From Bacteroidales bacterium (lineage in GTDB: Bacteria > Bacteroidota > Bacteroidia > Bacteroidales > UBA932): DNA of 40,028 bases. The stretch covers positions 1-40,028 of the forward strand of contig JAFVVN010000005.1 in the NCBI GenBank assembly GCA_017502125.1. Direction: 5' to 3'. A program made the translations under genes and the position numbers. Shown here piece after piece: positions 1 through 40,028 of this stretch; the stretch's first letter is position 1; the number at the start of each line of letters is the position of its first letter. Below the pieces are notes generated by a model. It saw only the letters and a list, made by a program, of their open reading frames with translations, searched no databases and was not told the DNA's origin.

Positions 1-382
1 GGTCGATGATGAGGTTGCTGACCTCAGCAAGACGATAGACGTTTGCCTCGCGTGCACGATAGTCTCCTCCCTTGATTGTGTCATAGAAGAGACGATAGAC
101 AGAGTCATTGTCGTTCTGATAGTTCTTAGCGGCATTGATACCACCCTGTGCTGCAATAGAGTGAGCACGACGAGGTGAGTCGCTGATGCAGAACACTTTG
201 ACGTTGTAGCCGAGCTCACCGAGTGAAGCAGCTGCAGACGCTCCACCGAGACCGGTTCCTACTACAATGACTTCGAGTTTTCTTTTGTTGCCAGGGCTGA
301 CAACACGGATCTGAGATTTGTGCTTTGTCCATTTCTCTGACAAAGGTCCCTCAGGAATCTTAGAAATAAGTTTTTCGGCCAT
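1..382 (-). CDS. Fumarate reductase/succinate dehydrogenase flavoprotein subunit, N-terminal part (runs off the window)
   Basis: About 127 codons are visible, beginning with ATG at 382. The protein starts [18 protein letters not shown] and reaches the FAD-binding Rossmann motif ([19 protein letters not shown]), followed by the [13 protein letters not shown] segment that is diagnostic of flavoprotein subunits of fumarate reductase/succinate dehydrogenase; the His of this family's covalent-flavin motif is in HSIAAQGG. In Bacteroidales this membrane complex reduces fumarate to succinate during anaerobic respiration. The gene has its own promoter-like boxes immediately upstream (412-442). The cytochrome b subunit, often the gene just before the flavoprotein, is not upstream here. 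The catalytic fumarate-binding half lies outside the window. The family call is firm; the choice between frd and sdh naming is not possible from this piece. Confidence 0.93.
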
Positions 383-411
383 TTTATAGTGTTTAAATGA
401 AATTTCGGGCA

Positions 412-442
412 CAAGTATAATGAAAATCGGCCGATTTAGCAA
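412..442 (-). promoter_or_regulatory. Promoter for the flavoprotein gene
   Basis: On the minus strand, TTG at 442-440 is followed by a 20-base spacer and TATACTTG at 419-412. This fits the Bacteroidota sigma-ABfr pattern (TTTG or TTG, 19-21 bases, TAnnTTTG) with one mismatch in the -7 box. Transcription would start about 20 bases before the ATG at 382. The -33 region lies inside the loop of the preceding hairpin. Confidence 0.55.
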
Positions 443-457
443 TTAAATCAGCCGATT
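425..457 (-). terminator. Hairpin downstream of ruvB, probable terminator
   Basis: Arms 425-438 and 444-457 pair at 13 of 14 positions around a 5-base loop. On the minus strand the stem is followed by a short T-rich run (TTTTCATT). It lies 100 bases past the ruvB stop codon and just before the flavoprotein promoter, so it would separate the two transcripts. Confidence 0.5.
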
Positions 458-477
458 ACCTATTATTTATGATAGGG

Positions 478-498
478 ATTCCCGATCAGGTCGGGAAT
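478..498. repeat. REP-like palindrome ATTCCCGA/TCGGGAAT
   Basis: ATTCCCGA (478-485) and TCGGGAAT (491-498) form a perfect 8-bp stem with loop TCAGG. Read on the minus strand this is the TCATTCCCGACCTGATCGGG type of palindrome that recurs in intergenic DNA of many bacteria. It overlaps the first unit of the adjoining 23-base tandem repeat. Confidence 0.6.
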
Positions 499-559
499 GA
501 CGCTAAAAATATGTCGTGAACGATGGAGAAAATTTGTCGGGAATGATGCAGAAAATCTA
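491..559. repeat. Three imperfect 23-base tandem repeats abutting the ruvB stop codon
   Basis: Units begin at 491, 514 and 537. Their first 20 bases are TCGGGAATGACGCTAAAAAT, TCGTGAACGATGGAGAAAAT and TCGGGAATGATGCAGAAAAT. The period is exactly 23 in both steps. The last unit runs into the ruvB stop codon (557-559). Confidence 0.65.
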
Positions 560-1585
560 GAACAGGGTAGGGTCGTCGAGGTTGATGTTGCCCTTATCCA
601 GGCCGAGATGCCTGTAGGCAAGTTCAGTGACCTCTCTTCCACGAGGTGTCCTCATTATGAATCCCTCCTTGATCAGGAACGGCTCATATACCTCTTCAAG
701 GGTTCCTTGATCCTCTCCCACAGCAGTTGCAATGGTATTTGCGCCTACCGGGCCTCCCTTGAATTTCGTTATAATAGTCTTAAGTATCTTATTATCAATA
801 GTATCCAATCCTCTCTTGTCTATATTAAGTGCATCAAGAGCGTAACGGGCTATCTCCAGGTCTATCACGCCATTTCCCATAACCTGGGCAAAATCGCGCA
901 CACGACGAAGAAGGGAGTTCGCTATTCGTGGAGTACCACGGCTCCTGAGAGCAATTTCATAGGCCGCATTCTGGTCGATTTCCACCTTTAATATATTAGC
1001 ACTCCTCCTGACTATGTTCACAAGGGTCATCGTGTCATAGTATTCCATCGCGCAGGTTATGCCGAAACGGGCCCGCAAAGGAGAAGTGAGCAGACCGCTT
1101 CTTGTGGTGGCTCCCACAAGGGTGAACGGATTAAGGGATATACGCACAGACCTTGCACCCGGTCCCTTGTCTATCATTATATCGATTACAAAATCCTCCA
1201 TCGCAGAATAGAGATATTCCTCCACGACAGGGGAGAGCCTGTGAATTTCGTCTATGAACAGGACGTCTCCCTCCTCAAGAGAGGTCAGAAGGCCGGCCAG
1301 ATCGCCAGGTTTGTCAAGGATGGGACCTGAGGTCACCTTCATGTTCACCCCAAGTTCATTCGCTATGATATGTGCAAGAGTGGTCTTTCCAAGACCCGGA
1401 GGACCGTGGAAGAGCACATGGTCGAGCGACTCACCCCTCATCTTGGCCGCCGCCACGAAGATCTTGAGGTTTGCCACTATCTTGTCCTGTCCTGTGAAGT
1501 CTTTAAGGTCCTGCGGACGGATAATTCCGTCCAAATCCTTATCTTTGCCCTCGTTGATATTATGCGGATCGAAATCTGTCATCAT
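557..1585 (-). CDS. ruvB: Holliday junction branch-migration ATPase RuvB
   Basis: The product is 342 residues, the usual RuvB length. RuvB hexamers with RuvA drive branch migration of Holliday junctions in recombination and fork repair. Walker A is GPPGLGKT (about 61-68), Walker B is DEIHR (about 112-116), sensor 1 is GATTRSG (about 158-164), an arginine finger lies in SPLRARFG, and the C-terminal winged helix includes TPRGRE. I chose the MMTDFD start at 1585 (1582 is equally possible). An in-frame upstream start at 1612 would add nine atypical residues and lies at a -7-like box. No ruvA or ruvC is near. The gene is divergent from mfd. Confidence 0.97.
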
Positions 1586-1609
1586 GGTCGACTCAAAAAT
1601 AATTATATA

Positions 1610-1617
1610 CAAATATA
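1610..1617 (-). promoter_or_regulatory. -7 box for ruvB
   Basis: TATATTTG on the minus strand matches the Bacteroidota -7 consensus TAnnTTTG. It lies 24 bases before the ATG at 1585. I see no convincing -33 TTTG at 19-21 bases. Confidence 0.4.
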
Positions 1618-1653
1618 GATTATATTTTTATAATTTAATGATGTTTATTTCGC

Positions 1654-1861
1654 TGTTGATATGTTGATAATCGAAAATCAGTGCTGAATATCAAATGGTT
1701 GGAATGGTTGATGTGTGTTGAAAAGACTGGTGTGAATTTACTGGAAAAATGTGGATGAAAAATTTTGAAGATAATTCCAGGCTGCGTAATATACGGAGTT
1801 TCTGATTTTGCCAATTTAGTTTTCATTTAGTTTAAACAGGTTTTTCAACCGGTTTTCAACA
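1654..1861. other. Cluster of DnaA-box-like 9-mers in the ruvB-mfd spacer
   Basis: The 290-base AT-rich spacer contains TGTTGATAT (1654-1662), TGTTGATAA (1662-1670), TGTTGAAAA (1716-1724) and TGTGGATGA (1750-1758), then in the opposite orientation TTTTCAACC (1842-1850) and TTTTCAACA (1853-1861). Four of the six (1662, 1716, 1750 and 1853) differ by one base from the DnaA consensus TGTGNAWAA or its complement; 1654 and 1842 differ by two. The region may be a DnaA-binding or origin-like site, or only a promoter region. No coding gene is evident in it. Confidence 0.3.
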
Positions 1862-1875
1862 GAAAAACAAATCGA

Positions 1876-4800
1876 ATGTTAATAAGTACAAAATCCGTTG
1901 AAATATTAAAGGAAAGAATTGTGTCTGATGCGGAGATATTCTGCAGCGGACTGTTTCTTTCCGCCAGATGGTTCGTGATTTCCCAGCTTGATCATGAAGG
2001 AATCCAGCTCATAGTTCTTCCTGACAGGGATTCTGCTGAATATTGCGCGGCTGACCTGTATGACCTTATAGACGGAGACCGTGTGTTCTTCCTTCCTGAT
2101 TCAGGAAAGAAACTGGAAAAGAGCAATTATAAATCCACTCTCGGGGTGCAGAGAACTTCGGCTATAGGGAAGATTCTTGATCATAAGGAGGGTAAACTTG
2201 TGATAGTGACCTATCCTTCTGCCATAGAGGAGGGGATTCCTGATGAGGGGAGGATAAGGGAGTCGCTTCTCAATCTCACCGTGGGGGACGAAATAAGTCA
2301 TGACGAGATGGTGGAGAAACTCTTCGGAAGCGGATTCGAGAGGGTGGATTTCGTTGCGGAACCCGGACAGTTTGCAGTCAGGGGAGCCATCGTGGACATA
2401 TTCTCATATTCATACAGTGACCCTTTCAGAATCTCATTTTTCGGAGACGAAATAGAGACCATAAACATCTTCGACTGCAACAGCCAGCTTTCGAAGGAAA
2501 AGGTTGTTTCGGCAGCCATATATCCGGACCTCATTGCTTCCGAGAGTGAGGAGACCTTGATCAGTGTTGCCGATATCCTTCCTGAGGATACTCTGGTGTG
2601 GCTGGATTCTTCTGATATGTACAGAAACATGGAGTTCTTTCAGCTTCTTGAGAGGTTCAGGAGGATATATATGGAAATTCCGCTTTCACGTCAGAATGAG
2701 GACCCGGTCAAGTTCAATATAACTCCTCAGCCTTCATTCAACAAGAATTTCGAACTTCTTACGGAGGATATACGCAGGCATCTGGAAGAAGGATACCGGG
2801 TGAGGATCTATGGAGAAAAGCAGTCTCAGCTTGAAAGACTCAGTTCCATTCTTTCCCAGAACGGGGGAATACTTCCGGAATTTGTCCAGGGAAAGAATAT
2901 TCATAACGGATTCATCGACCACGACGACAAGGTGTGTTGCTACAGCGACCATGAGATATTTGACCGTTTCCACCGTGTGAGCATAAGACGTACTGTTGAA
3001 AAGAGCGAGCAGCTTACCATCAACGACCTCACTTCATTTGCGATAGGGGATTATATAGTCCATATCGACTACGGAGTCGGAATTTTCGGAGGACTCGTCA
3101 GGATGAAGGATGACAAGGGACGGATGCATGAAGTTGTGAAGCTTACATATAAGGATAATGATGTTGTCTTTGTTTCCGTTCACGCTCTTCATAAGATATC
3201 ACGTTATAAATCAAAGGATTCGGAGCCGCCTAAGATACATAAGCTCGGTTCCAGGGCATGGCAGAACCTCAAGTCCAGCACCAAGGCGAAGGTCAAGGAT
3301 ATAGCCAAGGACCTGATTCAGCTTTATGCCAAGAGAAAGAGTGCAAGAGGATTTGCCTTTTCGGCCGACACATATCTCCAGCAGGAACTTGAGTCTTCAT
3401 TCATGTATGAGGATACTCCGGATCAGGAAAAGGCTGTATATGCAGTCAAGAGGGATATGGAGGATGACTGCCCTATGGACAGACTGGTCTGTGGCGATGT
3501 GGGATTCGGAAAGACCGAGGTGGCTGTCAGGGCGGCATTCAAGGCAGTTGCGGACAGCAAGCAGGTGGCTGTTCTGGTTCCAACCACCATTCTGGCTCTC
3601 CAGCATTTCAATACATTCAAAAACCGTCTCAAGGACCTTCCTTGCAATATAGATTATGTCAGCCGGCTCAGGACGGCAAAGGAGATTGCCGACATACAGA
3701 AGAGGCTTAAGGCAGGAACTCTTGATATAGTGATAGGAACTCATAAGCTTATAGGAAAAGGATTTGAGTTCAAGGACTTGGGACTTCTCATCATCGATGA
3801 GGAGCAGAAATTCGGAGTGAGCGCAAAGGAAAAGCTTCGTCAGCTGAAGGCGTCGGTGGACACCTTGACCCTCACTGCCACACCTATCCCAAGAACCCTT
3901 CAGTTCTCCCTTCTCGGTGCAAGGGACCTTTCCATAATAAGCACACCTCCGCCTAACAGGATTCCTGTCCAGACTGAAATAATGCTCTTCGACCATGATG
4001 AACTCAAGAAGATAATCAGGTATGAACTGAACAGGGGAGGGCAGATATTCTTTGTCCACAACAGAGTGGAGGAGCTGCAGTCCATCCATGACATCCTTCA
4101 CAGGCTGGTACCCGACATGAAGATATGTGTCGCTCATGGTCAGATGGAGGCCAAGGTCCTTGAAAACAAGATTCTGGACTTCATGGCAGGAGACTACGAC
4201 ATGCTTCTGTGCACCACAATCATAGAGAGCGGACTTGATATACCGAACGCGAACACGATAATAATAAACCAGGCCCAGAACATAGGTCTGAGTGACCTGC
4301 ATCAGCTTCGTGGGCGTGTGGGACGCTCCAACAGAAGAGCGTTCTGTTATCTCATGGTCCCTCCTCTTGTCTCGATAACAGATGATGCCAGAAGGAGACT
4401 CAAGGCCATAGAATCATTCTCCGATCTCGGAAGCGGATTCAACATCGCCATGCAGGATCTGGATATCCGTGGAGCCGGAAATCTCCTCGGAGCCGAGCAG
4501 AGCGGATTCATTACCGACATGGGATTCGAGACCTATCAGAAGATCCTGGCCGAGGCAATGGAAGAACTTGGAATGGAATCCGGAGTGACGACCAGAAGTT
4601 CAGACGAGTCCTTTGTCTCCGACTGCACCATTGAAACTGACCAGCTTGCTCTTATTCCTGATTCATACATAGATATGACCGCGGAGAAGATAAGGATATA
4701 CAAGGAACTGGATTCGCTCACTTCAGACAGGGAAATGGAACAGCTCAGGAAAAGGCTTGAAGACAGGTTCGGTCCTATGCCTGACGAACTCAAGAGACTC

Positions 4801-5061
4801 TTCGATATAGTGAGGATAAGGCAGCTTGGACAGAAGCTTGGTTTTGAGAAGATAATAATCAAGAATGGTGTTCTTATAGCCTTCTTCATCTCAAATCCTC
4901 TTTCCCAATATTACAGGACTGACCGTTTTTCCAAGATACTTGAAAACGTGAGCCTCAATCCGAAGCTTTTCGAACTCAAGCAGAATGACAGCAAGCTCAG
5001 GGTGTTCTCCCGTAATATAGACAGCATTGCAAAGGCATATTCGGTTTTGCAAAGGTTGTAG
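1876..5061 (+). CDS. mfd: Transcription-repair coupling factor Mfd
   Basis: This 1061-residue ATP-dependent translocase removes RNA polymerase stalled at lesions and recruits UvrA. The N-terminal part has the UvrB-like region (FVAEPGQFAVRGAIVDIFS near 155-175). The CarD-like RNA-polymerase-interaction domain starts near 388 (IGDYIVHIDYGVGIF). The helicase core has Walker A GDVGFGKTE near 540, DEEQ (motif II) near 640, TATPIPRTL, and GRVGRSNRRAF as motif VI. The C-terminal TRCF domain is present. It is somewhat shorter than E. coli Mfd (1148 residues), with the deficit at the N-terminal side. It is divergent from ruvB; coaX follows after 38 bases. Confidence 0.97.
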   Translation: MLISTKSVEILKERIVSDAEIFCSGLFLSARWFVISQLDHEGIQLIVLPDRDSAEYCAADLYDLIDGDRVFFLPDSGKKLEKSNYKSTLGVQRTSAIGKILDHKEGKLVIVTYPSAIEEGIPDEGRIRESLLNLTVGDEISHDEMVEKLFGSGFERVDFVAEPGQFAVRGAIVDIFSYSYSDPFRISFFGDEIETINIFDCNSQLSKEKVVSAAIYPDLIASESEETLISVADILPEDTLVWLDSSDMYRNMEFFQLLERFRRIYMEIPLSRQNEDPVKFNITPQPSFNKNFELLTEDIRRHLEEGYRVRIYGEKQSQLERLSSILSQNGGILPEFVQGKNIHNGFIDHDDKVCCYSDHEIFDRFHRVSIRRTVEKSEQLTINDLTSFAIGDYIVHIDYGVGIFGGLVRMKDDKGRMHEVVKLTYKDNDVVFVSVHALHKISRYKSKDSEPPKIHKLGSRAWQNLKSSTKAKVKDIAKDLIQLYAKRKSARGFAFSADTYLQQELESSFMYEDTPDQEKAVYAVKRDMEDDCPMDRLVCGDVGFGKTEVAVRAAFKAVADSKQVAVLVPTTILALQHFNTFKNRLKDLPCNIDYVSRLRTAKEIADIQKRLKAGTLDIVIGTHKLIGKGFEFKDLGLLIIDEEQKFGVSAKEKLRQLKASVDTLTLTATPIPRTLQFSLLGARDLSIISTPPPNRIPVQTEIMLFDHDELKKIIRYELNRGGQIFFVHNRVEELQSIHDILHRLVPDMKICVAHGQMEAKVLENKILDFMAGDYDMLLCTTIIESGLDIPNANTIIINQAQNIGLSDLHQLRGRVGRSNRRAFCYLMVPPLVSITDDARRRLKAIESFSDLGSGFNIAMQDLDIRGAGNLLGAEQSGFITDMGFETYQKILAEAMEELGMESGVTTRSSDESFVSDCTIETDQLALIPDSYIDMTAEKIRIYKELDSLTSDREMEQLRKRLEDRFGPMPDELKRLFDIVRIRQLGQKLGFEKIIIKNGVLIAFFISNPLSQYYRTDRFSKILENVSLNPKLFELKQNDSKLRVFSRNIDSIAKAYSVLQRL

Positions 5062-5099
5062 ATTTTTGTAAATTTGTCTGTTTTTTAAAGCATTGCGAA

Positions 5100-5813
5100 G
5101 TGGCAAATCTTATAATCGACATAGGAAACACAGCCATTAAGGCATCGTGGTGTGACGGGATCACCCTTGGCAAGACATTCAGATATCAGGGGGAGAGAAT
5201 GCTTGAATTCATTCTTTCGCTCACTGAAAAAACAAGGCCCGATATCCTTGTTCTGAGTAGTGTAAGGTATTTTTCTCCTCAGAATATCCAGAAACTTGAA
5301 GATGTATGCGAGAGATTCGTCGTTGTTGATGAAGAACTTATGCAGTCATACGGACTTCCTTCATGGCTGACCCCTGACAGGGCCGCTTCCATCATAGCGT
5401 CAAGATATCTTTTCAAAGGACGTGGCTGCACCATTTTCGATTTCGGAACCACCCTCACTGTGGATTTTCTTGATGTTGAAGGTGAATTCAAGGGAGGAAA
5501 CACATCTCCGGGATGCAAGACCAGATTCAAGGCTCTCAACAGATATTCCAAGTCACTTCCGCTGCTTGATGCTCCGGAAATTACGGCTGACGAAGGAAAT
5601 GATATTTCATCTTCAATCACTTCCGGTGTGATTTCAGGCATAATGTTTGAAATCGAGGGTTACATTTTACGCAACCCTGAAAATATTAATGTTTTTACAG
5701 GTGGAGATGCAATTTATTTTGCAAAAAGAATGAAAAACTCCATCTTTGTAGTTTGTAACCTTGTTTTGATGGGGTTGGCTTTAATAGCTGTTGAATATGA
5801 TAAGAAAGATTGA
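5100..5813 (+). CDS. coaX: Type III pantothenate kinase CoaX
   Basis: This 237-residue enzyme phosphorylates pantothenate in the first step of coenzyme A synthesis. It is the type III ASKHA-fold kinase, which needs a monovalent cation. Visible motifs are the phosphate loop IDIGNTAIK (6-14), TPDRAAS near 98 (the DR motif), FDFGTTLTVDF near 120, and GGNTSPG near 140. Initiation is at GTG; there is no nearby in-frame ATG that would keep the IDIGNT motif. The 3' end overlaps the next gene by 17 bases, which suggests translational coupling. Confidence 0.95.
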   Translation: MANLIIDIGNTAIKASWCDGITLGKTFRYQGERMLEFILSLTEKTRPDILVLSSVRYFSPQNIQKLEDVCERFVVVDEELMQSYGLPSWLTPDRAASIIASRYLFKGRGCTIFDFGTTLTVDFLDVEGEFKGGNTSPGCKTRFKALNRYSKSLPLLDAPEITADEGNDISSSITSGVISGIMFEIEGYILRNPENINVFTGGDAIYFAKRMKNSIFVVCNLVLMGLALIAVEYDKKD

Positions 5814-7110
5814 AAGAGCGTTTTTGCTGGCAGTATTTCTCATCATAGGCGTTTCTGCGTCGGCGCAGGAGGGAGCTTATGGTGCGTATACTCCGTATTC
5901 CGTATTCGGAGTAGGGGAGATTGCGAAGGAGGGTACTGCATACAACAAGAGCATGGGAGGTACAGGAATAGCCACTCGTAACAGAAGGTTCATCAATTAT
6001 ACCAATCCTGCTGCAGTGACCGCACGTGACAGTCTTGCATTCATGGCTGATTTCGGACTTGAGCAGAAGAATACCATCTACAGACAGGGTGACCTGAGAT
6101 CGGGAAACAACACTTTCAACATTCACGATTTCGTAATGAGCTTCCCTATCTACAGATCTTCGGCTTTCATGGTGGGAATATCCCCATTCAGTGATGTAGG
6201 ATATGATTTTTCTTCAATTGAAACCGATCCGGAAATCATTGGAAACACAGGAAACATCACATACGACTCATATGGCACCGGAAGTATATACAAAGTGTTC
6301 GTAGGAGCTGGAGTGACATTCTGGAAGAGGCTGTCCCTGGGTGCGGAATTCATATATTATTTCGGTAATATAGACAAGATCACCCATATGGATTATGCAG
6401 ACAATTCCTACAGGTCTGTGAATACCGGAAGTGAGATATCGTTGAATGGAGCGACCGGAAAATTCGGACTCCAGTACGAGCAGAAGCTTGGAGGCGATGT
6501 GTCCATGACCTTGGGAGCCACATACAGGATGTCTACAAAGCTGAACGGATATTCTACAAATTACAGATATGCAGTGCAGTCGAGCGTGGTGGATACCTTG
6601 AAGCATAGTGTCGACACTCTTTCCCGTGGAAATGTGAAGCTGGGGGATGAGATAGGAGTGGGAATATCAGTGAAGGGAGGAGAAAAATGGCATGTGGAGT
6701 TCAATTATCTCAGAAGCGGATGGGGAAACACAGGAATGGATACGGCACCGGGTTTTGCGGCCATAGGGGATTCTCGTTTCAGTGCCACCACATCACAGTC
6801 CTTCAGACTCGGATTTGAGATCGTTCCGAACAGGAATGACATCAGATACTATATGAGAAGATGTGCCTACCGTGCCGGAGTCTATTATGATCAGGCATAT
6901 TACAAGCTGGACGGACATAATGTGAATTCGATGGGTGTGACATTGGGTATAACCCTGCCGGTGTTCAGATGGTACAACGGCATCACCCTGGGAGTTGACT
7001 TTGGGCAGAAGTCGAGCACAAGGCACAATATGGTGCGGGAAAGATATGCCAAGATAGTCGTGGGATTCAATATTCACGACATCTGGTTCCAGAAACCAAG
7101 ATATAATTAA
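5797..7110 (+). CDS. Outer membrane beta-barrel protein encoded after coaX
   Basis: The product is about 437 residues with a signal peptide (MIRKIERAFLLAVFLIIGVSASAQ). The mature protein begins with Gly/Tyr-rich sequence and contains MGGTGIATRN and NYTNPAAV, typical of FadL/PorV-like outer membrane proteins, then alternating aromatic and polar strands to the C-terminus. I use ATG 5797, inside coaX, rather than the TTG six bases earlier. The gene sits between coaX and an exported TPR protein, an order I associate with Bacteroidales. The role is unknown; envelope biogenesis is an inference from the lptC and ppiD neighbours. Confidence 0.8.
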   Translation: MIRKIERAFLLAVFLIIGVSASAQEGAYGAYTPYSVFGVGEIAKEGTAYNKSMGGTGIATRNRRFINYTNPAAVTARDSLAFMADFGLEQKNTIYRQGDLRSGNNTFNIHDFVMSFPIYRSSAFMVGISPFSDVGYDFSSIETDPEIIGNTGNITYDSYGTGSIYKVFVGAGVTFWKRLSLGAEFIYYFGNIDKITHMDYADNSYRSVNTGSEISLNGATGKFGLQYEQKLGGDVSMTLGATYRMSTKLNGYSTNYRYAVQSSVVDTLKHSVDTLSRGNVKLGDEIGVGISVKGGEKWHVEFNYLRSGWGNTGMDTAPGFAAIGDSRFSATTSQSFRLGFEIVPNRNDIRYYMRRCAYRAGVYYDQAYYKLDGHNVNSMGVTLGITLPVFRWYNGITLGVDFGQKSSTRHNMVRERYAKIVVGFNIHDIWFQKPRYN

Positions 7111-7124
7111 AACACACAATATTT

Positions 7125-8453
7125 ATGAAAAGATTTATACTGCTTATTTCGGTAGCTGCCGCAGCGTTGATCGGCAGCACAACTCTTTCCGCTCAGGGAA
7201 AGTTCGGTCCAGACAGCGCCGAGTGCATCAAGTATCTGTCTTATTACACAGAGTATTACAAGCAGAAGAATTATGATTCTGCCCTTCCTAACTGGAGAAA
7301 GGCATATAATATCTGCCCTCCTACATCAAGATATACTCTTCTTTCCAACGGTACGACTCTCGTGAAGAGACTCATCCAGAGCAATGCAAAGAACCCTGAA
7401 TACAAGGCTGCTCTCATCGATACCCTCATGACCATCTACGATCAGAGAGTACAGTACTGGCCAAAGTATGCTACCACTTCCCTCAACAACAAGGCGCTCG
7501 ATATGTATAATTACATGAAGAACGATCCTGCAAAGCTTTATGAGGGACTTACAGAAGTGGTTGCAAAGAACCAGAGTAAGACCACTCCTAACGTATTCCT
7601 TTTCCAGATGAATACTGCAATCGACCTTTACAAGGATGGAAAGCTCGATCCTGAGACTGTGATCAATGTATATGAGACAGCTGTAGGTCATCTTGGTGCA
7701 ATCACTCCTAAGAACGACAAGGAGAAGGAGAATATTGACAAGACAATAAGTGACATCGAGAGCCTTTTCGTAACAAGCCAGGTGGCAAGCTGCGACAACC
7801 TGATTGCTCTCTTTGGTCCTCGTTATGCTGCTGATCCTCAGAACCTTGACCTTGCTAAGTCTATTGTCAAGATGATGAGCATCACTGAGGGATGTACAGA
7901 CAATGACCTCTTCCTCAACGCTGTGACCACCATGTACACTCTTGAGCCTTCTCACACTTCTGCATATTTCCTCTACAAGCTCTATTCTTCAAGAGACGAT
8001 GTGGACAATGCAGTCAAGTATATGGAAGAGGCTATCGCTTCAGAGGAGTCTGATGTCGAGACTGATGCAAACTACAACTTCGAGCTCGCAGCATTCTGCT
8101 ACAAGAACGGAAAAAATGCAAGGGCAATCGAGGCAGCTCAGAAGACAGTTGAGCTTTCAGATGCACTTGACGGAAAGGCATACCTCCTTATGGGAACCAT
8201 CTGGGGAACACTTCCATGCCCTGGTAACGAGATTGAGACAAGGTCCAAGTATTGGGTTGCTGTCGACTATATGGTGAAGGCTAAGAATGCAGATCCTACA
8301 CTTGCCGAGGATGCAAACAACCTCATCGGTCAGTACAGCGCATACTATCCTCAGACTGCAGAGGCTTTCATGTACGATGTGACTGACGGACAGGCTTATA
8401 CTGTTTCATGCTCAGGACTCAGAGCAACTACAACTGTAAGAACTCAGAAGTAA
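7125..8453 (+). CDS. Exported tetratricopeptide-repeat protein
   Basis: The product has 442 residues and a signal peptide (MKRFILLISVAAAALIGSTTLSAQ). The rest is helical, with TPR-like units such as the segment near 270-340 (SAYFLYKLYSSRDDVDNAVK, YNFELAAFCYKNGKNARAIE). It is probably periplasmic and acts by protein-protein contact. It lies 14 bases after the beta-barrel gene and directly abuts lptC, so all three are likely one transcript. No catalytic motif is visible and the partner is unknown. Confidence 0.8.
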   Translation: MKRFILLISVAAAALIGSTTLSAQGKFGPDSAECIKYLSYYTEYYKQKNYDSALPNWRKAYNICPPTSRYTLLSNGTTLVKRLIQSNAKNPEYKAALIDTLMTIYDQRVQYWPKYATTSLNNKALDMYNYMKNDPAKLYEGLTEVVAKNQSKTTPNVFLFQMNTAIDLYKDGKLDPETVINVYETAVGHLGAITPKNDKEKENIDKTISDIESLFVTSQVASCDNLIALFGPRYAADPQNLDLAKSIVKMMSITEGCTDNDLFLNAVTTMYTLEPSHTSAYFLYKLYSSRDDVDNAVKYMEEAIASEESDVETDANYNFELAAFCYKNGKNARAIEAAQKTVELSDALDGKAYLLMGTIWGTLPCPGNEIETRSKYWVAVDYMVKAKNADPTLAEDANNLIGQYSAYYPQTAEAFMYDVTDGQAYTVSCSGLRATTTVRTQK

Positions 8454-9080
8454 TTGAAAAATTACCTTCATACTATAAAGATGATTGCAACCGCCGCGGC
8501 GGTTGCTTTCGTCGTTTTTTCGTGCAAGGGAAAATTAGGTGAGGCTCAGGTTCTTAATCTTGATGAAACCCCTGTCCAGGTGGTTGAGAACATGTTCATC
8601 AGCCAGACGGAAAACAGTGACCTTCAGATGCGTGCCGAAGCTCCTCTGATGGAAAGATATGAGCGTGATACACTCTCCTACGAACTGTTTCCAAAGGGAT
8701 TCTTCGTGTATGGATACACTGAGGAGGGACTTCTTGAGACCCATATAGTTGCAGACAATGCAAGACACCTGAAATATAAGGACGGAAGAGAAAGTTGGGA
8801 GGCCTTCGGTAATGTTGTGGTGAAGAACCTCATCAATCAGGAGACCATGGAGACGGACACCCTCTATTGGGACCAGAAGAATGAGAAGATATACACCCAC
8901 CGTTATGTGAAGATGTATTCACCGAAGGGATTCATGCAGGGTTATGGAATGGAATCCGATCAGAGGGCAAGGGACTCCAGGATATTCAATCCGTTCAATA
9001 GTTATGGCTTTGTTGTGCAGGATACCACGGAAGTGGTGATAGATTCTGCCAATTTTATAGGTCCATTGCAAAAAAAATAG
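8454..9080 (+). CDS. lptC: LPS export protein LptC, lipoprotein form
   Basis: The product has 208 residues. LptC accepts lipopolysaccharide from the LptBFG transporter and hands it to the periplasmic LptA-type bridge. A Cys at residue 24 (FVVFSC) suggests a lipid anchor, as is usual in Bacteroidota. The middle part (GYTEEGLLETHIVADNAR, FGNVVVKN, ETDTLYWDQ) is the OstA/LptC beta-jellyroll pattern. I favour the TTG at 8454, adjoining the previous stop codon, because it supplies the basic n-region (K2, K9) of the signal. The ATG at 8481 would leave an uncharged start, but cannot be excluded. Confidence 0.85.
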   Translation: MKNYLHTIKMIATAAAVAFVVFSCKGKLGEAQVLNLDETPVQVVENMFISQTENSDLQMRAEAPLMERYERDTLSYELFPKGFFVYGYTEEGLLETHIVADNARHLKYKDGRESWEAFGNVVVKNLINQETMETDTLYWDQKNEKIYTHRYVKMYSPKGFMQGYGMESDQRARDSRIFNPFNSYGFVVQDTTEVVIDSANFIGPLQKK

Positions 9081-9102
9081 CGTCAGATTACTGGAAAATT
9101 GT

Positions 9103-9110
9103 TATCTTCG
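9103..9110 (+). promoter_or_regulatory. -7-like box before the ppiD-like gene
   Basis: TATCTTCG followed by CACCC resembles the Bacteroidota -7 box, with one mismatch to TAnnTTTG. No clear -33 element is seen. It lies 49 bases before the ATG at 9159 and would allow the foldase gene to be expressed apart from lptC. Confidence 0.35.
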
Positions 9111-9158
9111 CACCCTTGTATCGAACTTTAACGATAATAATCTAAAACAAACAATAAA

Positions 9159-11141
9159 ATGGCAGTACTTGAAACAATCCGTGTCAAGTTCGGAATACTG
9201 ATAACAGTGCTCATTGCTGTGGCGCTGTTGTCTTTCATTATTGATCCGAGCACACTTCAGTCAGTGTCATCTTCAATGTCATCGAAGTATGATGTAGGTG
9301 AGATTGACGGCAAGTCCATCTCATACATGGACTTCCAGGCTGATGTGGACAAATTCACAGCAATCAACGAGATCGTAACAGGATCTTCAGTTCAGAACGA
9401 GCAGCAGCAGATTCAGGTGAGAAACGCTGCATGGCAGGCTCTCGTGGACAAATATCTCTTCATCAAGAATGCAAAGAAGGCAGGTCTCAATGTAGGAGAA
9501 GAGGAAATGCTCGCAATCATCTCAGGTGAGCTTGATTCTCCTGTATTCACTCAGAATCCTGTGTTCTGTGACGAGAACGGAAACTTCTCGAAGGAGATGC
9601 TTCTTGATTTCGTAAACTATCTCAACTCGGATGAGACAGGTCGTCTCAAAGTATACTGGGATTATCTTCAGGAGTCTGCAAAGACTCAGCAGTTCTATGC
9701 CAAGTATATGTCCCTCTTCACTCAGAGCAACTTCACAAACCCTTTGATGCTCACTGAGAAGATCGCAGAGAACAACAACACTTTCGATGTAGAGTTCGTA
9801 ATGATTCCTTATTCTTATCCAAGAGACACCACAATCGTGGTTTCAGACAACGAGATCAAGGCATATTACAACGCTCACAAGAAGTTCTACAAGCAGCAGG
9901 CGAGCAGGGACATCGAATATGTAGTATTCGAGGTTGTTCCTTCAGCTGACGACATTGCAGCTGCAAATCAGGCTCTCATCGATGTTTATGACGAGTTCAA
10001 GACTGCAGAGAACATGAAGAGCTTCCTTCTTGCAAATTCAGACAGACAGTATGACAACCACTGGTACAAGGCTGGTGAGCTCAACACTGTTGCCAAGGTT
10101 GTCAACGACTACGCATTCGGTGAGAAGGCTTCAGTTTCTGAGGTTCTTTCTGAGGGTGACAAGTTCTACGCTGTGCGCGTGATGGAGACAGCTATGGTTC
10201 CTGAGCAGGTTTATGTAAAGTATGTTCCTGCAGCTGCAGAGAACGTGGACAGCCTTCTCAACGTGGCTGAGCCTCAGTGGATTCCACAGACTCCGGGTTA
10301 TGAGGACGTGATGGTTGCCAAGAAGGGTTCAAAGGTTACTGTGAACGGTCTCGTGTTCCAGGTTCTTGACATAAAGGATCCTGTGGAGAGAAAGAAGGTT
10401 GCAGTTCTCGAGAAGGGTGCTGTTGCCGGCAAGGAGACAGTTAACGGATACTATGCAAAGGCAAATACCTTCGCTACAAAGTCTGCAGGAAAGTATGAGA
10501 ACTTCCAGAAGGCTCTCACAGAAGAAGGAGTTTATGCTCATCCTGTGAACAACATGCTTGAGAGTTCTGACAGACTCGGTTCCATCGAGAACACCAAGGA
10601 GGTTACAAGATGGGCATTCGAGGCTAAGGAAGGTCAGGCTTCAAACATAATCACTGTAAACAACAACTACTTCATCGTAGCAGCTCTCAAGAACATCCAC
10701 AAGGAAGGTTACACTCCTGTTTCTGAGGTAGCTTCACAGATCAGTAACCTTCTCTACAACCAGAAGGCTGGCGAGAAGAAGGCTGCAGAGGTAGCTGAGA
10801 AGATAGCAGGTCTTGAGGATATGGCTGCTGTTGCAGAGGCTCTTGGAAGGACTGTAAGCACACAGGAAGGTCTTGCATTCTCTTCTCTCACATCACAGGG
10901 ACTTGATCCTAAGTTCATCGGTGCTGCATCTGTAGCGGAGGATGGAAAGGTATGCGGTCCTGTAGTTGGAAATGTGGGAGTATATGTATACAAGGTTACT
11001 GGTCGCGATGCAGGCGCATTCTTCACAGAGGATGATGCAAAGAGCCGTGACGCCCAGATGGTTCAGTACTCTACTCAGATGGTAGTTCCTGTAATGATGG
11101 AAGACGCTGAGGTGAAGGATAACCGCGCACGTTTCTTCTAA
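9159..11141 (+). CDS. PpiD/SurA-like membrane-anchored periplasmic peptidyl-prolyl isomerase
   Basis: The product has 660 residues. A single N-terminal membrane segment (about 11-27, GILITVLIAVALLSFIID) anchors it to the inner membrane with the rest in the periplasm, as in PpiD. A SurA-N-like chaperone region follows (near 60-190, QVRNAAWQALVDKYLFIKNA). The central and C-terminal parts contain parvulin-like stretches (GEKASVSEVLSEGDKFYAVRVME; EGQASNIITVNNNYFIVAAL), though the catalytic parvulin residues are hard to place, so chaperone activity may dominate. Its likely job is folding of exported proteins. Transcription ends at a large palindrome just downstream. Confidence 0.88.
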   Translation: MAVLETIRVKFGILITVLIAVALLSFIIDPSTLQSVSSSMSSKYDVGEIDGKSISYMDFQADVDKFTAINEIVTGSSVQNEQQQIQVRNAAWQALVDKYLFIKNAKKAGLNVGEEEMLAIISGELDSPVFTQNPVFCDENGNFSKEMLLDFVNYLNSDETGRLKVYWDYLQESAKTQQFYAKYMSLFTQSNFTNPLMLTEKIAENNNTFDVEFVMIPYSYPRDTTIVVSDNEIKAYYNAHKKFYKQQASRDIEYVVFEVVPSADDIAAANQALIDVYDEFKTAENMKSFLLANSDRQYDNHWYKAGELNTVAKVVNDYAFGEKASVSEVLSEGDKFYAVRVMETAMVPEQVYVKYVPAAAENVDSLLNVAEPQWIPQTPGYEDVMVAKKGSKVTVNGLVFQVLDIKDPVERKKVAVLEKGAVAGKETVNGYYAKANTFATKSAGKYENFQKALTEEGVYAHPVNNMLESSDRLGSIENTKEVTRWAFEAKEGQASNIITVNNNYFIVAALKNIHKEGYTPVSEVASQISNLLYNQKAGEKKAAEVAEKIAGLEDMAAVAEALGRTVSTQEGLAFSSLTSQGLDPKFIGAASVAEDGKVCGPVVGNVGVYVYKVTGRDAGAFFTEDDAKSRDAQMVQYSTQMVVPVMMEDAEVKDNRARFF

Positions 11142-11151
11142 TCGAAGACTC

Positions 11152-11257
11152 ATAAAAATCAGTCCGGATGATGTTCCGGTGACCCCCGCCTCCCTCCGGG
11201 AGGCACCCCCTAGCCGGGGGTGGCATGTCACCTTCAATCAGCCGGACTGATTTTTAT
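11152..11257. repeat. Multi-armed palindromic element, bidirectional terminator candidate
   Basis: Outer arms ATAAAAATCAGTCCGG (11152-11167) and CCGGACTGATTTTTAT (11242-11257) are a perfect 16-bp inverted repeat. Inside is a GGTGAC (11178-11183)/GTCACC (11227-11232) stem. Within that are two hairpins: GCCTCCC/GGGAGGC (11188-11194, 11198-11204) and ACCCCC/GGGGGT (11205-11210, 11216-11221). The outer stem ends in T-rich sequence on both strands, and it lies between the convergent ppiD-like gene and ychF. The GC-rich core resembles REP-type elements. Confidence 0.75.
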
Positions 11258-11291
11258 ATATCCGGATCAATACATGTCCGGTTGTATATTT

Positions 11292-12395
11292 TTATACGTT
11301 GAAGAGGAAGTGCATGATGTCTCCGTCCTGCACCACATATTCCTTTCCTTCCACTCCGAGCTTTCCTGCCGCACGACAAGCGGCTTCTGACTTGAGTGTG
11401 ATGAAATCCTCATATTTGATCACTTCGGCGCGTATAAAGCCCTTTTCAAAGTCTGTATGGATGACTCCAGCTGCCTTTGGAGCCTTGTCGCCCACATTGA
11501 TGGTCCATGCACGGCATTCATCAGCTCCGGCAGTGAAGTATGTGCGGAGGTTCAGAAGAGCATATGCCCTCTGGATCAGCCTCACCACTCCCGACTCTTC
11601 CAGTCCCATTTCCTCAAGGAACATCTGGCGCTCCTCATAGCTCTCGAGCTCAGCGATGTCTGACTCGATTTTTGCTGCTATGACAAGGATTTCAGCATTT
11701 TCGTCCTTCACAGCCTCGCGAACCTGCTCCACATACTGATTTCCATCCTTTGCAGATGCTTCGTCCACATTGCAGACATACATCACAGGCTTGTTGGTCA
11801 GAAGGTAAAGTTCCTTTGCAAGCTGTTCTTCCTCAGCATTTTCCGGCTTTACGGTGCGGCATGACTTACCCTGCTCCAGGGCAGCCTTATATCTCAGAAG
11901 GAGTTCATAGAGTTTCTTTGCGTTCTTGTCTCCTCCGGTAGTTGCCTGCTTCTGCACCTTAGTGATGCGGTTTTCCACTGTCTCAAGGTCCTTGAGCTGG
12001 AGTTCCATGTCGATGACTTCCTTGTCTCTTACAGGATCCACCGTTCCGTCCACATGGACGATGTTAGGATCGTCGAAGCAACGAAGGACGTGCAGGATGG
12101 CATCAGTCTCTCTGATGTTTGCAAGAAACTGGTTACCGAGTCCTTCACCCTTGCTGGCTCCTTTCACCAGCCCGGCAATATCCACAATCTCCACTGTCGC
12201 AGGAATGACTCTCTTAGGATTGCAGAGGTTTTCAAGCACCTCAAGTCTCTTGTCAGGGACATTTGTCGAACCTATGTTAGGATCGATGGTGCAGAAAGGA
12301 AAGTTTGCGCTCTGTGCCTTTCCTGAGCTTACACAGTTGAACAATGTCGATTTTCCCACATTAGGAAGTCCTACTATACCGCATTTAAGTGCCAT
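11292..12395 (-). CDS. ychF: Redox/ribosome-associated ATPase YchF (Obg family)
   Basis: The product has 367 residues, full family length. YchF is an Obg-like P-loop protein that prefers ATP to GTP, binds ribosomes and affects stress responses. G1 is GLPNVGKS (9-16), G3 is DIAG (72-75), and the G4 position reads NVDE (209-212) instead of NKxD, the change associated with ATP preference. The C-terminal TGS domain is present (TINVGDKAPKAAGVIHTDFE and GKEYVVQDGDIMHFLF). It is convergent with the ppiD-like gene and divergent from the next gene. Confidence 0.97.
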   Translation of the reverse strand: MALKCGIVGLPNVGKSTLFNCVSSGKAQSANFPFCTIDPNIGSTNVPDKRLEVLENLCNPKRVIPATVEIVDIAGLVKGASKGEGLGNQFLANIRETDAILHVLRCFDDPNIVHVDGTVDPVRDKEVIDMELQLKDLETVENRITKVQKQATTGGDKNAKKLYELLLRYKAALEQGKSCRTVKPENAEEEQLAKELYLLTNKPVMYVCNVDEASAKDGNQYVEQVREAVKDENAEILVIAAKIESDIAELESYEERQMFLEEMGLEESGVVRLIQRAYALLNLRTYFTAGADECRAWTINVGDKAPKAAGVIHTDFEKGFIRAEVIKYEDFITLKSEAACRAAGKLGVEGKEYVVQDGDIMHFLFNV

Positions 12396-12421
12396 TTCAA
12401 TTTTTCTTTAAAATTAGGGCG

Positions 12422-12429
12422 CAAATTTA
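12422..12429 (-). promoter_or_regulatory. -7 box for ychF
   Basis: TAAATTTG on the minus strand fits TAnnTTTG, 26 bases before the ychF ATG. No -33 TTTG is evident. It is only 11 bases from an opposing -7 box at 12441-12448. Confidence 0.45.
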
Positions 12430-12440
12430 CGCAATATTTT

Positions 12441-12448
12441 TACATTTG
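12441..12448 (+). promoter_or_regulatory. -7 box for the EEP-family gene
   Basis: TACATTTG fits TAnnTTTG. It lies 64 bases before the ATG at 12513. No good -33 element is seen. Confidence 0.4.
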
Positions 12449-12512
12449 CCATTATATAAATTGCAGATTGCCATGGGGATGTATTCCTGGCGGTCGGTAA
12501 GGAGACTATCAT

Positions 12513-13490
12513 ATGATGAAGCGGTTGATTTTTGTGCTGGTACTATGTGCAGCGGGAATGGATGCGGCGGCAGGGGAGAGGGATTCACTGCTGACTGTCT
12601 TCTGGAATCTTGAGAATTTCTTTGATTATCACGATGGTGGAAACGGTGATTCGGACCGTGAATTTTCTCCTGAAGGAAAGCGCAGATGGACTTCCGGGAG
12701 GTTTTATTCCAAGTGCAATCTCGTGGCCAAGAGCATCTTCTGGATGGGTGAGAGATATGGTCATATGCCTGATGTAATAGGGGTTGCAGAGGTCGAGAAC
12801 CGGTCTGTCCTGAGCCGTATGCTTGCCTCCACGGGTCTGAGAAAATTTGACTATGCTGTGGTGCATAGGGAATCTGGTGACAGGAGGGGGATAGATGTGG
12901 CTCTTCTCTACAGGAAGGATGTTCTTGAACTTCTCGATGTATCATACCATGTACCCGAATATGAAGGCAGGCAGATGAATACCCGCGATATGCTTCATGT
13001 CAGGATGAGAAGGATGTCTGACGGGAGGATATACGATTTCATAGTCAATCATCATCCGTCCAAGTTCGGAGGTGCCAGGGAATCTGAAGGTAGAAGGACT
13101 GCCGTGATGAAGTCCTTGCGTGCCCTCTGCGATTCATTGACATCGGTTCCCGAAGGAATTTATGAGGGGGTGATGGCTATGGGAGACTTTAATGACACAC
13201 CGTCCGGACAGCAGTTCCTATTGCTCGAAGGTGCGCTGAAAAATGCGTGTTCGGCAGCTTATGAAAGAGGAGAAGGAACCATAAGATATGAAGGCAGATG
13301 GGACCTTATAGACATGTTCTGGGTGAGTGAAGAAATATATTCTTCATCCAGAAGCGAAATCTTGAGAATACCTTTCCTCATGACACGCGAGAAGAAGCAT
13401 CCGGGAGAAAAGCCACTGAGGACATATTCAGGACCGAGATATCTCGGAGGAGTCAGTGACCATTGTCCGGTGGTTCTCATGGCACGATGA
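12513..13490 (+). CDS. Secreted endonuclease/exonuclease/phosphatase (EEP) family protein
   Basis: The product has 325 residues with a signal peptide (MMKRLIFVLVLCAAGMDAAAG). The EEP hydrolase motifs are all visible: VFWNLENFFD near 30, GVAEVEN near 90 with the metal-binding Glu, VNHHPSKFGG near 187, GDFNDTPSG near 224, and SDHCPVVL at the C-terminus. The family cleaves phosphodiester or phosphomonoester bonds with Mg2+. Export suggests extracytoplasmic nucleic acid or phospho-substrate use; the exact substrate is unknown. ATG codons at 12513 and 12516 are equivalent. It is probably monocistronic, since galK has its own promoter. Confidence 0.85.
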   Translation: MMKRLIFVLVLCAAGMDAAAGERDSLLTVFWNLENFFDYHDGGNGDSDREFSPEGKRRWTSGRFYSKCNLVAKSIFWMGERYGHMPDVIGVAEVENRSVLSRMLASTGLRKFDYAVVHRESGDRRGIDVALLYRKDVLELLDVSYHVPEYEGRQMNTRDMLHVRMRRMSDGRIYDFIVNHHPSKFGGARESEGRRTAVMKSLRALCDSLTSVPEGIYEGVMAMGDFNDTPSGQQFLLLEGALKNACSAAYERGEGTIRYEGRWDLIDMFWVSEEIYSSSRSEILRIPFLMTREKKHPGEKPLRTYSGPRYLGGVSDHCPVVLMAR

Positions 13491-13533
13491 GTAGAATTTG
13501 TCATAATTTGATTCAAATGTTGCTTTTCGTGGT

Positions 13534-13564
13534 GTTGGATTATTGTTACTAATTGGTATCTTTG
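13534..13564 (+). promoter_or_regulatory. Promoter for galK
   Basis: TTG at 13534-13536, a 20-base spacer, and TATCTTTG at 13557-13564 form a good Bacteroidota promoter. The predicted 5' leader before the ATG at 13634 is about 60 bases. Confidence 0.6.
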
Positions 13565-13633
13565 AAGGATTTTAGATTGCGCCTTTCTTCGGAAGGCCAT
13601 TCAGAAACGAATAAACTAATAACCTTATAAATC

Positions 13634-14770
13634 ATGAAACAGAGAATAGCTGAAAAATTCCGTACACTTTACCACACTGAGGGTGAATTCTTTGCATCAG
13701 CAGGTCGTATCAACCTGATTGGCGAGCACACTGACTATAATGGAGGTTTTGTATTTCCGGGTGCGATCGACAAGGGAATGATCGCCGAGATCAAACTTAA
13801 CGGCACTCAGACCGTCCGTGCCTTTGCACTTGACCTTGACGAATATTGTGAGTTCGGTCTCAGGGAGGAGGACGCTCCTACACAGGCCTGGGCACGCTAT
13901 ATCTTCGGTGTATGCCGCGAGATCCAGAAGAGAGGCGGTGTAGTCGGAGGTTTCGACACAGTGTTCGCTGGTGATGTTCCTCTCGGAGCAGGAATGTCTT
14001 CTTCTGCAGCACTTGAAAGCACATTTGCCTTTGCTCTCGATTATCTCTTCGACCTGAAGATCGATAAGTTCGAACTCGCACGCATCGGCCAGAGCACTGA
14101 GCACAACTACTGCGGTGTGAAGTGCGGCATCATGGACCAGTTCGCTTCAGTATTCGGCAAGGCAGGCAACCTCATGCGTCTTGACTGCCGTTCCATGGAA
14201 TTCGAATATTTCCCGTTTGACCCCGAGCAGTACGGCTACAAGCTCGTTCTTCTCAACTCACGTGTAAAGCATGAGCTCGTGGGCTCTCCATACAACGACC
14301 GTCGCGCATCTTGCGAGAGGGTAGCGAAGATCCTCGGACAGGAATTCCTTCGCGGAGCCACAATGGAGCAGCTTGAGGCAGTCAAGGATCAGATCTCGGA
14401 GGAAGACTTCATGAGGGCACGCTATGTGATCGGTGAAGAGAAGAGAGTCCTCGATGTATGTGAGGCATTGGAGAAGGGCGATTATGAAACCGTAGGTGCA
14501 CGTATGTACGAGACTCACTGGGGCATGTCCAAGGACTATGAAGTGTCATGTGAAGAGCTTGACTTCCTCGCCGAAGTGGCTCAGGAGTGCGGTGTGACCG
14601 GTTCACGCATCATGGGTGGCGGCTTCGGCGGCTGCACCATCAACCTCGTGAAGGCAGAGCTCTACGACGCATTCATCGCCAAGGCTAAGGCAGCATTTGC
14701 AGAGAAATATGGTCACGAGCCTATCGAGATCCCTGTAGTGATCAGCGACGGTGCCCGCAAGCTGGCATAA
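13634..14770 (+). CDS. galK: Galactokinase GalK
   Basis: The product has 378 residues, the usual length. It phosphorylates galactose to galactose-1-phosphate in the Leloir pathway. GHMP-kinase motifs are the galactokinase signature GRINLIGEHTDYNGG (25-38), the ATP loop VPLGAGMSSSAALES (115-129), the catalytic Asp in CGIMDQF (Asp168), and the third motif GGGFGGCTI near 330. No galT, galE or transporter gene is next to it, so the rest of the pathway must be elsewhere. The codon use and GC content contrast with the AT-rich gene that follows. Confidence 0.97.
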   Translation: MKQRIAEKFRTLYHTEGEFFASAGRINLIGEHTDYNGGFVFPGAIDKGMIAEIKLNGTQTVRAFALDLDEYCEFGLREEDAPTQAWARYIFGVCREIQKRGGVVGGFDTVFAGDVPLGAGMSSSAALESTFAFALDYLFDLKIDKFELARIGQSTEHNYCGVKCGIMDQFASVFGKAGNLMRLDCRSMEFEYFPFDPEQYGYKLVLLNSRVKHELVGSPYNDRRASCERVAKILGQEFLRGATMEQLEAVKDQISEEDFMRARYVIGEEKRVLDVCEALEKGDYETVGARMYETHWGMSKDYEVSCEELDFLAEVAQECGVTGSRIMGGGFGGCTINLVKAELYDAFIAKAKAAFAEKYGHEPIEIPVVISDGARKLA

Positions 14771-14799
14771 GCACCATATCATTTAACTCATCTGTCATT

Positions 14800-15459
14800 A
14801 TGTATTTAATTCTAATAATTCTTCTATACATTAAGAGAAATGCCATAAAGGAATGGCTCAAACGGAAGTATGGAGCAGATTGTTTACCTAAAAACAAGAA
14901 GGTGTTTTTATATTCTGCCATTATCGGAGCCATTATTGGTATTTTATATGTAGGTTCAGAATTATCTGCAGATGAAGGAAACTCTGAAATTCCAATTATA
15001 GCTGCCAGTATTATATATGCGGTAGTTTCACTTTATTATATTATCAGGTGCTATGCACAGACTAAGGAAAGTGTCAATAAGCGGGAAATCAGATGTCGTT
15101 ATTGGTTGACAGCGGGAATTGGTTTCTTCATAATGGTAGCTATCGCGAGTGCATTGATATGGGCTGCAATTGTGGTTTTTATCATCTTTATTCTCAGGTT
15201 TGTGAACCTTAGTACAGGATTTTTTCCAGGAGTTTCGAGCAGTAATGCTCCATCACCCGTGTCTGCACCGGTTTCCGATAATGATGGTTCAGGTGAAGGT
15301 TCACCTTATACTCCGATGATGGATCCGGTTTCAGGTGATGATGGAGGAATATTGAACGGAAATACTCGTGTTCCATTACATGATAATGGAGATGGAACCA
15401 TGAGAGATGATTCAGGAGGTTTATATAAACGCGACGGCAATGATGTCAGACGTTTATAA
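14800..15459 (+). CDS. Membrane protein with Gly/Asp/Ser-rich hydrophilic tail, unknown function
   Basis: I do not recognise a family. The product has 219 residues. Three or four membrane segments are visible: an N-terminal one (1-11), about 34-54, about 64-85, and a long one or a pair at about 101-135. About 80 C-terminal residues are hydrophilic and low in complexity, rich in Gly, Asp, Ser, Pro and Asn (for example DNDGSGEGSP, HDNGDGTMRDDSGG). A 15-bp hairpin follows. It lies 29 bases after galK but is more AT-rich and seems unrelated. It may be the first gene of the accessory block. Confidence 0.6.
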   Translation: MYLILIILLYIKRNAIKEWLKRKYGADCLPKNKKVFLYSAIIGAIIGILYVGSELSADEGNSEIPIIAASIIYAVVSLYYIIRCYAQTKESVNKREIRCRYWLTAGIGFFIMVAIASALIWAAIVVFIIFILRFVNLSTGFFPGVSSSNAPSPVSAPVSDNDGSGEGSPYTPMMDPVSGDDGGILNGNTRVPLHDNGDGTMRDDSGGLYKRDGNDVRRL

Positions 15460-15494
15460 AATCTGAACCCGGTTCCGCCGATTAAACTAAAACG

Positions 15495-15540
15495 CAAGAG
15501 CCTGACTAAAAGTCAATACGACTGATTAGTCAGGCTCTTG
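15495..15540 (+). terminator. Terminator after the membrane protein gene
   Basis: CAAGAGCCTGACTAA (15495-15509) and TTAGTCAGGCTCTTG (15526-15540) are a perfect 15-bp inverted repeat with a 16-base loop. The downstream sequence is AT-rich (ATTATAAAAA) but not a clean T run, so termination is probable rather than certain. Confidence 0.5.
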
Positions 15541-15548
15541 ATTATAAA

Positions 15549-15627
15549 AAGGAAAACCGTCAGGTGAAAACATTTTGCCTTGCGGCCTGTCGAATCTAAA
15601 TCTATTATGAGAAGGACGGTTTTCCTT
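15549..15627. repeat. Wide inverted repeat carrying the edge motif GGAAAACCGTCAGG
   Basis: AAGGAAAACCGTC (15549-15561) and GACGGTTTTCCTT (15615-15627) are exact inverted copies separated by 53 bases. The motif GGAAAACCGTCAGG (15551-15564) recurs at 13 of 14 positions at 24766-24779 on the other side of the AT-rich block. Confidence 0.55.
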
Positions 15628-15892
15628 ATTATGTGTCTGTGAAATTCCGCCCATAAAAAATGGCACGGAACAACCCGCACCAACATCGGCTTACGACGGC
15701 CTACAGAAGACAGGTCGCTCCGCACCATAAAGTGCAGAACCACCCATCGCCCTATCTGTCAGTGTATATGTCGTAATTTTGTTGGTGACGACAGGGTTAT
15801 GAATATATTAAATGTAATGAATCTATCTCTATTGACAAAGATAGGACATTTCCCGATAAAAATCCTTAACTTGCAGATAAATTAATTAATAT

Positions 15893-17527
15893 ATGAAACC
15901 CCTTCTTGCAATAGGTGCTGCCCTTCTGATGATATTTTCATGTACGGTCATTGAAACAGATCGTACCCTCAATGATGTAGAATCATTCATCATGGATCAC
16001 CCGGATAGTGCTCTTCTTATACTTGAGTCCATGAACAGAGAAGACCTCAAAACTGCCCGCACAAAGGCACATCATGCCCTCCTCCATGCCATGGCTCTTG
16101 ATAAGAACTACATAGATGTCACAGATGACAGTATAGCCAGCGTGGCTGTTGAATACTACCTTAAACATGGTCCGCAGCGTAACCGTGTTCGGGCGCTGTA
16201 CTATCTTGGTAAATCTTACTATTATCAGCAGCAGTATGATATGGCAATTCTGGAATACTCTAAGGCAGAAAGAGTTGCGAAAAAATGTGATAGCCTTTAT
16301 TTGGGAATGATAAAGACCGCAAAAGCGGGAATATATAATATAACATATAATTCCATTGAGGAACTAAAATGCACTCAAGAGGCATTGGGAATATTCAAGT
16401 CAATTGGTGCAGAACGTTATTATCGTCCCATCACTTATTCATTGGGTATGGCATATCATAACGTTGATAGGTATGCTGATGCGCTTTCTGTCTATAAAGA
16501 TTTAATTGATTCTTCCTCTGAAATAGATTATTATTGTATAAATGCAACAATATCATCCGCTCATTCATTGATTGAGATGAACAATGTTGATTATCATGTT
16601 GTCGATAGTCTTTTTAGAAAAGCGAAGTATGAATATGATGCTGATTTTGAAGAAAAAGATTATTGGGCCTGGGCGTATTCTTTGTATAGAATAGGACGAA
16701 ATGAAGAGGCTGATGTGATGACAAGTAAGCTCGAAATATCAGATGAATTTATTGTAGATTTCTGGAGAGCAAGAATAGCGGCATATTTGAAGGATTATGA
16801 AGCGGTATATAAATATGATAATCTTACCCTCAAACGACAAAACGATATTGTTGAAAAACTTCTGGAAGAATCTTTAGCAATATATCAGAGTGATTATTAT
16901 CAGACTCAGTTAGAACTGTCTGAATATAAGGTAAGAACAAGAACAATTGGTTTATTGGGACTTATTGTTTTAATAATCTTAGTTTCTGTTATTCTCCTTC
17001 TGGCAATCAACAGGTACATAAGGAAGCAAAAGGCAGAAAAAAATAAACTTTTTGAATATGCCGAGGAAATCAAACGTCAATTGGAAGAAGCAAAAGGGAA
17101 AGATTATTCTGAATTGAAGAGAAAGTTTATCTCATTATACAGGACCCGATTTGAAACCATAGGAACTTTATGTGACCAGTATATTCAGTCAGCAGGAAGA
17201 ATTGATATTGAATCGCTGATGTTCAAAAAGGTGGAAATGCTGATTAGTGAGGTAAAAAACGACTCAGTCAACAGAATGGCCTTTGAGTCTATGCTTGATA
17301 ACGATCTTGACATGATCATGACCCATCTTCGCACAGAGATGCCCAAGATGAAAGAACTTGACTATGCCATATTCAGTTATATTATAGTGGGCTTTGATGC
17401 CACCACCATTTCTCGTCTTCTCGACATGACCGTTAATAATGTCTATGCACACAAACGAAGGATCAGGGTCAAGATTGAAGAGAAACATCCGGAGCATGCT
17501 GAACAATTTCTCGAGATGCTTGTCTGA
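15893..17527 (+). CDS. Membrane-spanning TPR regulator with C-terminal helix-turn-helix
   Basis: The product has 544 residues. An N-terminal lipoprotein-like signal (LMIFSC, Cys17) precedes a periplasmic TPR-like region (about 25-340; ALYYLGKSYYYQQQYDMAI near 101-119). One membrane segment follows (about 351-373) and then a cytoplasmic coiled coil (about 376-410). The C-terminal part (about 495-544, ATTISRLLDMTVNNVYAHKR) is LuxR-like HTH in character. The layout fits a one-component regulator that senses periplasmic cues, a class common in Bacteroidota and often labelled only as TPR protein. It stands before a promoter-led series of exported-protein genes, its likely targets. A lipid anchor together with a transmembrane segment is odd; the N-terminus may be an ordinary signal. 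Confidence 0.7.
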   Translation: MKPLLAIGAALLMIFSCTVIETDRTLNDVESFIMDHPDSALLILESMNREDLKTARTKAHHALLHAMALDKNYIDVTDDSIASVAVEYYLKHGPQRNRVRALYYLGKSYYYQQQYDMAILEYSKAERVAKKCDSLYLGMIKTAKAGIYNITYNSIEELKCTQEALGIFKSIGAERYYRPITYSLGMAYHNVDRYADALSVYKDLIDSSSEIDYYCINATISSAHSLIEMNNVDYHVVDSLFRKAKYEYDADFEEKDYWAWAYSLYRIGRNEEADVMTSKLEISDEFIVDFWRARIAAYLKDYEAVYKYDNLTLKRQNDIVEKLLEESLAIYQSDYYQTQLELSEYKVRTRTIGLLGLIVLIILVSVILLLAINRYIRKQKAEKNKLFEYAEEIKRQLEEAKGKDYSELKRKFISLYRTRFETIGTLCDQYIQSAGRIDIESLMFKKVEMLISEVKNDSVNRMAFESMLDNDLDMIMTHLRTEMPKMKELDYAIFSYIIVGFDATTISRLLDMTVNNVYAHKRRIRVKIEEKHPEHAEQFLEMLV

Positions 17528-17576
17528 CAGAGTATAGATTTTTAACAAGGAAAAATATTGATTATCAATAGTTTAT

Positions 17577-17609
17577 AAAAAGTGTAAGAAATAAAATCTT
17601 ACACTTTTT
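17577..17609 (+). terminator. Terminator after the TPR-HTH regulator
   Basis: AAAAAGTGTAAGA (17577-17589) pairs perfectly with TCTTACACTTTTT (17597-17609) around a 7-base loop. The stem ends in a T run, giving a classical intrinsic terminator that would also work on the opposite strand. Confidence 0.8.
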
Positions 17610-17680
17610 GTATTTTATTGAAATACAAGTATTTAAGTAAGATTGTTTTCTTTCTTTTGTAAGACGATAGTTGTTATGTT

Positions 17681-17714
17681 TTTGTTAGTCACTGCTCATA
17701 CAACCCTACCTTTG
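17681..17714 (+). promoter_or_regulatory. Promoter of the exported-protein gene series
   Basis: TTTG (17681-17684) and TACCTTTG (17707-17714) are separated by 22 bases, close to the Bacteroidota spacing. The start codon of the DUF3244-like gene is 36 bases beyond the -7 box. The genes from 17751 to 24765 all run the same way with short gaps, so this may be the main promoter. Confidence 0.6.
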
Positions 17715-17750
17715 AGCCTGAAAACATTTTAATAACTAATCTCAATCATT

Positions 17751-18137
17751 ATGATTAAAAAATTTATTCCATTTTTATTGGCACTTGCAGTCATGTTCTG
17801 CACGATGCCGATGCGGGGCGATTCTCCACCACCTCCAATCTCGTATGAGATACCTATAAAAGGGACTGGTTCACATGATATGATCCGTACCCTCTGCGAC
17901 ATCCAAGCCTGCTACTACGGCATGCTCTCCGCAGTCTGCACTTCTGTTGCATCCGACCTCGGAGAAATCGATGTCACGGTGACCAACTGCTCGACAGGAG
18001 AATTATGGGAAGACACCTTTGATTCATCCACCGAGTCCCAGCACCTCATCCAGATTTCTTCCACCCCAGGCCTCTACGAAGTCACCTACACCACCGAATC
18101 CGGTGACCTCTACGAGGGAACATTTATGATTGAATAA
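17751..18137 (+). CDS. DUF3244-like small exported protein
   Basis: The product has 128 residues with a signal peptide (MIKKFIPFLLALAVMFC then TMPMRGDSPPPP). The mature part has the pattern I associate with DUF3244: IPIKGTG near the start and a beta-rich end (ITVTNCSTGELW-like and SSTPGLYEVTYTTESGDLYEG) resembling a small Ig-like fold. Such proteins in Bacteroidales are often next to TPR-HTH regulators and secreted peptidases; function is unknown. Internal Cys residues are Cys47, Cys53, Cys62 and Cys79. The gene is first behind the promoter at 17681-17714. Confidence 0.65.
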   Translation: MIKKFIPFLLALAVMFCTMPMRGDSPPPPISYEIPIKGTGSHDMIRTLCDIQACYYGMLSAVCTSVASDLGEIDVTVTNCSTGELWEDTFDSSTESQHLIQISSTPGLYEVTYTTESGDLYEGTFMIE

Positions 18138-18155
18138 CCTTTAAAATAAATAGAA

Positions 18156-18782
18156 ATGAAAAAGATAATTGTTTTAGTAGCATTGACAGTAATGTCGTGC
18201 TTCGCATATTCTAATATGGCTTTTGCACAAATCAAATATGGAACCAATGGTATTCTTCTTGGAAATGTTAATCAGAGGTATGCTCATTATGCAATAACTG
18301 CTGCATTGAACGGAATCTACTTCCAGCATACGAATAATCGTTTTTTTCAGTTGGATGTGGCACCCACCGGTGCACCAAGACTTGCAGGACATAATAATCA
18401 GATCGTGTTTTATAATTCGGCTACTAGTGCATACAATTCGATACAGGTAAGTCAAGTACTAAATTATTCCGATGCAAGGGCCAAGACTGGAGTACGGAAT
18501 TTTAAAAGTGGAATAGATGTTATTAAACGTCTCAGACCTGTTTCCTATAATTTTATCGGAAACCAAAAGAGGAATGCGGCCTCGAATCAGTATACCGGCA
18601 GTAATGTTGAGATAGGTCTGCTTGCGCAAGAACTTGAAGAGGTGCTTCCAAATTTAGTGTTCACTGATGACGAGGGAAGAAAACTTGTTGACTATGTTTC
18701 TTTGATTCCTGTTTTGATAGATGCCGTACAGACGCTCCAGCAGGAAGTGGACATGCTTAAGTCGAAAGCAGTCATAAAATAA
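18156..18782 (+). CDS. Secreted protein with S74 intramolecular-chaperone domain
   Basis: The product has 208 residues. A signal peptide (cleavage likely after AFA, residue 24) precedes a short beta-rich part. The C-terminal half is a peptidase S74 chaperone domain: SDARAKTGVRNF near 108 with the conserved Ser-Asp, IKRLRPVSYNF, IGLLAQELEEVLPNLV near 158, VDYVSLIPVLIDAVQTLQQEV, then a terminal coiled coil. In phage tail spikes this domain drives trimer assembly and then cuts itself off. Here it has a Sec signal and no phage neighbours, so it is a cellular surface or periplasmic fibre-like protein. Substrate or ligand is unknown. Confidence 0.8.
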   Translation: MKKIIVLVALTVMSCFAYSNMAFAQIKYGTNGILLGNVNQRYAHYAITAALNGIYFQHTNNRFFQLDVAPTGAPRLAGHNNQIVFYNSATSAYNSIQVSQVLNYSDARAKTGVRNFKSGIDVIKRLRPVSYNFIGNQKRNAASNQYTGSNVEIGLLAQELEEVLPNLVFTDDEGRKLVDYVSLIPVLIDAVQTLQQEVDMLKSKAVIK

Positions 18783-18804
18783 CTGATTTATAAGCGAAAG
18801 AGTT

Positions 18805-20622
18805 ATGAGATTATTCAATAAAGCAATACCTGTTATGTTGCTTTCTTGCATAACTATGTTTTCGTGCGTTGAAGAACCGGCCCAGATTGTTGAAGAGCCT
18901 GTTGAGGAGGAAACTAATAGTGATGTCAGGGTACTGACTCGTTCTTCCGTAAATGAGTATACGACTCTTCCTAATCCATACGCATTGGAAGTTATGCAGG
19001 AAGTATATGACATATACAGCGAGACAGATGTGACTTTGGAGGCGACAGACCTATATGTGAAATTTATGCCTAAAGATAGTCTGGAACTTCAGCGGCTCAA
19101 GTATGATTATGATCTTGAATTGTTTGATTATCCTCTTGATATAGATCTTGCCGATGGTGATGTTTATGTCAACCATGATCTACCGCAAAGTGATCTTGTG
19201 TGGGTATACACAACAGTAAAACCAGACTTTGTATTTCCATCTGGTATATCATATGAAATCCTTGAGTACTGCTATATACCAGGAGATGGTGAGACAGTAG
19301 GGATTCCGACTAAAGCAGGAGTAGTCAACGTTGAGGATGCAGCATTTGCATTGATGGGATATGATGAACCGGCCCCGGTTGATACTCGTGCCGTTGCAAC
19401 TCCTCAAGGTATAATAAAGGTTCGTGATAATGATCGTGGATCAGATGTTCCGGTTAAGGGTGTCAAAGTGAGATGCAATCGATTGGTGAAGTGGGCTAGC
19501 GTATATACTGATGAGAATGGTTTGTATGTCATGGATAAGTCTTTCAGGTATAGACCATATTATTCGATTATCTTTGAGAATACTAAAGGTTTTGATATTT
19601 GGGGTAATTGGGGACCGATTGCAGGAGCTCATTACAATATGGGAAAACAAAGCAATACAGGCTATTCTATAAATATTGGAACCACCAATGATGCTTGGCT
19701 ATGGGCGGCGGTCAATAATGCGGCATATGAATACTATAAGATGTGTGAGCAGACAGGAATTCTAAAACCTCCCGCAGATTTAAAAATATGGGTATGGAAG
19801 AATGTAGTTTCTTCGTCAGCTCCAATGCTCAGCAAGGTTATGGATGCACTGAAATTAAGGGGTCAATCATCAGTAGAGAAATTCTTTTATGATATTTCTT
19901 TTAACTTGATTAATAGTATGCTTTGTCTTGTTCTCCCTGATATAACGATTGGAGGTGATGATGGTTTTGGATCCTTCAAGACTTATGGACGTATTTATCA
20001 GACAGTACACCATGAACTTGCCCATTCGAGTCATTTTAGCAAGGTTGGGGTTTCTTATTGGACTGATTATATCGTATACATCATTTCATGTCTGGGTTAT
20101 GGCGATGGAACGAAAAATAAGGCTGAGTTATGTGGAATTGGAGAAATGTGGGGATATTATATGGGATATGCACAAGCTATCAGCATTTATAACAGTTCTG
20201 CGTTAATGCCGATATCTGAAATTGAAAATTGGATTTATCCACATGTATTTTGGGAACTGGATTCAACACAAGTGTTATCTAAAAAGCAGATATATGACTG
20301 TCTGACATCAGAAGTCGACACTTATGACGAGCTGGTCTCCAAAATGTATAACTTATATCCTGATAAGGCTGTTGATATCCAAAATGTATTCAGCAAGTAT
20401 CCGAAAGTAAGTCATAGTGTCACTATCCCTGCTGGCAATGTTACATGTTCCAACCGGAATATCACCTCATCTACTACGATAAGTGGTGATAATATCTTTG
20501 TTGAGAATGTCACAGTGAGCAATGGGGCTACCTTGAGGCTGGATGCAGGTACTTCGATAACAATCAATAAGCCTTTTACCGTTGAAAGCGGTTCAGAATT
20601 GATCATGACTAGAGGTAATTAA
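18805..20622 (+). CDS. Large lipoprotein with HELAH metallopeptidase motif and C-terminal beta-repeat
   Basis: The product has 605 residues. The lipobox is MFSC (Cys21), followed by an acidic stretch (VEEPAQIVEEPVEEE), compatible with surface export. A CarboxypepD-regulatory-like beta domain lies near 195-260 (KGVKVRCNRL, VYTDENGLYVMDK). HHELAHSSH at 402-410 contains HExxH (His403, Glu404, His407), and a Glu near 442 (GIGEMWGYYMG) could be the third zinc ligand as in gluzincins. The last 70 residues form a beta-helix-like repeat (SNGATLRLDAGTSITIN) often found at Bacteroidota protein ends. Peptidase activity is an inference from the motif and I cannot name the family. Confidence 0.6.
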   Translation: MRLFNKAIPVMLLSCITMFSCVEEPAQIVEEPVEEETNSDVRVLTRSSVNEYTTLPNPYALEVMQEVYDIYSETDVTLEATDLYVKFMPKDSLELQRLKYDYDLELFDYPLDIDLADGDVYVNHDLPQSDLVWVYTTVKPDFVFPSGISYEILEYCYIPGDGETVGIPTKAGVVNVEDAAFALMGYDEPAPVDTRAVATPQGIIKVRDNDRGSDVPVKGVKVRCNRLVKWASVYTDENGLYVMDKSFRYRPYYSIIFENTKGFDIWGNWGPIAGAHYNMGKQSNTGYSINIGTTNDAWLWAAVNNAAYEYYKMCEQTGILKPPADLKIWVWKNVVSSSAPMLSKVMDALKLRGQSSVEKFFYDISFNLINSMLCLVLPDITIGGDDGFGSFKTYGRIYQTVHHELAHSSHFSKVGVSYWTDYIVYIISCLGYGDGTKNKAELCGIGEMWGYYMGYAQAISIYNSSALMPISEIENWIYPHVFWELDSTQVLSKKQIYDCLTSEVDTYDELVSKMYNLYPDKAVDIQNVFSKYPKVSHSVTIPAGNVTCSNRNITSSTTISGDNIFVENVTVSNGATLRLDAGTSITINKPFTVESGSELIMTRGN

Positions 20623-20639
20623 GCGAAAAGAAATCTCCA

Positions 20640-22052
20640 ATGCTATTTAATTCATATACCTTTGCCATTTTTTTTATGGCAGTCTTCATTTTGATGTGGC
20701 TGCCATTGAAAAGGTATAGGTGGGAATGGCAGAATATCGTCATTTTGGTGGCGGGTTATGTCTTTTATGCTTGGTGGGATTGGAGATTTCTGGCTTTAAT
20801 CTTTTTGACTTCTTTGACCAGTTGGGTGTCAGGCCTGCTGATAGAGCGAGCTGTATATCCTAGACTTGTTTCAGGACTTAACATTGCGATCAATATCGGA
20901 ATATTGTTCTGTTTCAAGTATTTTAATTTTTTTATAAACGGGTTCGTCGGTCTGTTCTCATTATTTGGCATATCGATGACGGGATGTACATTAGATGTGA
21001 TACTTCCAGTTGGGATAAGTTTCTATACATTCCAGGCATTGAGCTACTCCATTGATGTATATAGAGGAAGAATCAGAGCCTGTCATGACCCCATAAGTTT
21101 CTTTGCATTCGTCAGTTTTTTCCCAGCTCTTGTTGCTGGTCCGATAGAGCGTGCTCAGAATCTTCTTCCCCAATTTGAATATGAAAAGAATTTTGATTAC
21201 GATGATGCCATAGAAGGGGCTTTCATGCTCTTGTATGGTCTTTTCTTGAAGATTGTGATTGCTGACAGACTGGCTGTATTTGTTGACAACTCATGGAAAG
21301 ATATTGCATCGCTGACTACGGTTCCTGTTCTTATATCAATCATATTTTTTGCTTTTCAGTTATATCTTGATTTCGCTTCGTACTCTGAAATAGCAAAGGG
21401 TATAGGTAGACTTTTAGGTTTTAAAGTCATGACGAACTTCAGGAGACCGTATCAGTCCAGATCCTTTAAAGAATTTTGGAAGCGGTGGCATATATCCCTG
21501 TCGTCTTGGTTTATGGATTATGTTTATATTCCTCTTGGCGGTAATAGGAAAGGTGAAGCCAGGAGATTCATGAATCTTATGATTGTATTCTTTCTAAGTG
21601 GCCTTTGGCACGGATCTTCTTGGACCTTCGTCTTATGGGGAGTCTTGAACGGTTTGTTTGTCTTTGCTGTTGACAGGTTTTTGCGTCCGGACAAATCAGT
21701 GAATTGTATCATTATATTCATATGTTGGGCATTAACCCTAATTTTGTTTAGGTCTCCTGATTTGTTTTCCGCGGCTGATTTCATCAGACATATGTTTATA
21801 TTTAACGGTTTTGAAACATTAAGTACTTATGGACTCTGTTCAAGCGAACTTATATTCTCCATATTTCTGATAGTAGCACTCGTAATGTGCGAAATAATTC
21901 AAGAGAAATATGGAGAATATATATTGAGAATAAAAAATTATAATAATTATATATTCCATTATTTTGCAGCTGTCCTGGTCATAATGTTGATTGTCTTGTT
22001 TGGCAGGTATGGAGTAGGGAACGACAGCGGTTTCATATATTTCCAATTCTGA
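20640..22052 (+). CDS. MBOAT-family membrane O-acyltransferase (AlgI-like)
   Basis: The product has 470 residues with about ten hydrophobic membrane segments. The AlgI/DltB-type pattern is clear: NSYTFAIFF and YVFYAWWDWRFL at the start, LPVGISFYTFQALSYSIDVYRG near 120-140, FRRPYQSRSFKEFWKRWHIS near 265-285, YIPLGGNRKG, and SGLWHGSSWTFVLWG with the conserved His324. Proteins of this group move acyl (usually acetyl) groups across the membrane to an extracytoplasmic sugar polymer. The next gene, 4 bases on, is an SGNH-like partner. No polymer biosynthesis genes are adjacent, so the acceptor is unknown. Confidence 0.9.
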   Translation: MLFNSYTFAIFFMAVFILMWLPLKRYRWEWQNIVILVAGYVFYAWWDWRFLALIFLTSLTSWVSGLLIERAVYPRLVSGLNIAINIGILFCFKYFNFFINGFVGLFSLFGISMTGCTLDVILPVGISFYTFQALSYSIDVYRGRIRACHDPISFFAFVSFFPALVAGPIERAQNLLPQFEYEKNFDYDDAIEGAFMLLYGLFLKIVIADRLAVFVDNSWKDIASLTTVPVLISIIFFAFQLYLDFASYSEIAKGIGRLLGFKVMTNFRRPYQSRSFKEFWKRWHISLSSWFMDYVYIPLGGNRKGEARRFMNLMIVFFLSGLWHGSSWTFVLWGVLNGLFVFAVDRFLRPDKSVNCIIIFICWALTLILFRSPDLFSAADFIRHMFIFNGFETLSTYGLCSSELIFSIFLIVALVMCEIIQEKYGEYILRIKNYNNYIFHYFAAVLVIMLIVLFGRYGVGNDSGFIYFQF

Positions 22053-22056
22053 CATA

Positions 22057-23091
22057 ATGAAAAATAGAGTGAATATCAGGTCAAAGACCTTTTTTGTTTT
22101 TTGTATAGAGTGTATGGCTGTACTTTGTACGGTGATTGCCATTATTTGTGTGATTGATAAGCGCAGAATCTTTGCTTATGATGAATCCAATAATCACACA
22201 GGTAAGCGTTGGGACTATCTATACAGGTATGAGGGTAGAATGTGCATTGACGTGTTGGTGTTGGGAAACTCCCACGCCTATACTGGCTTATTGCCGGAGG
22301 AAATGAGCAGGCGCCTTGGAAAGACCTGTTTTATTTTAGCCTCCCAAGGCAATTATCTGACAGATGCATATTATATGTTGAAAGAAGCCCTTGAAGTGTC
22401 TTTACCGGAATTGGTTGTTATTGAAACTTATCTTATCCGGGAGTATGATCAGAAGAATTTAAAGGCAGGTGATTTAATATGTCAGATACAGAGTTTTGAT
22501 GCAAGACGAAGCAGATGGCAGAAATTCTATTCAACTTTTGAGTTGTTCTCATTTGAAAATGCTCCTTATGCGTGGTCCTCCACATTAAGAAATCATAGTT
22601 ACATTTTTGATAATGTTGATCAGTTGCGATACAATTTTGCTCATCCTCATCCTCCAAAGTATCCCAACGAGCTCTATCTTGGACGTTATATTCGGTTTCT
22701 TACGGGAATAGAACAAGATATTCTTGAAAGATATGATAACGAAGGGGCTCCTGTAGATGGTCGAGAGATGACGGTAAGTACAGACGCATTTAAAGCGATG
22801 GAAAAAATCTCATACCTTTGTAAAGAAAAGGGTATCAAAGTGATGTTTTTGACGCTCCCGATGTATAAAGATCATGTGGGTAATTATGCCGAATGGAAAA
22901 GAAACCTTTCGGGACTGATAGGCAGATATGATTACCCATGGTTAGATCTTCAGTATGATTACAATGATGAGATTTTTGGACCTGAGTGTTTCGAGAATAC
23001 ATATAGAAAGAACCAGCATATGACGGCCACAGGTGCTTTGAGAGCATCTGCATTAGTCTCAGAGTACATAGAATCGATGCTGTTAATATAG
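22057..23091 (+). CDS. SGNH/GDSL-like membrane-anchored acyltransferase partner
   Basis: The product has 344 residues. An N-terminal membrane anchor (about 11-33) places the rest outside the cytoplasm. VLVLGNSHAYTG (66-77) is the block I motif with candidate nucleophile Ser72, ASQGNYLTDAYYM supplies a Gly/Asn block, and His321 (in NQHMTATGA) is the candidate catalytic His. Partners of MBOAT proteins of this type (AlgJ/AlgX-like) complete acetyl transfer to the polysaccharide. In most SGNH enzymes an Asp lies three residues before the His; here that residue is Lys, so the catalytic site may be altered. It follows the MBOAT gene by 4 bases, which supports a working pair. Confidence 0.75.
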   Translation: MKNRVNIRSKTFFVFCIECMAVLCTVIAIICVIDKRRIFAYDESNNHTGKRWDYLYRYEGRMCIDVLVLGNSHAYTGLLPEEMSRRLGKTCFILASQGNYLTDAYYMLKEALEVSLPELVVIETYLIREYDQKNLKAGDLICQIQSFDARRSRWQKFYSTFELFSFENAPYAWSSTLRNHSYIFDNVDQLRYNFAHPHPPKYPNELYLGRYIRFLTGIEQDILERYDNEGAPVDGREMTVSTDAFKAMEKISYLCKEKGIKVMFLTLPMYKDHVGNYAEWKRNLSGLIGRYDYPWLDLQYDYNDEIFGPECFENTYRKNQHMTATGALRASALVSEYIESMLLI

Positions 23092-23130
23092 AATGTATTA
23101 TTTTTGTAAAATTAATAGTTATCAGAGGCT

Positions 23131-23550
23131 ATGAAGAAACTTATATCAGGTGTTTTGATGATTTTGATGTCTACCTCCTGCATCTTTTTCATATGGGATA
23201 CAGAGCCTTCGGGAAAGACAGCGTATTGGTATATTAAGAACTCGACTGATATCCCCTTAAGTGTATCATGGGTGAAAGATACGTCAGAATATCTTTCAGT
23301 TGGAGACTCCCTTTGTATCCAAGGAGGTGGGATGTATCAGCCGCTACATCCACCTCAGTTTAAACATTCCATGAGATTTTATAATATTTATGTTTATGAT
23401 GAGGACGGAAATGAGTTATGCAGATGGGTGGAGGGAGAAATACAGGAAGGTCAGCGAAACATCTATGAAGAAGAATACTGGACCCACTACCGTGACAGTT
23501 TGGATTATATATGGGTCTTTGATATAAAAGAAGAAGATTTTGCCTATTGA
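23131..23550 (+). CDS. Small lipoprotein, unknown function
   Basis: The product has 139 residues with a lipobox at Cys17 (MSTSC). The mature part is beta-rich with many aromatic residues (TAYWYIKNSTDIPLSVSW; YDEDGNELCRWVEGE), an Ig-like look without a family I can name. A TATTTTTG box (23099-23106) lies 24 bases before the start but has no good -33. It is one of several lipoproteins in this accessory block. The stop codon is followed directly, in the same frame, by the remnant described next. Confidence 0.6.
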   Translation: MKKLISGVLMILMSTSCIFFIWDTEPSGKTAYWYIKNSTDIPLSVSWVKDTSEYLSVGDSLCIQGGGMYQPLHPPQFKHSMRFYNIYVYDEDGNELCRWVEGEIQEGQRNIYEEEYWTHYRDSLDYIWVFDIKEEDFAY

Positions 23551-23661
23551 GTGCTATTTTTTTTATCATCATGTGCTGATTCAGCTAAGCCTAAGGTTAC
23601 TGTGGATGCTCTTTTTTGGGGAGAAGATATCGTGTATATTGAGTCTGATTTATCAGGATAA
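23523..23661 (+). pseudogene. Decayed small lipoprotein gene with frameshift in a T run
   Basis: From 23551 an open stretch of 36 codons reads LFFLSSCADSAKPKV and ends at 23661, with a lipobox LSSC but too short a leader. In the other frame, just upstream from 23523, the sequence reads YKRRRFCLLSAIF, a typical basic n-region and hydrophobic core. Joining the two needs removal of one T from the 8-T run at 23557-23564, giving KRRRFCLLSAIFLSSC. No ATG is left in front (TAT at 23523). I read it as a small lipoprotein gene that lost its start and gained a T. A sequencing error explains the T but not the missing start. Confidence 0.45.
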
Positions 23662-23684
23662 TCTTTAATCAAAAGTATTAAACC

Positions 23685-24272
23685 ATGAAAAAGAATCTTG
23701 CATTGGTTTTTATATCCAGTTTTTTGGTGGTCGGGTGTATTGTTCCAGCTTGGCTTGATATGTTTGACAGGATAGAATATGAAGATTTGGAGAGGCGTCC
23801 GGTCTATCTCTGTCTTGATGGTGAGAAATTCATGACGGAGAAGGATAAGAGGGAAAGGCGTCTTCGTATGTTTAAAATACCAGAAGTAGCATGTGCATCA
23901 CTTGCTAAGACTGAGGATGGTTCGAGATTCAACTATATACGAAATATCCCTGTGGATTGTGATTTTGCAGATTCTTTACATCTTAGATTGTATTTTAACG
24001 ATTTACCTTCTTTTCCGGAAACGGGTGTAAAATATGTCAGTAATGATCCTGAATTTAATAAATATCATATAATGTCGCGTATTGATTTTTTGAGAGGCGG
24101 ACGATCTGAAAATTCTGCAACGGAATCATGGATTCAGTTTACTGTGATAGATACATTGAATAAAGTGGTGAGCGGTATGTTTGAATTCAATGCAAAGAAT
24201 ATTCATAACGAGGATCTCACGTACTCAGTCACAGAAGGAGTATTTGAGAATATACCTCTTATTTACAAATGA
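23685..24272 (+). CDS. Lipoprotein, unknown function
   Basis: The product has 195 residues with a lipobox at Cys18 (LVVGC). The mature part contains a charged segment (EKDKRERRLRMF near 63-74) and a beta-rich C-terminus (ESWIQFTVIDTLNKVVSGMF, FNAKN, YSVTEGVFENIPLIYK). This end resembles small Bacteroidales lipoproteins in which a gain-of-fold FEFxAKN and a DGxF motif recur, but I cannot name a family. It is 10 bases before the next gene, in the same direction. Confidence 0.6.
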   Translation: MKKNLALVFISSFLVVGCIVPAWLDMFDRIEYEDLERRPVYLCLDGEKFMTEKDKRERRLRMFKIPEVACASLAKTEDGSRFNYIRNIPVDCDFADSLHLRLYFNDLPSFPETGVKYVSNDPEFNKYHIMSRIDFLRGGRSENSATESWIQFTVIDTLNKVVSGMFEFNAKNIHNEDLTYSVTEGVFENIPLIYK

Positions 24273-24282
24273 AAAAATAGCT

Positions 24283-24765
24283 ATGAAGAAATTGATTTTA
24301 ATGACAGTTGTGTTGCTGTTCTCCGGGATGGCGCTGTCGGCACAGGGTAGCCGTGCCTTTGAAAAGGGTTATCGTGGAAATGTGAACATCGGTGGAGAGA
24401 TCAGCGTGACCAAGGGATGGACGCAGAATTCTGTCGGGCTGACAACGTCGCATGGCTACAGTTTCGGTGATGGAATGTATTTAGGTGGAGGATTGGGATT
24501 CGGAATCGACATGGGTGGAGATTATGCGAGCATTCCTGTGTTCTTTGATGCCAAATACAATATCGTCGACTGGAAATTGAGCCCATATGTGGACTGTCGC
24601 GTGGGAATGGAACTGTATGTTGATGGTGGTGAGTGTGCATTCATGGCTTCTCCTGGAGTGGGATTCGACTATCGTATGATGAGTTTCCGTGTCGGGTATA
24701 AGTGCAAGGCCGGAAACGGATTCAAGCTCAATGCTGTTTCACTGTCAGTGGCAGTCAATTTCTAA
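24283..24765 (+). CDS. Small outer-membrane beta-barrel protein
   Basis: The product has 160 residues, beginning with a signal peptide (MKKLILMTVVLLFSGMALSAQ). The mature sequence has alternating Gly/aromatic strands (YRGNVNIGGEISVTKGW, GMYLGGGLGFGIDMGG, FRVGYKC) and ends in VAVNF, the terminal Phe typical of outer membrane barrels. The size fits an 8-stranded barrel. I chose ATG 24283 over an in-frame start at 24181 inside the previous gene because only it gives a signal peptide. It is the last gene of the block, followed by a strong terminator. Confidence 0.75.
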   Translation: MKKLILMTVVLLFSGMALSAQGSRAFEKGYRGNVNIGGEISVTKGWTQNSVGLTTSHGYSFGDGMYLGGGLGFGIDMGGDYASIPVFFDAKYNIVDWKLSPYVDCRVGMELYVDGGECAFMASPGVGFDYRMMSFRVGYKCKAGNGFKLNAVSLSVAVNF

Positions 24766-24770
24766 GGGAA

Positions 24771-24820
24771 ACCGTCAGGCAGAAAATTGCATCAAAAACT
24801 GCCTGACGGTATTGTTTTTT
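24771..24820 (+). terminator. Intrinsic terminator at the end of the accessory block
   Basis: ACCGTCAGGCAG (24771-24782) pairs perfectly with CTGCCTGACGGT (24799-24810), followed by ATTGTTTTTT. The stem carries the 14-base edge motif also seen at 15551-15564. Confidence 0.85.
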
Positions 24821-25079
24821 GCTGTTTGGAGCCGTTTTCGGGGACCGACAGGCAGAGTTTGGGCTGAAACAGCGCCTGACTGTGCCGGCCGGCATCTTTC
24901 CACCGGATTCAGGGGCGGCGTAAGGCTATCCGGTGCTGACAGGAAAGGTGTCGGGAGAGGGTATCCGGACTTGGGGAATTGGTGTGATTATTAATTTTTT
25001 ACAGATTCCTTACTTTGTATATTGCCATATAATACATATATTTGCGTACTAATGACATTAAAACTAACTGAATTTTTGT
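24821..25079. other. Spacer before the PUL, GC-rich first part
   Basis: 24830-24980 is clearly richer in GC than the genes before it and contains a 12-base perfect palindrome TGCCGGCCGGCA (24883-24894). No gene with support is seen. The last 70 bases are AT-rich and hold the PUL promoter. Confidence 0.5.
25014..25044 (+). promoter_or_regulatory. Promoter of the polysaccharide utilization locus
   Basis: TTTG (25014-25017), a 19-base spacer and TATATTTG (25037-25044) match the Bacteroidota consensus exactly. The start codon at 25080 follows after a leader of about 30 bases. Confidence 0.8.
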
Positions 25080-26663
25080 ATGCATAGACTTGTGGTGGCA
25101 ATTATCAGTTGCACAATGATGATTTCTTGTTTAGGGGGGGGCAGCTCTAACGAAACATCCTGTAAGGTAAGGGTTCCATATTTTTTAGATGCTGAAGGTT
25201 ATCCGGCTCACGTTCATTTAAGATGGGCTGACAATGTAGGTTCTACCTACGATATATACAGGGCAGACGAAAAAGGAAAATTCAGAGTCTGCGCCAGTGT
25301 AAGTGGAAACGAATATATGGACTTTTCGATCGGAAAGTCCGATAATCAGAGAAAATACGTTTATAGGATATGTCCTTCCGGTTTTCCGGTGGATAGTGCG
25401 TCTGCCTTTGAAGTTAAGGCGGATGTTCCTGCTGCGTCCGATTCTGCCCTTCTTGATATGGTGCAGAAATATACCCTCAGGTATTTTACTGATTTTGCCC
25501 ATCCTTCTACAGGTCTGGCACGCGAGCGCAGCAATGATGTCAATGGTGATATAGTTACCACAGGAGGAACCGGTTTCGGACTGATGTCTCTGGTAGCCGG
25601 AGCTGAGAGGGGCTTCATCACCAGGGATAGAGCTCTGGAGATCATAGGAAGAATCGTTTCGTTCCTTGAAGGATGCGAGAGATTTCATGGCGCCTGGGCG
25701 CATTGGTATAATGGAGACACTGGTAAGGTGTTCAGTTTCAGCCAGTATGACAATGGTGGTGACATTGTGGAGACAGCATTCCTTGTGGAGGGTATCCTCA
25801 CGGTAAGGCAGTGGCTGGAAAATTCTCAGGATGAAGCAGGCAAGGCCTTGGCACAGCGTTGTGACAGACTGTGGAAAGGTGTCGAGTGGGACTGGTACAC
25901 CAAGGGAGAGAAATCTCTCTACTGGCATTGGTCGAAGCAGTACGAGTGGAAGATGAATCATAAGCTCAGAGGCTTTGACGAGACGTTCATCACATATGTT
26001 CTTGCAGTTTCATCTCCGACTCATCCGATAGATCCTCAGATATATGAGACTTGTTTCAAGGATTCTCCTACCTATTTCAACGGCAATGAGTACTGTGGGG
26101 TGAAGCTTGATCTCGGAATGGATTTCGGAGGTCCGCTCTTCTTTACACATTATTCCTTCCTTGGTCTGGATCCACGCATGGTCGATGTTGATGGATTCAA
26201 TATGTTCGACCGCAACAGGGCACATAGTCTCATTCACTACAACTACGCAATTGAGAACCCGAAGGGTCACAAGGGACTTGGAGAAGATCTGTGGGGCTTC
26301 ACATCTTCAGATGACCCTCTCGTAGGGTACACATCCCATCATCCGAATACAGACGCAGAAAACGGCACGGTCTCTCCGACTGCAGCCGTCAGCTCCATTG
26401 TGTACACACCGGAAGAGTCTCTGCGTGTAATAAGACATCTTTACTATGACCTCGGTGAGCAGGTCTTCGGAAAATATGGATTCTATGATGCATACAATCC
26501 ATCTATGGTTCATGGACAGCAGGTGGTGAAGAGTTTCCTTGCCATAGATCAGGGACCTCAGGTTGCCATGATAGAAAACTACCGTTCAGGTCTTCTGTGG
26601 AATCTGTTCATGACATGTCCTGAAATTCAGAACGGACTGAAAAAACTCGGATTTACCAAATAA
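25080..26663 (+). CDS. GH144-type (glucoamylase-like PF10091) lipoprotein, copy 1
   Basis: The product has 527 residues. Lipobox MMISC (Cys17) is followed by LGGGSSN; a short Fn3-like domain lies at about 30-115 and an alpha/alpha-barrel catalytic domain at about 120-527. Signature stretches are HPSTGLARERS, TGGTGFGLMSL, RFHGAWAHWYNGDTGK, DNGGDIVETAFLVEGIL, GGPLFFTHYSFLGLDPR and IDQGPQVAMIENYRSGLLW. PF10091 proteins of this kind make up GH144, whose characterised members are endo-beta-1,2-glucanases or sophoro-oligosaccharide-releasing enzymes. It leads the operon, 13 bases before susC. The paralogue at 32145 differs in the N-terminal domain, so one may be endo-acting and the other exo-acting. 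A G8 run just after the lipobox codon is notable. Confidence 0.85.
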   Translation: MHRLVVAIISCTMMISCLGGGSSNETSCKVRVPYFLDAEGYPAHVHLRWADNVGSTYDIYRADEKGKFRVCASVSGNEYMDFSIGKSDNQRKYVYRICPSGFPVDSASAFEVKADVPAASDSALLDMVQKYTLRYFTDFAHPSTGLARERSNDVNGDIVTTGGTGFGLMSLVAGAERGFITRDRALEIIGRIVSFLEGCERFHGAWAHWYNGDTGKVFSFSQYDNGGDIVETAFLVEGILTVRQWLENSQDEAGKALAQRCDRLWKGVEWDWYTKGEKSLYWHWSKQYEWKMNHKLRGFDETFITYVLAVSSPTHPIDPQIYETCFKDSPTYFNGNEYCGVKLDLGMDFGGPLFFTHYSFLGLDPRMVDVDGFNMFDRNRAHSLIHYNYAIENPKGHKGLGEDLWGFTSSDDPLVGYTSHHPNTDAENGTVSPTAAVSSIVYTPEESLRVIRHLYYDLGEQVFGKYGFYDAYNPSMVHGQQVVKSFLAIDQGPQVAMIENYRSGLLWNLFMTCPEIQNGLKKLGFTK

Positions 26664-26676
26664 TTCAAACATAAGT

Positions 26677-29670
26677 ATGAAAAGATTACTATTCGCTTTT
26701 GTGGCTGTTCTCCTTTCTGCTGCAGCTTTTGCACAGGAGACAGTCGATGTAAAGGGAACTGTTCTTGATGAGAACGGCTGGCCTTTGACAGGAGCTTATG
26801 TGCTCGTTCAGGGTACATCAAACGGTACTCTTACCGATCTTGACGGTAACTTTGAAATCAAAGCTCCTAAGAACAGTCTTCTGGAGTTCACATTCATGGG
26901 TTACCTCACACAGACTCTTGCTCCTCAGGCAACAATGAATGTGACTCTCCAGCCAGATGCACTCATGATGGAGGAAGTTGTGGTTGTGGGTTATGGTACT
27001 CAGAAATCAAAAGACCTCACGGCACCTATCGTGAATGTAAAGGGTGATGCTCTTGCAAAGCAGGCGACTGCCAACCCGATGTCTGCCCTTTCAGGTATGG
27101 TCAGCGGTGTGCAGATCACACAGAGCGGTGCTCCGGGAGCAGGTCCTTCCGTAAAGATCCGTGGTGTCGGTTCCATCGGAGACTATGCATCTCCCCTTTA
27201 TGTCGTCGATGGCGCGTTCATGGACAATATAGACTTCCTTGCCAGCAGCGATATCGAGTCCCTCACAGTCCTCAAGGATGCATCTGCAGCGGCAATCTAC
27301 GGTGTGCGTGCAGCAAATGGTGTCATAATAGTAACGACCAAGAAGGGTCAGGCCGGACATGTAAGGGTTACATATGACGGATATGCCGGCGTTCAGGTGC
27401 CTACAAACATCATGAAGCTCACCAACACTGAGCAGTATTGCGAACTCTATAACATGGCATTCGACGGAACTACAGGTTTTGTTCCAAAGAATCCTTCTGA
27501 TTATAAGGCAGATACAGACTGGTATGCGGAACTTGTGAAGCCGGCTGCAACCCACTCTCACTCGGTGGACCTCTCAGGCGGTACCGAGAAGTCCAACTAC
27601 TCTGTCGGTCTGAGCTACTACTATCAGGACGGTATCATGAACTACTGTGAGAATGACTATGACCGTCTTAACTTCCGTGCAAGACTCGACCAGAAGATGA
27701 CAGACTGGCTCAAGGTGGGATTCAATACAGTCATTTCAACCCATAACAAGAAGAACGCTAATTCAGGCGTGTACTATCAGGCATTCGTGAACCCGCCTAT
27801 TTATGGAGTTTACAACGACGAGAATACGGCAGCATATCCGGAGAAGTTCGATTCACCTCAGAACTACGGCTATGGTAACTCTTATGGTAACCCTGTCGCT
27901 TCAGCATATTACAACGACAGCAAGGAGAAGGGAATGAAGACTGTCTTCTCGGTTTATGCAGAAGCTTCAATCATCCCGGAGAAACTCAAGTTCAAGACCA
28001 GCTACAACCTTGACTTCTATTTCTATGATGCAAGAAACTATTCTCCTGAGCATAATGTAGGCGGTTCTCAGGGTAATGCAACTTCCTCATTGTCGAAGAC
28101 ATATGGCTATGGTACATACCATATCATCGATAACACCCTCACTTATTCTGACACAAAGGGTGCCCACTCGTTCACAGCCATGTTGGGTCAGTCGACAAGA
28201 ATGCAGTACAATGCATCACTTACAGGAAATGCAAACAGTGTTCCCGGTTTCGACGAGCAGTCGAAGTATCTCGTGAACGGCTCATACAAGAACCAGAGAA
28301 CTTCCGATGCTGCTTCAAGATACAACGGATTGTCCTTCTTCGCCCGTGGTACCTATAACTACAAGGACAAATATCTTGCAACTGTGACCCTTCGTGCTGA
28401 CGGCAGCTCGAAGTATCAGCAGAAGTGGGGATTCTTCCCGTCTGTAGGTCTTGCTTGGAATATGTCTGACGAGGACTTCATGCAGGATCAGAATGTGTTT
28501 GACTTCCTTAAGCTTCGTGCCAGCTGGGGTATGCTCGGTAACGACAACGTTCCGGCAAACTCTACAAGCATCGTCGGTGCTTCGGGAATCGGTGCTTCCG
28601 GTGTATTTGGAGGAACCGTCCTTGACGGAGTCGGTGCTCAGACAGTGTATCAGAACTCACTCAGGTGGGAAGTCGTGAATGAGGCTAACATCGGTGCCGA
28701 CTTCGCCTTCCTTTCCAACAGACTCTCCGGTGAACTCGATATCTACAGCCGTATCACAGACAATGTGGTGTTCTATGCTCCTGTAGCCACCGGTGGTGGA
28801 GTTGCTACCCTCCTTGCCAACAATGGCAAGGTCCTCAATGCCGGAGTCGAGTTGTCTCTCAAGTGGGCGGATTCCGTAGGCGAGAACTTCCGTTATAACA
28901 TCGGTTTCAATGCCACATTCAACAGGAACCAGGTTCTTGAGCTCAAGGACGTAGACTATATCTCCGGAGCTAATGTGACAGGAGGTTACGCTACAAGAAC
29001 ACAGGTGGGCATGCCTATCGGTGCATTCTGGGGCTACAAGACAGAAGGAGTCTTCGCCTCTGAGAAGGAAGCGATCCTCAGCGAAGTTGCCCAGTCTGAC
29101 AAGAAGGCAGGTTATCTTAAGTATCAGGACATCAACGGTGACAAGGTCATCAATGAGGAGGACAAGACTTACCTCGGATCGCCTAACCCTTGGCTCATGA
29201 TGGGTCTCACATTCGGTTTTGAGTGGAAGAACCTTGACTTCTCGATGGTTATGAACGCCAATATAGGTAACAAGATCCTCAACTCGAAGCGAATGAACAA
29301 GACCGTGTTTGCTGACGGAAACTATGACCTCGATTTCTATAAGAACTGCTGGACACCTGACAGAACGGATACAACCTATCCTTCTCCAGCTGCAATGCAG
29401 AAGACTTCGACGCTCTGCTGCAACGACTTCTTCGTGGAGGATGCATCCATGTTCCGCATTCAGAACATCCAGGTGGGATATACATTCAGAGAAGTGTTCG
29501 GAAAGGGAAGCATCAGACTTTATGCTACTGCACAGCGTCCTCTCTCTCTCTTCGGATATAATGGATTTACCACTGAGATCGGCGGTTCTCCGATCGAGTC
29601 AGGAATTGACGGATCTTCAGTATATCCTATGCAGTCTATTTATACAATAGGTCTCAATCTTAACTTCTAA
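26677..29670 (+). CDS. SusC-like TonB-dependent outer membrane transporter
   Basis: The product has 997 residues. A signal peptide (MKRLLFAFVAVLLSAAAFAQ) is followed by a carboxypeptidase-D-regulatory-like domain (VDVKGTVLDENGWPLTGAYV to about 100), the TonB-contact/plug region (MMEEVVVVGYGTQKSKDLT; YASPLYVVDGAFMDNI; VLKDASAAAIYGVRAANGVI), and a 22-strand barrel ending in IGLNLNF. SusC proteins import oligosaccharides with TonB energy and are closed by a SusD lid. susD starts 5 bases later. The glycan is not readable from the transporter itself. No N-terminal STN domain is present, so it is not an anti-sigma-linked SusC. Confidence 0.96.
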   Translation: MKRLLFAFVAVLLSAAAFAQETVDVKGTVLDENGWPLTGAYVLVQGTSNGTLTDLDGNFEIKAPKNSLLEFTFMGYLTQTLAPQATMNVTLQPDALMMEEVVVVGYGTQKSKDLTAPIVNVKGDALAKQATANPMSALSGMVSGVQITQSGAPGAGPSVKIRGVGSIGDYASPLYVVDGAFMDNIDFLASSDIESLTVLKDASAAAIYGVRAANGVIIVTTKKGQAGHVRVTYDGYAGVQVPTNIMKLTNTEQYCELYNMAFDGTTGFVPKNPSDYKADTDWYAELVKPAATHSHSVDLSGGTEKSNYSVGLSYYYQDGIMNYCENDYDRLNFRARLDQKMTDWLKVGFNTVISTHNKKNANSGVYYQAFVNPPIYGVYNDENTAAYPEKFDSPQNYGYGNSYGNPVASAYYNDSKEKGMKTVFSVYAEASIIPEKLKFKTSYNLDFYFYDARNYSPEHNVGGSQGNATSSLSKTYGYGTYHIIDNTLTYSDTKGAHSFTAMLGQSTRMQYNASLTGNANSVPGFDEQSKYLVNGSYKNQRTSDAASRYNGLSFFARGTYNYKDKYLATVTLRADGSSKYQQKWGFFPSVGLAWNMSDEDFMQDQNVFDFLKLRASWGMLGNDNVPANSTSIVGASGIGASGVFGGTVLDGVGAQTVYQNSLRWEVVNEANIGADFAFLSNRLSGELDIYSRITDNVVFYAPVATGGGVATLLANNGKVLNAGVELSLKWADSVGENFRYNIGFNATFNRNQVLELKDVDYISGANVTGGYATRTQVGMPIGAFWGYKTEGVFASEKEAILSEVAQSDKKAGYLKYQDINGDKVINEEDKTYLGSPNPWLMMGLTFGFEWKNLDFSMVMNANIGNKILNSKRMNKTVFADGNYDLDFYKNCWTPDRTDTTYPSPAAMQKTSTLCCNDFFVEDASMFRIQNIQVGYTFREVFGKGSIRLYATAQRPLSLFGYNGFTTEIGGSPIESGIDGSSVYPMQSIYTIGLNLNF

Positions 29671-29675
29671 GCGAA

Positions 29676-31157
29676 ATGAAAAAGTTTTTAATAGCAATTA
29701 TTGCGATCAGTACCATGCTTGTGACATCTTGTGCGGATTTCCTCAACATCCGTACAGAGGCTTCTATGCCGACTTCAGGTATGGATTATACAAAGGTTGA
29801 AAATATCTTTCAACCTGTAAGTGCTGCGTACGCATCCATGAGACTCAGTGAGGGCAGGGCATTCAATTATGTGAGCGTGATGGGCGTTCCTTCGGATGAT
29901 GATGACAAGGGATCTACTGTTACCGACGGTATCGAGACCAAGGAAATCGACGAGTTTACATTCACTCCTACCAACGGACATATCGATGCCATGTGGGTGC
30001 ATTTCTACGATATGGTCTCATCAGCAAACTATGCTATCGAATCAATGGCCAAGTTTGAGGAGGCACTCTCCGACGAGGGCGCTCTGAAGAAGGTAGCCGA
30101 GTGTCGCGGTGAGGCAAAGGTCATCCGTGCATATGCTTACTTCAACCTTGTGCGTCTTTTCGGCGGTGTTCCTAAGATCGACAGGACAATGACAGCGCAG
30201 GAGCTTGGAAATCTTCCGGCCCTTACGACAGAACAGACTTATGAATTCATCTGCCAGGACCTTGACGATGCAATCGAGGTGCTTCCTGAAAGTTTCACTG
30301 AGAAGGGAAGATACAACAGGTATACAGCCATGGGCCTCAAGTCAAAGGTGGCTCTTTACATGAAGGACTGGAATGAGGCTGCTGCTCAGGCTGACGCTGT
30401 TATCGCTTCCGGCAAGTATGCGCTCATGCCTGACTTCATCGATGCATTCTCAATCGATGGTGAGTATGGCAAGGAGTCTCTTATGGAGATCGGCAGCGAC
30501 GACCTTGGTCAGGTCAGCGGTTCCGCACCTCTCTGCTACTACGGTTTCATCCAGGGTCCAAGAAGTAACTCGCCTTCAAACATGCAGGGATGGGGCTTCA
30601 AGGTTCCAAGCCAGGGACTTGTGAATTTCCTTACTGAAAGAGGCGACGAAAAGCGTCTGGCTGTGACAGTGCTCAAGAGCGGCGAGAACACACCTTATGG
30701 TGATCCAATCCTTGAGACATGTCCTAATCCATACTATAACGGTAAGGTCTGCACACCTTCCACCACCAACACGTTCACCAATAACAGCTACGGCCTTGAC
30801 CACAACATGCGTCTTCTCCGTTATGCTGAGGTTCTGCTCATTTATGCAGAGGCTCTTGTAGAGGGAGCTACCGGTGAGTTCCAGTCTGGAATGTCGGCAG
30901 ATGCAGCTTTGAATATGGTACGTGGCCGTGTCGGCCTTCCGGCTGTCGCTGCAACACGTGAGAGCATATGGGATGAGCGTAGAGCCGAGCTCGCAATGGA
31001 GGATGACCGCTTTTTCGACCTTGTACGTACGGGTCAGGCGGCTACTGTACTTGCGTCAAAGGGATTCAAGGCTAACAAGAATGAGGTATTCCCTATACCT
31101 TCAAATCAGATTCAGGTAAATACTGGTCTTGTAAAGACTCCAGGATATACATATTAA
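29676..31157 (+). CDS. SusD-like surface glycan-binding lipoprotein
   Basis: The product has 493 residues with a lipobox at Cys19 (LVTSC). SusD-family features are the N-terminal ADFLNIRTEA, the helical TPR-type core (AECRGEAKVIRAYAYFNLVR near 147-166), YNRYTAMGLKSKVALYM, and the C-terminal LLIYAEALV, RRAELAMEDDRFFDLVR and NKNEVFPIPSNQI. It forms the hinged lid of the SusC channel and binds the incoming glycan on the cell surface. It lies between susC and the LamG-like lipoprotein gene. Confidence 0.96.
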   Translation: MKKFLIAIIAISTMLVTSCADFLNIRTEASMPTSGMDYTKVENIFQPVSAAYASMRLSEGRAFNYVSVMGVPSDDDDKGSTVTDGIETKEIDEFTFTPTNGHIDAMWVHFYDMVSSANYAIESMAKFEEALSDEGALKKVAECRGEAKVIRAYAYFNLVRLFGGVPKIDRTMTAQELGNLPALTTEQTYEFICQDLDDAIEVLPESFTEKGRYNRYTAMGLKSKVALYMKDWNEAAAQADAVIASGKYALMPDFIDAFSIDGEYGKESLMEIGSDDLGQVSGSAPLCYYGFIQGPRSNSPSNMQGWGFKVPSQGLVNFLTERGDEKRLAVTVLKSGENTPYGDPILETCPNPYYNGKVCTPSTTNTFTNNSYGLDHNMRLLRYAEVLLIYAEALVEGATGEFQSGMSADAALNMVRGRVGLPAVAATRESIWDERRAELAMEDDRFFDLVRTGQAATVLASKGFKANKNEVFPIPSNQIQVNTGLVKTPGYTY

Positions 31158-31194
31158 AATTCATACCATTAACCAATCAAACTTATTTTAAAAC

Positions 31195-32079
31195 ATGAAA
31201 AAGATTTTCTATTTTGCAATTGCGATGTCAATCGCAGTATTCGCATCTTGCGAGAAGCAGGGCGGTAAGGAGGATGAAAAGGAGGCAACAAAGGTAACTG
31301 TTGCTGAGGATGCTCTCGTGCTCCACCTTCCATTCGAGGATGGCTCTGTAGCAGTAGGTGAGGGTGTTACCTTCGCTTCAAAGCAGGGTAAGGCTGATTT
31401 CGTTGAGGGTTTCATCGGAAAGGCTTACACCAACACATCAGGTGATGCTAAGGAAGCTGGTTATCTCAAGTATAACCTTGCAGCGACAAACTGCATCAAC
31501 AGCCTCAAGAGCTTCACTTTCTCTGCATGGATCAAGAGACCTGCTCTCGGTTCTGGTGCATTCTTCTCTGTTAACGGTGGTGAGCACGACTGGGGCAGCA
31601 CAATGCAGTTCTTCTTCGACAATTCAGGTGTAGGCGAGGACGGTGCTACTTACCAGCAGTTCAACGCTCGTATCGACTCTTACAAGGAGGGTGAGGATGG
31701 CAATAAGTTCCAGGCTTCTTGCTGGCCAAACGTTCAGGGTCCTGAGTTCGCAAAGGTAGACGAGTGGTTCCACGTAGTTCGTACTTATGATGCAGCTACC
31801 GGTGCTTGGAAGGTTTTCGTTGACGGCGTTCAGACACACGACGGCGTACACGAGTACGGTGATCCAGCAGCTCCATTCGGTGACCTCGACCTTGCTTCAG
31901 ACACAATGAACGCTCTCTATATCGGTGGTTGGGCAGCCATTATTGACGGTGTAAACAACCAGGATTGGATGTCTTACTTCAACGGTTCACTTGACGAGGT
32001 TCGTATGTACAACAGAGCTCTCACAGATCAGGAGATCGGTCAGCTCTGGCAGCAGGAGAAGCTCATCAATCTTGAGTAA
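31195..32079 (+). CDS. LamG/concanavalin-A-like surface lipoprotein
   Basis: The product has 294 residues. Lipobox FASC (Cys19) is followed by EKQGGKEDEKE, an acidic/lysine stretch like Bacteroidota surface-export signals. The rest is one LamG-type beta sandwich: LHLPFEDG, FTFSAWIKRP, WFHVVRTYDAATGAWKVFVD, LYIGGWAAI and FNGSLDEVRMYNRALTDQEI. It sits in the SusE/SusF position after susD, so I infer a surface glycan-binding protein. Lectin-fold hydrolases share this fold, but I see no catalytic acid motif. Codon use is strongly biased, as for an abundant protein. Confidence 0.8.
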   Translation: MKKIFYFAIAMSIAVFASCEKQGGKEDEKEATKVTVAEDALVLHLPFEDGSVAVGEGVTFASKQGKADFVEGFIGKAYTNTSGDAKEAGYLKYNLAATNCINSLKSFTFSAWIKRPALGSGAFFSVNGGEHDWGSTMQFFFDNSGVGEDGATYQQFNARIDSYKEGEDGNKFQASCWPNVQGPEFAKVDEWFHVVRTYDAATGAWKVFVDGVQTHDGVHEYGDPAAPFGDLDLASDTMNALYIGGWAAIIDGVNNQDWMSYFNGSLDEVRMYNRALTDQEIGQLWQQEKLINLE

Positions 32080-32095
32080 TCCGATTTGCCTTAAC

Positions 32096-32126
32096 AAAGG
32101 TGGAGGGATACCATCTCTCCACCTTT
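32096..32126 (+). terminator. Intra-operon hairpin between the LamG-like and second GH144-type genes
   Basis: AAAGGTGGAG (32096-32105) pairs with CTCCACCTTT (32117-32126), followed by TATAACTT. It lies 16 bases after one gene and 18 before the next. It may be a partial terminator or an mRNA-stabilising 3' end that keeps the susCD-LamG part at higher level. Confidence 0.55.
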
Positions 32127-32144
32127 TATAACTTATATATCCTT

Positions 32145-33779
32145 ATGAAAATCAAGACTATATTATTTTCTTTCTTCCTTCTGTCATTCCTTTCGTGTTC
32201 CGATGAGATCTCGAACGAAGGTGAACTTCAGAAGGCGGTTGTGTTTTCTGCGCATGTCAATGGTGTATCCATGACTGCATCTTCTTCAGTATATGGCCAG
32301 CCGGTGGATGATGTGGTCTTGACCCTGGAATTTTCCACTGAAGTCGATATCGAAAAATTCGATCCGACAGCGATTACCTTTTCCGGTGGTGACCTGGATG
32401 TCTCTTATGGAGAAAGTCACAAGGTGCTTGAACTCAAGCCTGGTGACCGTCTTGCATATTTTAAGAAATATACCCTTTCCATCCTGCCTGTGGAGCAGCT
32501 TGGAATCAATATGGTCGAGTCCTACAGTTACTCGTTCGTAACTTGCTACGACCCTTCTGACAAGTTCGAGAGGATTTCTGATGAGGAGCTTCTCACGCTT
32601 GTCCAGGAGCAGACATTTAAATATTTCTGGGATTATGCACACCCTGTTTCAGGTCTTGCGCGGGAACGTCTCGGATCCGGTGACACCGTCACTTCCGGCG
32701 GTTCGGGATTTGGTGTGATGACAATACCTGTCGGAATAGAAAGAGGATTCATCACCCGTTCGGAAGGTGCTGAACGGATGGCTGTTATCGTTGACTTCCT
32801 TCTCAACAAGGCAGAGCGCTTCCACGGAGCCTTCTCTCACTGGCTTGACGGTGCAACCGGTAAGGCAAAGGCTTTCAGCTCGAAGGATGATGGCGGAGAC
32901 CTTGTCGAGACAGCCCTTCTCATGGAGGGACTTCTGACTGTCCAGCAGTATTTCAATCAGGACAACGAGACTGAAAAAAGTATCCGCGACGGAATCCAGA
33001 CACTTTGGGAAGAGGTGGAATGGACATGGTATCTCAATGGCGGCAAAGCCCTATTCTGGCACTGGTCTCCAAATCATGACTGGGCCATGAACATGCATAT
33101 AAGCGGATGGAACGAAGCCCTGATTGTTTATGTGCTGGCTGCATCTTCGCCCACCTACCCAATATCGAAAGAGGTTTATGACGAAGGCTGGACCCGTAAC
33201 GGAGGCATGAAGAACGGCCGTGAGTACTACGGCGTCAAGCTGCCTCTCGGTCCGGACAGGGGTGGTCCCCTTTTCTTCTCCCACTATTCTTTCCTCGGGC
33301 TTGATCCACGCAATCTCAGCGATGCATATGCGGACTACTGGGAGCAGAATGTTGCCCATTCAAGGATAAATTTCGAGTACTGCAAGGCTAATCCGAAGAA
33401 ATATGCCGGATATGGTGAAGAATGCTGGGGTCTGACGGCTTCAGACATCCCGAAAGGCTACACGGCGAGTTCCCCTTCAAACGACAATGGAACCATCGCT
33501 CCGACTGCCGCCCTGTCTTCCATGCCATATACTCCTGAAGAAAGCATGAAGGCCTTGAGACATTTCTATTATGTTCTTGGAGACCGCCTGTTCAAGGAAT
33601 ATGGCTTCCGGGATGCATTCAACCTTTCAAGCTTCTGGTTTGCTCCGTCATATATCGCAATCGACCAGGGCCCTATCGTCGTGATGATCGAGAACCATCG
33701 TACAGGACTTCTTTGGGACTGTTTCATGAAGAATGAGGATGTCCAGAGGGGACTCACTAATCTGGGATTCACATACTGA
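32145..33779 (+). CDS. GH144-type (PF10091) lipoprotein, copy 2
   Basis: The product has 544 residues. I use ATG 32145 (MKIKTILFSFFLLSFLSC, Cys18) because the in-frame start at 32100 lies within the hairpin and spoils the signal. An N-terminal Ig-like domain (about 25-130) is followed by the catalytic domain. It shares with copy 1 the stretches AHPVSGLARERL, SGGSGFGVMTI, RFHGAFSHWLDGATGK, DDGGDLVETALLMEGLL, GGPLFFSHYSFLGLDPR and IDQGPIVVMIENHRTGLLW. It follows the susCD module. Its different N-terminal domain suggests a different subsite mode or location from copy 1. Confidence 0.85.
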   Translation: MKIKTILFSFFLLSFLSCSDEISNEGELQKAVVFSAHVNGVSMTASSSVYGQPVDDVVLTLEFSTEVDIEKFDPTAITFSGGDLDVSYGESHKVLELKPGDRLAYFKKYTLSILPVEQLGINMVESYSYSFVTCYDPSDKFERISDEELLTLVQEQTFKYFWDYAHPVSGLARERLGSGDTVTSGGSGFGVMTIPVGIERGFITRSEGAERMAVIVDFLLNKAERFHGAFSHWLDGATGKAKAFSSKDDGGDLVETALLMEGLLTVQQYFNQDNETEKSIRDGIQTLWEEVEWTWYLNGGKALFWHWSPNHDWAMNMHISGWNEALIVYVLAASSPTYPISKEVYDEGWTRNGGMKNGREYYGVKLPLGPDRGGPLFFSHYSFLGLDPRNLSDAYADYWEQNVAHSRINFEYCKANPKKYAGYGEECWGLTASDIPKGYTASSPSNDNGTIAPTAALSSMPYTPEESMKALRHFYYVLGDRLFKEYGFRDAFNLSSFWFAPSYIAIDQGPIVVMIENHRTGLLWDCFMKNEDVQRGLTNLGFTY

Positions 33780-33790
33780 TCGGACTGACT

Positions 33791-35569
33791 ATGAAGAGAT
33801 TATTTCTATTGATGGCAGCGGTTGCAATGGCGGCATGTGACACAGTCCGGCCTGCACAGACGACGTATTGCAATCCTTTGGATATGGACTATGCATATAT
33901 GGTCTATAATTCCGACCGCAATCTCTCCTACCGCTCGGGGGCGGACCCTGCAGTCGTGGAGTTCAGGGGAGAGTACTATATGTTCGTGACACGCTCTCAT
34001 GGATATTGGCATTCTGCCGATCTTGTAGACTGGACATTCATCAGGCCGAAAAGCATCTGGTATCCCCAGGGATGCAATGCTCCGGCTGCCCATAACTACA
34101 AGGACTCTCTTCTTTATATGGCAGGTGACCCTTCAGGAGCTATGAGCATTCTATATACAGATGATCCGAAGTCGGGGGTGTGGGAGGCGGTGCCGGCCAT
34201 ACTTCACGACCTGCAGGACCCGGATCTCTTCATCGATGATGACGGACAGGCATATATGTTCTGGGGTTCGTCCAACCTCTATCCGGTCCGTGGAAAGAAG
34301 CTCAATATGAAGGATCGTTTCCTCGTGGAAAGCGAGACCTTCGAGCTGTTCAATACGGACAGCACGGCCCATGGATGGGAGCGTTTCGGGGAGAATCATT
34401 CCGACAGAAACATAAGGGCTTATATCGAGGGTGCCTGGATGACCAAGCACAACGGCAGGTATTATATGCAGTATGGTGCTCCTGGAACCGAATTCAATGT
34501 CTACGGTGACGGAGTATATGTGGCTGATGACCCTATGGGACCCTATGAGTATCAGGCACATAATCCGGTTTCATACAAGCCGGGTGGATTCATGAACGGT
34601 GCCGGACACGGCAGCACTGTCCTGGACCTTGATGGCAATTACTGGCATTTTGCCACAATGTCTCTTTCAGCCATCGTCAATTGGGAAAGGCGTATCTGTC
34701 TCTATCCGACCTTCTTTGATGAGGACGGAATCATGTATTGCGACAATGAATATGGGGATTATCCGCATTATGCACCGTCTCAGAAGGATAAGAAGGGAGC
34801 GTTTACCGGTTGGATGCTCCTCTCGTATGGCAAGCCTGTGACAGCATCTTCTTATGCTGAGGGGGCTGCAAAAAAGGCAGAGGGCTTTTCAGATGCCAAC
34901 AGACCGGTCGTTTCCCTGGATTTCAAGCCGCATAACATTGTTGACGAGAACTGCAAGACCTACTGGCTGGCAGAGAACAACGATGCAGACGAATGGATAT
35001 GCATCGATATGGAGGAAGAATGCGATGTCTATGCACTTCAGATCAACTATTTCGACCACGAGACACAGTTCTACAACAAGGTCGATGGCCTGAGGCAGAG
35101 ATATTTGATTGAGGGGTCTTCCGATGGTGACAGGTGGTTTGTCCTTGAGGACAGAAGCTGGTCTGACAAGGATGCTCCAAATGCATACATCCAGCTTGAG
35201 GAACCGAAGGCTGCGAGATATGTAAGATATAGGAATGTTTCAATAAGTTCTCCTCATCTTGCGATCTCTGATATACGTGTCTTCGGAAAGGGACGCGGTG
35301 AGGCTCCTGCACAGGTGCAGGGACTGGCTGCCGAGCGATATGATGACGGAAAGTCGGTAGACCTGAAATGGGAGGCCGTTGATGGCGCACAGGGTTACAA
35401 CGTGAGATGGGGCATCGCACCGGACAAACTCTATAGCTCCTGGCTTCTTTATGACGATAATGAGCTGACTCTCAGATGCCTTGTGAGGGGTCAGGAATAT
35501 TATATCCAGGTGGAGGCATTCAATTCCAATGGAATATCACCGGTTAGCGAGACGATTTATTTGAAATAG
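33791..35569 (+). CDS. GH43-like lipoprotein with discoidin (F5/8C) and Fn3 domains
   Basis: The product has 592 residues. Lipobox Cys16 (AMAAC) is followed by a five-bladed GH43-like propeller (about 25-345). The catalytic triad is in place: Asp52 (SGADPAVV), Asp143 (LQDPDLFIDDDG) and Glu213 (YIEGAWM). An F5/8 type C carbohydrate-binding domain spans about 348-490 (WICIDMEEECDVYALQINYF; ARYVRYRNVSISSPHLAISDIRVFG), and an Fn3 domain ends the protein. GH43 enzymes usually remove arabinose, xylose or galactose units, none of which is part of plain beta-1,2-glucan. It starts 11 bases after the GH144-type gene, so it belongs to the same operon. Confidence 0.85.
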   Translation: MKRLFLLMAAVAMAACDTVRPAQTTYCNPLDMDYAYMVYNSDRNLSYRSGADPAVVEFRGEYYMFVTRSHGYWHSADLVDWTFIRPKSIWYPQGCNAPAAHNYKDSLLYMAGDPSGAMSILYTDDPKSGVWEAVPAILHDLQDPDLFIDDDGQAYMFWGSSNLYPVRGKKLNMKDRFLVESETFELFNTDSTAHGWERFGENHSDRNIRAYIEGAWMTKHNGRYYMQYGAPGTEFNVYGDGVYVADDPMGPYEYQAHNPVSYKPGGFMNGAGHGSTVLDLDGNYWHFATMSLSAIVNWERRICLYPTFFDEDGIMYCDNEYGDYPHYAPSQKDKKGAFTGWMLLSYGKPVTASSYAEGAAKKAEGFSDANRPVVSLDFKPHNIVDENCKTYWLAENNDADEWICIDMEEECDVYALQINYFDHETQFYNKVDGLRQRYLIEGSSDGDRWFVLEDRSWSDKDAPNAYIQLEEPKAARYVRYRNVSISSPHLAISDIRVFGKGRGEAPAQVQGLAAERYDDGKSVDLKWEAVDGAQGYNVRWGIAPDKLYSSWLLYDDNELTLRCLVRGQEYYIQVEAFNSNGISPVSETIYLK

Positions 35570-35593
35570 AATCATCAAACAATAATAAGAATT

Positions 35594-37876
35594 ATGAAAA
35601 AGAAACTGTTGATTATCAGTATGTTCTGCGCGGCCCTTGTCGCTTGCTCGGGTCCGAAGAGCGAAATGGACAAGTTCGTCGACGACCTTATGGGCAAGAT
35701 GACTGTCGAAGAGAAGATCGGTCAGCTCAACCTTCCTGTTGCAGGTGATATCGTGACAGGACAGGCTAAGAGCAGCAATGTGTCCGAGCGTATCCGCAAT
35801 GGTGAAGTCGGAGGACTTTTCAACCTCAAGGGTGCGGCCAAGATCCGCGATGTCCAGAGAATTGCAGTGGAGGAGTCCCGCCTGGGTATTCCTATCCTCT
35901 TCGGTATGGACGTAATTCATGGCTATGAGACAATTTTCCCTATTCCCCTCGGACTCTCATGCTCATGGGATATGGAGGCTGTGGAACTGTCCGCACGTAT
36001 TGCTGCCGAGGAGGCCAGTGCTGATGGTATCTGCTGGACATTCAGCCCTATGGTGGATGTTTCACGCGATGCAAGATGGGGTCGTGTGAGTGAGGGTTCA
36101 GGAGAGGATACTTATCTTGGATGCCGTGTTGCAGAGGCTATGGTACGTGGCTACCAGGGACCTGACAAGGAGACTCAGCTCACTCAGGATGATCAGATTC
36201 TTGCATGTGTAAAGCACTTTGCCCTTTATGGTGCACCGGAGGCTGGACGTGACTATAACACAGTGGATATGAGCCATCTGCGTATGTTCAACGAATACTT
36301 CCCTCCTTACAAGGCAGCTGTTGATGCAGGTGCTGCTTCAGTCATGGCGTCATTCAATGAAGTGGATGGAATTCCGGCAACAGGAAACCGTTGGCTCATG
36401 ACTGAGCTTCTCCGCGACCAGTGGGGCTTTGACGGATTCGTGGTGACCGACTACACAGGTATCTATGAAATGATCGACCATGGCGTGGGTGACTTCGAGT
36501 CAGTGAGCGTGCAGGCACTCAAGGCCGGTATTGATATGGATATGGTCAGCGAGGGATTCGTTCAGAATGTGAAGAACGCTCTTGACAAGGGTCTTGTGAG
36601 CATGAAGGACATCGACACTGCATGTCGTCGTATCCTTGAGGCAAAATACAGACTCGGTCTTTTCGAGGATCCGTACAAATTCTGCAGAGAAGAAGATGCA
36701 GCTGCCGAGGTCTACTGCCAGGAGCATAAGGATATTGCGAGAAAGATCGCTTCAGAGAGCTTCGTGCTCCTTAAGAACGAGAATGTCCTTCCTCTCAGGA
36801 AGCAGGGTACAATAGGTCTTATCGGTCCTCTTGCCGACACTCGCAGCAATATGCCGGGAACCTGGAGTGTGGCAGCTCGTCTGGATGTTCCTAAGACCAT
36901 CCGTGAAGGTCTCACAGATGCAGTCAAGGGCAAGGCGAAGGTGCTTTATGCAAAGGGTTCCAACCTTGTTTCTGACTATGACCTTGAGATGCGTTCGACA
37001 ATGTTCGGCCGTGAACTCGGAAGAGACAACCGCACTGATGCTCAGCTTCTCAACGAGGCACTTGCTGTTGCACGTCAGTCTGATGTGATTGTGGCTGCTC
37101 TCGGAGAGTCTTCAGAGATGAGCGGTGAGAGCTCATGCAGGACAGATCTCGGCATTCCGGATGTTCAGCAGAAGCTCCTCAAGGCTCTTGTGGCAACAGG
37201 AAAGCCGATCGTCCTTGTTCTTTTCAATGGTCGTCCGATGACACTCAACTGGGAGGCTGATAATGTTCCGGCAATCCTCGATGTATGGTTCGGCGGCAGT
37301 GAAACCGCAGATGCTCTGGCTGATGTTCTCTTCGGAGATGTCAACCCTTCAGGTAAACTGACGATGTCCTTCCCTAAGAACGTGGGTCAGGTTCCTCTTT
37401 ACTATGCTGCAAAGCACACAGGTCGTCCTCTTCATGAGGGACGCTGGTTCGAGAAGTTCCGCTCGAACTACCTTGATGTGGACAATGACCCTCTCTATCC
37501 GTTCGGATATGGTCTCTCATACACCACATTCGAGTACAGTCCTGTTTCAATCAGCTCGACAGAGGTTGCACAGGGCGGTTCGCTCACAGCTGAAGTGACA
37601 GTCAGGAATACCGGTAAATATGCTGGAAAGGAGGTTGTCCAGATGTATCTCCAGGATGTTGTAGGAACAACCACCCGTCCGGTTCGTGAGCTCAAGGGCT
37701 TTGAGAAGATCTCTCTTGAGCCTGGCGAAAGCAGGACAGTCACATTTGAGATAACTCCGGAACTCATGAGCCACTACAATTCAGCACTTGAATTTGTCGC
37801 TGAGCCGGGTGAGTTCATCGTTAGCGTAGGTCCTGATTCACGCACAAAGAACTCAGCATCGTTCATCCTGAAATAA
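35594..37876 (+). CDS. GH3 beta-glucosidase lipoprotein (BglX-like)
   Basis: The product has 760 residues. Lipobox ALVAC (Cys18). The GH3 TIM barrel has LGIPILFGMDVIHGYETIFP, FSPMVDVSRDARWGRVSEGSGED, KHFALYGAPEAGRDYN and GFVVTDYTG with nucleophile Asp286. The second domain has AALGESSEMSGESSCRTDLG, the usual acid/base region, and a C-terminal Fn3-like domain (GGSLTAEVTVRNTGKYAGKE). It would release glucose from short oligosaccharides. With GH144-type partners, sophorose and sophorotriose are the expected substrates. It closes the operon, 24 bases after the GH43-like gene, and is followed by a terminator. Confidence 0.93.
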   Translation: MKKKLLIISMFCAALVACSGPKSEMDKFVDDLMGKMTVEEKIGQLNLPVAGDIVTGQAKSSNVSERIRNGEVGGLFNLKGAAKIRDVQRIAVEESRLGIPILFGMDVIHGYETIFPIPLGLSCSWDMEAVELSARIAAEEASADGICWTFSPMVDVSRDARWGRVSEGSGEDTYLGCRVAEAMVRGYQGPDKETQLTQDDQILACVKHFALYGAPEAGRDYNTVDMSHLRMFNEYFPPYKAAVDAGAASVMASFNEVDGIPATGNRWLMTELLRDQWGFDGFVVTDYTGIYEMIDHGVGDFESVSVQALKAGIDMDMVSEGFVQNVKNALDKGLVSMKDIDTACRRILEAKYRLGLFEDPYKFCREEDAAAEVYCQEHKDIARKIASESFVLLKNENVLPLRKQGTIGLIGPLADTRSNMPGTWSVAARLDVPKTIREGLTDAVKGKAKVLYAKGSNLVSDYDLEMRSTMFGRELGRDNRTDAQLLNEALAVARQSDVIVAALGESSEMSGESSCRTDLGIPDVQQKLLKALVATGKPIVLVLFNGRPMTLNWEADNVPAILDVWFGGSETADALADVLFGDVNPSGKLTMSFPKNVGQVPLYYAAKHTGRPLHEGRWFEKFRSNYLDVDNDPLYPFGYGLSYTTFEYSPVSISSTEVAQGGSLTAEVTVRNTGKYAGKEVVQMYLQDVVGTTTRPVRELKGFEKISLEPGESRTVTFEITPELMSHYNSALEFVAEPGEFIVSVGPDSRTKNSASFILK

Positions 37877-37893
37877 CAGGAATCCAATAACTG

Positions 37894-37926
37894 ACAAGAG
37901 GCTGACCCAAAAGGTCAGCTTCTTGT
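37894..37926 (+). terminator. Terminator at the end of the PUL
   Basis: ACAAGA-G-GCTGACC (37894-37907) and GGTCAGC-T-TCTTGT (37913-37926) form a stem with one internal mismatch and a 5-base loop CAAAA. The sequence after it (GTGTTTATAA) is moderately T-rich. Confidence 0.7.
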
Positions 37927-38048
37927 GTGTTTATAAGGATTGCACCGGGCTGATGATATAAAAATATAGCCATTCCTTTGATTACCAAAAAGAATAGCTA
38001 TTTTAGGTTACGACGTAGGGGTTCAGGAAGGTAACATAAGGAAAACCA

Positions 38049-38101
38049 TGGCCGCCCGTGGCCTTGTGAACGGGAGGGGCCCACGAAGTGGGAGGGATTC
38101 A
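38049..38101. repeat. REP-like GC-rich element at the end of the Gfo/Idh/MocA gene
   Basis: The segment contains GGCC/GGCC (38050-38053 with 38060-38063), a CCCGT/ACGGG stem (about 38056-38060, 38070-38074) and a CCCAC-GAA-GTGGG hairpin (about 38080-38092), ending in GGGAGGGATTCAG. It contrasts with the AT-rich spacer before it and has the look of a dispersed palindromic repeat. Its end overlaps the stop codon (38099-38101) of the minus-strand gene. Confidence 0.55.
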
Positions 38102-39307
38102 GTTTTCTGCCTGAAAGCAAAGGATGTGGCTGGAAAGGGAAGTCTGGGCGGGAGTGCGTGTCCGGAGATGCCCTTCCCGGATGGAATCGATGAACTCCTT
38201 GACTATAATGAGGTCGGCACCGGCATGAAAATCCTGTTTGCGTGTCCATAGAAAATCATGTCTTTCCGGATTTTCAGAGGGATTGCGGTAGGTTATGTCA
38301 ATATAGGACTCATCACCGGAGATGGTGGCGTTTTCACATTCAATCACGGTCATCCTGTCCTTCTCATCTGTTCCGCATTCCATGATTATTTCCGCTCTGA
38401 TGCCGGATTTAAGTTCCAGGATCATTGACTGGCGGTCTATTACATCATTCTCCGGGCAGTCATACACACATCTGCCGTATCTGGAATCTTTCAACATCCT
38501 GGTCAGCATTTCTTCCTGAGTTTCTCCAGGCTGGCATGTGAACCCCTTTATCCAGTCTTTTCTTCTAAGATAAAGATCCACTGCAGAGTATGGGCATTTG
38601 CGCTCGATTTCGCAGTCTATGCATCTTTTCGCTGCCTGTTCCGGGGCATTCCCCTCAGTGAATATCCTCTCGCCCATATATGATTTCACGGAATCCACAT
38701 CATCTCCTGTCAGCCACAGCACGAAATCCACGTCATGGCAGCATTTGGTGAAGAACACAGTGGTGTTCATCTCCTTCATGTTCCATGGACCTCTGACAAA
38801 GGTGTGTGCAGTCCTGTCACGGCCAACTCTCTCGATGTGACGTACCGAAAGGATTCTGCCCATCTTGGGGTCTTCAGAAAGCTGCTTCAGTTTATTGAAA
38901 TACGGATGATATCTGAGGACATAGCATACCGTGACAATCTTGCCTGTCTCGATGCTTGCCTGGACGATATCGCGGCATTGGGACTCAGTCTGTCCCATAG
39001 GCTTTTCAAGAAGAACATGCCAGCCGTTGTGCAGGGCCTGCAAGGTCAGTTCATGATGGAATATATCAGGTGTTCCTATTATGCACGCATCCAGTTCGAG
39101 ACCGGAAGCCACCAGGTCATCGAGGGAAGAGAAGCATCTGTCTTCAGAAAGTGAGAAACCGGCCCTCAGACCATGCATTCTGGAAGCATCGGGGTCCACT
39201 AGCGCGACCACCTCAGCCATATCCCTGTGTTCCGAGACATAACTTAGGTATTTGCAGGTCCTGTTGCCCAGACCCACTGCTGCTATCCTTACTTTTCTGT
39301 CAGACAT
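38099..39307 (-). CDS. Gfo/Idh/MocA-family oxidoreductase
   Basis: The product has 402 residues. An N-terminal Rossmann fold (RKVRIAAVGLGNRT, then VALVDPDASR) is followed by the EKP motif (101-103; LLEKPMGQTE) and a catalytic-type His in KCCHDVDFVLWL (His191). The family oxidises or reduces sugars, inositols and derivatives with NAD(P). A Cys-rich insert, Cys229-Ile-Asp-Cys232 and Cys238 (CIDCEIERKCPYSAV), appears in some family members and could hold a metal. I chose ATG 39307 over a TTG nine bases upstream. It stands alone, opposite in direction to the PUL. The substrate is unknown. Confidence 0.85.
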   Translation of the reverse strand: MSDRKVRIAAVGLGNRTCKYLSYVSEHRDMAEVVALVDPDASRMHGLRAGFSLSEDRCFSSLDDLVASGLELDACIIGTPDIFHHELTLQALHNGWHVLLEKPMGQTESQCRDIVQASIETGKIVTVCYVLRYHPYFNKLKQLSEDPKMGRILSVRHIERVGRDRTAHTFVRGPWNMKEMNTTVFFTKCCHDVDFVLWLTGDDVDSVKSYMGERIFTEGNAPEQAAKRCIDCEIERKCPYSAVDLYLRRKDWIKGFTCQPGETQEEMLTRMLKDSRYGRCVYDCPENDVIDRQSMILELKSGIRAEIIMECGTDEKDRMTVIECENATISGDESYIDITYRNPSENPERHDFLWTRKQDFHAGADLIIVKEFIDSIREGHLRTRTPAQTSLSSHILCFQAEN

Positions 39308-39382
39308 ATCATGCAAATATAGTCACCTTTGCTGACTTATCAAACTCTCATATCCCTTAACATCGCAGGTCTGAAATAAAGC

Positions 39383-39414
39383 AATCGAGGCGACCAGTAG
39401 TGGCCGCCTCGATT
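39383..39414. terminator. Terminator downstream of the EF-G gene
   Basis: AATCGAGGCGACCA (39383-39396) pairs with TGGCCGCCTCGATT (39401-39414) at 13 of 14 positions around loop GTAG. It lies 15 bases past the EF-G stop codon on the minus strand, and the stem continues into TGCTTTATTT on that strand. Confidence 0.75.
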
Positions 39415-39429
39415 TATATCAGTTTCATA

Positions 39430-40028
39430 TTAGTCTTCCTTCTCCTCTTCGAGGTACGCCTTCAGGAGCTTCTCCTGAACATCGCCAGGTACCGGCTGGT
39501 AGTCAGCGAAGTCCATTGTGAAGGTTGCGCTACCTGATGAGAGTGAGCTGAGAGTTGTAGAGTAGCGGTAGAGCTCTGCGAGAGGAACTCGTGCCTTGAT
39601 GGTGTCGAATCCCTTGTCAGTACCCATACCCTCGATGATTGCACGACGGTTCTGAAGGTCTGACATGCAGGCACCCATGTACTCGGTAGGAGTCATGACC
39701 TCTACATTGTAGATAGGCTCCATGATCTTAGGTCCTGCCACGCGGAATGCCTCCTTGAATGCGTTGCGGGCTGCAAGAACGAATGAGATTTCGTTTGAGT
39801 CAACCGGATGCATCTTACCGTCATATACATAGACGCGGATGTCACGTGCAAGCGATCCTGTGAGAGGGCCTTCGCTCATCTTCTCGTTGATACCCTTGAG
39901 GATAGCTGGCATGAAGCGTGCATCGATGGCACCACCCACAACGCAGTTGTAGTACTCGAGCTTACCACCCCATGGAAGGTCGAACTCTTCCTTGCCCTTG
40001 ATGTTGAGGACAACTTCCTTGCCGTCAA
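39430..40028 (-). CDS. Elongation factor G, C-terminal part (runs off the window)
   Basis: About 198 residues are visible. They cover the end of domain IV (VVGGAIDARFMPAILKGINE; LTGSLARDIRVYVYDGKMHP) and domain V (GPKIMEPIYNVEVMTPTEYM; MSDLQNRRAIIEGMG; SLSSGSATFTMDFADYQPVP). EF-G drives ribosome translocation. The GGAIDARFMPAILKGI wording differs from the usual GGVIPKEYIPAVEKGI pattern, and the acidic tail EEEKED is short; both suggest the divergent paralogue (EF-G2-like) that Bacteroidales carry besides the main fusA. The G domain, which would decide this, is outside the window. Confidence 0.9.
   Translation of the reverse strand, partial: DGKEVVLNIKGKEEFDLPWGGKLEYYNCVVGGAIDARFMPAILKGINEKMSEGPLTGSLARDIRVYVYDGKMHPVDSNEISFVLAARNAFKEAFRVAGPKIMEPIYNVEVMTPTEYMGACMSDLQNRRAIIEGMGTDKGFDTIKARVPLAELYRYSTTLSSLSSGSATFTMDFADYQPVPGDVQEKLLKAYLEEEKED

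Follow-up and report, generated by a model that had tools for sequence, protein, structure and literature searches.

A seven-gene Bacteroidales operon, most likely for beta-1,2-glucan use, encodes a GH43 enzyme that hints at side sugars

Introduction

PULs of Bacteroidota that encode GH144 enzymes are among the abundant types and have been assigned to beta-1,2-glucan (Lapebie 2019, PMC6499787). Loci that combine SusCD with two GH144 enzymes and a GH3 are already published (PMC6499787, PMC8072126). In the accessible part of Lapebie 2019, the marine GH144 PULs add a sulfatase and GH43 is unmentioned. The cluster of Maribacter dokdonensis 62-1 likewise comprises one GH3, two GH144 and susCD, and its GH144 proteins are about 50% identical to the C. 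pinensis enzyme; it also contains sulfatase genes, and the accessible text on it does not mention GH43 (PMC8072126).

Here we describe a seven-gene operon of a gut Bacteroidales bacterium whose most likely role is to bind beta-1,2-glucan, take it up and break it down. It resembles these systems in its core, but encodes a GH43 enzyme and no sulfatase. While the operon type is already known, the GH43 is of a little-studied type, which suggests undescribed side sugars on the glycan. Searches of open-licence PMC text yielded no passage linking GH43 to GH144 or to beta-1,2-glucan, and no paper linking Bacteroides PULs to cyclic glucan.

Results

The window, the whole 40,028-nucleotide stretch of DNA that was analysed (contig JAFVVN010000005.1), contains seven genes on the + strand that span positions 25080–37876 and constitute one operon. 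Their order is GH144a, SusC, SusD, LamG lipoprotein, GH144b, GH43 and GH3, with successive intergenic gaps of 13, 5, 37, 65, 11 and 24 bases in the ORF table. The adjacent susC and susD genes, with CAZyme genes on the same strand, identify the operon as a PUL. The positions, together with the Pfam and NCBIfam matches, bear out the single-strand, short-gap arrangement described in the initial annotation. The promoter that it placed ahead of the operon was recovered by pattern search as a promoter-like site of Bacteroidota type, TTTG-N19-TATATTTG, at 25014..25044 (+), following the Bacteroidota consensus (TTTG - 19 - TAnnTTTG). The pattern has 4 matches in the window against 0.86 expected, at least 4 being reached in 1 of 100 shuffles, and this is the sole match from 17.7 to 39.3 kb.

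An intrinsic terminator-like site with a 14-pair stem, 7 pairs of which are G-C, follows the operon at 37894..37926 (+). The next gene is convergent, and a second 14-pair site, at 37966–38001 (- strand), is directed towards it. The window holds 16 such sites compared to 10.7 ± 3.7, by count no clear excess. The earlier description of the PUL as "complete" is too strong, since a search for a regulator next to the operon came up empty, with no match in the window to either of two queries. In contrast, the relative L004 contains a LuxR-type regulator upstream of GH144a. A search of the bacterium's own genome with this regulator piece gave a best match of 74 residues, on another contig. Some PULs have no linked regulator.

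GH144a (25080..26663, +; PF10091, 3.2e-69) has an N-terminal domain and is a putative beta-1,2-glucanase; GH144b (32145..33779, +; PF10091, 6.8e-79) is a putative surface endo-beta-1,2-glucanase. Neither PF10091 protein has a match in NCBIfam. The first codon of the GH144b ORF is a GTG at 32100, but the signal peptide starts at the ATG at 32145; the lipobox is followed by Cys-Ser-Asp-Glu. GH144a is probably a lipoprotein without a surface-export motif. It matches the 5gzh chain of CpSGL, the Chitinophaga pinensis endo-beta-1,2-glucanase (5gzh/5gzk) with which GH144 was founded, at 1.6e-126, and BDI_3064 at 2.9e-114. GH144b matches CpSGL at 1.5e-146 and is 62.1% identical to the solved 4gl3 and, in the catalytic domains, 54.7% to CpSGL and 51.6% to BDI_3064. 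The latter (5z06) is presumably the exo-type enzyme of Parabacteroides distasonis. The match of GH144a to this chain is confined to residue 190 and beyond, so GH144a may act in either endo or exo mode.

All 19 rows compared, that of GH144b among them, share the GH144a residues D224, D228, E231, E301, F354 and Y417. Counted on the alignment, the corresponding CpSGL residues are the acidic D135, D139 and E142 as well as E211, F268 and Y330, the Glu/Phe/Tyr of the clan; both proteins thus share the catalytic residues of CpSGL. Roles of the residues of the beta-1,2-glucanase clan are described in the accessible part of PMC12102758. In a tree of 104 of the 105 collected rows, both proteins lie on the CpSGL/BDI_3064 side, and XcSGL and its kin split off at 100; the tree was made by a quick method without bootstrap, carries long-branch warnings and was drawn without GH162, GH189 and GH192-194 sequences. 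Clan residues and tree placement rule out that both PF10091 proteins lie outside GH144, the phylogenetic outcome named beforehand as counting against the assignment. The GH144 type proposed for both therefore holds, as they group with characterised GH144 enzymes and keep the defining clan residues.

The SusC-like TonB-dependent outer-membrane transporter (26677..29670, +) scores 826 bits with OMP_RagA_SusC (TIGR04056, cut-off 368) and contains the Pfam domains CarbopepD_reg_2 and Plug. The SusD-like glycan-binding lipoprotein (29676..31157, +) matches PF07980/PF14322 (SusD_RagB and SusD-like_3), with 6gcz as its nearest solved chain (9.8e-43). It is followed by a LamG (concanavalin-like) lipoprotein (31195..32079, +; Laminin_G_3, PF13385, 5.1e-16), a probable surface glycan-binding protein that is found in the same position in six genus-mates at 30–43% identity. 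The LamG model is a beta-sandwich (pLDDT 83), and its best fold match is domain 4 of the arabinanase AbnA. The others among the best 50 of 435 fold matches (E <=0.001) are nearly all lectin-like receptor-binding domains or proteins holding one; among the matches listed, these are 10–16% identical and have the fold alone in common. An enzymatic role was rejected: only Laminin_G_3 is above the Pfam cut-off, and the protein sits in the place of a binding protein.

The last gene encodes a GH3 beta-glucosidase of the BglX type (35594..37876, +; NF011678, 912 bits, cut-off 666), a lipoprotein with the Pfam domains GH3 N, GH3 C and Fn3-like. It matches 5xxl with 1170 bits across nearly the full length. 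We take 5xxl to be BT_3567 of B. thetaiotaomicron, a sophoro-oligosaccharide enzyme, and this closeness supports the reading in the initial annotation, with sophoro-oligosaccharides as a putative substrate. BT_3567-type GH3 enzymes hydrolyse laminaribiose and sophorose at comparable velocity, according to the accessible part of PMC12369401, so the GH3 leaves the linkage unfixed.

Between GH144b and GH3 lies a GH43-type lipoprotein (33791..35569, +; PF04616, 9e-26) composed of a propeller, an F5/8C and an fn3 domain, with no match in NCBIfam. The interpretation in the initial annotation passed over this protein. Residues D52, D143 and E213, which we take from the family to be the Asp/Asp/Glu catalytic triad, are invariant in 41 of 41 rows, and the PF04616 match, the triad and the fold matches identify a five-bladed-propeller GH43. 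The best fold match of the model (pLDDT 88) is BT_3662 (5msx; E 2.9e-24, 495 columns), and it extends past the propeller, but at 21% identity and an rmsd of 8.1. Against solved GH43 sequences the matches are weak and headed by entries other than BT_3662. The invariant triad and the modelled fold make the protein look like an active enzyme, and we predict a side-chain exo-glycosidase. Its clade is conserved and has no close solved relative. We know of no GH43 enzymes described on beta-glucans, and the natural substrate may therefore bear a GH43-labile side sugar. BT_3662 itself is an alpha-L-arabinofuranosidase of GH43_34 that acts on pectin RG-II, and GH43_34 also includes beta-D-galactofuranosidases (PMC8939339, accessible part).

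Seven of the 37 genomes of the genus encode PF10091, that of this bacterium among them, and each has two copies 7.08–7.15 kb apart. The GH144-SusCD-LamG-GH144 core is kept and is flanked at one end by a same-strand GH3, which is truncated by the end of the contig or stretch in three genomes (G004, G022, G023). The GH43 is accessory in this genus: it is found in two of the seven loci and is absent from the other five loci and genomes. G455, a close relative (Mfd 84% identical), has no GH43 between GH144b and GH3. In G006 the GH43 occupies a different place in the same operon than in the window, a difference better explained by recruitment on more than one occasion than by chance.

Across Bacteroidota, the GH43 clade is co-inherited with GH144. 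In a survey in which up to three GH43 candidates were scored in each genome, PF10091 was present in 72 of 75 genomes with the clade and in 53 of 320 without it, and by genus it accompanied the clade in 39 of 42; the Fisher tests on this co-occurrence count related genomes as independent. A GH92 control co-occurs too, less strongly (58/75 vs 80/320 genomes), so the association partly reflects CAZyme-rich genomes. Three ruminant Bacteroidaceae MAGs hold the GH43 and no PF10091.

Relatives were collected as the best 80 of 140 found by six peptide patterns, and locus neighbours were named by BLAST against single representatives. GH144 lies within the locus of 43 of 68 GH43 relatives, some of which end at contig edges, and is on the same strand in 39 of the 43. 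Where at least 9 kb is available on both sides, the fraction is 33 of 41. For distant GH43s, GH144 lies in 0 of 12 loci, 7 of which have at least 9 kb. A sulfatase is present in 37 of the 68 clade loci; the Sphingobacterium relatives L015-L018, for example, carry the cassette together with the sulfatase. GH144 is missing from 25 loci; 14 of these, mostly long-flanked, were followed into their genomes, and 11 of the genomes hold GH144 elsewhere. Ten neighbours were scanned in nine GH144-free loci; in one of these, L006, a xylosidase-type GH43 that carries a GH43_C2 domain is found close to the clade GH43.

Discussion

Our results make it likely that the operon serves to eat beta-1,2-glucan with side sugars. 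The beta-1,2-glucan backbone is well supported by the characterised GH144 relatives. The side sugar, suggested by the family of the GH43 and by the genes around it, is far less firm. The locus was initially read as one for beta-1,2-glucan, perhaps the cyclic, periplasmic glucan of Proteobacteria. The backbone in that reading stands, through the GH144 grouping, the GH3 and the genus core, while the sequence is neutral on a cyclic, periplasmic or proteobacterial origin. The association of the GH43 clade with GH144 suggests a decorated glycan instead of a plain one.

The signal motifs suggest cell locations, from which a pathway can be proposed. GH144b, anchored outside the cell, would cut the glucan backbone, and SusD and the LamG protein would hold the pieces for SusC to import. 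A periplasmic GH43 would then remove a side sugar other than glucose; a furanose, for instance arabinofuranose or galactofuranose, is the likeliest candidate. In the same compartment, GH144a may further shorten the backbone, and GH3 would free glucose from the sophoro-oligosaccharides.

It is rather unlikely that the operon scavenges plain beta-1,2-glucan or periplasmic glucan, with the GH43 as a hitch-hiking hemicellulase outside the pathway. Such a role would agree with the five genus loci and genomes that do without the enzyme, with the GH43-free junction of G455 and with the xylosidase-type neighbour in L006. However, the GH43 is associated with GH144 throughout the phylum, and the two insertion places favour repeated recruitment to this operon. 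Less probable still is that these GH144 enzymes cleave a different glycan built with 1,2-linked hexoses, such as a beta-1,2-galactan. Few GH144 members are characterised, and there is a precedent in a GH144 locus of Bacteroides xylanisolvens. Its GH35 is a beta-1,2-galactosidase inactive on beta-1,2-gluco-oligosaccharides, so that an enzyme encoded beside GH144 can have a substrate other than glucan (PMC11739564, accessible part). In the present operon, by contrast, a BglX-type GH3 accompanies a GH144b close to CpSGL, and the catalytic and clan residues of glucan-specific enzymes are kept.

For a decorated beta-1,2-glucan, a wider proposal can be offered only tentatively. The GH43 clade, often with a neighbouring sulfatase, could be a side-chain-removing module for a natural beta-1,2-glucan, widespread and so far undescribed, with furanosyl (or otherwise GH43-labile), often sulfated branches, which Bacteroidota of gut, soil and sea would eat, and not marine ones alone.

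Through this operon, the use of beta-1,2-glucan as food can be assigned to Bacteroidales related to those of ruminant guts; the locus is well-bounded and hence testable. The phylum-wide pairing of GH43 with GH144 indicates that the glycan behind these common loci may differ from the plain polymer used in assays.

Organization of the operon

Seven consecutive plus-strand genes occupy 25080–37876: GH144a (25080–26663), SusC (26677–29670), SusD (29676–31157), a LamG lipoprotein (31195–32079), GH144b (32145–33779), GH43 (33791–35569) and GH3 (35594–37876). All were identified by Pfam and part of them also by NCBIfam. The intergenic gaps are, in order, 13, 5, 37, 65, 11 and 24 bases. A pattern search located a Bacteroidota-type promoter pattern ending 35 bases 5' of GH144a, and a terminator-like stem of 14 pairs follows GH3. 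The initial annotation had described this locus as a complete PUL with β-1,2-glucan as its predicted target. Its span and seven genes stand, while GH144b starts at 32145 and not at 32100. "Complete" is the wrong word, since regulator queries against the window found none adjoining the operon; the related goat locus L004, in contrast, carries a LuxR-type regulator upstream.

The source genome comprises 2.34 Mb in 85 contigs (78% complete), with the window as contig 40. Judged by GH43, the closest named kin are Bacteroidales MAGs from ruminant ceca (L003, yak; L004, goat), although the search may omit nearer records. Elsewhere in the window, 15893–23550 is a low-G+C stretch (about 37–40%). It encodes a small Peptidase_S74 protein of the tail-spike chaperone type (18156–18782, Pfam), an MBOAT acyltransferase (20640–22052), a TPR protein and a 605-residue protein with an HHELAH motif and without a Pfam match.

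GH144 enzymes, transport and GH3

Both PF10091 proteins, GH144a and GH144b, match the Chitinophaga pinensis endo-β-1,2-glucanase CpSGL across the catalytic domain in a sequence search. GH144b is 62.1% identical to the solved structure 4gl3, 54.7% to CpSGL, 51.6% to the GH144 protein BDI_3064 and 51.5% to GH144a. The β-1,2-glucanase clan is defined by Glu, Phe and Tyr, and acidic residues are required in CpSGL (PMC12102758). Both proteins retain all of these, which vary in none of the 19 aligned rows. In a 104-row tree both proteins lie on the CpSGL/BDI_3064 side, with the XcSGL side separate (support 100). GH144a belongs to a nine-row clade (support 100) joined to the BDI_3064 clade at 89 only, and GH144b to a separate nine-row clade (support 99). 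We take BDI_3064 to be the exo-type enzyme that releases sophorose (Parabacteroides distasonis is named in one reference list). The GH144a match begins only at residue 190 of the BDI_3064 chain, so GH144a may be endo or exo alike; GH144 includes a sophorose-releasing exo-type enzyme (PMC11842490).

The nearest solved chains to SusD are 6gcz and 7kv4, presumably β-glucan binders. GH3 is a BglX-type β-glucosidase (NCBIfam), close in a sequence search to 5xxl, which we assume is BT_3567. BT_3567 has comparable velocity on sophorose and laminaribiose (PMC12369401). In GH144b, Ser-Asp-Glu directly follows the lipobox cysteine; the motif is absent from the N-termini of GH144a, GH43 and GH3. We take it to be a surface-export signal. 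These N-terminal motifs would place GH144b outside the cell and the other three enzymes in the periplasm, suggesting a model in which the glucan would be cut outside, imported and finally digested in the periplasm.

Conservation of the operon

PF10091 occurs in 7 of 37 genus genomes (own included), in two copies each, and the order GH144a-SusC-SusD-LamG-GH144b is kept in all seven. GH3 lies at one or other end of this core on the same strand; it is truncated in G004, G022 and G023, where the contig or the retrieved sequence stops. GH43 is inside the operon in two of the seven loci, 5' of GH144a in G006 and before GH3 in the window; it was not found at E 1e-60 in the five other genomes, several of which are incomplete MAGs. 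In the close relative G455 (Mfd 84%), GH3 directly follows GH144b, whereas in the window GH43 lies between them. A separate GH43 is found on a different G455 contig (L006).

DNA identity between the window operon and L004 is 82–90%, except for GH144a (73%) and GH144b (58–73%), and the similarity stops at the operon borders. The operon is thus a module set in different surroundings. Its backbone enzymes are more diverged than the transporter, as if they had been exchanged.

The GH43 clade is linked to GH144

One scan of an 84,980-genome collection gave 140 GH43 relatives, of which the best 80 were taken; 68 of these, with at least 43% identity in the best segment, define loci L003–L070, some cut by contig ends. 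GH144 is present in 43 of the 68 (same strand in 39), and in 33 of the 41 whose two flanks each reach 9 kb or more, versus 0 of 12 loci of distant GH43s. Among 395 phylum-wide genomes, 75 carry GH43 at E 1e-100; PF10091 is found in 72 of them versus 53 of the 320 others, and in 39 of 42 genera with GH43 versus 32 of 129 without. CAZyme-rich genomes might produce such a tie, and the control family GH92 is indeed found in 58 of 75 genomes with GH43 versus 80 of 320 without; the tie persists inside both GH92-positive and GH92-negative genomes.

Twenty-five loci lack GH144. PF10091 lies elsewhere in 11 of 14 genomes checked, and is absent from the available genome sequences of three ruminant Bacteroidaceae MAGs carrying GH43 (66%; L008, L009, L010). 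Of ten neighbouring proteins scanned in nine of these loci, most have housekeeping or unrelated functions. In L006, however, the clade member lies close to a xylosidase-type GH43, which would favour a role as hemicellulase.

Eight loci (L036, L037, L038, L042, L062, L063, L065, L068) hold a second, divergent GH43 of the clade, which suggests two specificities. The GH144 and GH43 of a contig assigned to Candidatus Margulisbacteria hardly differ from those of a Prolixibacteraceae contig (L023 and L026), and the former contig is probably misbinned.

A PF00884 sulfatase is present in 37 of the 68 loci, adjoining GH43 on the same strand in 29. Sphingobacterium, presumably non-marine, also has it in its loci, whereas PMC6499787 places the sulfatase in marine GH144 loci. 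PF00884 is absent from the Pfam results of the window; its four matches in the source genome are on other contigs. A metallophosphatase (calcineurin-like phosphoesterase) occurs in L019, L023, L026, L031 and L036, and an esterase-like α/β-hydrolase in 13 of 68 loci; such genes would be consistent with periplasmic glucans substituted with phosphoglycerol or succinyl.

Predicted role of GH43

GH144 PULs have been published as abundant (PMC6499787); a Maribacter cluster of susCD, two GH144 and GH3 (PMC8072126) and SusCD-GH3 fosmid loci with GH144 (PMC6550366) have also been reported. The window operon is a further example. Literature searches of open-licence text, main articles only, found no published link of GH43 to GH144 or β-1,2-glucan. 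That the glycan is proteobacterial, cyclic or periplasmic, as was also put forward initially, is a guess.

No residue of the GH43 catalytic triad varies among the 41 aligned rows. The model (pLDDT 88) has its best fold match in BT_3662, an α-L-arabinofuranosidase of GH43 subfamily 34, which also holds β-D-galactofuranosidases (PMC8939339). As identity is 21%, this likeness is a lead to function, short of an assignment. In a B. xylanisolvens GH144 locus, the GH35 is a β-1,2-galactosidase (PMC11739564), so GH144 neighbours may act on non-glucose sugars. Since no GH43 activity on β-glucans is described (PMC6550366), the simplest reading is that the glucan bears a side sugar, the predicted target of GH43.
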